A DNA stretch of 64,000 nucleotides from Chitinophaga sp. SYP-B3965 (GTDB lineage: Bacteria > Bacteroidota > Bacteroidia > Chitinophagales > Chitinophagaceae). The stretch is from assembly GCF_009647655.1 (NCBI RefSeq), contig NZ_WJFD01000001.1:1178001-1242000 (forward strand), written 5' to 3'. Below are positions 1 through 64,000 of the stretch, piece after piece. Both the position numbers and the translations under genes were made by a program. The notes beneath the pieces are model-generated. The model made no database searches and was not told the origin of the DNA. It worked only from the letters and a program-made list of their open reading frames with translations. How positions within the stretch are numbered: position 1 is the first letter of the stretch; the number at the start of each line of letters is the position of its first letter.

Positions 1-1
1 C

Positions 2-91
2 ATTATAACCGCATTGCTGGGTGGTATTGTGGGCGCTATCAGTGCTTTATCCGGCAGTATGTTCCGGCCGGTGCGCAAAGCCAAAAGTTAA
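2..91 (+). CDS. C-terminal end of an unidentified membrane-type protein (5' end outside window)
   Basis: One frame is open from the window edge to a TAA at 89-91. The 29 residues are glycine- and alanine-rich and hydrophobic (IITALLGGIVGAISALSG), followed by a basic tail ending RPVRKAKS. That pattern suits a final membrane-spanning helix with a positively charged cytoplasmic tail. The protein cannot be identified from so little sequence. It ends 61 bases before the next gene on the same strand, which has its own promoter-like box. Confidence 0.5.
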   Translation: MITALLGGIVGAISALSGSMFRPVRKAKS

Positions 92-140
92 AATTGATTT
101 AAACCCTCTTACGTAGCATATACCTAATAGCCTTAACGGT

Positions 141-148
141 TATTTTTG
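141..148 (+). promoter_or_regulatory. Promoter -7 box (TATTTTTG) placed for leaderless start
   Basis: The octamer matches the Bacteroidota -7 consensus TAnnTTTG. It ends exactly four bases before the ATG at 153, so the transcript would begin at or next to the start codon. No clear TTG was seen about 20 bases upstream. Confidence 0.4.
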
Positions 149-152
149 GTAT

Positions 153-2648
153 ATGACGAAACTTCTACTCCCTGCCCTGTTTGTTCTGTTGGCCGTTGAA
201 ACCCATGCCGGTATTGTACGCGGCACCGTTACCAATCAAAAAGGAGAAGCGTTGCCCTATGCCACAGTGATGATCAAAGGCACTACCAATGGTACGACGG
301 CCAATGCCACCGGCAGTTACCAGTTGGATCTGCCATCCGGCCAGTATACCATCCTCTGCCAGTATATGGGCTATAAGAAGCTGGAAAAGACCATACAGGT
401 CACTGGCGCTGTGCAGGAGTTGAACTTTGTCCTGGAGCCGGTAAGTATGCAGATCAGGGAAGTAGTGGTGAAGTCCGGTGGGGAAGATCCTGCTTATGCC
501 ATCATCCGGCAGGCTATCAAAAAGAGATCGTTCTATCAAAACCAGGTAAAAGCCTATACCTGTGACGCCTATATTAAAATGCTGGCCAAACTCCGTAATG
601 CACCCAAAAGGGTGTTCGGTCAGAAAGTGGATGCGGAGGACCTGGGATTGGATTCTACCCGCAAAGGCATTGTGGGTTTATCAGAATCCTATACCCGTTT
701 AAATTATAGGCAACCGGATATGAAGGTGGAGGTTCTTTCCTCCCGTCAGAGCGGGGGAGGTTTAGGGTTCAGTTTCCCTACTACGATCAGTTTTTATGAT
801 AATAATGTAGAGGCCATTACCTCAGACCTCGGACCGCGTGGTTTTATATCTCCCATTGCAGAAACGGCTATGCTCAATTATAAATACCGGCTGGAAGGTA
901 CTTTCCTGGACGATGGTAAACTGGTGAACAAGATCAAAGTGATCCCGCGCCGGAAATATGAACCGGTGTTTGCAGGGTACATTTATATTACGGAAGACGA
1001 TTGGCGCATACACAGCACAGACCTGATGCTTACCAGGGAATACCAGCTGGAGCTGCTGGACACACTGATAATCAGGCAAACGCATGTACCGGTGAATAAT
1101 GAAGTATGGCGTACAAAAGATCAGGTGGTATATATAGCGATGAAGATGTTAGGGTTTGATGTAACGGCTAATAACGTAAACGTATACTCGAACTATAACC
1201 TGAAACCTGTATTCCCGAAAAACTTCTTTAACAAAGTAGTGATGAGATATGAGGTGGATGCTGCTGAGCGCGAAATAAAATACTGGGATAGTATACGCCC
1301 TGTTCCGCTGGAAGCCGAGGAGCAGAAGGACTTCCGCGTGAAGGACAGTACTGCAAAGGTAAGGAGGGATTCCTCCCGCTCCCGGTATCACCTGGATTCT
1401 TTGCGTAAAAAACCGCAGCCAATAAAGGCAGATGCTGTGCTGCTGAATGGCTTCGGGCATAACTGGTATTTTAAAAGAGATAGCAGTATTGCCACGCATT
1501 CGTTACATGTTGCTTCCCTGCTCAAAGGCCTGAGTTATAATACGGTGGAAGGTGTTTCTTTAGCTGTTGCTCCATCTGTAAGCTTCAGCCTGCCGAATAA
1601 GCGATATTTACACTGGGCTAATTATATCCGGTATGGTTTCAGTAATACACATCTGAATGCTTCCACCGCATTAACCTTCTCCGGCAGCGGACAGGATGAT
1701 TTTGGTTCCCGTAACACATGGACTATAGCAGGAGGGAAGCGCATCACCCAGTTCAATAAAGAGAATCCTATCGGCCCGATCGCTAACTCATTATATACCT
1801 TACTGGCCAAGGAGAACTACCTGAAGCTGTATGAGAGCTGGTATGGCGGCCTGAACTTTAACCGCAACTTCCAGAATGCGATGAAGCTGAATGTGAACGC
1901 TACTTATGAGGACAGGATCCCGGTGGAGAACACCACGGATTATGTGCTCTTCAAAAATGCCAGCAAAACCTTCACACCCAATCATCCGGAGGAACTGGCG
2001 AACCTGCCTTTCGTAAAAGAGCAGGTACTAACGTTAACGGGTGCACTGAGTTATCAACCGGGGCAAAAATTCATTGAGTACCCTAAGTATAAACGTGCTA
2101 TTGGATCGAAGTATCCCACCTTCACGCTGATGTATACCAAAGGGTTCATTGATGCGGATTTCGACAAGTGGAAATTATCTGTGCAGGACGATATGAATTT
2201 CAAACTCTTCGGCGCCTTGTCTTATAAATTCACCACAGGTGGTTTCTTTAATAATAACAAAGTGAGTATCCCTGATCTGCAACACTTTAATGGTAACCAA
2301 ACGTTCTACAACATCAAATATGTAAACAGCTTCCAGTTAGCGCCTTATTATCAGTACAGTACGTCTGCTAATCTGTATGCTACGGGTAACATAGAACATC
2401 ATTTCAATGGTTTGCTGACGAATAAGATCCCATTGTTCAACCGGCTGAAATGGAACCTGGTAGCAGGGTCTAATGCTTTCTATGTGAACAGGAATAATAA
2501 TTATGTGGAAGTGTTTGCGGGGTTAGAAAACATCTTTAAGGTGTTGCGGGTAGATGTGGTGGCAGGGTACCAGAGCCAGTTGCCTACAAAGGTTGGGGTA
2601 AGGGTTGGGTTTGGGGGATTGCTGGGGAAGGCGTTTCAGTTTGAATAG
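153..2648 (+). CDS. DUF5686 outer-membrane protein with carboxypeptidase-like regulatory domain
   Basis: An 831-residue exported protein. Residues 1-19 form a signal peptide. Residues about 20-107 are a carboxypeptidase-D-regulatory-like beta-sandwich (GTVTNQKGEALPYATVMIKG, then ANATGSYQLDLPSG and YMGYKKLEKTI), the module that also begins SusC proteins. The rest has the look of the DUF5686 family, with many alternating beta strands and a final aromatic tail (GKAFQFE), as expected for an outer-membrane barrel. The family is common in Bacteroidota; its function is not established, although the regulatory domain is typical of surface proteins. It stands alone, with its own terminator downstream. 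The ATG at 153 is preferred because it starts the signal peptide directly. Confidence 0.85.
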   Translation: MTKLLLPALFVLLAVETHAGIVRGTVTNQKGEALPYATVMIKGTTNGTTANATGSYQLDLPSGQYTILCQYMGYKKLEKTIQVTGAVQELNFVLEPVSMQIREVVVKSGGEDPAYAIIRQAIKKRSFYQNQVKAYTCDAYIKMLAKLRNAPKRVFGQKVDAEDLGLDSTRKGIVGLSESYTRLNYRQPDMKVEVLSSRQSGGGLGFSFPTTISFYDNNVEAITSDLGPRGFISPIAETAMLNYKYRLEGTFLDDGKLVNKIKVIPRRKYEPVFAGYIYITEDDWRIHSTDLMLTREYQLELLDTLIIRQTHVPVNNEVWRTKDQVVYIAMKMLGFDVTANNVNVYSNYNLKPVFPKNFFNKVVMRYEVDAAEREIKYWDSIRPVPLEAEEQKDFRVKDSTAKVRRDSSRSRYHLDSLRKKPQPIKADAVLLNGFGHNWYFKRDSSIATHSLHVASLLKGLSYNTVEGVSLAVAPSVSFSLPNKRYLHWANYIRYGFSNTHLNASTALTFSGSGQDDFGSRNTWTIAGGKRITQFNKENPIGPIANSLYTLLAKENYLKLYESWYGGLNFNRNFQNAMKLNVNATYEDRIPVENTTDYVLFKNASKTFTPNHPEELANLPFVKEQVLTLTGALSYQPGQKFIEYPKYKRAIGSKYPTFTLMYTKGFIDADFDKWKLSVQDDMNFKLFGALSYKFTTGGFFNNNKVSIPDLQHFNGNQTFYNIKYVNSFQLAPYYQYSTSANLYATGNIEHHFNGLLTNKIPLFNRLKWNLVAGSNAFYVNRNNNYVEVFAGLENIFKVLRVDVVAGYQSQLPTKVGVRVGFGGLLGKAFQFE

Positions 2649-2734
2649 ATAATATGGATGCTTTATTCGCAATTGGTGCTGCGGTACCGGCGATCAAATC
2701 ATTACGATATATTCTTACCAGAAGAATAAAATAG

Positions 2735-2773
2735 AAGGGGCCGTATCAAAAGTATGATGCGGCCCCTTTTTAT
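2735..2773 (+). terminator. Intrinsic terminator after the DUF5686 gene
   Basis: Nine-base arms AAGGGGCCG (2735-2743) and CGGCCCCTT (2760-2768) are followed by a T-rich tract. It lies 86 bases after the DUF5686 stop codon. Confidence 0.85.
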
Positions 2774-2854
2774 TCGGGTACCTGATGGAGGCATGCCATC
2801 ATTTATGCAATTCTCCGGGCTATCTTTTATTTTTCATACAACCCCTGCTATTTT

Positions 2855-3736
2855 CTAACCTTGTGCTGCATAAACGGCAGCAAATTCCTTTGCGAAGTCG
2901 GCCAGTTTGGTATTTCCCCAGGTGGTGGGCTTAAAGTCTTCATATAATTTCCCGCTGTTGATGGCATTGCCCATTTCTACATAAGCGGCTGCAATAGCTT
3001 CTGGCATACCGGCGGCGGTCATGCCTGCAAATGCTTCTGCATCACTGAATTGGACCCAGGGGAGTGCTGGTTTACCGATGGCAGTGCCCAGTGTCTTTAC
3101 GACTTCAGTCATCTCCTGTTCATCACTCACAACGTATTGGTGGCTTTTTCCTTCAAATGGGGTTTGCAGTTCCTGAGCAGCAATAACTGCAATATCTCTT
3201 GGATGTACCATCACCAGTTTGGTCTTTTCTCCGTAATTATTACCCATTATTCCCATGTTTTTGATAAGCCCTATATCGAAGAAGAAATTGATATAGAAGA
3301 TACCTGCCCGTAAATGTTTTACGGCTACACCGTCCAGGGAGTTCAGTGTCTGTTCTACATCGTAAAGTCCTGTAATGGGGCCGGTGCCTTCGGGCAGATG
3401 GGCGCCAATGCTGCTTAGGTTTACCACCCGTTTCACGCCGGCAGCCTTTATGGCTTCCTGGTAGTTTTTACCCGTTTGGGCCATGTATTGCCTGATATGG
3501 GGGGCACCAAAGTTTGGTGGCACCATGGTGTAAATGGCATCGGCGCCGGTAAAGGCGTCTGTCAGGAAAGCAACGTCTGAAACCGAACCGATAGCTGGTT
3601 TGGCGCCTAACGCTGTTATATCATCTGCCTTCTTTGGGTCACTGCTGATAATGGTGACTTCATGGCCGTTTTTAATCAGTATTTCAGCAAGCGGTTTACT
3701 GATGTTGCCGAGCGAACCTGTTATTGTAATTTTCAT
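2855..3736 (-). CDS. NmrA-like NAD(P)-binding protein, quinone-oxidoreductase (QorB/YtfG) type
   Basis: A 293-residue Rossmann-fold protein. The N-terminus has the beta-alpha-beta nucleotide motif ITGSLGNIS (GxxGxxS, G7 and G10) and then a second strand VTIISSDPKKADD, typical of NmrA-like atypical SDR proteins. The middle contains VKRVVNLSSIGAH, the strand after which the SDR catalytic Tyr/Lys is often missing, as here. Family members reduce quinones with NADPH or act as redox sensors; the exact substrate cannot be read from sequence. The gene is divergent from an HxlR regulator, the same pairing as E. coli ytfG/ytfH, which suggests that the regulator controls it and that it responds to electrophile or quinone stress. 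Its promoter box ends four bases before the ATG. Confidence 0.82.
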   Translation of the reverse strand: MKITITGSLGNISKPLAEILIKNGHEVTIISSDPKKADDITALGAKPAIGSVSDVAFLTDAFTGADAIYTMVPPNFGAPHIRQYMAQTGKNYQEAIKAAGVKRVVNLSSIGAHLPEGTGPITGLYDVEQTLNSLDGVAVKHLRAGIFYINFFFDIGLIKNMGIMGNNYGEKTKLVMVHPRDIAVIAAQELQTPFEGKSHQYVVSDEQEMTEVVKTLGTAIGKPALPWVQFSDAEAFAGMTAAGMPEAIAAAYVEMGNAINSGKLYEDFKPTTWGNTKLADFAKEFAAVYAAQG

Positions 3737-3754
3737 AATGCAAAGCTATATTTG
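3724..3754 (+). promoter_or_regulatory. Promoter for the HxlR-family regulator
   Basis: TTG at 3724-3726, a 20-base spacer and TATATTTG at 3747-3754 match the Bacteroidota promoter pattern. The two divergent promoters overlap, so polymerase can probably use only one at a time. Confidence 0.6.
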
Positions 3755-3771
3755 TACAAACTTAATTACAA
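3741..3771 (-). promoter_or_regulatory. Promoter for the NmrA-like gene
   Basis: On the - strand a TTG (3771-3769), a 20-base spacer, and TAGCTTTG (3748-3741) match the Bacteroidota -33/-7 pattern. The -7 box ends four bases before the start codon, so the transcript is predicted to be leaderless. Confidence 0.6.
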
Positions 3772-3772
3772 G

Positions 3773-3792
3773 TACCTACCCGAAAGTAAGTA
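3773..3792. promoter_or_regulatory. Probable HxlR operator (inverted repeat TACCTAC-N6-GTAAGTA)
   Basis: An imperfect inverted repeat, TACCTAC, six bases, GTAAGTA, sits just before the hxlR-like ATG at 3796 and downstream of both promoters' cores. TAC/GTA-arm inverted repeats of this size are typical binding sites of HxlR-family repressors. This is an inference from form and position. Confidence 0.5.
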
Positions 3793-3795
3793 GCC

Positions 3796-4170
3796 ATGAC
3801 GAAAGTAAAAGAACAATCAACCCTGCATCAAAATAAAGGTATTGCTGAAATAACCTGCCCCATAACTTATGTAATGAATAAGATAGGGGGCCATTGGAAA
3901 CCGATCATATTGTATTACCTGATGAGTGGGCCTAAACGTTACAGTGAACTGAGGCGGTCAATACCTGCTATTACGGAGAAGATGTTAGCGCAGCACCTGA
4001 AGCAATTGAAAGAAGATAACCTGATCAACAGGAAAGTGGAACAGGAGATGCCACCGATAACTATTTATAGCCTCACACCATCGGCCGAGCTATTAAGCCC
4101 TGTGCTCCTGGCCATGGCAGACTGGGCTATTAAAGACAGTGGGTTGTATAAAGACATGGAGTGCCAATAA
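3796..4170 (+). CDS. HxlR-family winged-helix transcriptional regulator
   Basis: At 124 residues this is a full-length HxlR domain. The signature is clear: CPITYVMNKIGGHWKPIIL near the N-terminus with the conserved Cys21, then RYSELRRSIPAITEKMLAQH (recognition helix) and the wing. In related regulators (HypR, YodB, QorR) the N-terminal Cys senses thiol-reactive compounds. The divergent partner is an NmrA-like oxidoreductase, and an inverted repeat lies directly in front of this gene, so autorepression plus control of the neighbour is likely. A bidirectional terminator follows at once. Confidence 0.9.
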   Translation: MTKVKEQSTLHQNKGIAEITCPITYVMNKIGGHWKPIILYYLMSGPKRYSELRRSIPAITEKMLAQHLKQLKEDNLINRKVEQEMPPITIYSLTPSAELLSPVLLAMADWAIKDSGLYKDMECQ

Positions 4171-4200
4171 AAAACGAGGCTTTCAGGGCCTCGTTTTTTT
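4171..4200. terminator. Bidirectional terminator between hxlR-like gene and the trypsin/PDZ gene
   Basis: Arms AACGAGGC (4173-4180) and GCCTCGTT (4188-4195) are bordered by an A-run on the left and a T-run on the right, so it can stop both converging transcripts. Confidence 0.9.
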
Positions 4201-4201
4201 A

Positions 4202-5779
4202 CTAGTGGATATTTATAAAGGCCCAAACTACTTCTGAAGGTATCACCAGCGTGCTGGTACGGCTAAACCTGGCTATATTAATTCCCATAAAATTACCGGC
4301 TGCATCAAACACAGGCCCGCCGCACTGGCTGGGTGTTAAGATGGCGTCGTGCGCAAAGAGCCGGGTGAAACCATCTCTGCGGTAGCTTTTGCCACCGGCG
4401 AACATTTCTGCAGGATGATGGCCTGGTGTGGGGATTGGCTTTTCGTCCAGCATGATCTGTTTTGTATAAACGGTTCCTTCTCTTTTCAGGCTGATGGTAA
4501 TGGTATCGTTTGGCCAATACTTTTGCAGTGTAGCGCCAAACTCTTCCGCTTTGCTGAATGTGATGCCGTTAATGCTGATCACTTCATCGCCCACCTTAAG
4601 ATCGTTGGCGGCGGCAGGAGAGTTTTTGCGTATGAACGTGATCAGCAATGGCCCGTTTTTAATGGCGATGGAAGCGCCCAAAAAACCGGTGCTATTGATC
4701 CTGGGCAGGCTGAATGGTAAAGTGCCTACTACGCTGATAGCGTTAGCGGTATCTAATCGCGGGCTTACCAGGAATTGGCCGAGCTGTTTAAAAGATATAC
4801 TGTCTGGTTTTGCTTTTGTGAGTGTAATGCCGTCTTGCAAAGGCGCTTCTATTTTTAGCAGCACGAGGTCATTTTCTCTGTCGCGGCGTATAATGGAAGC
4901 TTTTCTCTGGTTGATGAGCGGCTCATTTCCTACCATAGAACTTTTGCTTACAACATAAGCGTTGGCGAACGCTGTTCCGTAAATCTTTTCTTCTTTACCT
5001 TTTATCATGCTGGTAATGAGGACGCAGGCGTTTTTAGTATTGCTTTCAATGGGGGTATATGTTTGCAGTTGTATTTGATCTTTGCCTATGGGATCTTCAA
5101 CAGCAGGCAGCGCATTGAATTTCTTTGCTTCGGCCAGTGCCGTTTTGTACTTACGGTAAAGGTCTACCGGTATTTCGAAATTTTCAGATTCTGAGATAGT
5201 AATCGCGCTGTGTATGCCAATTACCCTTCCCAACTCATCAAACAGCGGCCCGCCGGAATCACCGGGTTCCATTGCACAGGTGGATTGTAAAAAGCCACGT
5301 TTATTACCGAGACTGGTGATGATCCCAAAACGTACACCGGGCAGGTGTTGGTTCAGTGTTTCAGGATAGGCTATGCTGATGCAGGGCTGGTTGAGTTTTA
5401 AGGAAGAGGAGTAACCCATCTCTGCATACGGCCATGTACCGGGTGTAATGATCTTCATCATAGACACATCTGGTATGGTGGGATCATCCGCCATCTCTAT
5501 TTTGCCGAGCGCCAGGGCAATGGCTACCTTACCATCCGGGAACATTACTTTGTATGTTTTACCGGGCGTGGAAGTATGTGCAGCAGTGAGGATATCGCCC
5601 TGGGGGCTTACTACTACTGCGCTGAACTGGGCACTCATTTGTTGTTTGGAACTTGTGTCGTAACCCCACATGCGCACGCTGGCCGGCCAGGCTTTTTCTA
5701 TCGCTTTATGTATGTTTTGGCCGTAAGTGTTGGCGGAGATAATGGTCAGACAAATAACCAGCAGCCTGGATCTTTTCAT
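4202..5779 (-). CDS. Exported trypsin-like serine protease with PDZ domain and a degenerate second protease unit
   Basis: A 525-residue protein with a signal peptide (residues 1-20, cleavage after TYG). Residues about 30-205 form a chymotrypsin-fold protease with a complete triad: His68 in LTAAHT, Asp104 in IPDVSMM and Ser175 in PGDSGGP. A second unit begins near residue 250. There the His position reads YVVSKSSMVG (no His), the Asp remains (ENDLVLLKI, D304), and the nucleophile motif is SQCGGP with Cys486 where Ser belongs. A PDZ domain (about 365-440, LKVGDEVISINGITF) is inserted before that Cys motif. Known HtrA proteins are periplasmic quality-control proteases with one protease domain followed by PDZ; this arrangement is different. 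The second unit is probably non-catalytic, perhaps for substrate or partner binding. The gene has its own short promoter region and terminator. Confidence 0.82.
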   Translation of the reverse strand: MKRSRLLVICLTIISANTYGQNIHKAIEKAWPASVRMWGYDTSSKQQMSAQFSAVVVSPQGDILTAAHTSTPGKTYKVMFPDGKVAIALALGKIEMADDPTIPDVSMMKIITPGTWPYAEMGYSSSLKLNQPCISIAYPETLNQHLPGVRFGIITSLGNKRGFLQSTCAMEPGDSGGPLFDELGRVIGIHSAITISESENFEIPVDLYRKYKTALAEAKKFNALPAVEDPIGKDQIQLQTYTPIESNTKNACVLITSMIKGKEEKIYGTAFANAYVVSKSSMVGNEPLINQRKASIIRRDRENDLVLLKIEAPLQDGITLTKAKPDSISFKQLGQFLVSPRLDTANAISVVGTLPFSLPRINSTGFLGASIAIKNGPLLITFIRKNSPAAANDLKVGDEVISINGITFSKAEEFGATLQKYWPNDTITISLKREGTVYTKQIMLDEKPIPTPGHHPAEMFAGGKSYRRDGFTRLFAHDAILTPSQCGGPVFDAAGNFMGINIARFSRTSTLVIPSEVVWAFINIH

Positions 5780-5796
5780 ATAGCAAATAAAATTAA

Positions 5797-5828
5797 AAGT
5801 CCCGGCTGATTGACCAGCCGGGGCTTTT
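5797..5828 (-). terminator. Terminator after the first TlpA-family gene
   Basis: Arms CCCGGCTG (5801-5808) and CAGCCGGG (5815-5822), bordered on the - strand by a T-rich tract (5800-5791). It separates the TlpA gene from the protease gene, so the latter needs its own promoter; TTTATTTG at 5791-5784, four bases before its ATG, is a weak candidate. Confidence 0.8.
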
Positions 5829-5846
5829 GCTTTAATAAGGGAAGGA

Positions 5847-6989
5847 TTAGTTTTTAAAGATCTCTGCGAGTTTCTCGTTCAGTTTCTCACCACGTACATC
5901 CGTTGCAATGATCTTTCCATCTCTGTCAATGAGGTAACAGGCGGGTACACCTCTTACGCCATACAGGCGGCCTGCAGCGTTGCTCCAGCCTTTCAGGTCA
6001 GATACGTGCAGCCAGGGAAGGCCATCTTGTGCAATGGCTTCTACCCATGGTTCTTTTTTGGAATCCAGGGATACGGAGAGGATCTCAAAACCTTTGTCTT
6101 TATAGATCTTATACTGTTTCAGCATGTTGGGATTCTCTGCACGGCAGGGACTGCACCAGCTTGCCCAAAAGTCCAGCAATACTACTTTGCCTTTGAGATC
6201 AGTAAGTGAAAGTGGTTTATCGTTTACATCGTTCTGGGTAAAGGCGGGAGCCGGTTTGCCAACAGCAGTGAGTTTCTCTGCATTGATGCGCTGTTGCAGT
6301 TCCTTTGCCATATCCATTTTTTGCAGGTCTTTGTTCAGGCTGCTGAGGATGGTTTGTGCAGTGGCCATGTCAGTATAGGAGCCTGCTGCTTCAGACAGTG
6401 CTACCAGGGAAAAGAAGGAGTTAGGATTAGTTTTGGCGAATTCCACCATTTTCAGTCCTCTCTGTTTTCTTAATTCCGTTTGTTTAGCATTGAGGGCCTT
6501 CATGAACTCCTCGTCTCTTTTATCTTCAGGGGATGCTTCTGCATACTCTTTCTGGTACATAGCCGTTAGCTCCATGATGGAGCCACCGATCTTTTTGTTA
6601 AAGGCAGTATGCTCATCGTATATTTTGGAACCTTTCCAGGCCGCGTTGCTTAAAGAGTCTTTGGATGTTACTTTGATCTGTTCCGGTCCGAAATAAAAGT
6701 AGATCACATCGGCACCAGGGGAGTAAATGGAAAAAGGTTTGCCTTTTCCTTCATGGTCCAGGGACATGCGGGCGGTAGTTTGCCCGGTAATGAAACCTTT
6801 AAATGTAAATACACCGTTCACCACGGAGGCAGAGTCTTCCTTACCTTTTCCGTTGGTATCAGAATAATCAATATATACTTTGGCCGGTTTATCCAGTTTG
6901 CCGATGTTGCCGGTGATGGTGAAGTTAGGTGTTTGTGCAAAAGCCGCCACCGGAGCGAATACTGATAAAAGTAAGAAGCTGAATTTCAT
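5847..6989 (-). CDS. TlpA-family thiol-disulfide oxidoreductase with N-terminal DUF4369
   Basis: A 380-residue exported protein: signal peptide 1-18 (cleavage after AFA), DUF4369 beta-domain at about 22-110 (FTITGNIGKLDKPAKVYIDY), a helical linker, then a thioredoxin-fold AhpC/TSA-Redoxin domain from about 243. The active site is WASWCSPCRAE with Cys279 and Cys282, and the cis-Pro loop is GVPACYLID. Such proteins sit in the periplasm, usually membrane- or lipid-anchored, and reduce or isomerise disulfides, often for cytochrome maturation or for proteins of the envelope. It is monocistronic here. A clear homologue (24459-25601) occurs inside the SusCD operon, with the same domain order and the same TQNDVNDKP stretch. 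Confidence 0.9.
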   Translation of the reverse strand: MKFSFLLLSVFAPVAAFAQTPNFTITGNIGKLDKPAKVYIDYSDTNGKGKEDSASVVNGVFTFKGFITGQTTARMSLDHEGKGKPFSIYSPGADVIYFYFGPEQIKVTSKDSLSNAAWKGSKIYDEHTAFNKKIGGSIMELTAMYQKEYAEASPEDKRDEEFMKALNAKQTELRKQRGLKMVEFAKTNPNSFFSLVALSEAAGSYTDMATAQTILSSLNKDLQKMDMAKELQQRINAEKLTAVGKPAPAFTQNDVNDKPLSLTDLKGKVVLLDFWASWCSPCRAENPNMLKQYKIYKDKGFEILSVSLDSKKEPWVEAIAQDGLPWLHVSDLKGWSNAAGRLYGVRGVPACYLIDRDGKIIATDVRGEKLNEKLAEIFKN

Positions 6990-7046
6990 GTAATTGCTGG
7001 TTTTTTAAGACTATCTATAATGATAAAGCAGCATTACACGATTTTC

Positions 7047-7832
7047 TTAGCGTTTTTCGGCTATAAATTTTAATAACAGGGGAAAAGCGGGTGCCGTCAT
7101 ATTATGGCCAAAGCCCTGCAACTCATACAGGGTAGTTTGCTTATGCCCTGCCAGCTTCATCATGCGGGCCCAGTAGGCGTTTTCTTCATACCGGCCTAAC
7201 ATTTCCATCTCCCGGTCGCCCGTGATCAGCAATACCGGTGGGGCGTCTGCTCTTACATGGAAAAGCGGTGCGTATTTATCTATAGTGGGCTGAATGTCTT
7301 TTATGCCCTGTTCCTGGCGGATGGTAAAATGGGTGATGGCCTGTGCACTCATGGAAATAAGGCCGGCTATCCTGTTGGCATCTATCTGGTATCTGGCGAG
7401 GTATTCCTTGTTGAGGGTGACCATAGCGCCCAGATAAGCCCCGGCGGAATGGCCGGATATAAAGATCCTGTTCGTATCTCCATTATATGCTGCTACGTGT
7501 TTAAAGGTCCAGGCAATGGCTGCGGCCGCATCTTCAATATAAGCCGGTGCCTTTACTTTGGGGGAGAGGCGGTATTTAACTCCGATAATAACCAGGCCTT
7601 TTCCTTTTAAAGCCGCAGGGATCTCTTTGTCACCCCCGGTAATGCCGCCGCCGTGGAACCAGACTACCGTGGGGGCATTTTTGATATTGGTGGGATAGTA
7701 CACGTCCAGCACACATTGCTGGTCCATATAGCTGTCTGTGGATTTTGTATAATAATGAATGTTCTCTTTGGTGGTGTAGTCCTGCCCCAATGTGAAACAG
7801 GGGAGTAACAGCAGTAATAATAGTTGTTTCAT
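7047..7832 (-). CDS. Secreted alpha/beta-hydrolase (esterase/lipase-like)
   Basis: A 261-residue protein with a signal peptide (residues 1-16, ending TLGQ). The oxyanion motif HGGG is at 60-63, the nucleophile elbow GHSAG has Ser129, the acid is probably Asp206 (ITGDRE) and the base His243 (GFGHN). The layout is that of the HSL/BD-FAE-like carboxylesterase group, which act on small acyl esters or on acetyl and feruloyl groups of polysaccharides. The real substrate is unknown. A strong hairpin terminator ends only 16 bases before its start codon, so it is either transcribed by partial read-through from the small gene upstream or has a promoter buried in the hairpin region. Confidence 0.85.
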   Translation of the reverse strand: MKQLLLLLLLPCFTLGQDYTTKENIHYYTKSTDSYMDQQCVLDVYYPTNIKNAPTVVWFHGGGITGGDKEIPAALKGKGLVIIGVKYRLSPKVKAPAYIEDAAAAIAWTFKHVAAYNGDTNRIFISGHSAGAYLGAMVTLNKEYLARYQIDANRIAGLISMSAQAITHFTIRQEQGIKDIQPTIDKYAPLFHVRADAPPVLLITGDREMEMLGRYEENAYWARMMKLAGHKQTTLYELQGFGHNMTAPAFPLLLKFIAEKR

Positions 7833-7846
7833 AAGTGAAAGCCCAT

Positions 7847-7887
7847 AAAAAAACGAGGCCTTGTAAGGTACCTCGTTTTTTATATTT
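7847..7887. terminator. Strong hairpin terminator directly upstream of the esterase gene
   Basis: Outer arms AAAAACGAGG (7849-7858) and CCTCGTTTTT (7871-7880) enclose inner arms CCTT (7859-7862) and AAGG (7865-7868). A-runs and T-runs flank both sides, so it can act in both directions. On the - strand it ends the small gene at 7922-8065. Confidence 0.85.
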
Positions 7888-7921
7888 TTTAATTGCTTGC
7901 CAGGATATAGTTGAAAATAAC

Positions 7922-8065
7922 TTAGTAGCGTGCTACTCTTCTCTTTTCACCCCTTGCCTGGGAGTTTCTGGAGGTTTTTGGACTTCCACCAAAAAAATAA
8001 GCGGCTAACCGATAAGCCCACAAACCAATGATCACAGCGAAGAAGTAGAAAACGTAGATACTCAT
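7922..8065 (-). CDS. Small single-pass membrane protein, function unknown
   Basis: A 47-residue product read from the ATG at 8065. Residues 2-25 form one hydrophobic, aromatic helix (SIYVFYFFAVIIGLWAYRL), then a linker AAYFFGGSPKTS and a strongly basic tail ending GEKRRVARY. The longer frame start (8143) adds a segment with no protein-like character, so the internal ATG is preferred. The arrangement resembles the small DUF4834-type membrane proteins of Bacteroidota, but this match is uncertain. It is followed by a strong terminator and precedes the esterase gene. Confidence 0.5.
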   Translation of the reverse strand: MSIYVFYFFAVIIGLWAYRLAAYFFGGSPKTSRNSQARGEKRRVARY

Positions 8066-8231
8066 ATAAATTCTATTTAAGGGGGTCAGGAAATATTGCA
8101 TTCCGCACTGTCCATTTGTGTTAATACTATCACAATATTCCAATAGCGTGCCACATTTTTTTGTGGCAGAACCTATGCAAAAAGCTTATAAATGGTAAAT
8201 ATTAATAAATTGTTATGATTCCCAATGGGTT

Positions 8232-8259
8232 AGAAACTACCTGAAATTAGGTAGTTTCT
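8232..8259. promoter_or_regulatory. Perfect 11-base inverted repeat upstream of trhO (candidate operator)
   Basis: AGAAACTACCT and AGGTAGTTTCT are perfect reverse complements separated by six bases. No T-run follows, so it is not a terminator. It covers the expected -33 region of the TAACTTTG box at 8278-8285, which is where a repressor would bind. Confidence 0.45.
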
Positions 8260-8277
8260 GTGGATAAGATTTTTCTG

Positions 8278-8285
8278 TAACTTTG
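8278..8285 (+). promoter_or_regulatory. Promoter -7 box (TAACTTTG) for trhO
   Basis: It matches TAnnTTTG and lies 68 bases before the trhO ATG. No TTG is seen at the -33 position, which is occupied by one arm of the inverted repeat. Confidence 0.5.
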
Positions 8286-8353
8286 CGGCGGCATGTCATA
8301 AAATGGTGTGTCAGAAATTTTGTTCCACCGGCGTTGGTCCTTAAAATTTCCTT

Positions 8354-9370
8354 ATGGTATTACATAACAGATTGTCTGCCACCGAGCTAAAGAGCCGGTT
8401 AGCAACAGAAACCTTTCAGCGCGTAACTGTTTCCTTCTATCAGTACGCCAAAATTGCAGACCCGCAGGTCTTCCGAAACCAGCTTTACGAAGCACTTTTC
8501 CAGTTACATGTCTTTGGCCGTATTTACGTGGCGCATGAGGGAATAAATGCACAGGTGAGTATTCCCGCGCATCACTTTGAGGAATTTCGCCAGCACCTGG
8601 ATTCCATTTCATTCCTGAAAGGCATTCGTCTTAATGTGGCGGTAGATGATAACGGCAAATCTTTTTGGGTATTAAAGGTAAAAGTGCGGGAAAAGATCGT
8701 GGCGGACGGGATCACGGACCCGGCCTTTGATATGGCTAACCGCGGTAAGTATGTGAATGCGAAGGAATTCAATGAGCTGACGGAAGATCCGGATACGGTG
8801 ATCATAGACATGCGGAACCATTATGAGTTTGAAGTAGGGCATTTTGATAAAGCGCTGGAGGTACCTTCTTCCACATTCCGGGAACAATTACCCATGGCGG
8901 TGGATATGATGAAGGACCAGAAGGAGAAGAACATCATTATGTATTGTACCGGTGGGATCAGGTGTGAGAAGGCGAGTGCGTACATGTTGCATCAGGGGTT
9001 CAAAAATGTGTTCCACCTGGAAGGCGGTATTATTGAATATGCGAACAAAGCGAAGGAGTGGGGCCTGCCCAACAAGTTCCGCGGGAAGAACTTTGTATTT
9101 GATGAACGCCTGGGAGAAAGGATCAGTGACGAAGTGATCAGCCAATGCCATCAGTGCGGAGAACCTTGTGATGATCATACCAACTGCGCCAATGAAGGAT
9201 GTCATCTTTTATTTATTCAATGCGCTGCATGTGCAGCGAAATACAATGGATGTTGTAGTGAAGAATGTACCGCAGTGCTGGCTTTACCCGAGGAAGAGCA
9301 GGCTGAGATGAGGAAAGGGATCGATAAGGGACTGATGTTATTTTCCAAACGGAAGTGGGACCGCAGTTAG
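8354..9370 (+). CDS. trhO: tRNA uridine(34) hydroxylase TrhO (rhodanese family)
   Basis: At 338 residues it matches the usual TrhO/YceA length. An N-terminal acylphosphatase-like domain (about 25-115, [16 protein letters not shown]) precedes a rhodanese domain (about 140-235) with [16 protein letters not shown] and the active-site loop [11 protein letters not shown] (Cys198, Cys204). The C-terminal tail is Cys-rich ([28 protein letters not shown]), the probable zinc-binding end typical of this family. Known members use O2 to convert U34 of certain tRNAs to 5-hydroxyuridine, a step toward the modified wobble bases cmo5U or mo5U. It is a cytoplasmic, single-gene unit with a leader of about 60 bases. 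Confidence 0.93.
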
Positions 9371-9439
9371 ATAGCACAAAGGAGGGATAGGGAGTTTGCG
9401 TTATTTTGCTAAATTTTGTAGCAAAACTTTTATCCCCGT

Positions 9440-9952
9440 ATGTTACCCAATTCACAAGCATTATGGCTTAGCATCATAGAAGGCGTCTTAATAGGCGTAC
9501 CTATTTTAATTGTCGGTTATTACTTAAAGAGCCGCGGATCAGATACGCCGAAAAGTGTTCGCTTAGCATTAGCGGACCTGGCAAAAAACCTCACTTCCTG
9601 TATCCATTCCATTAACTGGCTTTGCTGGTCTGTGCAACATAGCCCTGCAGCGATAAGAGGGAATATAAAGTCGTATAATACGGAAATGCATAAGCAGCTG
9701 AGTGACCTGATGGCGTCCCGTGTTATCCTCGCAGCACAGGATACTTCCAAATACAACTTATTGGCGCCTTTGATGGCAAAAGTGCTTGCGCTGGATGTTA
9801 AAGTAGGGAAAGTAGTGGCGGGTTGTTTGAGCCTTCATCCATTGCAGGAAGCAGCTGCACAAAAGGAATTGATCAATTGCCATGGTGAGGCCGTTGAGCT
9901 GGAGCAGGAACTATTGAAGATGGTGAGCGATCTGGTGAAGGTCACCTTTTGA
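9440..9952 (+). CDS. Unknown protein with one N-terminal membrane helix
   Basis: A 170-residue product. A single hydrophobic helix lies at about 10-28 (LSIIEGVLIGVPILIVGYY), followed by KSRGSD, so the bulk is likely cytoplasmic and entirely helical. No catalytic motif is visible. It resembles no family I can name. The 69 bases before it contain an inverted repeat TTTTGCTA (9404-9411) / TAGCAAAA (9419-9426), a possible regulatory site. The 3' end overlaps the convergent LytT-type gene by 11 bases, leaving no room for a terminator. Confidence 0.6.
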   Translation: MLPNSQALWLSIIEGVLIGVPILIVGYYLKSRGSDTPKSVRLALADLAKNLTSCIHSINWLCWSVQHSPAAIRGNIKSYNTEMHKQLSDLMASRVILAAQDTSKYNLLAPLMAKVLALDVKVGKVVAGCLSLHPLQEAAAQKELINCHGEAVELEQELLKMVSDLVKVTF

Positions 9953-10631
9953 GGTACCTGTTATTCAAGATCCTTTCCATCACCTCTTCCTTTAAAGTCC
10001 TGCTGATAGGAATATGGTTCGTCCCAACCAGTAATTCATTCCCTTCAATACTATCTATTTTATCCAGTGCAACAATGAAAGATTTGTGCACTTTCACAAA
10101 CTTGTCTGTGGGCAGGTAATCTTCCACACCTTTAAAGGTGAGGTAAGTGATGAATTTCCGGGACGAAGTGTGGATGGCCACATAGTTCTGCAGTGCTTCT
10201 GCAAACAGGATATCCTGGTAGGCGATCTTTTCGAGTTTGTTATCACACTTGATAAAGAAATAGTCCGTAGTGTTCTTCTGCTGATTCTTCGCTTTCAGCA
10301 CTGCTTTCATGAAACGCTCAAAGGAAATGGGCTTTACGAGGTAATCCAGCACATTCAGTTCAAAACTTTCCACGGCATAATCCGGGTAGGCGGTAGTGAA
10401 GATCACCTGTGGCGGCTGCGGGAGTGAGCGGAGGAATTCAATGCCCGTCATGCGCGGCATCTGGATGTCCAGGAACATCAGGTCTATTTGCTCCTGCTGC
10501 AGGGCCTCTGCTGCTTTGATGGGGGAATCATATTCACCGGCCAGCTCCAGGAAGTTGACATCGGCAATGTACTCCTTCAGGCCTTTGCGGGCCAGCGGTT
10601 CATCATCAACTATGATACAGCGGATCTTCAT
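9942..10631 (-). CDS. LytTR-type response regulator
   Basis: A 229-residue protein: receiver domain 1-118 with acidic pocket Asp9-Asp10, phosphoacceptor Asp55 (LMFLDIQMP) and Lys in LDYLVKP, followed by a LytTR DNA-binding domain (about 130-229; LYFAEAL-type start FAEALQNYVAIHTS, then FVKVHKSFIVALDKI and ISRTLKEEV). It is encoded directly after its sensor kinase, with a four-base start/stop overlap (10628-10631), so the two are translationally coupled. In Bacteroidota such LytS/LytT pairs are abundant; the signal is generally unknown. Confidence 0.92.
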   Translation of the reverse strand: MKIRCIIVDDEPLARKGLKEYIADVNFLELAGEYDSPIKAAEALQQEQIDLMFLDIQMPRMTGIEFLRSLPQPPQVIFTTAYPDYAVESFELNVLDYLVKPISFERFMKAVLKAKNQQKNTTDYFFIKCDNKLEKIAYQDILFAEALQNYVAIHTSSRKFITYLTFKGVEDYLPTDKFVKVHKSFIVALDKIDSIEGNELLVGTNHIPISRTLKEEVMERILNNRYLKR

Positions 10632-11671
10632 ATGACTAAAGTTAGGGTGACCGTAAATGTAGCGCTGTTGTCTGAAATATCCAATGTGTACTTATCGGGG
10701 TATAATAATTCCAGTCTTCTTTTCACATTTGCGAGGCCGATGCCGCCGGGCTCTTCTGCGGGGCGGTTCTCTTTGGTATTGTGTACTGTTAATTGCAGTA
10801 TTTGATCTTTGCGTTTTAACGTTATGTTTATTTCATTCTGCTCGTGGGCAGATACATGTTTGAACGCATTCTCCACAAAGGTGATCAGCAGGAGCGGGGC
10901 AATGCTGAAATTCTTTACGTTCTCATCGCAATCAAAGGTGATATTGTATCGTTCATCATGCCGCAACTGCTGTATGGCCACAAAGTTCCTGAGGTACTGG
11001 ATCTCTTTCTCTATATCGATCTTATCCGTATTGCAATCATATAACTGGTAACGCAGCAGGTCCGAGAACTTCATCAGCGTTTCCCGGGCTTCCTTGTTCT
11101 CTTTATTGATCAGGAAATAGATCGTGTTGAGGGAATTGAAGAGCGAATGGGGGTTGATCTGCGCTCTTAAATATTGCAGTTCCTGTTCTGCGCCAGCTCT
11201 CAATGCACCTTGCAAACGGTGTAAGGTCCTTAACTGGTCTATGTAGAACTTAATGCCTGCAGCAGCACCTACCATGAAGAACAGGGGGATGTACACATCG
11301 TATACCTGGCTGTTGAAGGTGGCATTGGGCCAGTGGGTGATGCGGGAGGCGTAAGGGGTGAGGATGAGATTGAGGATCTTTATCACCAGGAAACCGGTGA
11401 CCAGCACTAATGCTGTAAAGCTGAGGAAGAAGGAGAAGTATTTTTTAGTGTATAACAGTTTTGGGATGAGTACGTAATTGGTAAAGTATACAGCACCGGC
11501 CAGGGACAGTACTTTTAAGAGGCCGGCCAGGATAGTGGGTAACAGATCAGGATAGTCATCTATTCTTAGTGTGATCCATACCACGAAGAAGGCCAGCCAG
11601 AAGAACACGTGGTGCAGGCGCCAGTTTATGATCTGTGAAAATACTTTCATACGGTATTTAAATATAGCCAT
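10628..11671 (-). CDS. LytS/YehU-type sensor histidine kinase
   Basis: A 347-residue inner-membrane kinase with four predicted helices in the first ~145 residues (about 22-36, 46-68, 80-104, 125-142), a short coiled coil (about 145-170), then the His_kinase domain with phosphorylated His175 in QINPHSLFNSLN, and a HATPase domain (LLLITFVENAFKHV N-box, GGIGLANVKRRL G-box). No extracellular sensor domain is present, so the membrane part itself must sense. A second possible start at 11650 (MKVFSQ) would remove seven residues. It is the first gene of a two-gene unit with the LytTR regulator and is divergent from ubiA-like. Confidence 0.92.
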   Translation of the reverse strand: MAIFKYRMKVFSQIINWRLHHVFFWLAFFVVWITLRIDDYPDLLPTILAGLLKVLSLAGAVYFTNYVLIPKLLYTKKYFSFFLSFTALVLVTGFLVIKILNLILTPYASRITHWPNATFNSQVYDVYIPLFFMVGAAAGIKFYIDQLRTLHRLQGALRAGAEQELQYLRAQINPHSLFNSLNTIYFLINKENKEARETLMKFSDLLRYQLYDCNTDKIDIEKEIQYLRNFVAIQQLRHDERYNITFDCDENVKNFSIAPLLLITFVENAFKHVSAHEQNEINITLKRKDQILQLTVHNTKENRPAEEPGGIGLANVKRRLELLYPDKYTLDISDNSATFTVTLTLVI

Positions 11672-11722
11672 TTATTTTTTTACTTTCGCCCTTCGTCCCT
11701 AACTAAGAATACCTACAACCAA

Positions 11723-12622
11723 ATGAGAAGCATATCCCTCTTCCTGAAACTGGTGCGCTGGCCAAACCTGTTATTTATTTTGCTAACGCAGTTCCTGTTC
11801 CAATACTGTGTAATTAATCCTTTGATGCTGCGATATAGTATAGGCCCCCTGGTGGAGCTCCGGAATTTCCTGATGATCGCAACCGCTTACCAGTTGATTG
11901 CGGCAGCGGGTTACATTATTAATGATTATTTCGATGTTCCTATTGATCTGGTCAATAAACCCCATAAGGTTTTTATCACACAGGGCATCAGTAAAAGAAC
12001 GGCGCTGGCTTTGTATATCGCTATGAACGTAACAGCCATATTGCTGAGTATATCGCTTTCTAATCCTTTGCCACTGATCTGTGTGATCATTTCTATCGTT
12101 TTACTGTTCATGTATTCCGCATTCCTGAAGAAAAGTTTCCTCACGGGGAATGTGCTCGTATCTGGTATTACGGCATCTGCCGTGCTGGTGCTTTTCATGA
12201 TGGTGGAACAGCGGTTCCGTTACCTGCAAATGGCCACATTGTTATACACCGGGTTTGCATTCCTTCTCTCTTTTGCACGGGAAGTAATAAAAGACCTGGA
12301 AGATATAGGGGGGGACAGGCTTCACGGAGGCCAGACGATGGCTATTGTGTTAAGCGATGCTGTTGTACGTTATATCGTGGTATTGAACCTTTTTTGCATG
12401 ATCATCCTGCTGGGTGTTATACAACCCTATTTGTGGGGAGGGAATTTATGGACCAGGGTGTTATCTGTTTATATCATCCTTCTGGTGATGATACCCTTGA
12501 TCCGGATCATACTGAAAGTTTTTAAGGCGAAAGCCTGCGCCGATTATAACCGGTTAAGCGGAAGTATCAAGATAGTGATGCTGATGGGGATCTTGTCCAT
12601 GTTGTTTGTTCAATATATTTAA
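11723..12622 (+). CDS. UbiA-superfamily prenyltransferase (GGGP-transferase-like)
   Basis: A 299-residue integral membrane protein with about nine hydrophobic helices. Both UbiA aspartate motifs are present: NDYFDVPID (Asn67-Asp75) and DLEDIGGD (Asp191-Asp198). The family transfers prenyl chains from diphosphate donors to aromatic or glycerol-phosphate acceptors and also includes terpene cyclases. In Bacteroidota this subtype is commonly annotated as geranylgeranylglycerol-phosphate geranylgeranyltransferase. The next gene starts four bases after its stop and has isoprenoid-synthase motifs, so the two probably handle the same polyprenyl substrate. Confidence 0.87.
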   Translation: MRSISLFLKLVRWPNLLFILLTQFLFQYCVINPLMLRYSIGPLVELRNFLMIATAYQLIAAAGYIINDYFDVPIDLVNKPHKVFITQGISKRTALALYIAMNVTAILLSISLSNPLPLICVIISIVLLFMYSAFLKKSFLTGNVLVSGITASAVLVLFMMVEQRFRYLQMATLLYTGFAFLLSFAREVIKDLEDIGGDRLHGGQTMAIVLSDAVVRYIVVLNLFCMIILLGVIQPYLWGGNLWTRVLSVYIILLVMIPLIRIILKVFKAKACADYNRLSGSIKIVMLMGILSMLFVQYI

Positions 12623-12626
12623 GCTT

Positions 12627-14714
12627 ATGTACTGGTTGCAATTTGGTATGCGTGTTATTTACCGGGTGATAGGGATCATTACCAGCCGCAAGCGGGAGGC
12701 CGTTTGGGCAGCGAAGTATTTGTCTGCCCTGGAAGTGGAGCTTGGCGGGCGTTTAAGAGAGGATGCCCGCAGGAAGATCATTACCAGCTACAGCATCTAT
12801 GTGCCCATGATCGTGCAGGCTTTTTCTAATTTCCGCGGGCGTAAAGTGTCTGACGGGGAACGGGAGCGGATGCTGCTGTATTTTATCTGCAGTACTACCT
12901 TCGATGATTTTACGGACAGAGGGGAGCTTTCATCGGATGCGTTGCACAACATCTCTTATGAACCGGCGTCTTTTGTGGCGCAACGTATTGAAGAGCGGAT
13001 GTTCCTGCATGCGCATTTATACCTCAACAACTTCGTAAAACAAAAAGCAGCGTACGGCGATGCTACCCGCGGTTTGTTCCAGGCCCAGATAGATTCTGCA
13101 CTACAGGCTTCTGTTGCTATCACAGATACTGATCTGCATCGTGTAACAATAGGGAAGGGGAGTTATGCTGTTTTGTTATGCAGCTTTTACCTGGATGAAG
13201 AAGTGAGTGCTGTTGAACGGCAATGCTGGTTTCAGCTGGGCGGTATTATCCAACTCACGAATGATCTTTTTGATATTTGGAAAGACTTACAAACAGGTTT
13301 CCAGACACTGCCTATGCGGATGCGGGATGCTTCTGCATTCCATGAATTTTTTATGGGCATGGTGAATAACCTGGAAGCATCCATCAATACTTTGCCTGGA
13401 TCGGCTGAACGTAAGCAACAGTTTTTGCTGGATATGATGGCGATCTGTTCTTTTGGTGAATTCGCTATCAGCAGATTGCAAACCGTTCAGCAAGGCCTGG
13501 CACAACTTCCTGACTTTTCGGAATTGCCCCGCAAAACGTTGATCGTTGACATGGAAAAACCTTCCGGCATCTGCCACTGTATGCGTTTCACCTGGAAGCG
13601 CTGTGTACAATGGCGGAAATCTTTAGTTGTGATCATGTTGCTGGCATTTGTTCTGCCGGCCAGCGGGCAGGCATCCCGTCTTCTGAAGGAAATTGCGGCG
13701 GAACAGATCGAAAAAGATAGTTTTTATTACACGGGGATGTTCCGGAGTTATCGGCATTATGGCAATTTGCATGGGAAGATGAGGGAGGATAACAATATCT
13801 TCTTCACCGGTCTGATCGCTTTCACTTTATCGGAATTACAAACGAAGTTTCATGGAGAAGATAGTCTGCTTTGCCAACGGATCCTCCGTAATGCCCGTTC
13901 TTCTTTCCGGCATTTCCGTCATAATGTTACTTACAATTTCTGGAAAACGAACCCTGGTATTGTTTTCCCCAATTCCCCTTTCCTCGGGCTTTTTAAAAAA
14001 TGGCATACGTTGCCGGATGATGTGGACGATACGGTTATTCTCCTGATGGGCATGCAGGCGGACGATAGTACAGCCCGTGCTGTGAAGTTGCTGATGGAGC
14101 AACATGCCAATACAGTGCGGTACAGCATCCGGAACACCTTTCCGAAGTACAGGCATATACCTGCTTATTCTACCTGGTTTGGCCGCGATATGCCTATTGA
14201 CTTTGATTTCTGTGTTCTGACGAATGTACTTTATTTCAATCATGCTTACGGTATGGCAGGCGGGCGTTACGATGAGGCCACCACGGCATTGCTTGATTCC
14301 TTTATTCATCACCGCGAGTATATCACGCATCCTGCCTATATCTCACCCCATTATGCCCGGACACCGGTGTTGCTCTATCATATTGCGCGTTTAATGGGGA
14401 GGTTTCCCATTGCTGCCCTGGAGAAACACCGGCCCCAACTTATTGTGGATGCGCAGGCGCAGCTTCGCATGGCCCGGGATCCTATGGATAAAGTTATCCT
14501 CTCTACAGCGCTGATATGGCTGGGAGTTACCACGGTACCGAAGGTTTCATTTAAGGATACCAATTTTGTTTTCTTTATGGCGGGATTCAATTCGCTTTTA
14601 CCGGATCCATTCAAGAAGATCTTCAGTGGTTATCATGTGGTGACGTATTATTACCGGAGCCCTGCTTATAATAAAATGCTCATGCTGCAGCATTTGCTGT
14701 TACGGGATGATTAA
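12627..14714 (+). CDS. Fused isoprenoid-synthase-like protein: class I-type domain, hydrophobic signal-like segment, DxDDT domain
   Basis: A 695-residue product from the ATG at 12627, chosen because it lies just after the UbiA stop. Part 1 (about 1-310) is all-helical with DDFTD at 93-97, an exact DDxxD, and QLTNDLFDIWKD near 209-220, which parallels the QLTNxLRDVxED motif of phytoene/squalene synthases. It therefore looks like a class I isoprenoid synthase. Part 2, near residues 320-350, is basic and then hydrophobic (KSLVVIMLLAFVLPASGQ), like a Bacteroidota signal peptide ending at GQ. Part 3 (about 350-695) is a helical, repeat-like domain with PDDVDDT (Asp465, Asp467, Asp468), matching the DxDD-T motif of class II terpene cyclases. 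The frame is open throughout with no stop. It may be a true fusion, or the distal part may be translated separately from an internal ATG (13551 or 13581). Substrate and product are unknown. Confidence 0.65.
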   Translation: MYWLQFGMRVIYRVIGIITSRKREAVWAAKYLSALEVELGGRLREDARRKIITSYSIYVPMIVQAFSNFRGRKVSDGERERMLLYFICSTTFDDFTDRGELSSDALHNISYEPASFVAQRIEERMFLHAHLYLNNFVKQKAAYGDATRGLFQAQIDSALQASVAITDTDLHRVTIGKGSYAVLLCSFYLDEEVSAVERQCWFQLGGIIQLTNDLFDIWKDLQTGFQTLPMRMRDASAFHEFFMGMVNNLEASINTLPGSAERKQQFLLDMMAICSFGEFAISRLQTVQQGLAQLPDFSELPRKTLIVDMEKPSGICHCMRFTWKRCVQWRKSLVVIMLLAFVLPASGQASRLLKEIAAEQIEKDSFYYTGMFRSYRHYGNLHGKMREDNNIFFTGLIAFTLSELQTKFHGEDSLLCQRILRNARSSFRHFRHNVTYNFWKTNPGIVFPNSPFLGLFKKWHTLPDDVDDTVILLMGMQADDSTARAVKLLMEQHANTVRYSIRNTFPKYRHIPAYSTWFGRDMPIDFDFCVLTNVLYFNHAYGMAGGRYDEATTALLDSFIHHREYITHPAYISPHYARTPVLLYHIARLMGRFPIAALEKHRPQLIVDAQAQLRMARDPMDKVILSTALIWLGVTTVPKVSFKDTNFVFFMAGFNSLLPDPFKKIFSGYHVVTYYYRSPAYNKMLMLQHLLLRDD

Positions 14715-14735
14715 TAAAACCTTACAAACGTTAAT

Positions 14736-15212
14736 ATGGAGGAGAATCAAATAATTCTTGCAATAAGCGAATTTTGGAAGAATAATGAAGTGACACATTC
14801 TCAACCTGTTTCAGAGATAGATCTTAAAACCTTTTATCAAAGTAACAGGTTGGTATTACCCGGCGACATACTGGATTATTTTAAGGAACTGAATGGAACG
14901 GAAGGTTATGACAACAATTTATTTAAACTTTATCCTTTTGATGAATTTAAAACGGTTAAGGATGAGTTGGAGGATTGGATTGGGCCCCCGGACTATAGAA
15001 ACATAACCTCTAAATTAACAGATCATAAAAATGTTTTTGTAATTGCAGATCACAGTTTTCATCTTTTCACATATGCGATCAAATTATATGATAAAGAAAG
15101 TGATGCTAACGAGATATACATAATTTGTGGTGAAGAATTTAAAATAATCGCTTATTCTTTTACCAAATTCCTTGAATTATATCTTAAGGATGATAAGTCG
15201 TTGTACTTTTAG
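14736..15212 (+). CDS. SMI1/KNR4 (SUKH) family protein
   Basis: A 158-residue soluble protein. The SUKH core is visible: LVLPGDILDYFKELNGTEGY, then LYPFDEFKTV and FVIADHSFHLFTYAI. Known SUKH proteins are frequently immunity proteins against polymorphic toxins, but many are solitary and of unknown role. No toxin gene lies next to it. Its codons are visibly richer in A and T than the neighbours, which suggests horizontal acquisition. It begins 21 bases after the fused isoprenoid gene, so it may be cotranscribed by position only. Confidence 0.75.
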   Translation: MEENQIILAISEFWKNNEVTHSQPVSEIDLKTFYQSNRLVLPGDILDYFKELNGTEGYDNNLFKLYPFDEFKTVKDELEDWIGPPDYRNITSKLTDHKNVFVIADHSFHLFTYAIKLYDKESDANEIYIICGEEFKIIAYSFTKFLELYLKDDKSLYF

Positions 15213-15559
15213 TCTTATGCTACGGGGATGATGAAGAAGGTTGTTGTTACAGTGTTTAGCTTGTACTACCAGGGGGAGATGCCCGATTGACGGCTGATAG
15301 ACCAGAGATAACCGAATGGAAGGTGGACTTGATGTGGATAGAATGTGTACCGGAGGTGAAGGTGTGGTGAAGGGGATGTTTAGCTGTCAGAGCGGGGAGT
15401 TATTGCTCTTTTGGCTGCTTAGATCGGTATTTTTTACAGCAAGATGTTTCATATGCACTTTCATTTTACAAAAATACTTCCATTTTTTGGGTGATGAATA
15501 TAATTTCCCTGGCGGAAGAAAAACTTCACATCAATTCCTGTCACCCGCCTCGCCTTGTT
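15213..15559. other. Gene-free spacer of 347 bases
   Basis: No frame here has convincing protein character. An open + frame from 15316 has an odd composition and runs antisense into the next gene, so it is not accepted. A small hairpin AGAGC/GCTCT occurs near 15391-15412. No clear terminator was found for the SMI1 gene or for the convergent gene. Confidence 0.5.
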
Positions 15560-16381
15560 TCATTCCCGTTGTGGGGTGGCGAGGGTATGATCTCCGTGCA
15601 GCTGAAAGAGCGGTTTACCTATTGCATGACTATGGTGTACAAGGTTTGCTTCTTCTATCACCAGTGATGGTATCACATCAATGATATCTGCTGCGAAGTA
15701 TTTTCGGTTGCCTGATGCACACAGCTGTCCGGCATATTCCCTGAATGCAGTCACCTGTAATACTACGATGGTTTCATCATCGCCTGCAGTGAAAGGCAGG
15801 ATCAATTCGTTTGCCACTGCCGGTTTCCTGAGATCGATCAATACTTTGTCAGATACTGCATCCTGGTATTCACCATCAGTGAAGTTCACACCCACAGCAA
15901 TCGCTTTGATCTGTATGTGCGTGGTGTTCTTTGCATGAAGGATATCACTGGCTGTCAGGGCAGGCAGGGCAATGCGGAGATTTCCTTTGCCATCCTGTTT
16001 CACCTTAGGCCGGAAATTTAACAACCGGCCCAGGTCTGTGTGGCTGTTGAACTGAAAGCCTGTTAATCCCGCTATTGCTTCCCGCTTAAAAGTTCTCTCG
16101 CCGGGCTCATTGCTGCCGGCATAGAGTACCTGCTTCGTTCTTACATTCAGGCGGTTGGTCAGCTTATTATCCGTGCGGATATCCAGCCCCTGTTTTACGC
16201 CCCGGCGGATGATCTTTCCGGCTGCACTGGCGGTACCAAAATCGATAGCGGCGCGTTTGGTGGCCTCGCTTCTCTTTACATTTTTTGCTTTTTTGCGGAT
16301 GCGGAGTTTTCCATCCACCCTGTAACCGACCTCATCTCCGATGCTGCCGTTTACTTTTATTACTCCTTCCTGAAATCCCAT
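15560..16381 (-). CDS. Conserved Bacteroidota protein of unknown function
   Basis: A 273-residue product from the ATG at 16381. The longer frame (to 16567) adds a segment without protein-like character. The N-terminus MGFQEGVIKVNGSIGDEVGY followed by a basic stretch (LRIRKKAKNVKRSEATKRAA), then FGTASAAGKIIRRGVK and later GLTGFQFN matches a pattern I recognise in a family of hypothetical proteins found in many copies in Bacteroidota, typically starting with a short beta-hairpin and an arginine/lysine-rich segment. The second half is beta-rich. No signal peptide or catalytic motif is visible. Role unknown. It is divergent from the ECF sigma gene. Confidence 0.65.
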   Translation of the reverse strand: MGFQEGVIKVNGSIGDEVGYRVDGKLRIRKKAKNVKRSEATKRAAIDFGTASAAGKIIRRGVKQGLDIRTDNKLTNRLNVRTKQVLYAGSNEPGERTFKREAIAGLTGFQFNSHTDLGRLLNFRPKVKQDGKGNLRIALPALTASDILHAKNTTHIQIKAIAVGVNFTDGEYQDAVSDKVLIDLRKPAVANELILPFTAGDDETIVVLQVTAFREYAGQLCASGNRKYFAADIIDVIPSLVIEEANLVHHSHAIGKPLFQLHGDHTLATPQRE

Positions 16382-16590
16382 AAAGATTGTTTTTTGGTGA
16401 ACATTCAATTTACGAAATATCAGCTTCCGCCGGTTTGTCAAATGACAAGAAATCAGTGTTTTTGACAGTGATTTATTCACAATTTGAAAATAATAGTAAT
16501 GCAATCCATTGAAAAAAGCCCCTCTGCAATCAAAACCACCTTTTAAGAATTTTATTATACTTTGCATTTTGTTTTAAACCAGGGGAACAT

Positions 16591-17193
16591 TTGCCAACCA
16601 ACTTTCTACATATTGATCATCCGGACCTGCTTTCCAGCATAGCGGATGGGAATGAGAAGGCAATGGAGATCCTCTTTCATGCATATTACCCTCGTTTGAA
16701 ATACTTCTGCCTGGACCTCATGAAAGATGCCGCGGAAGCGCAGGATATTGCCCAGGATGCCATCGCTGCTTTCTGGGACCGGCGGGAGGGTTTCCGGGAT
16801 GCGACGGTTAAGGCCGCGGGGACTTTCCTTTTTACAGTAGCCCGTAACAAATGTCTGGATCATAAGAAACACCTGCAGGTCCGCCTGGCCAAACAGGACG
16901 AAATAGCCGGCGGGCAGGAGATCTCGGAAGACGTCCTGGAAGCCACTATCATCAAGGAAGACCTCTTTAACCGTATTTTCCAGGAAGTGGAGGGACTGCC
17001 CCCCAACCAGGTAGAACTGCTGAAAATGATCTTCGTAGAGGGATTGGATACACTTGAAATAGCCCAAAAGCTGGGCATAACACCTAATAATGTCCGCAAC
17101 CAAAAGGCCAGGGCGCTGGAAAAACTGCGCGCTGTGTTATTGAAGAAACGCCTGATACTTCCCTTTTTTTATTTATTTATGAAATCGCTGTGA
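16591..17193 (+). CDS. ECF RNA polymerase sigma factor (Bacteroidota SusCD-linked type)
   Basis: A 200-residue sigma-70 family protein. Region 2 spans about 25-90 (LFHAYYPRLKYFCLDLM, AQDIAQDAIAAFWDRR) and region 4 about 130-190 (LPPNQVELLKMIFVEGL, LDTLEIAQKLGITPNNVRNQ helix-turn-helix). The start is read as TTG at 16591, preceded by AGGGGAAC as a ribosome-binding site; the first in-frame ATG would remove part of region 2. It is followed by a FecR anti-sigma and a SusC gene with an N-terminal STN domain, the classic signalling cascade in which the outer-membrane receptor tells FecR to release the sigma factor. It probably activates the operon behind it. Confidence 0.92.
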   Translation: MPTNFLHIDHPDLLSSIADGNEKAMEILFHAYYPRLKYFCLDLMKDAAEAQDIAQDAIAAFWDRREGFRDATVKAAGTFLFTVARNKCLDHKKHLQVRLAKQDEIAGGQEISEDVLEATIIKEDLFNRIFQEVEGLPPNQVELLKMIFVEGLDTLEIAQKLGITPNNVRNQKARALEKLRAVLLKKRLILPFFYLFMKSL

Positions 17194-17241
17194 TGCGGAG
17201 CGGTCTTCAGTCGTTTATTTATTACAGGCTGATAATACATT

Positions 17242-18393
17242 ATGAAAACAGAGATCACTGCCATATTATATAAACACGTTCGGGAAGAGGAGATAAGCCC
17301 GGAAGAAGGCGTGTTGCTGGAGGCCTGGCTGCAACAGTCAGCGGCCAACCGGGCCGTATTTGAGCAGATACAGGATGAAGGTGAGATAGACCGCTACCTT
17401 GCGGTTATGCTGGACTTTCAGCATACCGAAAACGCATTTCAATTATTCAGGGAGAATAAGCTTACAAAACGCAGCATACCATTATATCGCAGATGGTGGG
17501 CGGCAGCATCCGTTTTATTATTACTGGGCGCCGGCTCGTACTTTTTTGCCAACCGCTCACAGCACGTGATGCCCGTTGCGGCAGTATCGGATATTCAGCC
17601 CGGCAAAGCAGGCGCCATCCTCACTTTGGCTGACGGCTCTGAGATCCTGCTGGACACGATGCAGAATGGGAGCGTGGCTATACAAGGCGGTGTAATTGCG
17701 AAAGTAACAAACGGCAAACTCTCTTATGAAGGAAATGGTGACCAGCCCTTGTATAATAAGATCGCTATACCCAAAGCCCGCCAATACCAGCTGAGATTAC
17801 CTGATGGTACGATCGTATGGCTGAATTCAGCCAGTACGATCCGCTATCCCACTGCCTTCACAGGTCATGAACGAAAAGTGGAGATCACAGGAGAAGCTTA
17901 CTTTGAAGTAGCGAAAAACAAGGAAATGCCATTTGTGGTGAATGTTAATAATAAGATGGCGGTAGAAGTATTGGGCACGCATTTCAATATCAATGCCTAT
18001 CAGAATGGAGATAACATTGCCACCACTTTGCTGGAGGGTGCTGTAAAGATAGTAAGAGGTAATGAGCAACGTGTTATCAGGCCGGGAGAACAGGCGCAGG
18101 TGAATACGCATATTGAGGTGACCAATAAGATAGATACCAGCCAGGTAATGGCGTGGAGGAACGGTATGTTCAACTTTGAAAACACTTCGCTGTTAGAAGT
18201 AATGCGGCAACTGGAACGCTGGTACGATATTGACGTGGTATATGAAAAAGGTATACCGGACATAGACCTGATAGGCAAAATGACAAGGGATGTGCCGCTG
18301 AATGGCTTACTGAAGAATCTAAAGGAACTAGGGGTGAATTACAGACTGGAAGGCCGCATATTGACGGTGCTGCCAGGGAATGCAAAGGAGTAA
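17242..18393 (+). CDS. FecR-family anti-sigma factor
   Basis: A 383-residue single-pass inner-membrane protein. The cytoplasmic N-terminal ~83 residues bind the sigma factor; one helix follows (about 85-101, WWAAASVLLLLGAGSYFF); the periplasmic part contains the FecR domain (about 117-275, with LPDGTIVWLNSASTIRYP and GEAYFEVAKNKEMPF) and a C-terminal DUF4974 domain (FNFENTSLLEVMRQLERWYD). The DUF4974/STN-like part is thought to contact the STN domain of the receptor. It lies between the sigma gene and the STN-containing SusC gene, as expected. Confidence 0.93.
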   Translation: MKTEITAILYKHVREEEISPEEGVLLEAWLQQSAANRAVFEQIQDEGEIDRYLAVMLDFQHTENAFQLFRENKLTKRSIPLYRRWWAAASVLLLLGAGSYFFANRSQHVMPVAAVSDIQPGKAGAILTLADGSEILLDTMQNGSVAIQGGVIAKVTNGKLSYEGNGDQPLYNKIAIPKARQYQLRLPDGTIVWLNSASTIRYPTAFTGHERKVEITGEAYFEVAKNKEMPFVVNVNNKMAVEVLGTHFNINAYQNGDNIATTLLEGAVKIVRGNEQRVIRPGEQAQVNTHIEVTNKIDTSQVMAWRNGMFNFENTSLLEVMRQLERWYDIDVVYEKGIPDIDLIGKMTRDVPLNGLLKNLKELGVNYRLEGRILTVLPGNAKE

Positions 18394-18453
18394 ACAATAC
18401 ACGCAATATATCATGCAATTTCAATAGCCTTCGTGGCTAAAGGGGGAAAGTAT

Positions 18454-18512
18454 GCCCGCTTCAAACAAAGAGCCGGATACCGACTGGAATCGGTAACCGG
18501 CGACGTTCGGGC
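18454..18512 (+). promoter_or_regulatory. Structured RNA element in the FecR-SusC spacer
   Basis: GCCGG-A-TACCGA (18472-18483) pairs with TCGGTA-A-CCGGC (18490-18501), giving 11 base pairs with one A/A mismatch and a six-base loop. An outer helix GCCCG (18454-18458) / CGGGC (18508-18512) closes it. No T-run follows. It ends 50 bases before the susC ATG, so it may protect or regulate the susC message, or separate it from the regulatory genes. Confidence 0.5.
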
Positions 18513-18562
18513 TTGAACCAATGACATCTAACCATTTTTTCTCAACCAAACATTCACAATTT

Positions 18563-21500
18563 ATGCAAAAAACTGCGGATTGTGGTGTGCGCTTTTTCCG
18601 TGTGCCCATTGGGCATCCGGTTTGCGGCAGGCATCACACGCTAACCAAAATCGTCATGGTTATGAAGCTAACCATCTTCTTTCTGACTACTGTTCTTGTT
18701 CATGCCTATGCCTCCGGCAGCGCACAAACGGTCACACTGTCCGGCAAAGACCTGCCGTTGAAACAGGTTTTCACTGCTATTGAAAAGCAGACGGGGTATG
18801 TAGTGCTTAGCAGTAAGGACCTTATTGCCAGCCGTAAATCTATTTCCCTGGATGCCTACAACCTGCAGTTAAATGATCTGCTGAACATTGTGTTGAAAGA
18901 CATTCCGTTCAAGTATGATATCCAGGGTAAAACTATTTTTATCTCCCGAAAACCAGCAACCTCTCCTCCCGCCACTTTTCCCATGCTGCCACCGGTGCCA
19001 CCGCTGAATATCAAAGTCATCAACCGGGCAGGTGTTCCGCTTTCAGGTGCTTCCGTCGTCAACAAAAAGAAAAGGCGGTCCGGTATAACGGATGCCACTG
19101 GTATGCTGCACTTAGACGTTTCTCCCGGAGACGTGATCGAGGTGTCCTACATTGGTTATGAAACCAGGTCCGTTCCTGTCACCGAAACCCTTGCTTATGC
19201 CACCAGCCTTATTATTCAATTGGAACCTTCGGTTACCGTGCTGGAAAATGTGCAGGTGGTGGTTAACACCGGTTATCAGCGCATCCGGCCGGAGCAGAGT
19301 ACAGGAGCGATCTCGCAGATCACCACGAAGGAATATGAATCGCAGATCAGTACGGATTTCCTGTCTGGCCTCAATGGAAAAGTATCCGGCCTGCTCATCA
19401 ACAATGATATCAAATTCAACAGTACGGTGAATGGCGTTCCTTCTTCCAAAAGTCTCTTTAATATCCGCGGTATTTCTACCATCACGGGCAATCAAAATCC
19501 ACTGATCGTGATTGACGGATTTCCTACGGAGCTATCGTTGAGTATGATAGATCCTAATGAGATCAAATCCATCACCATCCTCAAAGATGCGGCGGCTGCC
19601 ACGGTTTACGGGGTGCGTGCATCCAACGGTGTGATCGTGATCGAAAGGAAGAAGGCGACAGCAGGGCATCCCAGGATGAATTTCCGTGCTACTACCAGTT
19701 TTACGCCTGCAGATGATTATACCCGTTACCGCTGGGCGAAAGACGGCTCAGCGATCAATGTGGGGTATGATCAGGACATCAATAAGAACAGTATAGATGC
19801 TACTACCTGGAATCGCCTGAACACCAGTAACAGCGCCAATGCAGAAACGCCGGCGTACTACATTATGGCGCAGCAGGCTGCCTCCATCATCACACCGGAT
19901 CAGGCTTCCAGGGCATTCGATGCGCTGAAAGATCATAATAATTCGGCGGAATACGGCAAGCTCTTCCAACGTACCGCCTCTATCCAAAATTATCACCTGG
20001 ATGTGTCCGGCGGCAGTAGCAATGCTACTTATTATTTTACGGCCAATTACGCGCGTAACAAACTCGCTCAGATAAATAATGATAACAACCGGATCATTCT
20101 TTCCGGCAGAACCACGTTGCAGCTCTCTGAACGCTTGTCTGCAGAGCTGATGACAGACTACCAGGAAAACCGCGAGAATGCTGCGCCCGTTCCAGATATC
20201 AACAGCATTTATCCCTATGAGCGGCTGCAGGATGCAAACGGGAAACCTATGCCCATTATCAGTGGTTCTACTATCAACCCGTTCTATAACAAGGTAATGA
20301 TGGATAACGGGCTACTGGATTACCTGTATTATCCCATGACAGACGTGCATGAAATAAACGACAGAACGCGCAGCACCAGCAACAGAACTACCCTCAATTT
20401 TAATTATAAACTGCTGCCGGGTATTACGGTCACATTAGGTGGTATTTACGAAGGTAACACCATCAATCTCCGTCATAACGCCTCTGAAAGATCTTCAGAA
20501 GCACACCAGTATATAGACAGCTATGTTACGCAGAATACAGATGGAAGCCTTGTTTTTAATATTCCCAAAGGCGGATTCCTGCGTGAACAAAATACAAAGA
20601 CGAGCAGCTATACCATTCGTGCGCAGCTGAACTACGACAAAACGATCGGTAAGGACCATGCCATCAACGGCATTGCGGGTGCAGAAGTAAGGAACCTCAC
20701 CCAACAGGGAAGCAGTGCTGCTTACTTTGGTTACAATGATGAAACTTTGCTGCAGCAGCCCATCAACTATGATGGTATTGCCAACAGCACTATCATCGGT
20801 TCATTTGTAAACCGCCGCAACATCAATTATGCCAACCTGTTTGATCAATTGTACACAGAGGACCGGTTTGTATCCGGGTATTCCAATATCGTGTACACTT
20901 ACAAAAGAAGGTATTCACTGACCGGTAGTATCCGCATTGATCAGTCTAACCTTTTTGGTACGGATCCAAAGTATCGCTACAAACCATTATGGTCAGTAGG
21001 TGGTGCATGGAATATTGCCAATGAGCATTTCATGCAGGGCGCCCCCTGGCTGAAACAGCTGAAACTGCGTGCAGCATATGGTTTTAACGGGAACGTTGCC
21101 AAACTCTCACTTCCACAGGTCATTGCACAGAGTTATCTGAACACCTATACCACACCTTACTCCGATGCCCTGCGCTTGTTCGCCAATGCTAACAGTGGCC
21201 TGCGTTGGGAACAAACGAAGAATGTGAATGTCGGCCTCGATTATGGTATCCTGGATAATGTGAGCGGCAGTATAGACTTCTATCACAAGAACAGTACAGA
21301 CCTGCTGGCCAGCGGACAGATCGATCCTACCATTGGTACGAGTCCTTCTTTCATCAACAATGCTTCCATCAACAACCAGGGGATGGAAATAACGCTGCGG
21401 TCAGACTGGATCAAAAAAGCAAATGTGAACTGGAATACAGGTTTCGTGCTTTCCTACAACACCAGCAAAGTGTTGAAGATCTATCAGAACCTCACGTTAT

Positions 21501-22162
21501 GGCCCTCCAGCACAAATGCCGCAGGGTATGTGGAAGGCCAGCCGGTAGGAGCTTTATATGCCTATCGTTATGCCGGCCTGGATGCCAATGGCATGCCGAT
21601 GGTACGGGATGACAAAGGCAATACATCTTCCTCTCTGAATTATGATAATACTTCTGCAGCATTCTATTATACGGGAACTTCTATTCCCACTACTAATATC
21701 GGCCTGAGTAACCGGTTAGACATTGGTAACTTCTATTTCTACTGCATGGTGAGTTATTACGGCGGGTTCAAAGTACAGGTGCCACGTGCTGATCCTGCAG
21801 CTTTCCGTCCGTTAGATGGGGCTGGTAATTACTGGAAAGCACCCGGTGATGAAAAGAACCCTGATGCGGTAATGGCGCTGGCAGGTTTTAATGATTTCTT
21901 TGCAGGAATGGTGTACCGGAATGCGGACAACTATGTCGTGAAAGGTAACTATGTGACCATCCGGGATATCACGGCGTCTTATACTTTTAACAACAGCCTG
22001 TTCCTGAAGCGGATCGGTATGAACCATTTTGAAGTGAAACTGCAGGCATCGAATGTGTGGACGCGTGGGTTGAACAAATACAACTACAGTATGGCAACAG
22101 GCAGTTATGCCAAGCCTTACATCACGCCCACTTATTCAGCAGCGCTCTTTACTAATTTCTAA
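18563..22162 (+). CDS. SusC/RagA TonB-dependent outer-membrane transporter with STN signalling domain
   Basis: A 1199-residue protein from the ATG at 18563 (MQKTADCG); an upstream ATG at 18521 is less likely because it falls closer to the hairpin. A long basic leader precedes a signal-peptide core (KLTIFFLTTVLVHAYASGSA). Next come an STN domain (VTLSGKDLPLKQVFTAIEKQ to KTIFISRK), a carboxypeptidase-regulatory-like domain (LNIKVINRAGVPLSGASVV), a TonB plug (VVNTGYQRI, LFNIRGIST, PLIVIDGFP, ASNGVIVIERK) and a 22-strand-type barrel ending YSAALFTNF. It imports a ligand captured by the SusD partner and signals to FecR. The substrate is unknown; no glycoside hydrolase is present in the operon, so a peptide, metal complex or other ligand is as likely as a glycan. 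Confidence 0.93.
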   Translation: MQKTADCGVRFFRVPIGHPVCGRHHTLTKIVMVMKLTIFFLTTVLVHAYASGSAQTVTLSGKDLPLKQVFTAIEKQTGYVVLSSKDLIASRKSISLDAYNLQLNDLLNIVLKDIPFKYDIQGKTIFISRKPATSPPATFPMLPPVPPLNIKVINRAGVPLSGASVVNKKKRRSGITDATGMLHLDVSPGDVIEVSYIGYETRSVPVTETLAYATSLIIQLEPSVTVLENVQVVVNTGYQRIRPEQSTGAISQITTKEYESQISTDFLSGLNGKVSGLLINNDIKFNSTVNGVPSSKSLFNIRGISTITGNQNPLIVIDGFPTELSLSMIDPNEIKSITILKDAAAATVYGVRASNGVIVIERKKATAGHPRMNFRATTSFTPADDYTRYRWAKDGSAINVGYDQDINKNSIDATTWNRLNTSNSANAETPAYYIMAQQAASIITPDQASRAFDALKDHNNSAEYGKLFQRTASIQNYHLDVSGGSSNATYYFTANYARNKLAQINNDNNRIILSGRTTLQLSERLSAELMTDYQENRENAAPVPDINSIYPYERLQDANGKPMPIISGSTINPFYNKVMMDNGLLDYLYYPMTDVHEINDRTRSTSNRTTLNFNYKLLPGITVTLGGIYEGNTINLRHNASERSSEAHQYIDSYVTQNTDGSLVFNIPKGGFLREQNTKTSSYTIRAQLNYDKTIGKDHAINGIAGAEVRNLTQQGSSAAYFGYNDETLLQQPINYDGIANSTIIGSFVNRRNINYANLFDQLYTEDRFVSGYSNIVYTYKRRYSLTGSIRIDQSNLFGTDPKYRYKPLWSVGGAWNIANEHFMQGAPWLKQLKLRAAYGFNGNVAKLSLPQVIAQSYLNTYTTPYSDALRLFANANSGLRWEQTKNVNVGLDYGILDNVSGSIDFYHKNSTDLLASGQIDPTIGTSPSFINNASINNQGMEITLRSDWIKKANVNWNTGFVLSYNTSKVLKIYQNLTLWPSSTNAAGYVEGQPVGALYAYRYAGLDANGMPMVRDDKGNTSSSLNYDNTSAAFYYTGTSIPTTNIGLSNRLDIGNFYFYCMVSYYGGFKVQVPRADPAAFRPLDGAGNYWKAPGDEKNPDAVMALAGFNDFFAGMVYRNADNYVVKGNYVTIRDITASYTFNNSLFLKRIGMNHFEVKLQASNVWTRGLNKYNYSMATGSYAKPYITPTYSAALFTNF

Positions 22163-22171
22163 ATCTACACT

Positions 22172-23530
22172 ATGTTATACAAAAGATATTTAACAGGATT
22201 TATTGCGCTTGGCTGTTTGGCCATCAGCGCCTGCAACAAATATCTGGACATTACGCCCAAAGGGTTCACTATACTCTCCACCGTTAACAATTATGATCAA
22301 TGGCTGAACGATGCAGATAAACTCGGCGCATCTGCTACCGCGGAACTGAACCTGCTGGCGGATAATGTTGATAATGTAAATATTAAGGTGCCGGCGGTAT
22401 CAGCGAATGAGCTGGTCTATACCTGGGCTCCGCAATTCAATACAGATCTGAAAGCTGCTCCGGCCTGCTGGGGTGCTCACTATGCCAACATCAACAAGTA
22501 CAATACGGTACTGCTGGGTATTGATGATGCAACCGGCGGCACACCGGCAGCGAAAAGGGCACTGAAGGCTGAAGCGTTGCTGGGCAGGGCATTTGAGTAT
22601 TTCTATCTCGTTAATTTATACGGAAAGCCATATGATCCTGCAACGGCAGATAAAGACCTGGGCGTTCCTTTTGTTACGTCTAACGATGTAACGCAGCAAG
22701 TACCGGGAAGAAGTACGGTGAAGGAGATCTATGATCACATCATTGCAGATATCAGCACGGCTTTACCTGATCTGGCGAAAGACAACAGCAAGAACCGCTA
22801 CCGTGGCTCTGTGCCGGCAGCATACAGTGTACTGGCAAGGGTATACCTGTATATGCGGAATTATCCTGAAGCCAGTAAGAATGCAGCACTCGCCATACAA
22901 ACGGGCACGCTTTCTATGTTGGATTTCAGAACCACGCTCCCCAATACGGTAAGTTCGTTAAGTACCAGGCAGGATGCTATCTATTCCCGCAGGCTGATGG
23001 GGTACGAATCGCCGGATTCTGCTTTCCTTAGCAGTTTCAGCAAGAAGGACCTCCGCCTGGCACTGATGTACAGTTCCAGCGATAATTATTCCAGGCGTGG
23101 AAATACGACTTACTTCCCCCTGATAACCAACTACGCCTTGCAGAGCACCAATACCGGCACCTCATTGCCTGAAATGAAACTGATCATTGCAGAGGCTGCG
23201 GCACGTGCCACTGACCTTACTACGGCGCTTACCCAGTTGAACGAAATAAGGGTGATGCGTTTTGCCACTGCGGATTACCAGCCGCTGCAATCAGGTGATC
23301 AGGAAGAGGTATTGGCGTGGGTGCTGCGTGAACGGAACAATGAAATGCCTTATAGCGGATTACGCTGGTTTGATATGCGGCGTTTGGATAAGGAAGAAAA
23401 AATGCCGGTGGTGAACAGGTACGATGCCAGGGGTAATATCATTGCCACGCTTCCGCATGCGGCAGCAGCTTACACGCTGAAGATCCCGGTACAGGTACTC
23501 TATTTTAATCCAGGTATGCAACAAAATTAA
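22172..23530 (+). CDS. SusD/RagB-family ligand-binding surface lipoprotein
   Basis: A 452-residue lipoprotein with lipobox AISAC (Cys21) followed by NKYLDITPKG, the usual SusD start. The tetratricopeptide-like helical fold is suggested by ALLGRAFEYFYLVNLYGKPY, YSVLARVYLYMRNYPEAS and the C-terminal RWFDMRRLDKEE. It forms the lid over the SusC barrel and determines what is bound. It begins nine bases after susC. The protein is somewhat shorter than many SusD proteins (often 500 or more residues), which often goes with small non-glycan ligands, but that is only a hint. Confidence 0.92.
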   Translation: MLYKRYLTGFIALGCLAISACNKYLDITPKGFTILSTVNNYDQWLNDADKLGASATAELNLLADNVDNVNIKVPAVSANELVYTWAPQFNTDLKAAPACWGAHYANINKYNTVLLGIDDATGGTPAAKRALKAEALLGRAFEYFYLVNLYGKPYDPATADKDLGVPFVTSNDVTQQVPGRSTVKEIYDHIIADISTALPDLAKDNSKNRYRGSVPAAYSVLARVYLYMRNYPEASKNAALAIQTGTLSMLDFRTTLPNTVSSLSTRQDAIYSRRLMGYESPDSAFLSSFSKKDLRLALMYSSSDNYSRRGNTTYFPLITNYALQSTNTGTSLPEMKLIIAEAAARATDLTTALTQLNEIRVMRFATADYQPLQSGDQEEVLAWVLRERNNEMPYSGLRWFDMRRLDKEEKMPVVNRYDARGNIIATLPHAAAAYTLKIPVQVLYFNPGMQQN

Positions 23531-23537
23531 TTCCTGC

Positions 23538-24446
23538 ATGATGAACAAGAACACCATTTTACTTTGCTGGATGCTGGTTATACTGGCATCCTGCAGCAAA
23601 GACAACGATAAAGTAGTAATACCAGCGGGCAGCATTTCTTTTGCCCGGCTCCAGGTATCAGATACGATATTACTGAATTTGCCTGTCGAAAATGATTCAG
23701 TAGCTATTGTGAACATAAACGCCATAGCCAATGCACCCATTGCGGGGGATCATAACGTCACCTTTGCCGTGGATAATGAGAAGCTGACGGAATATAAGGC
23801 GAAGTATGGCGAGGCATTGTTGCTGCCAGCTAACTCGTGGCATTTTTACCAGCCTTCCTGTAATATCGGGGGGCCGGCTTCAGAGATCAACATTGTGCAG
23901 GGCACAAAGTTGAAATCACTCACCACTTATGTGTTGCCGATCGTTATCCAATCCGTAGATGGTATCGAAGGCGATGCCGCGAAAGATCAGACGCTTTTTA
24001 TTGTAGTCAAAACCGGCAGGTCTTCTGTTATCTCAAAGGCAGGCTGGAAGATCCAAAGCGTGTCTTCTGAAGACCTGTTCAATCCGGCGCGCAACCTCCT
24101 GGACGATGATGTGAATAGCTTATGGTCAACAGAAGATGGCATACCGCAACATGTAGTGCTGGACCTTGATGGCACGATAGATTTCAGTGCAGTGACCTAT
24201 CGTACGCCTGCGCCGTTCTACACACAACAAGGTGGTTATGTAAAGCAGTTAAAGATCGAAATAAGCATGGATGGTTTAAACTGGGAGGATAAAGGAACGT
24301 ATGGCGGGCAAACCAGCGATGCTAAACAGGTTGTTGCAACGGGAAACTGCACGGCCCGGTATCTGAAATTCACTATACTTTCTATAGAACCTTTCTTCGG
24401 CGCTTATAACATAGCGTTGATCGGAGACATAGGTCTAATGCCATAA
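23538..24446 (+). CDS. Surface lipoprotein with DUF1735 (BT_3987-like) and F5/8 type C domains
   Basis: A 302-residue lipoprotein with lipobox ILASC (Cys19). Residues about 30-155 form a DUF1735-like immunoglobulin-type domain (VENDSVAIVNINAIANAP, KYGEALLLPANSWHFY, VLPIVIQSVDG). Residues about 165-300 form a discoidin/F5-8C domain (NLLDDDVNSLWSTED, PQHVVLDLDG, VKQLKIEISMDGLNWED, ARYLKFTIL). Such proteins accompany SusCD pairs and bind carbohydrate or other ligands at the cell surface. It starts seven bases after susD. A third ligand-binding component of the uptake system is the likely role. Confidence 0.85.
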   Translation: MMNKNTILLCWMLVILASCSKDNDKVVIPAGSISFARLQVSDTILLNLPVENDSVAIVNINAIANAPIAGDHNVTFAVDNEKLTEYKAKYGEALLLPANSWHFYQPSCNIGGPASEINIVQGTKLKSLTTYVLPIVIQSVDGIEGDAAKDQTLFIVVKTGRSSVISKAGWKIQSVSSEDLFNPARNLLDDDVNSLWSTEDGIPQHVVLDLDGTIDFSAVTYRTPAPFYTQQGGYVKQLKIEISMDGLNWEDKGTYGGQTSDAKQVVATGNCTARYLKFTILSIEPFFGAYNIALIGDIGLMP

Positions 24447-24458
24447 AATAATCTCCAT

Positions 24459-25601
24459 ATGAAAATAATGAAAATTTACAGGAATTTTTTCCTGACGGGA
24501 ATGGTATGCCTGCCTGTATTGGCAAACGCCCAAAGCAAAGACTATCTCCTCAACGTAAAATTGAATGAAAGCTCGGATGCAGTGAAAGCATACCTGATGC
24601 AGGAAAATAGGGTGGATTCGGTTGATGTGGTAAAGGGTAAATGCCAGTTTAAAGGTGCTGTGGAAGCTGCTGCGAGAGTAAACCTGATAGTAGTGCATAA
24701 AAACGCCAGTCCTTTAGACAGGGATGCACTGAATTTTTATTTAGAAAGCGGGAAGACCGATATCAATGGCAGCGAAAATATCGGGGAGGCCACCATTAGC
24801 GGATCGAAGATCAATGAGAGCCTTAAAAAGTACGAACAACAGCTGGCGCCCGTTCAAAAACAAGTGAATGATGTGATCATGGCGTTAACGGCAAGGGGAG
24901 AGACGGAGAAAACGGAAGCTTTTATGGAAAGCTGGAAGAAGTTGTATGAAGAGGCTATGCTAAAACAACACAACTTCCGCGCGGCATATATTCAGCAGCA
25001 TCCGGATGAAACCTTCAGCCTGATCGTTTTGAGAGATATGATCAATACACGGCTGATGAATGGTGAATTTGATCCGGCTGTAACACCGGTTTTCGGTCAT
25101 CTTTCGGAAAGGATACGTACTACTGAAATGGGGGTGGCGCTGAAAAAGGATCTTGACAGAGAGAAAGGCTCTCTGGTAGGGGTAACTGCACCCGATTTTA
25201 CACAGAATGATGTGAACGATAAGCCTGTTAGCCTGAAAGATTTCCGCGGTAAATATGTGTTGCTGGACTTCTGGGCTTCCTGGTGTGTGCCTTGCCGCAA
25301 GGAGAATCCCCATGTGGTAAAAGCCTATGCAAACTTTTCAGACAAAGGGTTTACCGTGCTCAGTGTTTCGCTGGATATGCCTGGTGAAAAGGATAAATGG
25401 CTGGCTGCTATAAAAGATGATGGTCTTGCATGGACGAATGTTTCCGACCTGAAAGGCTGGAATAACGAGTTGGTGAAATTGTATAGCATCAGAGGTGTGC
25501 CGCAGAATTTCCTGATAGACCCTAATGGGAAGATCGTTGCGAAAGGCTTAAGAGGAGAGGACCTGGAAAAGAAACTGGCGGAGATTTTAAGTAAACAATA
25601 A
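24459..25601 (+). CDS. TlpA-family thiol-disulfide oxidoreductase with DUF4369-like domain (operon copy)
   Basis: A 380-residue exported protein, signal peptide about 1-24 (PVLANA), then a DUF4369-like beta domain, a helical middle, and a thioredoxin fold with active site WASWCVPCRKE (Cys276, Cys279) and GVPQNFLID. It has the same length and layout as the protein at 5847-6989. The start may instead be the ATG at 24468. Lying within the SusCD operon, it probably keeps thiols of an operon product or of an imported cysteine-containing ligand reduced. TlpA proteins next to SusCD pairs are frequent in Bacteroidota, but their clients are seldom known. Confidence 0.9.
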   Translation: MKIMKIYRNFFLTGMVCLPVLANAQSKDYLLNVKLNESSDAVKAYLMQENRVDSVDVVKGKCQFKGAVEAAARVNLIVVHKNASPLDRDALNFYLESGKTDINGSENIGEATISGSKINESLKKYEQQLAPVQKQVNDVIMALTARGETEKTEAFMESWKKLYEEAMLKQHNFRAAYIQQHPDETFSLIVLRDMINTRLMNGEFDPAVTPVFGHLSERIRTTEMGVALKKDLDREKGSLVGVTAPDFTQNDVNDKPVSLKDFRGKYVLLDFWASWCVPCRKENPHVVKAYANFSDKGFTVLSVSLDMPGEKDKWLAAIKDDGLAWTNVSDLKGWNNELVKLYSIRGVPQNFLIDPNGKIVAKGLRGEDLEKKLAEILSKQ

Positions 25602-25611
25602 ATCAAACTAC

Positions 25612-26541
25612 GTGAAACAAAGCATTGTTAAAATTGAGCATCTTTCTCATAAATACACCCGGGACTGGGCGATCCGTGATATCAGTTTTGATATTGATAA
25701 AGTGGGGATACTGGGACTTCTTGGATCAAACGGCGCCGGTAAGTCTACCACGATGAATATTCTTTGCGGGGTATTGAATCAAACAGAAGGCAATGTTTTT
25801 ATCAACGGCATCAACATCAGGGAAAAACCGGAAGAGACGAAAAAACTGCTTGGTTTCTTACCGCAAAATGCACCACTGCACCTGGAATTGACGGTAGAAG
25901 AATACCTGACTTACTGCGCCGCTATAAGGGACGTAGCAAAAGATAAAGTGAAAAAAGCGGTAGAGGAGGTCATGGAAAAATGTGGTCTTACACATTTTCG
26001 CAAACGGGTATTGCGCAATCTTTCCGGTGGCTACCGCCAGCGTGCCGGTATTGCGCAGGCCATCATTCATAAACCCCGGCTGGTAGTACTGGATGAGCCC
26101 ACCAATGGACTGGACCCTAATCAAATACTGGAAGTGAGGAAACTGATCCGCGAGATCGGGGAAGAAAGAGCTGTGATATTTTCTACCCATATCCTTTCAG
26201 AAGTACAAGCTATCTGTAAAGAAGTGAAGATGATCGAGAGCGGCCAGATGGTATTTGCGGATACGATGGATGCTTTTAACAATTATGTGCTGCCGGATTC
26301 TATGCTGCTTGCTATGGATAATCCACCTGCTGCCGAAGAACTGAGTGCTATACCAGGCATTACGGGGGTTGAATTCCTCAATGACAGAAGCATCCGGTTA
26401 CGTTTTTCTGCGGATAAGGATGTACCCAAACGGGTTATTACGCATGCCGTTCAACAAGGATGGGAATTAACGGAACTGGTGCAGGAAAGAACATCCCTGG
26501 ATGAAGTTTTTGCGCAATTATCCAAAAAAACAAAAAGATAA
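25612..26541 (+). CDS. ABC transporter ATP-binding protein (GldA/CcmA-like)
   Basis: A 309-residue ATPase with a GTG start at 25612, ten bases after the preceding stop. Walker A GSNGAGKST is at 38-46, signature LSGGYRQR at 137-144, Walker B LVVLDEP at 157-163 with Glu162, and the switch His in FSTHILSE. A C-terminal extension of about 90 residues follows. This is the drug/lipid-exporter (DRA) class, which also contains GldA of the gliding-associated transporter. The next gene encodes the matching permease fused to a GldG-like domain, so these two form one transporter. Confidence 0.93.
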   Translation: MKQSIVKIEHLSHKYTRDWAIRDISFDIDKVGILGLLGSNGAGKSTTMNILCGVLNQTEGNVFINGINIREKPEETKKLLGFLPQNAPLHLELTVEEYLTYCAAIRDVAKDKVKKAVEEVMEKCGLTHFRKRVLRNLSGGYRQRAGIAQAIIHKPRLVVLDEPTNGLDPNQILEVRKLIREIGEERAVIFSTHILSEVQAICKEVKMIESGQMVFADTMDAFNNYVLPDSMLLAMDNPPAAEELSAIPGITGVEFLNDRSIRLRFSADKDVPKRVITHAVQQGWELTELVQERTSLDEVFAQLSKKTKR

Positions 26542-26548
26542 AATATTC

Positions 26549-28864
26549 ATGAGAAAGATATTAAAGATTGCAAAGCTTGAGCTTAGTATTTTGATCTATT
26601 CGCCGGTTATCTGGATCGTGCTTCCCATATTTTGTGTGTTGTGCAGCATCACCGTGATGGGAACGCTGGAAAGCTTTCAGAATTCCATTGCGTTGCACGG
26701 GCGGTTGTCGAGCCCTATTACCAGGAACGTTTATGGTATACCGGCCGGTTTTTTTGTAACTATTCAGCAGACCCTATACCTATATCTGCCTATTTTGACC
26801 ATGGGCATCATGAGCCGGGAAACCAGCAGTGGTTCTATTAAGCTATTACTGTCTTCCCCGGTTAAACTACGGGAGATCATTCTTGGCAAGTACCTGGCAC
26901 TGGTAACACTGTGCCTGGCTTTTATTGCCATCATCACTTTATTTGCCATTACCGGTATTTTGACCATTGAACATGCAGATACGGGTATGTTGATGGCAGG
27001 AATATTCGGGCTGTTCCTGCTGATCTGTACCTATGCGGCCATCGGGCTTTTTATGTCCTGCCTCACTAACTACCAGATCGTGGCAGCCATCGCTACGCTG
27101 GCAGTATTTGCGGCATTAAGGTATGTAGGTGGCATCGGCCAGTCTATGGATATTGTGCGGGATATCACTTCCTTCCTTTCCATTTCAGGCAGCATTCAAA
27201 TGATGATCATGGGATTGATCTCCACGAAAGATGTGGCGTACTATCTGATCATCATATTCCTGTTCCTCGCACTGTCCGTACTTTACCTGAGAAATCAGCG
27301 TGAGCTGAAACCCTGGCGTGTAAAGGCAGGGCGTTATGTGCTCCTGCTTGTAGCTGTGTTTGGTGTAGGTTATCTCACCACCATTCCCGCATTGATCGGT
27401 TATCTCGATCTGTCCGCAGGAAAACAAATGACGATCTCAGTACCCGCTCAGCAGGTAGCAAAGAAGATAACCGGGAAATTGAAGATAACCACCTATGTGA
27501 ACATGCTGGCGCCTAATCCATACAATTTAATGCCGGTGTTCCGCAATGGTGATCTCGAATCTCAAAGCATGTACAAGCGCTTTATTCCGGGTATTGAGAA
27601 TGAGTACGTGTACTATTACCATGAGATCACAGATACCATGATGTCCGTTACCAGGTGGAACCCCAATTTCAAGGGTATCAAAGACATTCATGAGCTGGGG
27701 GAAAAAGTTGCTTTGGTGAGCGACTTCGACTTTAAAAATTTCGTAGGGCCTGAAGAGATTGACAAAATGATCGATCTTAAACCGGAGGGCTACATGAATA
27801 TCAGGAAGCTGGAATACAACGGGAAAAGCACTTACCTGCGGTTCTTTATGGATGAATATGGACAGTACCCGCAGGAAGCAGAATGGATAGCCGCATTGAA
27901 ACGTTTATCGGTAGAAGATCCCAATATCCTCTTTTTATCCGGCAATAATGAAACAGGTATTTCGGATAAGAAGGACCGGGGATATGCCACTATCCTCAGT
28001 GATAGATCCAAAAGAAAGGCGATGGTGAACCAGGGTTTCCAGGTGGATACGATTAACCTGGACAGCCAGGACCTGCCTGCTAAAACTGACATCCTGGTGA
28101 TTGCTGATCCTACGGTAGCTCTGAGTGATATCACGCTTGGAAAAATAAAACAGTATATAGAACGCGGAGGAAACCTGCTGATCACTACTAATCCCGGAAG
28201 GCAATCTGTTATCAATCCTGTTTTAGCTAACCTGGGTATTCAGCAAAAGCCGGGCATGTTAGTTAAGCCGGAAAAAGATCTTGACCAGCAAAAGATTGCT
28301 GCTGTATATGCACCGCAGGCAAAAGACATTGACCGTTATGTGCCACTCTTTCTACAGGCAAAAAAGAATGTGATATTAGATAAGGCTTCCGCTTTAATAT
28401 ATGATGCATCCGGTCCTTTTGAAATTCAGCCATTATTGATGAGCCCTGCAGGTGGCTGGAACAAAGTGGTACCTGTTAATGACAGTATGCCTTCACTGGT
28501 GTTTGATGTCGCACAGGGCGATGAAAGAGGCACCTTCCCGGTTGCTGTAACCCTGAAACGAAAAGTGAACGGCAAAGAACAACGCATCATTGTTTCCGGT
28601 GATGCAGACTACCTCGGCAATAGCCAGTTTGAAAATGTAGAACGGGAGGTAAAAGAAGTAAGACTGTACAGTGTAGACATTTTGTTCAGGTGGCTGAGCA
28701 TTGGTCAGTTTCCGTTCGATGAGAACCGGCCTGAGGCTAAAGACGTAGATATGACGGTTAGCAAGGAACAGCTTTCCCTGTTGACGATTGCTTTCAAATA
28801 CATTCTCCCGGCGATACTAGTAATACTGGGTGCTATTATCCTGTTCAAAAGACGCAATAACTGA
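26549..28864 (+). CDS. ABC permease fused to GldG-like domain (GldF-GldG fusion)
   Basis: A 771-residue protein from the ATG at 26549, which is seven bases after the ATPase stop. The N-terminal ~270 residues hold about seven membrane helices of the ABC-2 permease type (GldF-like: TMGIMSRETSSGSIKLLLSSPV and similar). After a periplasmic entry comes a large soluble GldG/ABC-transporter-auxiliary domain (about 290-730; KLKITTYVNMLAPNPYN, FLSGNNETG, ILVIADP, IERGGNLLITTNPG), then one final helix (about 745-765) and RRNN. GldA, GldF and GldG are needed for gliding or T9SS function in Flavobacterium; in others such transporters have unknown cargo. Here the fusion and the SusCD setting suggest a different cargo. 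Confidence 0.88.
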   Translation: MRKILKIAKLELSILIYSPVIWIVLPIFCVLCSITVMGTLESFQNSIALHGRLSSPITRNVYGIPAGFFVTIQQTLYLYLPILTMGIMSRETSSGSIKLLLSSPVKLREIILGKYLALVTLCLAFIAIITLFAITGILTIEHADTGMLMAGIFGLFLLICTYAAIGLFMSCLTNYQIVAAIATLAVFAALRYVGGIGQSMDIVRDITSFLSISGSIQMMIMGLISTKDVAYYLIIIFLFLALSVLYLRNQRELKPWRVKAGRYVLLLVAVFGVGYLTTIPALIGYLDLSAGKQMTISVPAQQVAKKITGKLKITTYVNMLAPNPYNLMPVFRNGDLESQSMYKRFIPGIENEYVYYYHEITDTMMSVTRWNPNFKGIKDIHELGEKVALVSDFDFKNFVGPEEIDKMIDLKPEGYMNIRKLEYNGKSTYLRFFMDEYGQYPQEAEWIAALKRLSVEDPNILFLSGNNETGISDKKDRGYATILSDRSKRKAMVNQGFQVDTINLDSQDLPAKTDILVIADPTVALSDITLGKIKQYIERGGNLLITTNPGRQSVINPVLANLGIQQKPGMLVKPEKDLDQQKIAAVYAPQAKDIDRYVPLFLQAKKNVILDKASALIYDASGPFEIQPLLMSPAGGWNKVVPVNDSMPSLVFDVAQGDERGTFPVAVTLKRKVNGKEQRIIVSGDADYLGNSQFENVEREVKEVRLYSVDILFRWLSIGQFPFDENRPEAKDVDMTVSKEQLSLLTIAFKYILPAILVILGAIILFKRRNN

Positions 28865-30183
28865 TGAGTTTTAAAACCGATAAGCAAACACAGGAAGACC
28901 TGAATATTTTCAGTAAGCCAGGCAAGGATGCTGTTTTTAATATCTACAATCAAACGCATACCAGCGGCGGCGCAACTATCCTGGAAAGGTTATTCCTGTT
29001 TCCGCTGGATAATGCAGATGCTATCAACAACAGAAGTCTGACCATTCAGTTCTTCAGCAGGGTAACATTGCCTTTCCCCATCAAAGCAGCTGCACTGGAC
29101 AGTGCAGAGATCTACCTGGCCATGACTGATCCGAGAACAAGGCTTTCGGCTGAGCAGCAGAATTTAACCAGGAAATTCAGCCAGATGATCTCTGCAGATG
29201 GCGATTACAAACTGATCGTTCAGGGGATAGGGGCCATACTGGAAATATGTACGGACCTGGCTGTTTTTCTGAAAGAGATCGGTCCAATCCCGCAAGACCT
29301 GCAGGCGATAGAAGGGTTGCTAAAAACTATTATGAGTGAGGGCCGGCCCAATGCAAAACTTTCCTATGAAACAGCGGTTCGTCTGGATGGGGTGTTCAGG
29401 TTCACTATCCGCGATACAGTAAAGGAAATACTCGCTTACATCTATCACCTGGATGTGTACATGTCTATTGCACAGGTAGCAACAGCGCGTAAATATGTTT
29501 TCCCGGTTGCCCTTGATAAGGGTGATCATACGGTAACACTGCGCCAGGTTTACCACCCCCTGGTTAAAAATGCAACAGCAAATGATATCACCATCACCCC
29601 TGAGAAGAATGTTTTATTTCTTACCGGGGCTAATATGGCTGGTAAATCTACTTTAATGAAATCGATGGGGATTGCGCTTTACCTGGCGCATATGGGCCTG
29701 CCTGTAGCAGCCGAAGGAATGGAATTTTCTGTGAGGGATGGCATATATACTACCATCAATCTCCCGGATGACCTGAGTTCCGGGATTAGTCATTTCTATG
29801 CAGAGGTGTTGCGGGTAAAGAAAGTAGCCAAAGAGCTGGGAGCAGATAAAAACCTGTTCATCATTTTTGATGAGCTTTTTCGTGGTACGAATGTAAAGGA
29901 TGCATATGAGGGAACCATTGCTATTACACAGGCTTTTGCGGGAAGGCGGAACTGCATGTTCGTGGTTTCTACACACATCATTGAAGCAGGAGATGTATTG
30001 GCAAAGCAATGCCCCAATATCAATTTTGTGTACCTCCCTACCAGGATGGAGGGGAACACACCTGTGTATACTTACAAACTGGAAACAGGTATTACGGCAG
30101 ACCGGCATGGCATGGTCATCATCAATAATGAACGGATCCTGGAGATCATCAGGAGCAGAAAAAGCAAAACAGCGAGCGTATGA
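28864..30183 (+). CDS. MutS-type ATPase without mismatch-recognition domains (first of pair)
   Basis: A 439-residue protein whose ATG shares one base with the preceding stop. The first ~230 residues are helical and correspond to the lever/clamp region; the C-terminal ~200 are the MutS ATPase: Walker A GANMAGKST (255-263), then LAHMGLPVAAEGMEFSVRDG, GISHFYAEVLRVKKV, Walker B LFIIFDELFRGTN and FVVSTHIIEAG. The N-terminal mismatch-binding and connector domains of true MutS are absent, and there is no Smr domain as in MutS2. Small MutS-like proteins of this form occur widely in Bacteroidota and their role is unknown. Its place in a transport operon is unexpected for a DNA-repair protein. Confidence 0.85.
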   Translation: MSFKTDKQTQEDLNIFSKPGKDAVFNIYNQTHTSGGATILERLFLFPLDNADAINNRSLTIQFFSRVTLPFPIKAAALDSAEIYLAMTDPRTRLSAEQQNLTRKFSQMISADGDYKLIVQGIGAILEICTDLAVFLKEIGPIPQDLQAIEGLLKTIMSEGRPNAKLSYETAVRLDGVFRFTIRDTVKEILAYIYHLDVYMSIAQVATARKYVFPVALDKGDHTVTLRQVYHPLVKNATANDITITPEKNVLFLTGANMAGKSTLMKSMGIALYLAHMGLPVAAEGMEFSVRDGIYTTINLPDDLSSGISHFYAEVLRVKKVAKELGADKNLFIIFDELFRGTNVKDAYEGTIAITQAFAGRRNCMFVVSTHIIEAGDVLAKQCPNINFVYLPTRMEGNTPVYTYKLETGITADRHGMVIINNERILEIIRSRKSKTASV

Positions 30184-31487
30184 GTTTCTTTGCAGATAAA
30201 CAGACCTTGAATGACCTCAATATTCCGGGGCGCCATAAGAACAATTCCATCTCCCGTCTTTTTGATACCGTGATCACCATGGGTGGCCGTAAACTGATGG
30301 ACCATCTGTTCCAGCATCCGTTAACGGATGCGGAGGAGATCAATCAGCGAAGCAGCATATTCAGGTACTTCTCTACCCAGCCTGTAACTTTTCCGTTTAC
30401 AGCGGAAGAATTTGCGGTGATGGAAAACTACCTGAGCGCGGGAGGGAGCAATATCATGCACGTGCTCTCTAAGAAAGTATTGCAGATCGTAGCGCAGGAT
30501 ACCGCATATGAGCAATTAAACGGGGAAATATGCAAGACCATTGAAATGCTCAACCATTTCAGGGATTTTGCTGAACAGCTGCAGGACCGGGAAGGTGCTT
30601 ACAAAGAGCAGCTGGAATTGATCGGGGTAATTTTTCGTCATCCAAAACTCAGCTGGCTGCAGCAGGAGCGGGGAGTGAACAGCTTATCCCTGGTGAAACT
30701 GGTGAAGTATGATCATCTGCTGAGAACAGCCATGCATGCCCAAATGAAGCAGCTGATGACGCTCATCTTTCATCTGGATGTATATGTGGCGGTATCAGCC
30801 ATTGGCAGGCAAAGAAGATTTAATTATGCAGTTGCGCTGCCCAAAAGCAGTAACAAGTTAACGATTACGGATCTTTATCATCCTGCGGTTGAAAATGCCA
30901 TAGGAAATACGGTTTCCTTATCCGGGAACAAAAACGTGATATTCCTCACAGGAGCAAACATGGCAGGGAAATCTACCCTGATGAAATCTTTCGGGATCTG
31001 TGTTTACCTGGCACATATGGGTTTTCCGGTGGCAGCCAGCCAGATGGAATTCTCTGTGATGGATGGCCTCTATACTTCCATTAACGTACCTGATAGCCTG
31101 GAATTGGGCTACAGTCATTTTTATGCGGAGGTGCTTCGTGTAAAAACAGTAGCGGAAGAAGTAGCTGCGGACAAGGACCTGTACGTAATATTTGATGAGC
31201 TGTTTAAAGGCACCAATGTTAAAGATGCCTATGATGCCACGCTAAGCATCACCGAAGCTTTTTCGGAAAACAGGAACTGCTTTTTCATTATTTCCACGCA
31301 TATTATTGAAGTAGGAGAGGCACTAAGGGAGCAGTGTGATAATTTCAGCTTTACTTATCTCCCTACCATTATGGAAGGCCATAAGCCTACTTATACCTAC
31401 AAACTAACGGAAGGTATTACACAGGACAGGCAGGGGATGATCATTATAGAGAATGAGGGGATCCTGGAGATCGTAAAAGGGGGCTAA
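30180..31487 (+). CDS. MutS-type ATPase without mismatch-recognition domains (second of pair)
   Basis: A 435-residue paralogue of the preceding protein, overlapping it by four bases (ATGA). The same blocks appear in the same order: Walker A GANMAGKST (258-266), LAHMGFPVAASQMEFSVMDG, GYSHFYAEVLRVKTV, Walker B LYVIFDELFKGTN and FIISTHIIEVG. N-terminal similarity is weaker (both begin with MSF, K/ADKQT and DLN). MutS ATPases act as dimers with composite sites, so the pair probably forms a heterodimer. It is the last gene of the operon and is followed by a terminator. Confidence 0.85.
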   Translation: MSFFADKQTLNDLNIPGRHKNNSISRLFDTVITMGGRKLMDHLFQHPLTDAEEINQRSSIFRYFSTQPVTFPFTAEEFAVMENYLSAGGSNIMHVLSKKVLQIVAQDTAYEQLNGEICKTIEMLNHFRDFAEQLQDREGAYKEQLELIGVIFRHPKLSWLQQERGVNSLSLVKLVKYDHLLRTAMHAQMKQLMTLIFHLDVYVAVSAIGRQRRFNYAVALPKSSNKLTITDLYHPAVENAIGNTVSLSGNKNVIFLTGANMAGKSTLMKSFGICVYLAHMGFPVAASQMEFSVMDGLYTSINVPDSLELGYSHFYAEVLRVKTVAEEVAADKDLYVIFDELFKGTNVKDAYDATLSITEAFSENRNCFFIISTHIIEVGEALREQCDNFSFTYLPTIMEGHKPTYTYKLTEGITQDRQGMIIIENEGILEIVKGG

Positions 31488-31538
31488 GCCAACCATTATA
31501 AATTGAAGAGAGCTTTTCTTGTTAAGTGCTCCAAAAGC

Positions 31539-31565
31539 AAAACGGCCTTTTAGGCCGTTTTGTTA
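31539..31565 (+). terminator. Terminator of the SusCD-ABC-MutS operon
   Basis: AAAACGGCCT (31539-31548) pairs with AGGCCGTTTT (31552-31561), a ten-pair helix with a three-base loop, then TGTTATTG and further T-rich sequence. It lies 52 bases after the last stop. Confidence 0.85.
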
Positions 31566-31950
31566 TTGTTCTTTTATTCTTTCAACGAAAAGAGAAAAAC
31601 TGCCTAAAAGGTCGTTTTGCTTTTGTTCTTTTATTCTTTCAACGAAAAGAGAAAAGGCTGCCTAAAAAGGTCGTTTTGCTTTTGTTCTTTTATTCTTTCA
31701 ACAAGAAGAGAAAAGGCTGCCTAAAAGGTTGTTTTGCTTTTGTTCTTTTATTCTTTCAACAAAAAGAGAAAAGGCTGCCTAAAAAGGTCGTTTTGCTTTT
31801 GTTCTTTATTCTTTCAACAAAAAGAGAAAACTGCCTAAAAGGTTGTTTTGCTTTTGTTCTTTTATTCTTTCAACAAAAAGAGAAAAGGCTGCCTAAAAAG
31901 GTCGTTTTGCTTTTGTTCTTTATTCTTTCAACAAGAAGAGAAAAACCGCC
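31557..31950. repeat. Seven-unit tandem repeat (about 55-59 bases per unit)
   Basis: Each unit reads approximately TTTTGCTTTTGTTC, TTTATTCTTTCAAC, a purine block AAAAGAGAAAAGG and CTGCCTAAAAAGG. Units differ by single substitutions (CGAAAAG, AAAAAG, AAGAAG) and by one- to three-base indels. Two unit types alternate (with -AAAAAGGTC or -AAAAGGTT). The junction sequence GCCTAAAAGGTCGTTTTGC is a near copy, in reverse, of the operon terminator stem, so the array probably grew from that terminator. A + frame runs through it, but it is low-complexity and follows the repeat. Confidence 0.9.
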
Positions 31951-31970
31951 CTTTGCAGCGCGGCAAACAT

Positions 31971-33923
31971 TTAGCTTTTCATTTTCTCTTCCAGTTCCAT
32001 CACCTTTTCAAACACTTCCTCATATTCCGTATTGGCTTTGGCCAGATCTGCATTCGCTTTCTTATAAGCATCTTCCGTGTTGCGGAATTTCTGTTTATCG
32101 CCATATACATCCGGGTTGGCCATATCAGCTTCCAGGTGTTTCAGGCGGTCTTTCAGCGTAGTGATCTGCTGTTCCAGTTGCTCCGACAACTTTTGCTGTT
32201 TCTGCAATTCTCTCTTCAGGTCCTTGTCTATGGAGCTTTTCTGCGGCGCCGGATTAGTTGGCGCTTGCGTCTGCTGTACTACCGGAGCGTTTTTTTTTTC
32301 GGCTTTTGCAGGTGCTGCTGCTAATGCCTGGCGTTTCTTCCATTCTTCCCACTCGGTGTAGTTGCCTTTGAATTCCTTGATCTCACCATCTACGATCTCC
32401 CAGATCTTGTTAGCGGTTTTGCTCACAAAATACCGGTCGTGCGATACGAGTACGAGGCTGCCTTCATATTTACCTAAAGCATCAATCAGCATCTCTACAG
32501 AGTTGATGTCCAGGTGGTTCGTGGGCTCATCCAGCAGCAGGAAGTTGGCCTGGCCGATGATCACTTTACCTAATGCTACACGGGCTTTCTCTCCTCCGGA
32601 AAGGATCCTTACTTTCTTGAAAACATCATCACCCTGGAACAGGAAGCAACCCAGCAGGGTACGCAGTTCTACTTCGGAACGGCCGCTGCCTACGCTCTTC
32701 AGCTCTTCCAGGATCTCATTATCCATGTGTAATGCTTCCAGCTGGTGCTGGGCATAGAAACTGGTTACTACGTTGTGGCCGGGTACACGGTTACCTTCAA
32801 ATTGTTCTGTTCCTGCAATCACGCGGAGCAGGGTGGATTTACCTTTACCGTTTGCACCGATCAGCGCGATCTTATCGCCGCGGTTGATCTCTGCACTGGT
32901 GTTCTTCAGGATGGTGAGGTTGCCGAAGGACTTGCTCACATTCTCCAAAGTAGTGAGGATCTTACCGGGCATTTTATCTACGGTAAAGTTCATCCGTATT
33001 TTGGATGGACCACTGTCCGTTTGCTCGATCCTTTCTATTTTATCCAGCCGCTTGGCGATACTTTGTGCCTGCGCAGCTTTGGAAGCTTTCGCTTTAAATC
33101 TTTCTATAAATTTTTCCTGTTGTTTGATGTAATCCTGCTGGTTTTCGAATGCGCGTTGCTGTAATTCACGGCGCATGATCTTTTCCTCCTCATAATCAGA
33201 GTAGTTACCGGCATAGTGATGTAATTCCTGTTGATAGACCTCTACTACTTTGTTCACCATCCTGTCCAGGAAATACCGGTCGTGGGACACGATGATCACC
33301 GCGCCTTCGTAATTAGAGAGGTATTTTTCCAGCCATTCGATGGAGGGAAGGTCAAGGTGGTTGGTCGGTTCATCGAGCATCAGCACATCGGGCTTTTGCA
33401 GGATGATCCTGGCCAGCAGTACCCGCATACGCCATCCTCCGGAGAATTGGTTGTAAGGGCGTTCCAGGTCTGCCGTGGTGAAACCAAGGCCTTCCAGTAC
33501 GGTAGCTGTTTTATGACGGATGTTGTATCCGTCCAGGATATCGAATTCGTGGAGTTTATCGCTGTATGCATGCAGGATAGCCTCATCCTGGGAATGTTCC
33601 AGTTTAGCGGTGAGTTCTTCCAGTTCCTTTTCTACTTTCTGTGCTTCGGTGAAGGCGGTCATCCCTACATTGAGGATGCTGTCGTCCGTTTCAAAGCTCA
33701 GGAGGTCCTGGTTAAAGAAGCCAAGGCTGAGGTTGCGGATCTTATTCACACTTCCTTTAGAAATAGAGTATTCTCCGTTGATAATACGGAGAAGGGTGGA
33801 TTTACCGGTACCGTTCAGACCAATGAGTCCGATGCGGTCTCCCGGTATGACATGCAAGGAAGAATCTTTAATGATGGTTCTTGCGCCGAATTCGAATGTT
33901 ATGTCCTGCAGTGCGATGAGCAT
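31971..33923 (-). CDS. ABC-F family ATPase (ribosome-associated type)
   Basis: A 650-residue soluble protein with two ABC cassettes and no membrane segments. Cassette 1 has GLNGTGKST, FSGGWRMR and VLMLDEPTNHLDLPS; cassette 2 has GANGKGKST, LSGGEKAR and FLLLDEPTNHLDINS. Between them lies the charged linker with the P-site-tRNA-interaction motif region (EEKIMRRELQQRAFENQQDY). The C-terminus is a coiled coil (about 560-648) as in Uup and related proteins. Known ABC-F proteins bind the ribosomal E site and relieve stalled translation, sometimes with antibiotic protection. The exact subgroup cannot be set here. It is divergent from the DUF3347 gene with a symmetric promoter region. Confidence 0.92.
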   Translation of the reverse strand: MLIALQDITFEFGARTIIKDSSLHVIPGDRIGLIGLNGTGKSTLLRIINGEYSISKGSVNKIRNLSLGFFNQDLLSFETDDSILNVGMTAFTEAQKVEKELEELTAKLEHSQDEAILHAYSDKLHEFDILDGYNIRHKTATVLEGLGFTTADLERPYNQFSGGWRMRVLLARIILQKPDVLMLDEPTNHLDLPSIEWLEKYLSNYEGAVIIVSHDRYFLDRMVNKVVEVYQQELHHYAGNYSDYEEEKIMRRELQQRAFENQQDYIKQQEKFIERFKAKASKAAQAQSIAKRLDKIERIEQTDSGPSKIRMNFTVDKMPGKILTTLENVSKSFGNLTILKNTSAEINRGDKIALIGANGKGKSTLLRVIAGTEQFEGNRVPGHNVVTSFYAQHQLEALHMDNEILEELKSVGSGRSEVELRTLLGCFLFQGDDVFKKVRILSGGEKARVALGKVIIGQANFLLLDEPTNHLDINSVEMLIDALGKYEGSLVLVSHDRYFVSKTANKIWEIVDGEIKEFKGNYTEWEEWKKRQALAAAPAKAEKKNAPVVQQTQAPTNPAPQKSSIDKDLKRELQKQQKLSEQLEQQITTLKDRLKHLEADMANPDVYGDKQKFRNTEDAYKKANADLAKANTEYEEVFEKVMELEEKMKS

Positions 33924-33945
33924 ACTTGAAATTGCTATTAAACGC

Positions 33946-33979
33946 GCAAAGATAGTACATTTTTTGGTGCTATCTTTGC
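33946..33979. promoter_or_regulatory. Symmetric divergent promoter region (inverted TATCTTTG boxes)
   Basis: GCAAAGATAG (33946-33955) and CTATCTTTGC (33970-33979) are perfect reverse complements. Each arm contains a TATCTTTG box, matching TAnnTTTG, one reading toward the ABC-F gene and the other toward the DUF3347 gene. No TTG is found at either -33 position. Confidence 0.5.
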
Positions 33980-33994
33980 CTCAAATCATATCGT

Positions 33995-34585
33995 ATGCGT
34001 TTGAATCAATATATTTGGATATTAGCTACAGCAGCCTTGTTTGCAGCCTGCCAGCAGGCTGGCACTTCCTCTTCTGCAGACTCAACAGCGCAAAGCACTT
34101 CCGGCGATCTCCAGGCGCCGTTTTCCAACGAATTCTACGATTCCCTGAAAGTGGCGATGACGGCCTATTATCAACTATCCGGCGCATTGGTGAAATCTGA
34201 TACCCTGGCAGCAGACCTGGCGGCGGTTTCCCTGAAAGCGCACCTGGATAGTTTGCCGATAACACGCCTGGGAGTGGATTCTGCGCGGGAAAGTGAATTG
34301 CTGGTGAATGCAGGAGATATCGCGGCGGAACTGAAGGGGCTATTAATAGAAAAAGGCGGACTCGACGCCCGCAGGGAGTCTTTCAATATGGTGTCTGAAA
34401 TGATGTACGACCTGGTGAAGGTGACGGGATTGAAAGGCGCTACGGTTTACCGGCAATATTGCCCGATGGCATTTAATGATAAAGGGGCCTACTGGCTGAG
34501 TGATAAAGCGGAGATCCTGAACCCTTATTTTGGGGATGCGATGCTTACCTGCGGATCCGTAACGGATACGCTGCGTTATCAATGA
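33995..34585 (+). CDS. DUF3347 lipoprotein
   Basis: A 196-residue lipoprotein with lipobox LFAAC (Cys19) and a Ser/Thr/Ala-rich linker. The DUF3347 domain (about 45-195) is recognised by FYDSLKVAMTAYYQLSGALV, YRQYCPMAFNDKGAYWLS and the ending NPYFGDAMLTCGSV. The Cys-His/Met-like residues in YCPMA and MLTCG suggest metal binding; family members often occur with copper- or heavy-metal-efflux adaptors. Here no efflux gene is adjacent. The 3' end overlaps the convergent glycosylase gene by seven bases. Confidence 0.85.
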   Translation: MRLNQYIWILATAALFAACQQAGTSSSADSTAQSTSGDLQAPFSNEFYDSLKVAMTAYYQLSGALVKSDTLAADLAAVSLKAHLDSLPITRLGVDSARESELLVNAGDIAAELKGLLIEKGGLDARRESFNMVSEMMYDLVKVTGLKGATVYRQYCPMAFNDKGAYWLSDKAEILNPYFGDAMLTCGSVTDTLRYQ

Positions 34586-35271
34586 TCACTGAAAGCGGTC
34601 AGGTACTTATCAATATACTCCTGTTTGCGTTTGTTGCGATACTGCATTACAAACCTCGGATGTTCCAGTGGTACTATCTTTTTAAAGAAGCGTTCCTTCT
34701 CATTCAGTTGGGTAAGGAACGCTGCGTTTTTACCCGTTCCCAAACAATATCCTACAGAGCGGTCCATTCCAAAGGCGAGTTGCTTGTGGATATTGGATAC
34801 CATGAAATCATACACTGCTGCTGTTAATTCCTTGCTGTCATAATAATTGTAATTCACTTCTTTGCCGCCGGGTTTCAATGCGGTGAAACCCAGGGGAGAC
34901 ATGGAGCCGATATAGAAATCCTTGTAGAAAGCTTTCGGGCCGCCATATGCAGCAATCACATCGTATACAAAAACAGAAGAAGGTTCAAAGGTTTTGATGC
35001 CCGGGATGATGATGCCGCAAGGATCTGCCAGCCGGTGGGAGTCTGTGAAAGGAACACCGGTCAGCCCTGCGCCCAAACGTCCCGGGTTAATGCCCACGAT
35101 CATGCGCCGCTGGTGATGATCCTCATAGAATTTTTTGTAGAATTTCGTCATTGTTTCCACTACGCCTGCCTGCTCCCGGAAGGGATTCATGATGCGGATG
35201 TCTTTCGGCAGTTTGCCGGTGAAAGCCAGGTGTGTGTTGAATTGAATGATGTGATCGGCGAATGACAGCAT
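34579..35271 (-). CDS. SMUG2-like uracil-DNA glycosylase family protein
   Basis: A 230-residue protein from the ATG at 35271; the longer open frame to 35649 is antisense to the next gene and has no protein-like character. The UDG fold is shown by motif 1 VGINPGRLGAGLTGVPFTDS and the C-terminal motif EHPRFVMQYR. The first motif matches the SMUG type (GMNPGxxGxxxTGVPF). Such enzymes excise uracil or other deaminated and oxidised bases from DNA to start base-excision repair. It is divergent from the DUF6929-like gene, starts separated by 53 bases. Confidence 0.87.
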   Translation of the reverse strand: MLSFADHIIQFNTHLAFTGKLPKDIRIMNPFREQAGVVETMTKFYKKFYEDHHQRRMIVGINPGRLGAGLTGVPFTDSHRLADPCGIIIPGIKTFEPSSVFVYDVIAAYGGPKAFYKDFYIGSMSPLGFTALKPGGKEVNYNYYDSKELTAAVYDFMVSNIHKQLAFGMDRSVGYCLGTGKNAAFLTQLNEKERFFKKIVPLEHPRFVMQYRNKRKQEYIDKYLTAFSDH

Positions 35272-35312
35272 GGGTATATTCAAATTAAGGCTGCAATTTC
35301 GATATAAATTTC

Positions 35313-35320
35313 TAAGTTTG
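35313..35320 (+). promoter_or_regulatory. Promoter -7 box (TAAGTTTG) placed for leaderless start
   Basis: The octamer matches TAnnTTTG and ends four bases before the ATG at 35325, the same spacing as at 141-148 and 3748-3741. Confidence 0.45.
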
Positions 35321-35324
35321 ATTG

Positions 35325-36191
35325 ATGATCCTCTCTTTGTTATCTTCCACTGAATTTTCAGACATTTCTTCAGCTTCCGGCATTGAATACCACAACGGCC
35401 ATTTTTACATTGCAGGTGATGATGCCAGCAGGATCTATTGCCTGGATGATCATTTTGCCCTGGTGAACAGCATACACATTCCGGGGCCGGATCAATACAG
35501 GATACCCAAAAAAGAGAAGAAGGATTGGGAAAGCCTGGCCGTGGTGGAAACGGATGGCCGGGAGGTGTTGCTGCTGCTGGGGTCTGGTTCCCTTTCCCCG
35601 CAGCGGGATTATGCCGCGATCTGGGATTTTGGGCAGGAGTCCCCATCATTATTGGACCTGGGGCCTTTTTACACGCAATTGCGCAATGATGGATTAATGG
35701 AATTGAATATAGAAGGGGCTACGGCCTTTGGAAAGGGGATATTATTAGGCAGCAGGGGCCATAAGCTGCACCCGCATAATACCCTCATCTACAGTCCTAT
35801 GGCGGAACTCTGGAAAGCCCCGTCAGAACTGCATTATTGTGAATTGCTGTTGCCAGAGGAAGCTTTTGTGGGGATCTCCGGACTGGCTTGGTGGGCGGAA
35901 AAGGATTGGCTCTTTTTCACTGCCTCTTCTGAAGATACGGCCAATGTGTATGATGACGGACTGATAGGAGAGAGCAGGGTTGGATGGATCAGAAATGCGT
36001 CTTCAGCACTCCTGAAAAGCACTGTGCAGCCAGATGAATGGATCAAACTGGAAGAAATTGCACCTGTTTTTATGAAAAAAAAGATAGAATCTATTTGTGT
36101 ACGGGAAACGGCCAATACGCCGGAACTGATACTGGTGGCAGATAACGACGATGGCAGCAGTCATCTTTTCCGCTTATTGATGGAAATATAA
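35325..36191 (+). CDS. DUF6929-like beta-propeller protein, function unknown
   Basis: A 288-residue protein from the ATG at 35325. There is no signal peptide. The sequence is beta-rich with repeated blade-like units (ASGIEYHNGHFYIAGDDAS, WESLAVVETDGREVLLLLGS, LNIEGATAFGKGILLGSRG, GISGLAWWAEKDWLFFTAS, IESICVRE), suggesting a beta-propeller related to phytase- or SMP30-like folds. I associate it with the Bacteroidota family DUF6929, with moderate certainty. No active-site residues can be assigned. It is followed by thrS. Confidence 0.7.
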   Translation: MILSLLSSTEFSDISSASGIEYHNGHFYIAGDDASRIYCLDDHFALVNSIHIPGPDQYRIPKKEKKDWESLAVVETDGREVLLLLGSGSLSPQRDYAAIWDFGQESPSLLDLGPFYTQLRNDGLMELNIEGATAFGKGILLGSRGHKLHPHNTLIYSPMAELWKAPSELHYCELLLPEEAFVGISGLAWWAEKDWLFFTASSEDTANVYDDGLIGESRVGWIRNASSALLKSTVQPDEWIKLEEIAPVFMKKKIESICVRETANTPELILVADNDDGSSHLFRLLMEI

Positions 36192-36292
36192 CCCCGGTGC
36201 TTCCATATAACAGTCAAATCAGCGTAATTCGTAATTCGTAATTACTGATGGATTTCGTAATTTCGCATGCATTTTATTTGAGAACAGGATTT

Positions 36293-38236
36293 ATGATCAA
36301 TATTACATTTCCGGATGGCGCAGTACGACAGTATGAACAAGGTGTATCAGCACTGGACATTGCCAAATCCATCAGCGAAGGGCTTGCCCGCAAGGTTTTA
36401 GCGGCAAAAGTAAACGGACAGGTGGTAGACGCTTCCCGCCCCATTACACAAGACGGTACTTTACAACTGCTCACGTGGGTGGATACGGATGGCAAGGCTA
36501 CTATGTGGCACTCTTCTGCGCATTTAATGGCAGAGGCGCTGGAGGCATTGTACCCGGGTGTAAAATTCGGTAATGGACCTTCCCTTGAAAATGGCGGTTT
36601 CTTTTACGATGTGGACCTGGATGGCCGTGCGATCTCAGATGAAGATCTGCGGAAGCTGGAAGTGAAAATGACGGAATTGGCTAACCTGAACAGCGTTTAC
36701 GTGCGCAAGGATGTCTCCAAGGCAGACGCTATCAAATACTTTACTGAAAAGAACGATCCATATAAGCTGGACAATCTCCAGAAACTGGAAGATGGCAACA
36801 TCACTTTCTATACGCAGGGTAACTTTACGGATCTCTGCCGTGGCCCGCATATTCCTAACACGGGTTTTATCAAGGCCATCAAGCTCACGAACATTGCCGG
36901 CGCTTACTGGATGGGGGATGAGAAGAACAAGATGCTCACCCGCATCTATGGTATCACTTTCCCTTCCAAAAAAGAACTGGACGAATACCTGACCCTGCTG
37001 GAGGAAGCGAAGAAACGCGACCATCGCAAGCTGGGCAAGGAATTGGAACTGTTTGCCTTCTCTGAGAAGGTGGGTTTAGGTTTGCCTTTGTGGTTGCCTA
37101 AAGGCGCTATGCTCCGGGAGCGTTTACAGAACTTCCTGCAAAAGGCGCAGATTGAAAGTGGCTACCTGCCGGTTGTTACTCCCCACATTGGGAATAAGAA
37201 CCTGTACATCACTTCCGGCCACTACGAGAAATACGGAAAGGACAGTTTCCAGCCTATTCATACACCAGAGGAAGGTGAGGAGTTCATGCTGAAACCCATG
37301 AACTGCCCGCATCACTGTGAGATCTATAAAGTTTCGCCCAAGTCTTACAAGGACCTGCCGGTGCGTTTTGCTGAGTTCGGTACTGTTTACCGTTACGAGC
37401 AACACGGCGAACTACACGGCCTCACCCGCGTGCGCGGATTTACCCAGGATGACGCACATCTGTTCTGCCGTCCGGACCAGGTGAAGGAAGAGTTCTGTAA
37501 AGTGATAGACCTGGTATTATATGTTTTCGCCAGTTTAGGCTTTGACAATTATACGGCACAAATTTCGCTGAGAGACAAAGAGGATCGTGCGAAATATATC
37601 GGATCAGACGAGAACTGGGAACTGGCTGAGCAGGCGATCATTGAATCTGCTGCTGAAAAAGGGCTGAAGACAGTGGTGGAATACGGTGAGGCGGCATTTT
37701 ACGGCCCCAAGCTGGATTTCATGGTGAAAGATGCGCTGGGCCGCAAATGGCAGCTGGGAACCATCCAGGTGGATTACAACCTGCCGGAGCGTTTTGAACT
37801 GGAATACATCGGAGCAGATAACAAGGTACACCGTCCTGTAATGATCCACCGCGCACCGTTCGGTTCGCTGGAGCGGTTCATTGCGGTGCTGATAGAACAT
37901 TGCGCGGGTAAATTCCCTTTATGGCTTACGCCTACACAGGTAAAAATCCTGCCGATCAGTGACAAGTATCAGGCTTATACAGAAAAAGTAGCAGAATTGC
38001 TAAAAAAAGCGGAAATTCGCGCTGAAATTGATGATAGAAGCGAAAAGATCGGTAAAAAGATCCGTGATGCGGAAATAGCGAAAGTTCCTTACATGCTGGT
38101 GCTCGGTGAAAAAGAAGAATCAGACGGTAAGGTAGCTGTACGCAGGCAGGCCAAAGGAGATCTCGGCGCAATGTCCGTAGAAGAATTTGTAAGTCTGATA
38201 CAGGATGAAGTAGCAAACCGCAAACCTTTTGAATGA
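36293..38236 (+). CDS. thrS: Threonyl-tRNA synthetase
   Basis: A 647-residue enzyme from the ATG at 36293 ([17 protein letters not shown]), which begins the TGS domain exactly; the longer frame to 36248 is not needed. Domains: TGS (1-62), the SAD editing domain with [11 protein letters not shown] (HxxxH) and the later Cys-x-x-x-His region ([10 protein letters not shown]), the class II catalytic core ([62 protein letters not shown]) with zinc ligands Cys/His, and a C-terminal anticodon-binding domain ([17 protein letters not shown]). It charges tRNA-Thr. It lies upstream of infC, as in many bacteria. Confidence 0.97.
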
Positions 38237-38309
38237 TCATTTGTTTTATAAGAACTATTCTCAACATGCCGCGTTTATCATCATTATTATCTAACAATTC
38301 AACATTTTA

Positions 38310-39122
38310 ATGCAACAAGGACCAAGACCAAACTTCCGGGGCAGAAACCCTAACTTCAGAAGAGAACAACAACAGGAGCATCGTACAAACAGAATGATCC
38401 GTGTACCGGAAGTCAGACTGGTTGGCGATAACGTGGAACCGGGACTCTATAGAACGGATGATGCATTACGTATGGCAGAAGATCTGCAACTGGACCTGGT
38501 AGAAATATCCCCCAACGCTGTTCCTCCTGTATGTCGTATCATCGATTACAATAAATTCCTTTACGAGAAAAAGAAGAAGGAAAAGGAAATGAAGGCGAAT
38601 GCTCACAAGAGCGAGGTGAAGGAAATTCGCTTCACGCCTAACACAGATGATCACGATTTCGATTTTAAAGCCAAACATGCCGAGAAATTCCTTCGGGAAG
38701 GCAATAAGGTTAAAACATATGTACAGTTCAAAGGACGGGCTATCATGTTCAAGGAACGTGGAGAGCTGATCCTTCTGAAATTTGCAGAACGCCTTGCAGA
38801 AGTGGGAGCCCTTGAGGGTATGCCATTGATGGAAGGTAAAAGGATGATCGCCATCTTTGCGCCTAAAACCGCTAAGAAGAAGCCTTCTAATCCCAAGGAA
38901 CCAAAAGAACCGAAGGAGCCTAAAGTACCAAAGGAACCTAAGGAGCCAAGAGTGCCTTATGTGCCGAGGGAGCCAAGGGAAGAAGCGCCTGAGCAACCAT
39001 CTGCGCCAACTTCACGTCCGATCTCTGCACCTGTAAGAAGGCCGATTGAGATTAAGTATGCGAACAGGCCACCTGCGCCTCCTCCGCCGCCACCGGCAGA
39101 AGATAAGCAAGGGGATAACTAA
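38310..39122 (+). CDS. infC: Translation initiation factor IF-3 with long C-terminal extension
   Basis: A 270-residue protein. The N-domain (about 25-95; IRVPEVRLVGDNVEPGLYRT and LDLVEISPNAVPPVCRIIDY), lysine-rich linker (EKKKKEKEMKANAH) and C-domain (about 105-185; VKEIRFTPNTDDHDF, KVKTYVQFKGRAIMFKERG) are all complete. An additional ~80-residue tail is made of KEPKEP-type repeats and proline runs (PPAPPPPPP), which is absent from E. coli IF-3 (180 residues). The start is an ordinary ATG rather than the rare AUU used for autoregulation in enterobacteria. The rpmI and rplT genes that usually follow are missing; a terminator comes instead. Confidence 0.96.
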   Translation: MQQGPRPNFRGRNPNFRREQQQEHRTNRMIRVPEVRLVGDNVEPGLYRTDDALRMAEDLQLDLVEISPNAVPPVCRIIDYNKFLYEKKKKEKEMKANAHKSEVKEIRFTPNTDDHDFDFKAKHAEKFLREGNKVKTYVQFKGRAIMFKERGELILLKFAERLAEVGALEGMPLMEGKRMIAIFAPKTAKKKPSNPKEPKEPKEPKVPKEPKEPRVPYVPREPREEAPEQPSAPTSRPISAPVRRPIEIKYANRPPAPPPPPPAEDKQGDN

Positions 39123-39155
39123 GTGTTTTAAGTGTTATTCGAAATAGATTTTTAT

Positions 39156-39191
39156 AAAGAGCCCGGAGTGTAATGCTTCGGGCTCTTTTAT
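39156..39191 (+). terminator. Terminator after infC
   Basis: AAAGAGCCCG (39156-39165) pairs with CGGGCTCTTT (39179-39188), followed by TTAT. It closes the thrS-infC unit 33 bases after the stop. Confidence 0.88.
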
Positions 39192-39234
39192 TTGGGTGCA
39201 CTTATAAAATATAAAACCCCGCCGGAGGCGCAAT

Positions 39235-39765
39235 TCATTTCTTTTCCTTAGCCTGTAATAACTTCAACGTTTTCTTACCCCTGCTGATAAACGCGGGCTG
39301 TGCGCCTTCCCGCAACTGATCTTCTATTAATAAAATAATTTCCTTTTTGATATCTGGGTATTGTTGTGCGAGGTTGGCGAGTACGGTCATGGAGAATGCT
39401 CTTACGGCTACTGTTTCCTGTGGGTCTTCGAGGAAACGGAAGCAGTGATCCATTACTTCTCCCTGGAGTTCTTCGGGAATGGGCATAAACTGTAATACAC
39501 GTACCACATTTCGTTTAACGGCTACTGGTATGCCCTCATCCTTCATCCTGTCCAGCATGGCCTTTAAATGGGGCTTTAATAAGCTGGGATGTTCTTGTGC
39601 TACCATGCTCATGATCCATGCAGCGCGTTGTACTACGCGGTATTCATCGTGGAGGAAAAGTTCTATCAGAGAAGCAAGGCGTGTGGGGTTCTTGCCTATC
39701 CAATGGGCAATCTTAAGCGCATTTGCCCTGGAATGTTCAAGGAGTATTTCATCACGGAGTTGCAT
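39235..39765 (-). CDS. HEAT-repeat (DNA-alkylation-repair-like) protein
   Basis: A 176-residue, all-helical protein from the ATG at 39765. Repeated helix pairs such as RLASLIELFLHDEYRVVQRA, AWIMSMVAQEHPSLLKPHL, VAVKRNVVRVLQFMPIPEE and VAVRAFSMTVLANLAQQYPD are HEAT-like. There is no signal peptide or catalytic residue, so it is likely a cytoplasmic scaffold. The upstream start (39828) would place the N-terminus inside a terminator hairpin, so the internal ATG is preferred. Its function is not known. Confidence 0.75.
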   Translation of the reverse strand: MQLRDEILLEHSRANALKIAHWIGKNPTRLASLIELFLHDEYRVVQRAAWIMSMVAQEHPSLLKPHLKAMLDRMKDEGIPVAVKRNVVRVLQFMPIPEELQGEVMDHCFRFLEDPQETVAVRAFSMTVLANLAQQYPDIKKEIILLIEDQLREGAQPAFISRGKKTLKLLQAKEKK

Positions 39766-39774
39766 GCGGCAAAT

Positions 39775-39807
39775 ATAAAAAACAACGCCGGGCAATTGAG
39801 CCCGGCG
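39775..39807 (-). terminator. Terminator of the SusC2-SusD2-DUF4397 operon
   Basis: CGCCGGGC (39786-39793) pairs with GCCCGGCG (39800-39807). On the - strand it is followed by TTGTTTTTT. It lies just behind the DUF4397 stop and before the HEAT gene start. Confidence 0.88.
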
Positions 39808-39817
39808 CTGGAAATTA

Positions 39818-40573
39818 TTATTGAACAAAGATGGCCGAGACCCTGGGGTTCAGTGTGCCTGTACCACCCTGCCATCCCCTGGCAAGGAAAGTATAGATCC
39901 GCTGACGTACCGTATTGATGGCTTGAGTGGGTGGACTGAGCGGCGCTTCTGTAATGGGAGCACCTGCTCTGCGAATGACCCATACATCATTACCAGCCTG
40001 TATGGTGATGTACTCCGTTACTTCTTTGTATTTAACATTCGCTCTCACCAGCACACCTTTCTGATAGAAATCCACTGCGGGCACATTCGGAACCAGGTTG
40101 ATGAGTTTGATGCGGGCGCCGGTATCAATGGGTGCTGTGTCATCTTCCACAATGATACCACTCACATTAGGCACTGAATCCGTTGTGAAGAAGGTGTACT
40201 TCTTATTGGCGGCCAATGCTTGCGAATAAGTGAGCACCGGCACAGAATCTTCTGCAGAGCCAACTTTGGGAACAGATAAAGTGATGGTGGTTTCTCCGGG
40301 TACGACGGTTACATAATCACTGTTATTGGAACCGCCGGTATTTAAACCACCTCCGGGAAACGCAATAGGATAAACGAAGTTATTGCTCACCCTGGTACCA
40401 TTCACCTTTAACTGGATGCCCTGGTTATTGATACTTGGTGAAAAGTACCCGATCTTGATGAGTGCTGTATTTGTGATGATATCCCTTTCCGTTACGTGGA
40501 AGGTGTTCTTTTTGCAGGCTGCCAAAGCAATACTTGCGCCCGCAATACATGTTATGATATATGATAGCTTCAT
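39818..40573 (-). CDS. DUF4397 lipoprotein
   Basis: A 251-residue lipoprotein with lipobox ALAAC (Cys20). The DUF4397 region is beta-rich, with IKIGYFSPSINNQGIQLKVN, ITLSVPKVG, and later RIKLINLVPNVPAVDFYQKG, which resembles the YVNAAPGAPAVDVYVNG signature of the family. Such proteins form beta-sandwich domains on the cell surface and often accompany SusCD pairs. It is the third gene of an operon after susC2 and susD2, 12 bases after susD2. Confidence 0.82.
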   Translation of the reverse strand: MKLSYIITCIAGASIALAACKKNTFHVTERDIITNTALIKIGYFSPSINNQGIQLKVNGTRVSNNFVYPIAFPGGGLNTGGSNNSDYVTVVPGETTITLSVPKVGSAEDSVPVLTYSQALAANKKYTFFTTDSVPNVSGIIVEDDTAPIDTGARIKLINLVPNVPAVDFYQKGVLVRANVKYKEVTEYITIQAGNDVWVIRRAGAPITEAPLSPPTQAINTVRQRIYTFLARGWQGGTGTLNPRVSAIFVQ

Positions 40574-40585
40574 TATGTTGCGGTT

Positions 40586-42259
40586 TTAGTTGGGTATTGC
40601 GAACCAGATAGGTTTGGTATGATAGTTTGAAAAATCTGCCTGGATCCTTTTTAGTTCATCTGCATTCCATACATACTCAGAATTAAAACGTGGGCGGGCC
40701 CTTTGCACAGGGAACGGACCGGCATTCAGGCCGTTGAACGTTTGTGGAAGAGCGAAGGTGCGGTACACCGGCGTAGTTGTGCCGGGAGCAATGTACTTGT
40801 TGTATTCATATTTGCGCAGATCCACCCATGTTTCATTAAAACCCCAGCCAAATAAAGCAATATATTTTTGCAGCATTATATCTGCTAAGGTAAGTGTTGC
40901 CTCTGTTTTTGCCACGTTAGCGCTGGCAAGGTAATCAGCCCGTTCCTTCGCAGTGATAGGTGCTCCATTATATAACGTGCCACCGTTGCGGGGCATTGTT
41001 GTACGGTTAATGAAATCAAAATGTGCATTGATCCCTTTTGTATAAGCATCCAGCGCAACATCCTTTTTATTGCTCAGGAAAGCGGCTTCTGCTTTAATAA
41101 AGTAGATCTCAGCTGATGTCATTACCGGCATCACGGCTTTATCCTTAAAAAGATATTTACCGGCATTTGGTGTAAAAAGGGCTGCGCTGGGGTTGCCATA
41201 AATACTGTCTCCCCATGGTGCTGCTGCACGTTTACGTAAGGTGGCAGGAACGGTAGAGGAAGCACTCGGATCCCCAAGACCAGGCTCCAGACCTACATAA
41301 CCACCGTTACCATTTGTAGTATCCTGGGAGGCGGACAGCATATGTTTTATCCTCGGATCTCTGTTGGCGAAGTTGCGGTTACCTGTAAGTGCAAACCCGT
41401 CCAGCAATCTTACAATGAAAGCGCCCTGGCGCATAAAGGTGAGGTTATCCCTGTAGGGACCATAGAAATTCGTATCATCATTTTTTGTGGCATCAAAAGG
41501 GATCAGGAAGTCATCTGCAATAACAGTCATAGACTTATCGCAAAACTCAATCACTTTGGCCGGATCATACAGGGCTGTTTTCCTGCTCAGGTGATTATAG
41601 TTATGTGCGAGTATACCATAGGTGAATTTGATCCATTTTGCATTATCACCGTTAAAGCTGTAATCTCCACGCACCAGCCTGTTGATACCGGGGTTGGGGA
41701 AATCCGTACGTGCCAGGTATTTCAGGGCAGAATCACACAGTGACCGAACACCCATGTATACGGTGTCCTGGCTGTCAAATTTAAAGATGGCGGTATTTTC
41801 CTTAAAGGCTTCAGTGTAAATTATTTCGCCGTGATGATCTGTGGTGATCTGGAACATGTAGGCTTTCAGCGCATATGCTGCGCCAATATAATCCCATTGT
41901 CCTTTTGTATGCCCGGTTTCAATAATATAGTTCAGGTTCTTACCTAAACCAAAATAACACTGCCGCCAGATATCGCCATTGGCATCACTGTTTGTAGCAT
42001 AACCCATCTGGTCCCATACAATATCCGCTGTGCGGGAGGTAAGTACGGTTTCCCAGTTCTGAATGTAACGGCCTACATACCGCGAATCATATTGATTCCC
42101 GCGGGGAATACCGGCCAGTTGTGTTGGGAATACAGATGCGGGATCAGGATCCTGCGGCGTAGCCGGATCATAGTTCACGTCCAGCCATTTTTTACATCCT
42201 GTCATTACGGTCATTACCGTAAACAACAACATGAGTGTATAGAAAATATATCTTTTCAT
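40586..42259 (-). CDS. SusD/RagB-family lipoprotein (second pair, SusD_2 type)
   Basis: A 557-residue lipoprotein with lipobox VMTGC (Cys22) followed by KKWLDVNYDPATP, the beginning typical of the SusD subfamily often called nutrient-binding outer-membrane lipoprotein. Helical repeats are visible (WDYIGAAYALKAYMFQITTD, LAHNYNHLSRKTALYD) and the C-terminal LFGWGFNETWVDLRKYEYN block is characteristic. It pairs with the SusC encoded 18 bases upstream. No enzyme in the operon reveals the substrate. This subfamily has been tied to diverse ligands including peptides. Confidence 0.92.
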   Translation of the reverse strand: MKRYIFYTLMLLFTVMTVMTGCKKWLDVNYDPATPQDPDPASVFPTQLAGIPRGNQYDSRYVGRYIQNWETVLTSRTADIVWDQMGYATNSDANGDIWRQCYFGLGKNLNYIIETGHTKGQWDYIGAAYALKAYMFQITTDHHGEIIYTEAFKENTAIFKFDSQDTVYMGVRSLCDSALKYLARTDFPNPGINRLVRGDYSFNGDNAKWIKFTYGILAHNYNHLSRKTALYDPAKVIEFCDKSMTVIADDFLIPFDATKNDDTNFYGPYRDNLTFMRQGAFIVRLLDGFALTGNRNFANRDPRIKHMLSASQDTTNGNGGYVGLEPGLGDPSASSTVPATLRKRAAAPWGDSIYGNPSAALFTPNAGKYLFKDKAVMPVMTSAEIYFIKAEAAFLSNKKDVALDAYTKGINAHFDFINRTTMPRNGGTLYNGAPITAKERADYLASANVAKTEATLTLADIMLQKYIALFGWGFNETWVDLRKYEYNKYIAPGTTTPVYRTFALPQTFNGLNAGPFPVQRARPRFNSEYVWNADELKRIQADFSNYHTKPIWFAIPN

Positions 42260-42277
42260 AATTGTGATGTTTTAAAA

Positions 42278-45200
42278 CTAGAACGATGCTTTCAGTCCGA
42301 AATTAATACCCCTGGGATTGGCAAGCGAGCCAAAGTCAATACCTGCACCGCCAAAACCCCTGGAGGAAGCATTATTGGTGCTTACATTCGGATCTGCACC
42401 GGTATAATTTGTGATCATGAATACATCCGTTCCCGTTACATAAACAGAAGCAGATTTCACAAAATGCTGCCGCTTCAGGAAGGAAGAAGGCAGTACATAT
42501 TGCAGCGTGATGTCCCGTAAACGCATCCAATCTACAGACTCAATAAAATCAGCTTCGGTAGCTACGGTAGTCTGCCAGTAGTCAGAACGGAAATACGGTG
42601 TAATGGCTACGGCATTCGGCGTTGGTTTGCTGGTTTCTTCCAGGCCATCCTGCAACACACCTCTTATCACAAGTGTTCTTTCCCTGTCCAGCGTTCTTTC
42701 ACTAAGACCAGCCAGGTAGAGATAATATTCATTGCCGTTGAACACATCACCACCTCTGCGGAAGTCCAGGTTAAAGCTTAGCTTAAATTGTTTGTAAGTG
42801 AAGTCATTTACGAAGCCTACTTTGAAATCAGGCGTACGGTCTCCCACAACGGAAAAGTCTCCGTTTGAAAGCGGCAATCCTGAAGTAGGATTGATCAGCA
42901 GCTGGCCTTTACTGTTGCGGCGGAGGGTAAAGCCGGAAAGGTTACCGGTACCTACGCCGGGATAGGATTGGGAGCGCATGTTACCAAATACCCAGGTATC
43001 TGAATCATAATAAGAAGGCAGGTCTGCCGGCATAGAAACGATCCTGCCACGGTTCATGTCAAAATTCACCAATACGTCCCAGGTGAAATCTTTGGCTCTG
43101 AGCGGGGTGGCGTTTAATTGAATTTCCAATCCCTTGTTAAGTACTTCACCACCGTTGAGGTATTTAAGTACGAAACCTGTACCATAACTGGAGCGTGCCC
43201 TCAGGATCTGGTTGTTGCTCCGGAGCGTGTAATATGCAATGTCTATTCCTACCCGGTTCTTTAAGAATTTAAATTCACCCCCTACTTCCAGGTTCTTGGT
43301 GAGTTCCGGTTGCAGAACGAAGTTATTACCGTTCACACCGTATGCAAAACCGCCGCCGGTGGTGATCTGAGTAACCATGCTGTTGTCTATCGCATAAGGT
43401 GCGAAAGGTGCTTTACCAGTTGTTGCATAAGAGAAACGGGCCTTGGCAAAACTCAGCCAGGAGACTTCCTTCACACCTGGCAGATCTGAGAATACAAAAG
43501 CCAGGGAGGCTGAACCATAGTTAAAGAAGGGGTTCTTATCCACCACCCGGCTCATGAAGTAGGAGTGGCCTTCGCTGCTGCCTGCGAGGGACAGGTAAAG
43601 GATATCATTATAACTCACTTCGTAGTTACCGAATAAACGGAATTTCCGTACTGTGTTATCTGAATACCTTACATCGCGGGATAAGGGATCTGTATTATTG
43701 ATAGAGATGAAATTTGCTTCATAGAAACGTTCTCCTTTAAAGGCATTGGTTTTGGTATTGTTATCTTCCATGGCAGTTCCCACGGTGAGGATATTACCAA
43801 ACTTACCCCATGTTTTCCGGGCAGTTGCTCTCACAATGCCGCTGATGTTATTGGTGATAACGTCCAGTTGAGAAAGGAACCCGTTTGTTGGAAAACCGTA
43901 ACGGGATTGCGGATGGGTAACGAAATAACCGGTAGTAGTATAATTCTCTACCCCAAGGGTACCGTTTAAGGTGAGCCATTTGGTAAGGTCCAGGTTGGCC
44001 ACAACAGATCCGTTCACACGGGTCGTTTTATCCTGCGCCGGATTCTTGTTCACATCCCAGAAAGGATTGTCGAATTCCGTGGTATAAGCGCCGCCCCGGA
44101 GTGTTTTGCGGCTGCCATCAGGGTTCTGGTAGATCCGCGCATCTTCATCTGCAGGGAAGGTGAGTAGGGTGAGGAAGTAACTTCCTGCTCCTTTCGATGT
44201 TTTATCTGTTGTGGAGTTCACATACGTGAAAGTCCCCGTCATACTCAGCTTATCACTGATCTTTGCCGTTCCTGTCAAACGAATGGTTCCACGTTCAAAT
44301 CCAGAGTTTGGTATGGTTCCTTTTTGGTCCAGCCAGGAGGAAGAAAGACGGAAGGTGAACTTCTCCGTACCACCATCGAAATTCAGGCTATGCCTTTGCT
44401 GGAAACCGGTTTGGAAGAAGTTTCCGAAGTTATCATAAAAGGTAGTGGTGTCTGCATATTTAGGACCGAAGTACGCGGACATTAAACCGAATGCGAATGG
44501 ATTAATCGTGGCCAAATCATCTGCCACGCCATTAAGCCCCCGGCTGTAGATCCGTTGTGTTTTCGGGAAACGGTACACTTTATCAAAGCGGAAGTTATTG
44601 TCGTAACTAACCGTAGACCTTCCGGCTTTTCCTTTGCGGGTAGTGATGAGCACTGCTCCGGAGGCGCCATCTGAGCCATACAGCGCAGCAGCTTCCGGGC
44701 CTTTCAGCACCGTAATGCTTTCAATATCTTCCGGGTTGAGGTCCATGGCACGGTTGCCATAATCAGAGTTCCTGTTCGCAAAGGCAGTGCCAGAGGGGTT
44801 TGAAGACGCTATCAGGTTCTCCTGATTAACAGACTGGTTATCATAAGGCACCCCATCCACTACGTAGAGCGGCGAGTTATTACCTCCGATAGATATAGCG
44901 CCGCGTAATACCAGTACGGAAGAAGATCCCGGAGCACCGGAAGTACCGGTTACTGTAGCGCCTGCAATCCGGCCTGCAAGGCCGTTCAGGAAGTTTTCCC
45001 GTTGCGTTTGGGCTACATCTTCCCCGTCTACTTTTTGTACGGAGGAACCCAGGGAACGGGCGTTTTTGGAAATACCGTAAGCCGTGGTCACAAACTCTTT
45101 CAGGTTTTGTGCATCGGTTTCCATTTCTACAAAGATTTCTGTGTCAGCATTAATGGTCACTCTTTTGGTGATATAACCGATATAGCTGAACTGTAACACC

Positions 45201-45403
45201 TGCCCGCGGGAGGCATTAATAACAAAACTACCGCTTGCATTGGTAGAGGTGCCGGTGGGAGAGCCTTGTACCCGAATGGTTACGCCGGGCAGGGGACTTT
45301 TGTCGTCTGCAGAGAGTACTCTGCCGCTAATTGACATTGGCTGGGCCCAAACAGCATGGGAGATTCCTACGAGTAATAGGAAGGACAATAGACATCGCAT
45401 CAT
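42278..45403 (-). CDS. SusC/RagA TonB-dependent outer-membrane transporter (second pair)
   Basis: A 1041-residue protein: signal peptide 1-21 (ending AVWAQ), carboxypeptidase-regulatory-like domain (ISGRVLSADDKSPLPGVTIR, SFVINASRGQVLQFSYIGY), plug (LGSSVQKVDGEDVAQTQREN, SSVLVLRGAISIGGNNSPLY, VVDGVPYDN, SGAVLITTRKG) and barrel ending GINFGLKASF. No STN domain is present, so this pair is not built for FecR/sigma signalling, unlike the pair at 18.5 kb. Its message has a leader of roughly 300 bases with a hairpin, preceded by a good promoter match. Confidence 0.93.
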   Translation of the reverse strand: MMRCLLSFLLLVGISHAVWAQPMSISGRVLSADDKSPLPGVTIRVQGSPTGTSTNASGSFVINASRGQVLQFSYIGYITKRVTINADTEIFVEMETDAQNLKEFVTTAYGISKNARSLGSSVQKVDGEDVAQTQRENFLNGLAGRIAGATVTGTSGAPGSSSVLVLRGAISIGGNNSPLYVVDGVPYDNQSVNQENLIASSNPSGTAFANRNSDYGNRAMDLNPEDIESITVLKGPEAAALYGSDGASGAVLITTRKGKAGRSTVSYDNNFRFDKVYRFPKTQRIYSRGLNGVADDLATINPFAFGLMSAYFGPKYADTTTFYDNFGNFFQTGFQQRHSLNFDGGTEKFTFRLSSSWLDQKGTIPNSGFERGTIRLTGTAKISDKLSMTGTFTYVNSTTDKTSKGAGSYFLTLLTFPADEDARIYQNPDGSRKTLRGGAYTTEFDNPFWDVNKNPAQDKTTRVNGSVVANLDLTKWLTLNGTLGVENYTTTGYFVTHPQSRYGFPTNGFLSQLDVITNNISGIVRATARKTWGKFGNILTVGTAMEDNNTKTNAFKGERFYEANFISINNTDPLSRDVRYSDNTVRKFRLFGNYEVSYNDILYLSLAGSSEGHSYFMSRVVDKNPFFNYGSASLAFVFSDLPGVKEVSWLSFAKARFSYATTGKAPFAPYAIDNSMVTQITTGGGFAYGVNGNNFVLQPELTKNLEVGGEFKFLKNRVGIDIAYYTLRSNNQILRARSSYGTGFVLKYLNGGEVLNKGLEIQLNATPLRAKDFTWDVLVNFDMNRGRIVSMPADLPSYYDSDTWVFGNMRSQSYPGVGTGNLSGFTLRRNSKGQLLINPTSGLPLSNGDFSVVGDRTPDFKVGFVNDFTYKQFKLSFNLDFRRGGDVFNGNEYYLYLAGLSERTLDRERTLVIRGVLQDGLEETSKPTPNAVAITPYFRSDYWQTTVATEADFIESVDWMRLRDITLQYVLPSSFLKRQHFVKSASVYVTGTDVFMITNYTGADPNVSTNNASSRGFGGAGIDFGSLANPRGINFGLKASF

Positions 45404-45508
45404 AATGTGATTTAGATTTTCAGTGATAAAAGCGAATTGACCTGGGTTACATTCACAATCGGTTCGGACGAAAGTTAATTTGCATGTTCCTTAATAGAAA
45501 TATCATTC

Positions 45509-45538
45509 ATCCCGTAACAAATAAATGTTATACGGGAT
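45509..45538 (-). promoter_or_regulatory. Hairpin in the long leader of susC2
   Basis: ATCCCGTA (45509-45516) pairs with TACGGGAT (45531-45538), extended by ACA/TGT with a two-base bulge. It sits about 105 bases upstream of the susC2 ATG, with no T-run on the - strand. A role in message stability or control is possible. Confidence 0.4.
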
Positions 45539-45716
45539 AAATACTTAGGCTTAGTTCATCCTGTGGTGAACGGATTTGGGGGTTATAAATTAGTTCCGCT
45601 GATTTTAAGTTGATCCTATAGATCCCGCTGTAGATCCGATCTGGATATTAACGCTGTTTAAATTCGATTTAGTAAATAAAAGATTTTGATTGCTACCGCT
45701 ATGAACACAATTTAAA

Positions 45717-45747
45717 CAAATTTAACCAGATTAAAAATGGAATGCAA
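45717..45747 (-). promoter_or_regulatory. Promoter for the SusC2-SusD2 operon
   Basis: On the - strand TTG (45747-45745), a 20-base spacer and TAAATTTG (45724-45717) match the Bacteroidota promoter pattern. It predicts a transcript start near 45712 and a leader of about 308 bases. The rest of the 397-base gap between susC2 and the CDF gene is AT-rich with no further gene. Confidence 0.6.
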
Positions 45748-45800
45748 GTGCCATTTTAAGACAATTTGAATTTTCTTTGCAATAATCTAAACGGCTTCAC

Positions 45801-46784
45801 TTGATAAGAAAAGAACTACGGATCATCCTGCTTTCTCTTGGCATCAGCCTCCTGCTGACCCTTGCCAAATTCGCAGCATACTTTCTCACACATTCCGTAG
45901 CCATCCTGTCTGATGCATTGGAATCCATCATTAATGTGGTAGCCGGCGGCTTTGCCTGTTACAGCATTTACCTCACCGGCAAACCCAAAGATGCCAATCA
46001 CCCTTACGGACATGGGAAAGTGGAGTTCTTTTCCATAGGATTTGAAGGCGCCATGATCTGTATTGCCGGTGTGCTGATCCTTTTTAAGGCGGTGCAATAT
46101 TTTATTATCAAACCAGAACTGCTGCAAATAGACCAGGGTATCTGGGTGATCAGTGTCACTTCTGTGGTGAATTTTCTACTGGGATTATACCTCGCCCGGT
46201 CCGGGAAACAATTAAATTCTATTACCCTCTCCGGGAACGGACAACATATTTTAACGGACGCTTACAGTTCTGCCGCCCTGATCATTGCCCTCATCATCAT
46301 CCGTTTTACGGGCCAGACCTGGATAGATCCCGCTGTATCTGCAGTGATGGGATTGATGATCCTCCGCAAAGGATATCAGCTCATGCGGCAGTCCATTTCC
46401 GGGCTCATGGATGAAACGGATATGCAGGTGATCGATAAGGTGATCACGATCCTGAATGAGCATCGCCATCCTGCCTGGATAGACGTACATAATATGCGGG
46501 TGCAGCAATATGGTAATAATTATCATATTGACTGCCATGTTACCCTGCCTTATTACCTGGAATTAAGTCATGCACACGAAGAGATCAAAACATTTGAGCA
46601 GCTGGTGAACCGGGAACTGAAGGGCCATGAGGTGGAGTTCTTCATTCATATAGATCCCTGCATACCTGCCCTCTGCCAGTATTGCCAGCTTTCCCAATGT
46701 GCAGTACGGAGCCATCCTTTCCGGCAGAAGATCACCTGGACCCGGGAAAACGTATTGCCTAATCGTAAACATGCAGTAGATTAG
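45801..46784 (+). CDS. Cation diffusion facilitator (CDF) metal transporter
   Basis: A 327-residue inner-membrane protein. The start is a TTG at 45801; an in-frame stop lies just upstream and no ATG is near. Six helices are visible. The metal sites are HSVAILSDALESIINVV (Asp38 region) in helix 2 and HILTDAYSSAA (HxxxD) in helix 5; HPYGHGKVEFFS is the conserved loop. The cytoplasmic C-terminal domain (about 205-290) ends in an unusual Cys-rich tail DPCIPALCQYCQLSQC. CDF proteins exchange Zn2+, Fe2+ or related ions for protons. It stands seven bases before a response-regulator gene and probably belongs to one metal-response unit. Confidence 0.92.
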   Translation: MIRKELRIILLSLGISLLLTLAKFAAYFLTHSVAILSDALESIINVVAGGFACYSIYLTGKPKDANHPYGHGKVEFFSIGFEGAMICIAGVLILFKAVQYFIIKPELLQIDQGIWVISVTSVVNFLLGLYLARSGKQLNSITLSGNGQHILTDAYSSAALIIALIIIRFTGQTWIDPAVSAVMGLMILRKGYQLMRQSISGLMDETDMQVIDKVITILNEHRHPAWIDVHNMRVQQYGNNYHIDCHVTLPYYLELSHAHEEIKTFEQLVNRELKGHEVEFFIHIDPCIPALCQYCQLSQCAVRSHPFRQKITWTRENVLPNRKHAVD

Positions 46785-46791
46785 CATTGCT

Positions 46792-47481
46792 ATGCAAAGG
46801 ATATTGATCGTTGAAGATGAAGTTAAAGTGGCCAATGCCGTGAAAATGGGATTGGAAGAGAACGGTTTTGAGGTGGAAGTAGCCTACGACGGCCGCATGG
46901 GCAAAAGCCTTGCTGCCAGTCATGATTACGACCTGGTGATCCTGGACCTCAACCTGCCGCACCACAATGGTTATGAGATCTGCGAAGTGATCCGTCACCG
47001 CAACAACAAGGTGCCGGTGATCATGCTCACGGCCTTAGGGGGCATGGACGATAAAATGCAGGCCTTTGAACTGGGTGCGGACGATTATCTCGTAAAACCA
47101 TTCGATTTCCGGGAACTCCTGGCCCGGATCCGCGTATTCCTCAAACGCGCCGGTGCGGAAGTAGCGCCCGTTAACCGTTATAAACTGGTGGTGGCAGACC
47201 TGGAAATAGACCGGGAACGTAAAGAGGTATCCCGCAGCGGGAAAAAGATCTCCCTCACCGCAAAAGAGTTCCAGTTGCTGGAATTGCTGGCATTACACAA
47301 AGGGAAGGTGATCTCCAAAGTAACGATCGCAGAAAAGGTATGGAATATCGATTTTGATACCGGCACCAATGTGATTGAAGTATACATGAACTTCCTGCGT
47401 AAAAAGATCGATAAAGACCATGAGCAGAAATTACTACATACCAAAACAGGTATGGGGTATTATTTATCAGAAGAGGACTGA
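46792..47481 (+). CDS. OmpR-family response regulator (CusR-like)
   Basis: A 229-residue protein: receiver domain 1-115 with Glu8/Asp9 pocket, phosphoacceptor Asp52 (VILDLNLP), Thr in VIMLTA and Lys in DYLVKPF; then a winged-helix Trans_reg_C domain (about 135-226; LVVADLEIDRERKEVSRSG, SLTAKEFQLLELLALHKGKV, FDTGTNVIEVYMNFLRKKID). The pattern fits CusR/CopR regulators that switch on metal-efflux genes. It lies seven bases after the CDF gene and four before the histidine kinase gene. Confidence 0.93.
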   Translation: MQRILIVEDEVKVANAVKMGLEENGFEVEVAYDGRMGKSLAASHDYDLVILDLNLPHHNGYEICEVIRHRNNKVPVIMLTALGGMDDKMQAFELGADDYLVKPFDFRELLARIRVFLKRAGAEVAPVNRYKLVVADLEIDRERKEVSRSGKKISLTAKEFQLLELLALHKGKVISKVTIAEKVWNIDFDTGTNVIEVYMNFLRKKIDKDHEQKLLHTKTGMGYYLSEED

Positions 47482-47484
47482 TGT

Positions 47485-48855
47485 ATGAAGATCAAATATA
47501 AGATTGCCCTCTATTATACATTATCTGCGGCTTTCCTGCTGATAGCCTTTGCCACACTGGCTTATTATTTCTCTGCACAATCCCGCCGTGCTGAGTACCT
47601 GGACAGGCTGGAATATCGTGCACGCTCCATCGGCAGTGTGATCATTGAAAACGACCAGGTACAGATAGGCCTGCTGCGCAAACTGGATAAAACTACCTTC
47701 CAGGACCTTTACCGCGAAACGATACTGGTATACAATGAGCGATATGATCTCCTCTATGCGAATGTGAAGGATACGGCGGTACGTACCCAGAAATTCCTGC
47801 TGGATTATATTAAAGAACACGGGCAGTATATCCATACAGATGAGGAGGGTGAAACGGTAGGCGTTTATTATACAGAGGATAATGTATCTGTACTGGTGCT
47901 TGTTTCTTCTTTTGATAAATATGGCTTTCAAAACCTGCTGAACCTCCGGCAGATTATCGGCATAGAGCTACTGGTGGCAGTTGTATTACTCGTTGGTATC
48001 GGGTATTTCTTCGCACGTAAAATGATGCAGCCCATTGACCGGCTGGTAGAACAGGCAAACAGTATCAATGCGAATAACCTGCAGGATAAAAGAGTGGCCA
48101 TTAAAGGGAAAGATGAGATCGCACAACTCGGCGCCAACTTTAATACGATGCTGCAACGGCTCAGTCATTCCTTTGATCTGCAGAAGAGCTTTGTAAGTAA
48201 TGCTTCTCATGAATTGCGTACTCCGCTGGCCGCTATTATCAGCCAGTTGCAGGTAACGCTGGCCAAAGGCAGGAGCGGGGAGGAGTACGAAGCTGTATTA
48301 CACTCTGTGCTCGAAGATGCGGAAGGGCTCTCTGAATTGACCAATGGGTTGCTGCAACTGGCGCAATCGGAACTGAACCGCAAGGAATTTGTATTCACAC
48401 CTGTGCGGATAGATGAACTTTTAATTGACACAGCAGACCTGGTGCGCCTGAAAAGGAAAGAGAACAGCAAAGTAGAGCTGCAGTTCATGAAAGAACCGGA
48501 TCAGGATACGCTGGTTACCTGTAGTGGCAATGAAAGCCTTTTGAAAGTACTCTTCATCAACCTCTTTGATAATGCCTGTAAGTTCTCCGAAGATCATACG
48601 GCCCGCGTGACCATTGATTTTAACAGCCGGTATATCCTGATCAGTGTGAAAGACAATGGCATCGGCATCGCTGCTGATGAGCAGGATAAAATATTTGAAC
48701 CTTTCTTCCGCGGGCGCAATGCACAAGCCACACGCGGGCATGGCTTAGGCCTGTCTATCTGCAAGAAGATCGTGCAATTGCATGAAGGCCAACTCACTGT
48801 AATGTCTGATCCCACCCATGGCACCGTATTCACTGTGCAGTTCCCCCATTTATAA
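47485..48855 (+). CDS. Sensor histidine kinase (CusS-like)
   Basis: A 456-residue inner-membrane kinase with two helices (about 8-30 and 155-177) flanking a periplasmic sensor domain of about 120 residues, a HAMP domain (about 178-230, RKMMQPIDRLVEQANSINAN), HisKA with His242 (NASHELRTPLAAI), and HATPase (LFINLFDNACKFSED, DNGIGIAADEQDKIFEPFFRG, GHGLGLSICKKIV). Partner of the preceding response regulator; the periplasmic domain probably senses metal or envelope stress. Confidence 0.93.
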   Translation: MKIKYKIALYYTLSAAFLLIAFATLAYYFSAQSRRAEYLDRLEYRARSIGSVIIENDQVQIGLLRKLDKTTFQDLYRETILVYNERYDLLYANVKDTAVRTQKFLLDYIKEHGQYIHTDEEGETVGVYYTEDNVSVLVLVSSFDKYGFQNLLNLRQIIGIELLVAVVLLVGIGYFFARKMMQPIDRLVEQANSINANNLQDKRVAIKGKDEIAQLGANFNTMLQRLSHSFDLQKSFVSNASHELRTPLAAIISQLQVTLAKGRSGEEYEAVLHSVLEDAEGLSELTNGLLQLAQSELNRKEFVFTPVRIDELLIDTADLVRLKRKENSKVELQFMKEPDQDTLVTCSGNESLLKVLFINLFDNACKFSEDHTARVTIDFNSRYILISVKDNGIGIAADEQDKIFEPFFRGRNAQATRGHGLGLSICKKIVQLHEGQLTVMSDPTHGTVFTVQFPHL

Positions 48856-49186
48856 GATTTTAATTTCTTTTTAATCTCCCTTAAAGGCCCCTTTAATTCC
48901 ACTTACGGAGCTTTGTATCATTGAAATAATTCAGGCAGCGGCGGATCAGTGGATGGAAGTATAGACCAACTGATACCCGCGATAGGCAAGTGAAGTAAAT
49001 GGGTGCAATTGGCACTGGGGAATGTGACCACTTCTGCTGCTGCCTTTACTGAATCAGCCGGTGATGCCGGTAATTTTCGTGGATGTTTTATTACAGTATA
49101 ACCTGGGGCGTTATACACAGCAAATCATTAACGGATACCGCACCGGCTAACCGGCCTGATTTGATACAACGTAATAACCGGAGGAT
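48856..49186. other. Spacer of 331 bases, possible gene remnant
   Basis: Short open stretches in changing frames end in a phrase LLQYNLGRYTQQIINGYRTG before a stop at 49148-49150, but stops and frame changes prevent any complete gene. In related two-component loci this is where TolC- or CusA-type efflux genes would be expected. It may be what remains after a deletion; it could equally be noncoding. A small inverted repeat TTAAAGG/CCTTTAA occurs near 48880-48895. Confidence 0.4.
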
Positions 49187-49840
49187 ATGAAATTATACGC
49201 GCTTCTTCTCATCACCCTTACAGCAACATACACCAGCTGCAGGCAAAACAATGGAGAAGGCGGGGAAGTTGCTACGTTTGTACTGAGTGATACGATGCTT
49301 GCCAGCATTAGTATTGATACCACGGTGATTAAACCTGTGGAAAGTGAACTGCGGCTCTCCGGAAAAGTAACACCTGATGAACTGGGTGATGGATGGATCA
49401 CGGCGAATGTATTTGAAAAAGATATTTCCCATGTACAGGAAGGCACACCTGTGGAAATAAACATTACCAGTTATCCTGATATGGTTTTTCAAGGGGAGAT
49501 AGAGAAAGTATACAACGTACCCGATCCTGCAACTAAAACTGTGCAGGTGAGCATCAGCCTGGATAATGAAGGTGTACTGCTGAAGCCGGATATGTTTGCT
49601 ACGGTGTTACTGCGATACCCGGAAAGCGGTGAAATGATGGCGATTCCTACTTCCGCGGTGATCTTTGATAAAGGAAAAAGCTTTGTGATGGTGTTCAGGG
49701 ATAAGTATAACATAGATACCCGGGAAGTAAAAGTAAACAAGTCTCTGAAAGAAGTGACCTATATCAGTAAAGGATTACTACCGGGCGAAAAAGTTATCTC
49801 AAAGAATCAATTACAGATCTACGACGCATTAAACGATTAA
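49187..49840 (+). CDS. Truncated CusB-like efflux adaptor (membrane fusion protein) lacking lipoyl and hairpin domains
   Basis: A 217-residue lipoprotein (TYTSC lipobox, Cys18). The N-terminus (MLASISIDTTVIKPVESELRL, SGKVTPDELG) and the C-terminal half (WITANVFEKDISHVQEGTPV, KVYNVPDPATKTVQVSISLD, DMFATVLL, VIFDKGKSFVMVFRDKYNI, GLLPGEKVISKNQLQIYDA) match periplasmic adaptors of heavy-metal RND pumps. The middle, normally about 150 residues with the lipoyl domain and alpha-helical hairpin that meets TolC, is missing; the two parts join in frame at ELG-DGW. Adaptors of this family are typically 370 residues or more. The protein therefore probably cannot bridge a pump to an outer-membrane channel. 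No pump or channel gene is adjacent. Confidence 0.8.
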   Translation: MKLYALLLITLTATYTSCRQNNGEGGEVATFVLSDTMLASISIDTTVIKPVESELRLSGKVTPDELGDGWITANVFEKDISHVQEGTPVEINITSYPDMVFQGEIEKVYNVPDPATKTVQVSISLDNEGVLLKPDMFATVLLRYPESGEMMAIPTSAVIFDKGKSFVMVFRDKYNIDTREVKVNKSLKEVTYISKGLLPGEKVISKNQLQIYDALND

Positions 49841-49881
49841 TTACTAATAAATATTTTTCTTAACAATTAAATCAAGTTAAA

Positions 49882-50076
49882 ATGAAAAAGATCATGTTTC
49901 TGATGGCCGCCGCAATGATCACCTTTGGTGGCATCTCTGCTGCAAATGCACAAGCAAAACCAGCAGCTGCAAAAACAGAACAGGCTAAGAAAGAAGTAAA
50001 GAAAGAAAAGAAAGCTGCACATCACGCCAAAAAGCACACTGCTAAGAAAGCTGATGCCGCCGCTACACAAAAGTAG
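49882..50076 (+). CDS. Small exported Lys/Ala-rich protein
   Basis: A 64-residue product with a clear signal peptide (residues 1-24, FGGISAANAQ) and a mature part made almost only of Lys, Ala, Glu and His (EQAKKEVKKEKKAAHH, AKKHTAKKADAAATQK). Such small basic secreted proteins are found in Bacteroidota, with unknown role; the His/Lys content could bind metal or nucleic acid. It is 41 bases downstream of the truncated adaptor and is followed by a good terminator. Confidence 0.75.
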   Translation: MKKIMFLMAAAMITFGGISAANAQAKPAAAKTEQAKKEVKKEKKAAHHAKKHTAKKADAAATQK

Positions 50077-50106
50077 TCACAGGTTTTAGTTCGCATAAAT
50101 AGCGCT

Positions 50107-50147
50107 CCGCCCTGCTCAGATAGATATATCGCAGGGCGGTTTTTTTT
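50107..50147 (+). terminator. Terminator after the small Lys/Ala-rich gene
   Basis: CCGCCCTGC (50107-50115) pairs with GCAGGGCGG (50131-50139), followed by eight T residues. It overlaps the end of the convergent serine-hydrolase gene by two bases. Confidence 0.88.
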
Positions 50148-51357
50148 ATTCTTCCCCTGCTTCTTCACCATCTCCATGGCCCAGGATATTACGCAGTGGT
50201 TTCACTGCCTGGTAAATGCCACGATTATAGCGGTTGCCAAGGATCACGAGCGTGGTAGAATCTTTTATAAAACGATAGAATACGGTATTGTTGCCATGCC
50301 ACCAGCCGTTGTGGTAAACGATCTTGTTCGTACTGTCAGGATAAGTGAACAGGCGCCATCCAAGGCCATAGTTGCGGATGCCGGGCTTTTCATTGCTGTA
50401 AGGCGAAAATGCTTCCTTCAATGTTTCCGGTTTGAAAAGTTTGCCGGAATAAATGGCCTGATCCCATTTGAGCATATCCCGCACGCTGCTGTAAATACCT
50501 TTATCGCCTACTACACCATCGAAGCTGTTATCCGGCTCCAGGCGCCAGCTGAACAGGTGGCTAACGGTCTGATGGGAGCGGGGAGCCTGTGTTGGATCCA
50601 CCACATAAGTACTGGTCATTTCCAGCGGTGTGAAAAAGGTCTGTTGCAGATAGTCTGCATATTTCTGCTGGCTTACTTTTTCAATAATAGAAGCCAGGAG
50701 CAGATAATTTGTATTGCAGTAATTGAAATGTCTGTCCGGCGGATATTGGGTAGGAGGTTTGTGTATGGTCATCAGGTTGATCACTTCATCATTGCTGAGG
50801 AAGTGAGATTTGTCCTTCACCAGGCTATCGCAGAAATACAGGTAATTCGGTAAACCGCTGCGGTGGTTCAGGAGCATCCTGATGTTGATGCCCAGGTAGG
50901 GGAAATCCGGAAAGTATTTTTGTAAAGGATCATCCAGGCTGAGTTTTTCCTTTTCCAATAAGGAAAGAATAGCCATGCCGGTGAAGGTTTTGGAAACGGA
51001 GGCCAGTTGAAAGGATGAACTGTCCGTAACCGGTGTCTGTGTTGCGTGGTTTTCCAATCCCTGATAATGTTCATATAATATCACTCCTTTTCTTGCCACT
51101 AATATGGCGCCGCTAAAAGAGCCCGGAGAAAGCTTTAACCGCATCAGCTCGGCTACTTCCTGCCTGATCTGCCTGGTCTTATTACTCTTCAGTATCTTTT
51201 CCTCTTCTTCTTCGCTGAGACCAAGGGAATAGATGGAAGCCGGTTTTGTTGTTTTCTTCTTTTCGTTATGTCTGTTGGCGGAGCTGCTATTACATCCGAT
51301 ATATATGATGGAACTTGTGGATATGGCTAAAACGACGATTGCCTTAAAACGATTCAT
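50146..51357 (-). CDS. Serine hydrolase of the class C beta-lactamase/DD-peptidase family
   Basis: A 403-residue lipoprotein with lipobox YIGC (Cys22). The active-site motifs of this family are present: SVSK (Ser120, Lys123) in FQLASVSKTFTGM, YCN (Tyr213-Asn215) and the HNG triad in IVYHNGWWHG (third motif HxG in place of KTG). The family includes D-aminopeptidases, esterases and DD-peptidases; true resistance to beta-lactams is not implied. Surface or periplasmic location follows from the lipid anchor. It is a single gene with its own upstream gap of 242 bases before serA. Confidence 0.87.
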   Translation of the reverse strand: MNRFKAIVVLAISTSSIIYIGCNSSSANRHNEKKKTTKPASIYSLGLSEEEEEKILKSNKTRQIRQEVAELMRLKLSPGSFSGAILVARKGVILYEHYQGLENHATQTPVTDSSSFQLASVSKTFTGMAILSLLEKEKLSLDDPLQKYFPDFPYLGINIRMLLNHRSGLPNYLYFCDSLVKDKSHFLSNDEVINLMTIHKPPTQYPPDRHFNYCNTNYLLLASIIEKVSQQKYADYLQQTFFTPLEMTSTYVVDPTQAPRSHQTVSHLFSWRLEPDNSFDGVVGDKGIYSSVRDMLKWDQAIYSGKLFKPETLKEAFSPYSNEKPGIRNYGLGWRLFTYPDSTNKIVYHNGWWHGNNTVFYRFIKDSTTLVILGNRYNRGIYQAVKPLRNILGHGDGEEAGEE

Positions 51358-51500
51358 TTAATGCTGCAGATCTAATAGTTTAAAATCAATTACTTATCAA
51401 TTTTCATGCCCGATAGGTGGCATTTGGGTGGAAATTATTCAAAAAAGGGGAACAATCAGGTATAATTTTTAAGCAATCTCGAATTTGCCAGCCACTGTAT

Positions 51501-51530
51501 TTGATTATTGCTCAAACTCCGCTAGGTTTG
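51501..51530 (+). promoter_or_regulatory. Promoter for serA
   Basis: TTG (51501-51503), a 19-base spacer and TAGGTTTG (51523-51530) match the Bacteroidota promoter pattern. It predicts a leader of about 65 bases. Confidence 0.6.
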
Positions 51531-51599
51531 TGACAATTTTAGCGACAAACACCCGTGTGATTGTCATTCTTGTGTCATCGTAGAATTATAGCCAGCACC

Positions 51600-52838
51600 A
51601 TGAGCCAAAGAAAATTAACAAGTTATCCGAAAGAGAAGATCAACATCCTTTTATTGGAAAACATTAGTGATGCCGCGGTCGCGGAGTTCAAAGAGGCCGG
51701 TTACATTAACACCCGCAAATTATCAGGGGCCCTTAGTGAACAGGAACTCATCAAAGAAGTAAAAGAAGCCCATTTACTGGGTATCCGTTCAAAGACACAG
51801 ATCACTGCCAATGTACTGGCTGCAGCTAAAAAACTGCAGGGGATCGGTTGTTTTTGTATCGGAACAAACCAGGTAGACCTTAAAACCGCCACTGAGCAGG
51901 GTGTAGCCGTGTTCAATGCGCCTTATTCGAATACGCGTTCGGTAGCAGAACTGGTGATCGGTTTATCTGTTATGCTGATCCGCCGTATACCTGATAAGAA
52001 CGTAGCTGCCCATAAAGGCATCTGGATGAAAGAAGCTACCGGCAGCTTTGAGTTGCGCGGTAAAACCATGGCCATTGTGGGATATGGCAGCATCGGTACC
52101 CAGGTAAGTGTACTGGCGGAAGCAATGGGCATGAAAGTGCTGTATTATGATGTGGAGACCAAATTACCAATTGGTAATGCTGAACAGGTTCGTTCTTTAA
52201 AGGAACTGTTCTCAAAAGCAGATATCATTACATTACACGTACCTTCTAACAAGAGTACGGAGAACATGATCAATAAAGAAACACTCCAATACGCCAAGAA
52301 AGGCGCCATTTTCCTGAACTATGCCCGTGGGGAAGTAGTGGAACTGAACGACCTGAAGGAAGCCCTGGAAAGTGGTCACTTATCCGGCGCGGCAATAGAC
52401 GTGTTCCCGGTAGAACCTGAAAAGAATGGTGCTGCATTTGCCACGCCTTTACAGCTGTTGCCGAACGTGATCCTGACCCCGCATATTGGTGGTAGTACTG
52501 AAGAAGCACAGCATAACATCGGGCTGGATGTGAGCAGCAAAATGCTCAACTACCTGGAAAAGGGAGCCAGCTTTGGTTCTCATACTATCCCGGCACTGAG
52601 CGTACCGCCTGTTGATAATACCCACCGGATCCTGCATATCCATAAGAATGTGCCCGGCGTACTTTCTGATATCAACCGGGAATTGTCCAGCAGGCATATC
52701 AATATCCTGGGGCAGTACCTCAAAACTAACGATCAGATCGGGTATGTAGTACTGGATGTGGATTCCAAACTTTCACAGGAAGCTTTTGCTTTGCTGAAGG
52801 AGGTGAATCATACTATTAAAACAAGGATGCTTTACTAA
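51600..52838 (+). CDS. serA: D-3-phosphoglycerate dehydrogenase
   Basis: A 412-residue enzyme from the ATG at 51600 (E. coli SerA has 410). The upstream frame start at 51561 adds only unlikely residues. The substrate-binding domain surrounds a Rossmann domain with VGYGSIGTQ; catalytic residues are in NYARGEVVEL (Arg), the Glu in FPVEPEKN and the His in TPHIGGST. A C-terminal ACT domain (about 340-412; HKNVPGVLSDINRELSSRHI) is the usual site of serine feedback inhibition. It oxidises 3-phosphoglycerate, the first step of serine synthesis. Single gene with a strong terminator. Confidence 0.95.
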   Translation: MSQRKLTSYPKEKINILLLENISDAAVAEFKEAGYINTRKLSGALSEQELIKEVKEAHLLGIRSKTQITANVLAAAKKLQGIGCFCIGTNQVDLKTATEQGVAVFNAPYSNTRSVAELVIGLSVMLIRRIPDKNVAAHKGIWMKEATGSFELRGKTMAIVGYGSIGTQVSVLAEAMGMKVLYYDVETKLPIGNAEQVRSLKELFSKADIITLHVPSNKSTENMINKETLQYAKKGAIFLNYARGEVVELNDLKEALESGHLSGAAIDVFPVEPEKNGAAFATPLQLLPNVILTPHIGGSTEEAQHNIGLDVSSKMLNYLEKGASFGSHTIPALSVPPVDNTHRILHIHKNVPGVLSDINRELSSRHINILGQYLKTNDQIGYVVLDVDSKLSQEAFALLKEVNHTIKTRMLY

Positions 52839-52861
52839 GTTTTTCAATAAGCTTTTTTGCG

Positions 52862-52897
52862 AAATCCCGGTAACTTGCTTACCGGGATTTTTTTTTG
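52862..52897 (+). terminator. Terminator after serA
   Basis: AAATCCCGGTAA (52862-52873) pairs with TTACCGGGATTT (52879-52890) with a five-base loop, followed by a T-run. Confidence 0.92.
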
Positions 52898-52910
52898 ATC
52901 TTTGCTCATT

Positions 52911-53270
52911 ATGAAAAATCTCCTCAAATTAGAAGAAGCCGCGATGTTCATGCTGGCGTTGTTACTGTACGAGCAGCAATATCCTATGTCCTGGTGGTGG
53001 TTCTGGGGGTGTCTTTTACTTCCGGATATTAGTATGCTGGGGTATCTGGCCAATGCCAAAACCGGAGCCTATGTTTATAATTTCTTCCATCATAAAGGCG
53101 TAGCCATTATCCTCTATATTATCGGAACTTACTTTTTGATAGAACCGCTGGTGTTTGTGGGGCTTGTGCTGTTTGCACATTCTTCCATGGATCGCGTGTT
53201 TGGTTATGGATTGAAATTAGTGACGGGGTTCCAGGATACACATTTGGGGAAAATAGGGAAGAAGAGTTAA
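52911..53270 (+). CDS. DUF4260 membrane protein
   Basis: A 119-residue integral membrane protein from the ATG at 52911. About four hydrophobic helices are visible (AAMFMLALLLY, YPMSWWWFWGCLLLPDIS, GVAIILYIIGTYFLI, LVFVGLVLFAHSSMDRVFGY). The pattern LLPDISMLGYL, YNFFHHK and AHSSMDRVFGYGLK with FQDTHLGKIGK at the end is the DUF4260 signature. Function unknown; the conserved Asp and His residues near the membrane face suggest an active or metal site. Confidence 0.85.
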   Translation: MKNLLKLEEAAMFMLALLLYEQQYPMSWWWFWGCLLLPDISMLGYLANAKTGAYVYNFFHHKGVAIILYIIGTYFLIEPLVFVGLVLFAHSSMDRVFGYGLKLVTGFQDTHLGKIGKKS

Positions 53271-53287
53271 TATTGAAGGGGAAGTAG

Positions 53288-53295
53288 TATATTTG
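53288..53295 (+). promoter_or_regulatory. Promoter -7 box (TATATTTG) before the candidate small RNA
   Basis: It matches TAnnTTTG and lies 18 bases after the DUF4260 stop. A TTG is present but only 12 bases upstream, so the -33 match is poor. Confidence 0.4.
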
Positions 53296-53299
53296 TGAG

Positions 53300-53460
53300 A
53301 GAATAGAAAAGCTTCATTCATAAAAAAGCCCGGGTACGGCTAATACCCAGGCAAAGAGTTCTAAAGGAACAAATCCCACAGAACTTTGATTTTTTCAGCT
53401 AAACTCACCAGTTTGGTAAGGCCGTTCAGGAAACCTAAAAACCTGAACGGTTTTTTCTTT
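53300..53460 (+). ncRNA. Candidate small RNA of about 160 bases
   Basis: A TATATTTG box (53288-53295) predicts a start near 53300, and a strong terminator ends the unit at about 53460. Between them are a hairpin GCC-C-GGGTA (53328-53336) / TACCC-A-GGC (53344-53352), and a second one CAAA..GTTCT (53352-53362) / AGAAC-TTTG (53380-53388) followed by ATTTTTTC. No open frame fits. It could be a small RNA such as a 6S-like RNA or an unnamed family, but no known family was recognised. Confidence 0.4.
53422..53460 (+). terminator. Terminator of the candidate small RNA
   Basis: CCGTTCAGG (53422-53430) pairs with CCTGAACGG (53442-53450), followed by TTTTTTCTTTTTT. Confidence 0.85.
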
Positions 53461-53639
53461 TTTGGCTTCATTCACAATTAACGGGCGTTTTAATTTCCCG
53501 CATTTCTTTCTAATTAAACGTTTGTCTGGGCTTCATTCGCAATTGTTGTGAATGAAAATCGAAAGCAAATCACAACTGTGAATATAGGACAGGCAGCTGC
53601 TTCCAGTCCTCCGGCTTAGCCGACCGTAATAGCATTCCG

Positions 53640-53666
53640 CAAGGAAGTCCTTTCCTTGTTTTTTTA
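53640..53666 (+). terminator. Second + strand terminator in the gene-free stretch
   Basis: CAAGGAA (53640-53646) pairs with TTCCTTG (53652-53658), followed by seven T residues. It suggests another short transcript ending here, with a CGGC/GCCG hairpin just before it (about 53612-53622), but no promoter box was found. Confidence 0.65.
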
Positions 53667-53770
53667 TTCCTGGATAAATATTGTATTGATTTTTTGTAAA
53701 TGCCTGTAAGAGGAATTTAGTTTGGGTAACAAATCAATCTGTAACTAAAATAGTATTTTCTTTTCAAACA

Positions 53771-53803
53771 GAAAAAAAAGAGCCCGCTCATTTGAGCGGG
53801 CTC
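53771..53803 (-). terminator. Terminator of the giant repeat-protein gene
   Basis: GAGCCCGCTC (53780-53789) pairs with GAGCGGGCTC (53794-53803) around a four-base loop; on the - strand it runs into a tract of T residues (53779-53772). Confidence 0.92.
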
Positions 53804-53830
53804 CCTTGTGAAAGAACGATATACTTTGTT

Positions 53831-56800
53831 TTATCTGATGACTGTTACATCTCCTTTGATCACGAATGCTGGTCCGTTCCGTACTTTCTTGTAGCTGAGC
53901 CACCATACGAAGGTGCTTACATCTACATTCCGTCCTTTGTAGGTACCATCCCATCCAAGATGCATATCCTTACTGATGAACACCATTTCACCCCAACGGT
54001 TGAAGATGCGCAATTCGTAGTCATACATCGGTCCTCTGATAACCGGACGGAACACATCGTTATTTCCATCTCCATTCGGTGAGAATACATTCGGGAAGTC
54101 CGGACGACTATCACACTCTTTCATATCGATGGTGATCACATCTGTATTGCTTCCGCAATCATTGTAAGCCGTTACGCTGTAAGTGCCAGGCTGCGTGATC
54201 TCAATGGAACTGGTGGTTGCACCGGTGCTCCATCTGTACGAGGTAGCATTCTTCGCGTTAGATTTCAACTGGTAGCGGATGCCTCTGCATATAGTGGTAT
54301 CATTACCCAGGTTCACTGTTGGCGCGCCTGCTATGATAACGTTGATGCTATCTGTTTTGTAGCGGTCGCAATGCCTGTCCAGTACACCGATAATGTATTT
54401 ACCACCTTGTGTGATAGATTTCACCGGATTCAGATCTCCATCGTTCCAGCGGTAAGAAGCAGCATCCGGGTTGCGGGCATCGATGAGGATACTTCCGCCT
54501 GGACACATGATCCTATCCGGACCGAGGTCGAACTTCATATCAGGGCGTTCGCTCACTTTCACAAATTCTTTCACCACACAATTATCTCTGTATACTGATA
54601 CGGAGTAGTTGCCCGCTCTGTTCACCATGATAGAGTTACCCAGTTCTCCGTTACCCCACTGGATACGACCGGCATTTGTAGTTACGGTCAGCATCACTGT
54701 TTGGCCAGGGCAGATAGTTGTATCTCTGCTGAGTGAGATATCCGGCGGCGGATTCACTGTTACATTGATGGTATCTATCGTGATACAGCCATTCTTCATC
54801 ACTCTCACCCAGAAGCGTTCCTGTGTGCTTACATTGATCGCTGGTGTTGTTGCACCAGTGCTCCAGAGGTAAGACGCGCCGGTTACGTTTGCGTCCAGTT
54901 TCACGTTCTGACCCCGGCAGATGGTAGTATCAGGCAGATTCACCAGCGGCATTGGTATTACACCCACCTTGATCGAATCTGTAGTTACACACATACCGTT
55001 GCTTACGGTTACTTTATAAGTACCTGGATTCACTACCCTGATACGTTGTGTGGTTTCACCTGTAGACCATTTGATGGTGTATCCGAAGTTAGCAGGGCCT
55101 GCATCCAGTACCATACCGTTGCTACCGCATATGCTGGTATCGTTACCCAGGTTCACCACCGGCATTTGCATGTAAGTGATGTTGTAGGTCATGGTATCTG
55201 AAGCGCAACCTGTAACACCGTCCCGAACAATGAAGGATGCTGTGGTAGCGCCATTCAGGTTGAAGCGGTTGTTGGTAGAGATCAGCGGAACCTGTACAGC
55301 GTTGGCTGGTGTTACACCTACCAGTACATATACTGGTTTGTTCACGTTACCTCTTGTTCTGAGGGTGATGAACGGATTGCTTGAGCAATTCACCACAACG
55401 TCAGCTTCCAGTTCTGGTTTCGGACAAGGCCTTACGATGATCCGTTGAGTAACGTCCTGCGCTGCGTTGCCACATGCGTCAGATACGCTCCATCTTCTGA
55501 TGATGGTGTAGCCGTTGCACAGATCCTTCACATATGGATCGATGGTGTATTTCACCTTTTTCGGGAACGTACCGTCGCAATTGTCGGTAGCATTCAGCTC
55601 GATCATATTTGTCGGAACCGGTGCACCGCACATGATGGTAATATCTGCAGGCGGTGCTGCTATTACCGGGCTTGTAGTATCTACCACTGTTACAACCTGG
55701 GTGATCACTGATGTGTTGCCACATTCGTCTTTCGCTGTCCAGGTGTTGATCAGGCGGTAGTTCTTACATGCGCCCGGAATATCCTGTCTTGTTTGTTTAT
55801 GGGTGATGATCACACCGCCAGGGCGACTGCAATTATCGGATGCAGTAACGATCTGCGGATTTGGTATAGACTCACAGCTAACCGTGGTATCTCTTGGCGT
55901 TGGTGCGTTGAATACCGGTCTTGTTGTATCTATTACCGTGATCACTTGTCTTACGATGGCTTTATTACCACACTCATCTGTTGCTGTCCACATGCGGTCC
56001 AGTCTGTAGTTGTACACGCAGGTAGAAGACAGTTGTGTTTTAACGAAGCTGTACACCACTGTTACGTTATTGATCATTGAGCAATTGTCCGTAGCTGTTA
56101 ATACTGGTGCGGCAGGTACTTCGTGGCAATTCACCGTCATATTGGTTGGTGGAACCATGTTGAACACTGGTGCAGTTTTATCCTGTACCGTTACTACCTG
56201 TCTTACTATTCTGCTATTACCACATTCGTCTGTAGCTGTCCATGTGCGGATCAGGCGATAGTTGTTCGCGCAGGCGCCAGGGATCGTTTCTCTCACTTCA
56301 TTCTTCACGATGGTGATAGTGTTCATGGCAGAACAGTTATCAGTAGCTGTGAGGTCTGGTTGAGCAGGGATCGCATTACACTCTACTGTTATATCAGCAG
56401 GTGGGGTAGTAGTGAATACTGGTTTAGTAGTATCCTGTACAGTGATCACCTGTTGAACAGTCCTGCTGTTGCCACATTCGTCCATTGCTGTCCAGGTGCG
56501 GATCAGGCGGTAGTTATTCGCGCATGCACCAGGGATGTTCTCTCTGCGTTCTGCTCTTGTTACCGTTACTGCACTGGCAGGGCTGCAATTATCCATGGCT
56601 GTCAGGTTCGGTTGAACCGGTATGGCGTTACATTCTACCGTTGCGTCGGCAGGAGTGGACATCGTAAAGGCCGGAGCGGTACGATCTGTTACCGTCAGTG
56701 TTTGCTGAACAGTTCTGCTGTTACCACACTCGTCAGTTGCCGTCCAGGTGCGGATCAGGAGATAGTTGTTCACACATGCGCCGGGGATTGCTTCGCGGCG

Positions 56801-59800
56801 TTCATTCTTCACAACCGTTACCAGGTTGGATGGTGTGCAGTTGTCTGTTACGCTCAGGTTCGGTTGAGCCGGTATTGCGCTACATTCTACTGTTGCATCC
56901 GCCGGAATGGATACGGTAAATGTTGGCCTTGTAGTATCCTGTACCGTGATCACCTGTGTAGCGGTGGCCCTGTTGCCACATTCGTCAGTTGCCGTCCAGG
57001 TGCGGATCAGGCGGTAGTTGTTCACACATGCACCAGGGATGTCTTCACGACGCTGGTCTCTTACCACGGTGATCCTGTTGGTTGGCGTGCAATTATCCGT
57101 AGCGGTCAGGCTTGGCTGTGCCGGGATATTGTTGCAATCCACCGTCATATCTGCTGGTATTGCAATGGTAAAGCCTGGTGCGGTATTATCTACTACCGTG
57201 AGCGTTTGTTGCACCGTGGTGCTGTTGCCACACTCATCAGTAGCCGTCCAGGTACGGATCAGGCGGTAGTTGCTTGCGCACATAGCACCCGGGATCTGTT
57301 CCATACGTTCTGATCTTACCACAGTTATAGTACCGGTGCTGCAATTATCTGTAGCTGTGAGTACAGGTTGAGCCGGGATGTTGTTACATTCTACTGTTGC
57401 ATCAGCAGGCGTTGGCATGTTGAATACCGGTTTAGTGGTATCCTGTACCGTGATCGTCTGCGTAGCAGTAGCTCTGTTGCCACATTCGTCAGTAGCCGTC
57501 CAGATACGGATCAGTTGGTAGTTGTTTGCACAGTTACCGTTGATGCGTTGTTCTGTTTTGGTAACCGTTACGTTGTTAGCGGCTGAGCAATTATCCGTGG
57601 CCGTGAGATCCGGTTGTGTCGGGATAACGTTGCAATCTACAGTGATGTTAGCTGGTACCGGCATGGTGAATACAGGTCTGGTTGTATCTACCACCGTTAC
57701 TACCTGCATAACCGTTGTATAGTTGCCACATTCGTCAGTAGCCGTCCAGGTGCGGAGCAACCTGTAGTTATTGACGCAAGCGCCAGGGATCGTGATATTT
57801 TGTTCGTTAAATGTGATAGTTACAGTTGCACTGCACTTGTCGTTCGCTGTTAATACCGGAGGTACTGGTATCCTGTCACAGTTCACAGTAGTGTCTGCAG
57901 GGATTGCACTGGTGAATACTGGTTTGGTACGATCCATCACCGTCAATGTCTGGGTGATCGTTGTATCGTTACCACATTCATCCGTTGCGGTCCAGGTGCG
58001 GATCAACTGGTAGTTGTTTGTACAGCTGCCGTTGATGCGTGTTTCAGCCATTGTAACCGTTACGTTAGCCGCAGCAGAACAATTATCTGTTGCTGTGAGG
58101 GCCGGTTGAGCCGGAACCATGTCACATTCTACCGTGGCATTAGCAGGAGCGGAGGTAGTGAATACCGGTGCTGTAGTATCCTGAACCGTGATGGTCTGAG
58201 ATACGATGCTGCTGTTACCACATTCATCCATTGCCGTCCAGGTGCGCACCAGTTGGTAATTGTTCACGCAGGCGCCAGGGATGTTTACACGGTTTTCTGT
58301 GTAGTTCACTGTAACACCGGTGGCAGTGCTGCAATTATCAGTGGCAGTCATTACCGGAGCAGTCGGGATAGCATTACATTCTACTGTTACGTCTGCCGGA
58401 ACAGGGCTGGTGAATGTTGGGCGGGTTGTATCCACCACTGTAATGGTTTGTGTAACCGTTACAGAATTTCTGCATTCATCCAGGGCCGTCCAGGTACGGA
58501 TCAGGAAGTAATTATTTACACAAGCGCCAGGGATCGGTTGTCTGATCTCATTTTTCAGCACTGTGATATTTGCTGACGGGCTGCAATTATCTGTTACGCT
58601 CAGATCTGCCTGAGTTGGGATAGCATGGCAGCTTACTGTGGTGTCAGCCGGAACAGGCAGGGTGAATACCGGTTTGGTAGTATCTACCACGGTGATCATT
58701 TGTCTGTAAATGGTGTCGTTGCCACAAGCATCTGTTGCCGTCCAGGTGCGGATCAGTTGGTAATTGTTTGCACAGTTACCATTCGTGCGTGTTTCAGCTT
58801 TCGTTACTGTTACTGCGCCTGCGCAATTATCGGTAGCGGTGAGGTCTGCGAATACAGGTACCTCAGAGCAGCTCACTGTAGTGTCTGCAGGTGCTACGAT
58901 ATCAAATACAGGGTTCGTAGTATCTCTTACGGTTACCACTTGTGTGTAAGTGGTGTCGTTGCCGCAAACATCAACAGCCATCCAGGTGCGGATCAGTTGG
59001 TAGCTATTTGCACAGCTGCCGTTGATACGTGTTTCACCTGTGGTTATTGTTACTATGCCACCGCAATTATCTGTACCGGTGAGGGCTACCTGTGCCGGAA
59101 CAGCATCGCAATTTACGGTAGTGTCTGCCGGTGCGTTCGGGATCATTGGTTTAGTAGTGTCTTGTACGGTCACTACCTGTCTGTAGATCGAATCGTTACC
59201 GCAAGCATCCGTAGCAGTCCAGGTGCGGATCAGCTGGTAGTTGTTTATACAGCTGCCATTGATACGTGTTTCAGCCATGGTCACTGTTACAGTGCCGGAG
59301 CAATTATCTGTAGCCGCCAGGGTAACCTGAGCAGGAACTACATCACAATTCACGGTAGTATCCGCAGGAACTGTCGGGAATATTGGTTTAGTGGTATCCT
59401 GAACTGTTACTACTTGTGTGTAAGTGGTGTCGTTGCCACAAGCATCCGTAGCCGTCCAGGTGCGGGTCAGGATATAGTTGTTGTCACAGGTGCCGTTTGT
59501 GCGTGTTTCAGCTTTGGTCACTGTTACTGTGGCAGAGCAATTATCAGTACCCACCAGGTCTGGCTGAGCCGGAACTGCATCGCAATTCACGGTAGTATCC
59601 GCAGGAATGATGAGGATCGTTGGATGCGTAGTGTCTTGTACAGTCACTATTTGTCTGTAGGTCGAATCGTTACCGCAGGCGTCAGTAGCCGTCCAGGTAC
59701 GGGTCAGGATGTAGCTGTTGTCACAGGTACCGTTCTGACGGGTTTCAGATTTAGTTACAGTTACAGGGCCGTTGCAATTATCAGTAGCTACCAGGTCTAT

Positions 59801-62800
59801 CATAGCTGGCACTGCGTCACAATTCACAGTCGTGTCAGCAGGAACTACGAGGATAACAGGAGCGGAGGTGTCCTGAACATGGATCACTTGCGTGATGGTA
59901 GTGTCATTGCCACACTCGTCTACGGCGGTCCATGTGCGTGTCAGGATGTAGCTGTTAGCGCAGGATCCGTCTGTGCGTACTTCATTCCTGGTTACGGTGA
60001 TATTGCCTGTTGCAGAGCAATTGTCTGTAGCGTTGATAACTGGTTGTGTTGGAACAGCATCACAATTCACGGTGGTGTCTGCCGGAGCTACTGCATCAAA
60101 TATTGGTGCTGTAGTATCTCTGACATTGATCACTTGTGTGATAGTAGTGTCGTTTCCACACTCGTCTATAGCGGTCCATGTACGGGTGAGGATGTAAGTG
60201 TTGGCACAAGCACCGTTGGTACGCACCTCATTCATTGTTACCGTGATGTTGCCTGTTGCAGAGCAATTGTCTGTGGCATTGATCGTCGGTTGAGTTGGAA
60301 CAGCATCACAATTCACGGTGGTGTCTGCAGGAGCCACTGCATCGAATATTGGAGCAGTAGTGTCTCTTACATTGATCACCTGGGTGATAGTGGTGTCGTT
60401 ACCACATTCGTCTATAGCGGTCCATGTACGGGTGAGAGTGTAAGTATTGGCACAAGTACCGTTGGTACGTACTTCGTTCATTGTTACCGTGATGTTTCCT
60501 ACTACAGAGCAATTGTCTGTAACATTGATCGTCGGTTGTGCTGGAACGGCATCACAATTCACGGTGGTGTCTGCAGGAGCAATCGTAGTGAATGCAGGAG
60601 CAGTTGTGTCTCTTACATTGATCACCTGGGTGATAGTAGTGTCGTTTCCACACTCGTCTACAGCGGTCCAGGTACGTGTCAGAATGTAAGTGTTAGGACA
60701 GGTTCCGTTTGTACGCACCTCGTTCATTGTTACTGAGATGTTGCCTGTTGCAGAGCAATTGTCTGTAGCGGCGATCGTCGGTTGTGTTGGAACGGCGTCA
60801 CAATTCACAGTGGTGTCTGCCGGAGCAATTGTAGTGAATGCCGGAGCAGTAGTATCCTGAACATGGATCACTTGTGTGATAGTGGTATCGTTTCCGCACT
60901 CGTCTACGGCTGTCCACGTACGGGTGAGAGTGTAAGTGTTGGCACAAGCACCGTTTGTACGCACCTCGTTCATTGTTACCGTGATGTTGCCTGTTGCAGA
61001 GCAATTGTCTGTAGCGGCGATCGTCGGTTGTGTTGGAACGGCATCGCAGTTCACGGTAGTGTCTGCCGGAGCAATCGCAGTGAATGCAGGAGCAGTTGTA
61101 TCTCTTACATTGATCACCTGGGTGATAGTAGTGTCGTTTCCACACTCGTCTACAGCGGTCCAGGTACGGGTGAGGGTGTAAGTGTTGGCACATGTACCAT
61201 TTGTACGCACCTCGTTCATGGTTACCGTGATATTGCCTGTTGCAGAGCAATTATCTGTAACGGCGATCGTCGGTTGTGTTGGAACAGCATCACAATTCAC
61301 GGTGGTGTCTGCCGGAACCACTGCAGCAAATATTGGAGCAGTTGTGTCTCTTACATTGATCACCTGGGTGATAGTGGTATCATTACCGCACTCGTCTACG
61401 GCTGTCCATGTACGGGTGAGGATGTAAGTATTGGCACAAGTACCGTTGGTACGAACCTCGTTCATTGTTACCGTGATGTTTCCTACTACAGAGCAATTGT
61501 CTGTAGCGGCGATCGTTGCTTGCGTTGGAACGCTGTTACAATCTACAGTGGTATCCGCCGGAGCAATCGCAGTGAATGCCGGAGCAGTAGTATCCTGAAC
61601 ATGGATCACCTGAGTGATGGTGGTATCATTACCGCATTCGTCTGTAGCGGTCCATGTACGGGTGAGGATGTAAGTATTGGCACAAGTACCGTTGGTACGA
61701 ACCTCGTTCATTGTTACCGTGATGTTGCCTGTTGCAGAGCAATTGTCTGTGGCGTTGATCGTCGGTTGTGTTGGAACGGCATCGCAATTCACGGTGGTGT
61801 CTGCCGGAGCTACTGCAGCAAATATTGGAGCAGTTGTATCTCTTACATTGATCACTTGTGTGATAGTGGTGTCGTTTCCGCACTCATCTGTAGCTGTCCA
61901 GGTGCGTGTCAGGATGTAACTGTTTGCACAAGCACCGTTGGTACGAACCTCATTCATTGTTACCGTGATATTGCCTGTTGCAGAGCAATTGTCAGTAGCG
62001 TTGATCGTCGGTTGTGTTGGAACAGCATCACAATTCACGGTGGTGTCAGCAGGAGCCACTGCATCGAATATTGGAGCAGTTGTATCTCTTACATTGATCA
62101 CCTGGGTGATAGTGGTATCATTACCGCACTCGTCTGTAGCAGTCCATGTGCGTGTCAGGGTGTAAGTATTGGCACAAGCGCCGTTGGTACGAACCTCGTT
62201 CATTGTTACCGAGATGTTGCCTGTTGCAGAGCAATTGTCTGTGGCGCTGATCGTCGGTTGTGTTGGAACGCTGTTGCAATCTACGGTGGTGTCTGCCGGT
62301 GCAACCAGGTCGAATCTTGGAGCAACGGTATCCTGAACATTGATCACTTGTGTGATAGTGGTATCATTACCGCACTCATCTCTTACTAACCAGGTACGTG
62401 TGAGGGTGTAGCTGTTAGTGCAGGCACCATTGGTACGGGTTTCATTTTTGATCACCGTAATGTTTGGTACAGTAGAGCAGTTGTCGGTAGCAGTGATGTC
62501 TTCCTGAACCGGTACAGCATCGCAATCCACTGTTATAGCAGCCGGAATAATGGTTGTAACCACCGGTGCGGTAGTATCCTGAACATTGATCACTTGTGTG
62601 ATCGTTGTATCATTACCACATTCGTCTCTTACTAACCAGGTGCGTGTCAGGGTGTAGCTGTTAGCGCATGCACCATTCGTACGAACTTCTGATTTAGTAA
62701 TACTGATGTTTGGAACAGTAGAACAGTTGTCAGTAGCAGTGATGTCCTCCTGAACCGGTACGGCATCACAATCCACTGTTCTGGCAGCTGGTATGATGGT

Positions 62801-64000
62801 TGTAACTACTGGCGCAGTAGTATCCTGAACATGGATCACCTGGGTGATAGTGGTATCATTACCACATTCGTCTACAGCTGTCCATGTGCGGGTGAGGGTG
62901 TAAGTATTAGCACAAGTGCCGTTGGTACGAACCTCGTTCATGGTCACCGTAACGTTCGGTGTCGTAGAACAGTTGTCCGTAGCGGCGATTGTTGCCTGCG
63001 TTGGAACGCTGCTGCAATCTACAGTGGTATCTGCCGGAGCAATTACAGCGAATACTGGCGCAGTAGTATCCTGAACAGTGATCACCTGGGTGAGGGTGGT
63101 GTCATTACCACATTCATCCCTGGCTGTCCATGTGCGGGTCAGGGTGTAAGTATTTGGACAAGCGCCGTTTGTACGCACCTCGTTCATGGTCACCGCGATA
63201 TTCGGTGTGGTAGAACAATTATCCGTAGCAGTAATTGTCGGTTGTGTTGGAACGGCATCACAATTTACGGTAGTGTCTGCCGGAGCTACTGCATCAAATA
63301 TTGGTGCTGTTGTGTCTCTAACATTGATCACTTGTGTGATAGTGGTGTCGTTTCCGCACTCGTCTACGGCTGTCCATGTGCGGGTGAGGGTGTAAGTATT
63401 GGCACATGCACCGTTGGTACGAACCTCGTTCATTGTTACCGTGATGTTGCCTGTTGCAGAGCAATTGTCTGTAGCGGTGATCGTCGGTTGTGTTGGAACG
63501 GCATCGCAGTTCACGATGGTGTCTGCAGGAGCAATCGTAGTGAATGCAGGAGCAGTTGTATCTCTTACATTGATCACCTGGGTGATAGTGGTATCATTAC
63601 CGCACTCGTCTGTAGCAGTCCAGGTGCGTGTCAGGATGTAAGTGTTAGGGCAGGTTCCGTTGGTGCGTACTTCATTCCTTGTTACCGTGATGTTTCCTAC
63701 TACAGAGCAATTGTCTGTAGCGTTGATCGTCGGTTGCGTTGGAACGGCATCGCAGTTCACGGTGGTGTCTGCCGGAGCCACTGCATCAAATATTGGTGCT
63801 GTTGTGTCTCTAACATTGATCACCTGGGTGATAGTGGTATCATTACCGCACTCGTCTCTAGCAGTCCAGGTGCGTGTCAGGGTGTAAGTGTTGGCACAAG
63901 CTCCATTTGTACGAACCTCGTTCATTGTTACCGAGATGTTGCCTGTTGCAGAGCAATTGTCTGTAGCGGCGATCGTCGGTTGTGTTGGAACGCTGTTGCA
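53831..64000 (-). CDS. Giant T9SS-exported repeat protein (HYR/Ig-like repeats, type-B sorting domain), N-terminus outside window
   Basis: The frame is open from the window edge to a stop at 53831, about 3389 residues, and continues beyond 64000; the internal ATG at 63925 is not the start. N- to C-terminal: about 35 repeats of about 81 residues (down to about 55440), each with DTTAPIFDAVAPADTTVNCD, ATDNCSATGNITVTMNEVRT, NTYTLTRTWTATDECGNDTT; then several PKD-like domains (NLGNDTSICGSNGMVLDAGP, TTICRGQNVKLDA; about 54110-55440); then the gliding-motility-associated C-terminal domain (FPNVFSPNGDGNNDVFRPV, RIFNRWGEMVF, WDGTYKGRNVD) used as the T9SS type-B signal. Four cysteines per repeat suggest two disulfides each. 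A long, stiff surface adhesin or gliding/biofilm protein is the likely role. No signal peptide can be seen because the start is missing. Confidence 0.92.
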   Translation of the reverse strand, partial: CNSVPTQPTIAATDNCSATGNISVTMNEVRTNGACANTYTLTRTWTARDECGNDTTITQVINVRDTTAPIFDAVAPADTTVNCDAVPTQPTINATDNCSVVGNITVTRNEVRTNGTCPNTYILTRTWTATDECGNDTTITQVINVRDTTAPAFTTIAPADTIVNCDAVPTQPTITATDNCSATGNITVTMNEVRTNGACANTYTLTRTWTAVDECGNDTTITQVINVRDTTAPIFDAVAPADTTVNCDAVPTQPTITATDNCSTTPNIAVTMNEVRTNGACPNTYTLTRTWTARDECGNDTTLTQVITVQDTTAPVFAVIAPADTTVDCSSVPTQATIAATDNCSTTPNVTVTMNEVRTNGTCANTYTLTRTWTAVDECGNDTTITQVIHVQDTTAPVVTTIIPAARTVDCDAVPVQEDITATDNCSTVPNISITKSEVRTNGACANSYTLTRTWLVRDECGNDTTITQVINVQDTTAPVVTTIIPAAITVDCDAVPVQEDITATDNCSTVPNITVIKNETRTNGACTNSYTLTRTWLVRDECGNDTTITQVINVQDTVAPRFDLVAPADTTVDCNSVPTQPTISATDNCSATGNISVTMNEVRTNGACANTYTLTRTWTATDECGNDTTITQVINVRDTTAPIFDAVAPADTTVNCDAVPTQPTINATDNCSATGNITVTMNEVRTNGACANSYILTRTWTATDECGNDTTITQVINVRDTTAPIFAAVAPADTTVNCDAVPTQPTINATDNCSATGNITVTMNEVRTNGTCANTYILTRTWTATDECGNDTTITQVIHVQDTTAPAFTAIAPADTTVDCNSVPTQATIAATDNCSVVGNITVTMNEVRTNGTCANTYILTRTWTAVDECGNDTTITQVINVRDTTAPIFAAVVPADTTVNCDAVPTQPTIAVTDNCSATGNITVTMNEVRTNGTCANTYTLTRTWTAVDECGNDTTITQVINVRDTTAPAFTAIAPADTTVNCDAVPTQPTIAATDNCSATGNITVTMNEVRTNGACANTYTLTRTWTAVDECGNDTTITQVIHVQDTTAPAFTTIAPADTTVNCDAVPTQPTIAATDNCSATGNISVTMNEVRTNGTCPNTYILTRTWTAVDECGNDTTITQVINVRDTTAPAFTTIAPADTTVNCDAVPAQPTINVTDNCSVVGNITVTMNEVRTNGTCANTYTLTRTWTAIDECGNDTTITQVINVRDTTAPIFDAVAPADTTVNCDAVPTQPTINATDNCSATGNITVTMNEVRTNGACANTYILTRTWTAIDECGNDTTITQVINVRDTTAPIFDAVAPADTTVNCDAVPTQPVINATDNCSATGNITVTRNEVRTDGSCANSYILTRTWTAVDECGNDTTITQVIHVQDTSAPVILVVPADTTVNCDAVPAMIDLVATDNCNGPVTVTKSETRQNGTCDNSYILTRTWTATDACGNDSTYRQIVTVQDTTHPTILIIPADTTVNCDAVPAQPDLVGTDNCSATVTVTKAETRTNGTCDNNYILTRTWTATDACGNDTTYTQVVTVQDTTKPIFPTVPADTTVNCDVVPAQVTLAATDNCSGTVTVTMAETRINGSCINNYQLIRTWTATDACGNDSIYRQVVTVQDTTKPMIPNAPADTTVNCDAVPAQVALTGTDNCGGIVTITTGETRINGSCANSYQLIRTWMAVDVCGNDTTYTQVVTVRDTTNPVFDIVAPADTTVSCSEVPVFADLTATDNCAGAVTVTKAETRTNGNCANNYQLIRTWTATDACGNDTIYRQMITVVDTTKPVFTLPVPADTTVSCHAIPTQADLSVTDNCSPSANITVLKNEIRQPIPGACVNNYFLIRTWTALDECRNSVTVTQTITVVDTTRPTFTSPVPADVTVECNAIPTAPVMTATDNCSTATGVTVNYTENRVNIPGACVNNYQLVRTWTAMDECGNSSIVSQTITVQDTTAPVFTTSAPANATVECDMVPAQPALTATDNCSAAANVTVTMAETRINGSCTNNYQLIRTWTATDECGNDTTITQTLTVMDRTKPVFTSAIPADTTVNCDRIPVPPVLTANDKCSATVTITFNEQNITIPGACVNNYRLLRTWTATDECGNYTTVMQVVTVVDTTRPVFTMPVPANITVDCNVIPTQPDLTATDNCSAANNVTVTKTEQRINGNCANNYQLIRIWTATDECGNRATATQTITVQDTTKPVFNMPTPADATVECNNIPAQPVLTATDNCSTGTITVVRSERMEQIPGAMCASNYRLIRTWTATDECGNSTTVQQTLTVVDNTAPGFTIAIPADMTVDCNNIPAQPSLTATDNCTPTNRITVVRDQRREDIPGACVNNYRLIRTWTATDECGNRATATQVITVQDTTRPTFTVSIPADATVECSAIPAQPNLSVTDNCTPSNLVTVVKNERREAIPGACVNNYLLIRTWTATDECGNSRTVQQTLTVTDRTAPAFTMSTPADATVECNAIPVQPNLTAMDNCSPASAVTVTRAERRENIPGACANNYRLIRTWTAMDECGNSRTVQQVITVQDTTKPVFTTTPPADITVECNAIPAQPDLTATDNCSAMNTITIVKNEVRETIPGACANNYRLIRTWTATDECGNSRIVRQVVTVQDKTAPVFNMVPPTNMTVNCHEVPAAPVLTATDNCSMINNVTVVYSFVKTQLSSTCVYNYRLDRMWTATDECGNKAIVRQVITVIDTTRPVFNAPTPRDTTVSCESIPNPQIVTASDNCSRPGGVIITHKQTRQDIPGACKNYRLINTWTAKDECGNTSVITQVVTVVDTTSPVIAAPPADITIMCGAPVPTNMIELNATDNCDGTFPKKVKYTIDPYVKDLCNGYTIIRRWSVSDACGNAAQDVTQRIIVRPCPKPELEADVVVNCSSNPFITLRTRGNVNKPVYVLVGVTPANAVQVPLISTNNRFNLNGATTASFIVRDGVTGCASDTMTYNITYMQMPVVNLGNDTSICGSNGMVLDAGPANFGYTIKWSTGETTQRIRVVNPGTYKVTVSNGMCVTTDSIKVGVIPMPLVNLPDTTICRGQNVKLDANVTGASYLWSTGATTPAINVSTQERFWVRVMKNGCITIDTINVTVNPPPDISLSRDTTICPGQTVMLTVTTNAGRIQWGNGELGNSIMVNRAGNYSVSVYRDNCVVKEFVKVSERPDMKFDLGPDRIMCPGGSILIDARNPDAASYRWNDGDLNPVKSITQGGKYIIGVLDRHCDRYKTDSINVIIAGAPTVNLGNDTTICRGIRYQLKSNAKNATSYRWSTGATTSSIEITQPGTYSVTAYNDCGSNTDVITIDMKECDSRPDFPNVFSPNGDGNNDVFRPVIRGPMYDYELRIFNRWGEMVFISKDMHLGWDGTYKGRNVDVSTFVWWLSYKKVRNGPAFVIKGDVTVIR
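55440..64000 (-). repeat. Tandem array of about 35 coding repeats of about 243 bases
   Basis: Thirty-four complete repeats and one cut by the window edge were counted by their DTTAP-type starts. Those nearest the window edge (N-terminal) are nearly identical in protein sequence; those from about 58850 down to 55440 diverge strongly (DTTKPVFTLPVP, DRTAPAFTMSTP, DTTRPVFNAPTP and so on). DNA differs at synonymous positions between near-identical repeats. Confidence 0.93.

Follow-up and report, generated by a model that had tools for sequence, protein, structure and literature searches.

The ten genes on positions 16591-31487 of the window, the whole stretch of 64,000 nucleotides that was analysed, end in a four-gene cassette of an ABC ATPase, a GldF-GldG fusion (GldFG) and two short MutS-family ATPases (MutSa and MutSb). 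This cassette is the conserved piece of the arrangement. Its presence on varied import operons points to an energy-driven step, so far undescribed, that follows import, probably of peptides. The whole is best explained, at somewhat less than even confidence, as a ligand-induced and modular operon for the uptake of what are most likely peptides or proteins, with the cassette as its ATP-driven part at the inner membrane. SusC-SusD (SusCD) systems are known for uptake across the outer membrane, mostly of glycans; to our knowledge, the inner-membrane fate of their non-glycan cargo is poorly understood. A cassette that stays constant while the receptors are swapped would mark a general step after import, and the cut-down MutS pair would gain a likely job outside DNA repair. 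Loci are present in Butyricimonas and Odoribacter, both gut genera, which gives the cassette relevance beyond soil bacteria.

Gene content and signals of the operon

The operon and its putative terminator comprise the following features:

16591..17193, + strand: ECF sigma factor, Sigma70_r2 and r4 (Pfam); ORF from TTG, start putative
17242..18393, + strand: FecR-type anti-sigma factor (FecR 3.8e-17, FecR_C 3e-14)
18521..22162, + strand: SusC TonB-dependent transporter with STN signalling domain (TIGR04056 480 bits; STN, Plug)
22172..23530, + strand: SusD lipoprotein lid (SusD-like_3 7.4e-26, SusD_RagB 2e-10)
23538..24446, + strand: lipoprotein-type accessory protein (BT_3987-like N domain and F5/8 type C domain)
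24459..25601, + strand: TlpA/ResA-type thiol-disulfide accessory protein (AhpC-TSA 7.8e-25, DUF4369 1.6e-11; W-C-V-P-C site)
25612..26541, + strand: cassette gene 1, GldA/DrrA-like ABC ATPase (ABC_tran 7.4e-33; TIGR03522 283.5 bits)
26549..28864, + strand: cassette gene 2, GldF-GldG fusion (ABC2_membrane_2, ABC_transp_aux; NosY-like membrane domain, C-terminal GIFT domain, both predicted)
28864..30183, + strand: cassette gene 3, MutSa, short MutS-family ATPase (MutS_V 3.8e-28, MutS_III 2.6e-5; Walker A, FDELFRGT)
30180..31487, + strand: cassette gene 4, MutSb, short MutS-family ATPase (MutS_V 8.4e-29, MutS_III 1.2e-6; Walker A, FDELFKGT)
31536..31564, + strand: terminator-like hairpin 3' of mutSb (13-pair stem, T-rich tail; consensus match only)

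An earlier, sequence-only reading had placed ten genes of these families on one strand, and the ORF list, Pfam and NCBIfam agree with it. The tight spacing that it described holds for the gaps of 7-12 bases from susC to the ABC gene and for the distal overlaps of gldFG with mutSa (1 base) and of mutSa with mutSb (4 bases). An overlap of the ABC gene with gldFG is apparent only: the gldFG ORF as called starts at 26501, inside the ABC gene, but its homologues start at the ATG at 26549, so that a gap of 7 bases separates the two genes. A promoter-like site is located at 16462-16491 (consensus match only), and the strongest terminator-like site is the one after mutSb, with totals in the window near shuffled expectation (22 promoter-like sites versus 28.6, 18 terminator-like sites versus 15.2).

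The ten-gene arrangement is far beyond chance, since its last four genes recur in the same order behind SusC-SusD in five places of the genome and in several families. A chance neighbourhood of unrelated genes, for which it speaks that the SusCD-F5/8C-TlpA part stands alone elsewhere in the genome, is already refuted by this fixed-order recurrence in five places and at least four families, and its probability is negligible. The sequence-only reading had held that relatives possessing the SusCD part without the ABC/MutS part would reduce the block to such a neighbourhood. One locus of the same genome (L217) is literally of this kind, possessing SusCD-F5/8C-TlpA and lacking ABC, GldFG and MutS, but the conclusion does not follow from it, as other SusCDs are likewise followed by the cassette.

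Recurrence of the cassette

The genome of the window contains five copies of the cassette, every one behind a SusC-SusD pair; a sigma gene heads the other four copies as well, in opposite orientation in L222. Further loci were taken from named genomes as the best 80 of 574 by MutS similarity, these genomes being partly common to the genus set. Among these best 80 of 574, GldFG is directly upstream of MutS in 70, an unbroken gene chain connects MutS with SusC-SusD in 60, SusCD follows downstream in eight more, other loci end at a contig edge, and MutSa and MutSb are fused into one protein in 17. The order is fixed in at least four families. The gene order that the earlier reading proposed to seek in other Bacteroidota thus recurs for the last four genes with SusCD across several families, whereas the ten genes as a whole are not one inherited unit. 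The combination, which that reading had not recognised as a described system, is real and recurring, and no description of ABC-GldFG-MutS with SusCD was found in the open-access PMC literature, the scope of the search.

The correlated loss of genes that the earlier reading proposed to look for is also found: among 79 genus genomes, including that of the window, module-type GldFG accompanies a module-type match to MutS in all 56 genomes that have one and is present in 5 of the 23 others, as raw counts that include shared ancestry. MutS pairs number from 0 to 7 per genome, so the cassette is patchy and multi-copy, and cassette genes of different families interleave in a tree calculated without L079, the closest genus-mate cassette.

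Exceptions to the full arrangement occur. ABC-GldFG lacks MutS in 12 of 66 genus regions, of which L075 and L085 continue pair-bearing regions and the rest were mostly picked for MutS absence. The genus regions were hand-picked from match lists, with overlapping regions representing some loci twice, and are not a random sample; seven regions without a cassette (L012, L014, L015, L062-L065) were excluded from the linkage counts. Some MutS pairs have no adjoining ABC-GldFG, three cassettes (L188, L209 and L173) have no SusCD within the sequence examined, and the fused MutS of three Odoribacteraceae loci (L162, L174 and L195) adjoins neither GldFG nor SusCD. Cassettes and MutS pairs of this kind, together with the loose correlation of cassette and receptor distances, fit a cassette with its own envelope or nucleic-acid task that merely borrows promoters of Sus operons. 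We consider this quite unlikely, because random hitching would hardly pick Sus operons as consistently as in the best 80 of 574 named loci, with 60 unbroken SusCD chains and eight further SusCDs downstream.

Exchange of the receptors

Across loci, median identity is 61% for the ABC protein and 25% for SusC. Six complete genes were available in 91 loci; removal of near-copies left 82, whose pairwise distances correlate at 0.86 for ABC-GldFG, 0.74 for SusC-SusD and 0.67 for MutSa-MutSb, but only at 0.18-0.34 between cassette and receptor. Judged by protein distances, these are three closely co-inherited pairs, with receptors swapped over the cassette. The window cassette and L079, for instance, are 86% (ABC), 71% (MutSa) and 68% (GldFG) identical, versus 28% for SusC. 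The nearest relative of the window SusCD in its own genome belongs to L217, the TlpA-type Sus operon without the cassette, which also holds a 38% identical counterpart of the F5/8C lipoprotein gene. The cassette SusCs were also considered as one family, which was rejected: several non-cassette SusCs of the same genome rank closer to the window SusC than the other cassette SusCs do.

ABC ATPase and GldF-GldG fusion

Walker A, LSGG and DEP motifs of the ABC ATPase are present in 91 of 91 loci compared. The window ABC protein scores 283.5 bits against the GldA equivalog TIGR03522, below the cut-off of 402.6, and the window GldFG scores 81.5 bits against the GldF equivalog (cut-off 288.5) and is absent from the three GldG matches of the genome at E up to 0.001 (GldG cut-off 389.85). 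True GldA (G000:C13:55124, score 422) and true GldG (G000:C10:101210, score 547) are encoded elsewhere in the genome. The GldA/GldFG likeness noted before is therefore one of homology, but only paralogous to the gliding genes, and a gliding-motility ABC transporter was rejected. The cassette shares with GldA-GldF-GldG a homologous ATPase, permease and GIFT-type domain; it differs in falling below the equivalog cut-offs and in the fusion of GldF with GldG.

In the predicted model of GldFG (pLDDT 86), the membrane domain appears to be a type-2 ABC permease of NosY/ABCG-like fold, with NosY as best solved match (7znq_y, Z 20.7, rmsd 2.7, 231 aligned) among the folds in the lists of the VIA-align comparisons. 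The C-terminal part resembles IFT52 (Z 23.1), and oligosaccharyltransferase chains, which we take to be Ost48, are matched as well. The predicted permease fold is shared with the copper-maturation complex NosDFY; unlike that system, the window operon encodes a GIFT domain, whereas NosD, NosL and nitrous oxide reductase are all missing from its ten proteins (Pfam). Most ABC-2 transporters are exporters, which makes inward transport by the cassette doubtful.

MutSa and MutSb

Walker A is retained in 91 of 91 MutSa and 91 of 91 MutSb, and 88 MutSa and 91 MutSb match the Walker B pattern; the ATPase motifs of the cassette proteins are retained. The residue following FDELF is R in all 88 pattern-matching MutSa and K in all 91 MutSb. 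Together, MutSa and MutSb form an old and invariantly asymmetric pair that in some loci is joined in one protein. In our alignment the R/K site would correspond to Arg697 of E. coli MutS, and a PDB title names R697A of E. coli MutS as an ATPase-asymmetry mutant.

Both proteins (435-439 aa) match only MutS_III and MutS_V in Pfam, with neither the mismatch-binding domain I nor an SMR domain. Mostly 254-261 residues separate the domain III motif from Walker A, versus 349 in MutS1 of the same genome, i.e. about 91 residues fewer, and by its spacing the missing stretch may be the clamp domain. Among the folds in the VIA-align lists, domain III and V fold and heterodimer logic are common to MutS/MSH2-MSH6 and MutS2, from which the pair differs by these missing parts. 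MutSa and MutSb score 92.4 and 78.9 bits against the MutS2 equivalog (cut-off 400) and 119.4 and 110.6 bits against the KamC reactivase ATPase equivalog (cut-off 300).

Peptidases and other accessory genes

The 78 downstream neighbours of cassettes include 34 M16, five S41, four trypsin-type and two S46 peptidases. M16 occurs in 34 of these 78 genes versus none of 52 control genes beside SusCDs of one genome, the control regions being hand-spread down the ranking of SusC matches in the window's own genome. The gene-level control is thus one genome, and it is other species that supply the M16 link: no M16 neighbour is found at any of the five cassettes of the window's genome, and the window operon itself is without a peptidase, both of which count against the favoured reading. 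Of 27 full-length M16 genes in 16 genus genomes, 11 come immediately after MutSb, the domain match starting 164-222 bases past it; the 27 do not include three more long genes whose M16 matches are weak (E about 1e-9). The M16 protein of L071 matches PqqL at 3.4e-73 but protease III (1q2l) only at 3e-8. PDB entries 6b03, 6b05 and 6brs are presumably FusC.

The accessory census covers proteins of at least 140 aa, with exact duplicates counted once, so that counts per locus are lower bounds. At least 34 of 133 cassette loci possess M16, at least 44 one of the four peptidase kinds adjoining the cassette, and at least 57 a peptidase or TlpA, modest shares that likewise count against the favoured reading. 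A TlpA-like gene is present in at least 6 of 53 genus loci and at least 12 of the best 80 of 574 named loci, again with exact duplicates counted once, and also in 6 of 52 control genes beside ordinary SusCDs. A cysteine-containing client, which the thiol protein had been taken to suggest, is not indicated, since TlpA is optional and also found at ordinary SusCDs.

No glycoside hydrolase is found in the window operon, in all 22 families of the 75 internal genes or among the 25 of 47 families listed for the 78 downstream genes, which bears out the earlier statement and extends it to relatives. A glycan locus, with which the operon shares the SusC-SusD pair, was rejected as no carbohydrate-active enzymes are among the families listed.

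Fus systems (FusA-FusC-FusD, YddB-PqqL) combine a TonB-dependent receptor, an M16 peptidase and an inner-membrane transporter, as described in PMC6793856, a layout that part of the cassette loci share with a PqqL-like M16. Cassette loci differ from it in the SusD lid on SusC, the GldFG-type ABC and the extra MutS pair, and in that M16 is restricted to the fraction given above, outside the five loci of the window's genome. With this layout, the PqqL kind of M16 and NosY as best membrane-domain match, one could envisage piracy of metals or cofactors, in which M16 and TlpA free the metal centre of a metal- or cofactor-bearing cargo and the NosY-like ABC handles it. No metal-binding family is prominent among the accessory genes listed, and receptors of 25% median identity are very divergent for a single cofactor, so that we regard this reading as decidedly improbable.

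Anti-phage defence was rejected: PADLOC matched the ABC and MutS proteins to ATPase models only and GldFG and TlpA to nothing, the strongest match being mad3 (2.7e-27, ABC protein, best stretch 72 residues) and those of the MutS proteins 0.0025 or weaker. A scan of viral_contigs with the window TlpA yielded no relative. Detoxification is an unlikely reading, in which SusCD-type receptors admit harmful, e.g. antimicrobial, peptides, ABC-GldFG tuned by MutSa-MutSb expels them or shields their target, and the sigma/FecR trio senses the threat. It accords with the predicted type-2 permease, with peptidases and a thiol protein that could degrade peptides, and with the patchy, family-interleaving distribution; but an operon that spends resources on a high-capacity importer of the very cargo is easier to reconcile with feeding than with defence, and the PADLOC matches to ATPase models only do not favour it.

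Proposed function

In the favoured uptake operon, cargo at SusCD would signal via STN, FecR and the sigma factor and would be imported by SusCD. Processing in the periplasm may be performed by TlpA, and in other copies by M16, S41, S8 or trypsin-type peptidases. At the inner membrane, ABC-GldFG, with the NosY-like and GIFT domains of GldFG, would then spend ATP on the processed cargo, either moving it across or exerting a mechanical push on it of the kind proposed for NosDFY. A cytosolic MutSa-MutSb heterodimer may serve as dedicated ATPase partner of ABC-GldFG rather than as a mismatch-repair protein. More tentatively, and with doubts prevailing, a MutS-family heterodimer might have been repurposed in several families as the dedicated motor or gate, on the cytosolic side, of a transporter in the envelope, i.e. 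a generic ABC-GIFT-MutS machine on interchangeable SusCDs that would use ATP to handle imported peptides or proteins at the inner membrane.

The peptide importers BT2261-64 and RagAB share the SusC-SusD pair with the cassette loci, some of which also encode DUF4843 and PKD_2 lipoproteins; we know of no ABC-GldFG or MutS pair in these importers. For the lipoproteins of these two kinds in L009, PDB searches gave no useful match, so that sequence provided no tie to BT2261/BT2262. The window SusC is matched better by 8ypu, other solved SusC homologues and RagA than by BT_2264.

Gene structure of the operon

The ten ORFs that the sequence-only reading had placed on one strand between 16591 and 31487 (sigma, fecR, susC, susD, F5/8C lipoprotein, tlpA, ABC ATPase, the GldF-GldG fusion gldFG, mutSa and mutSb) were all found, on the plus strand, and their assignments match the families it had named. 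Its layout stands with a single correction: the listed gldFG ORF opens at 26501, and alignment with homologues moves the start to the ATG at 26549. Overlaps of 1 and 4 bases join gldFG, mutSa and mutSb, and a terminator-like 13-pair hairpin starts 48 bases 3' of mutSb; overlaps and hairpin would fit a single transcript. Further features are:

31552-31944: tandem repeat, 58-base unit, 6.8 copies, 92% matches, between mutSb and a convergent ABC-type gene (31971-33923); the first copy overlaps the terminator-like hairpin
53831-63925, minus strand: 3364-aa protein that contains eight HYR_4C stretches and ends in a type IX secretion signal (CHU_C)

Copies in the genome and exchange of receptors

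A MutS_V search of the 7.14 Mb genome yielded 14 matches, ten of which form five adjacent pairs. Each pair directly follows an ABC ATPase and a GldF-GldG fusion (together the four-gene cassette), behind a SusC-SusD pair (SusCD). Identity of the other own copies to the window is 50-64% for the ABC and MutS genes, 36-40% for gldFG and only ~23-31% for SusC and SusD. Sigma and FecR genes are present at all five copies, with the sigma gene of the C12 copy in opposite orientation, and lipoproteins and TlpA differ among them. A solitary MutS-like gene (L012, G000:C9:829620-830939, 442 aa) has ~29% identity to the pair; pair-less genus genomes possess one match of like strength (E ~1e-88 to 1e-98). 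A related Sig-FecR-SusC-SusD-ABC-GldFG operon lacks the MutS pair (L061, G000:C1:1466727). The profile match of this type of GldFG stops at position 627 of 764, and similar genes of 737-745 aa occur in genus-mates.

Among 82 non-redundant complete loci, distance correlations are 0.86 for ABC-GldFG, 0.74 for SusC-SusD and 0.67 for MutSa-MutSb, 0.44-0.48 for ABC or GldFG versus MutS, and 0.18-0.34 for SusC or SusD versus the cassette. Median identities are 61% (ABC), 53% (MutSa), 50% (MutSb), 42% (GldFG) and 25% (SusC and SusD). Against L079, the closest genus-mate cassette, the window reaches 86% in ABC, 71% in MutSa, 68% in GldFG and 62% in MutSb, but only 28% in SusC. Of the cassette loci, L103 and L181 come closest to its SusC and SusD (46-52%); within the own genome the nearest is L217 (53 and 54%), a sigma-FecR-SusC-SusD-F5/8C-TlpA operon without cassette. 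The receptor swap over the cassette is directly visible in the window. That the cassette has an independent task is a live alternative to a function coupled to SusCD.

In the MutS tree, which includes L010 as sole other own copy and leaves out L079, the window's two MutS proteins group with a Mucilaginibacter locus, which belongs to a different family, rather than with L010; either horizontal movement or old paralogy may account for this. ABC-GldFG occurs without MutS at some loci, and the MutS pair without adjoining ABC-GldFG at others, several of which lie just ahead of a second Sus operon having ABC-GldFG (L081/L082, L084/L085, L074/L075, L124). Pedobacter loci L180, L190, L193, L196-L199, L202 and L210 have the order GldFG, fused MutSab, M16-length gene, second GldFG.

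The MutSa-MutSb pair

MutSa forms a single clade (support 99/96) with MutSb on the opposite side of that branch; support for a MutSb clade is weak (61/0). The simplest reading is one old duplication. Walker A is present in 91/91 MutSa and 91/91 MutSb, the Walker B pattern in 88/91 and 91/91; in all pattern-matching sequences the variable position that follows holds R (MutSa) or K (MutSb). Our alignment places this site at Arg697 of E. coli MutS; the title of PDB entry 1ng9 calls the alanine mutant of that residue an ATPase-asymmetry mutant. The domain III motif lies mostly 254-261 residues from Walker A (pattern failing in 6 MutSa and 9 MutSb), versus 349 in the own-genome MutS1, and mismatch-binding domain I has no Pfam match in either protein. 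The model of a naturally fused MutSab (L189; pLDDT 83.6, pTM 0.61) matches MSH2, MutS and MutS2 (Z up to 38.1). MutSa and MutSb therefore look like ATPases made for a heterodimer, without at least part of the MutS grip on mismatched DNA. Fused ORFs were found as follows:

MutSa-MutSb fused into a single ORF (~880-930 aa)
G062:C3:285094, G107:C22:5921, G069:C1:1524526
L162, L169, L173, L174, L180, L189, L190, L193
L195-L199, L202, L203, L208, L210

Distribution

A scan of genome contigs by MutS similarity gave 574 loci, of which the best 80 belong to Chitinophaga, Niastella, Pseudoflavitalea, Mucilaginibacter, Pedobacter, Sphingobacterium, Butyricimonas, Odoribacteraceae, Rikenellaceae, Dysgonomonas and others. 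Among these 80, MutSa and MutSb are a pair in 63 and a single fused protein in 17. Directly upstream, 70 have GldFG, and in 60 a chain of genes on the same strand continues without a break back to SusC and SusD. Eight of the 20 chain-less loci have SusCD just downstream (L170, L171, L182, L186, L187, L194, L201, L216), and several stop at a contig edge. Within the flanking DNA examined, SusCD was not found at L188, L209 and L173, and neither SusCD nor GldFG at L162, L174 and L195. Of 66 hand-selected, partly overlapping genus regions, 54 contain MutS, with GldFG directly upstream in 47 of the 54; 49 reach SusCD.

All 79 genus genomes (own included) have some MutS-type match. At least two matches with best E <=1e-102, which we read as one or more MutS pairs, occur in 56, two of them incomplete genomes with two matches. 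GldFG is present in 56/56 genus genomes with module-type MutS and in 5/23 without. At E <=1e-102, 24 of 244 family genomes match (two by one gene near threshold), as do 3 of 395 genomes drawn evenly across the phylum, own included; distant members were probably missed, since the thresholds derive from genus sequences. Searches of open-access papers brought up no description of this gene combination.

Accessory genes and cargo

The 78 genes just downstream of MutSb include matches to M16 peptidase (34), TlpA-type (11), S41 (5), trypsin-type (4) and S46 (2); an HxxEH motif lies near the N-terminus in 34 of the 36 accessory genes >750 aa. The 75 genes between SusD and MutS include DUF4397 (14), DUF4843 (11), PKD_2 (11), TlpA-type (9), weak Peptidase_Mx1 (4) and S8 (1); none of their 22 families is a glycoside hydrolase. 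Control genes, 52 behind 22 other SusCD pairs of the own genome only, gave no match to M16, S41, trypsin-type or S8 queries; they hold TlpA-type families (6/52) besides BNR, kelch and symporter families. The own genome's five cassettes have no M16 neighbour. Across 133 cassette loci, M16 adjoins 34, one of four peptidase kinds 44, and a peptidase or TlpA 57. A fairer measure comes from 16 genus genomes holding ~60 MutS pairs (120 matches), where 11 of 27 full-length M16 genes lie directly behind a MutSb.

The M16 protein of L071 matches PqqL at 3.4e-73 and protease III only at 3e-8; PqqL and FusC belong to protease-associated import systems (PMC6793856). Export of harmful peptides by the cassette and metal piracy are both live rivals of the mechanism proposed below. 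Because M16 and other peptidases adjoin, the M16 is PqqL-like and such import is protease-associated, our best guess is a peptide or protein cargo, which for the window's own receptor we infer.

The ABC-GldFG transporter

SusCD would import the cargo as first step, optionally followed by periplasmic processing; ABC-GldFG would then act in an ATP-driven manner, partnered in the cytosol by the MutSab heterodimer. This ATP-driven step, with its partnership and direction, is the least certain; overlapping genes, co-inheritance and co-occurrence speak for the partnership. In the predicted GldFG model (pLDDT 86), the membrane domain is nearest to NosY (Z 20.7) and the C-terminal domain to IFT52 (Z 23.1), then to an oligosaccharyltransferase subunit (Z ~21), a predicted GIFT fold. 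Genuine genes for gliding GldA and GldG lie elsewhere in the genome, apart from the cassette ABC-GldFG.
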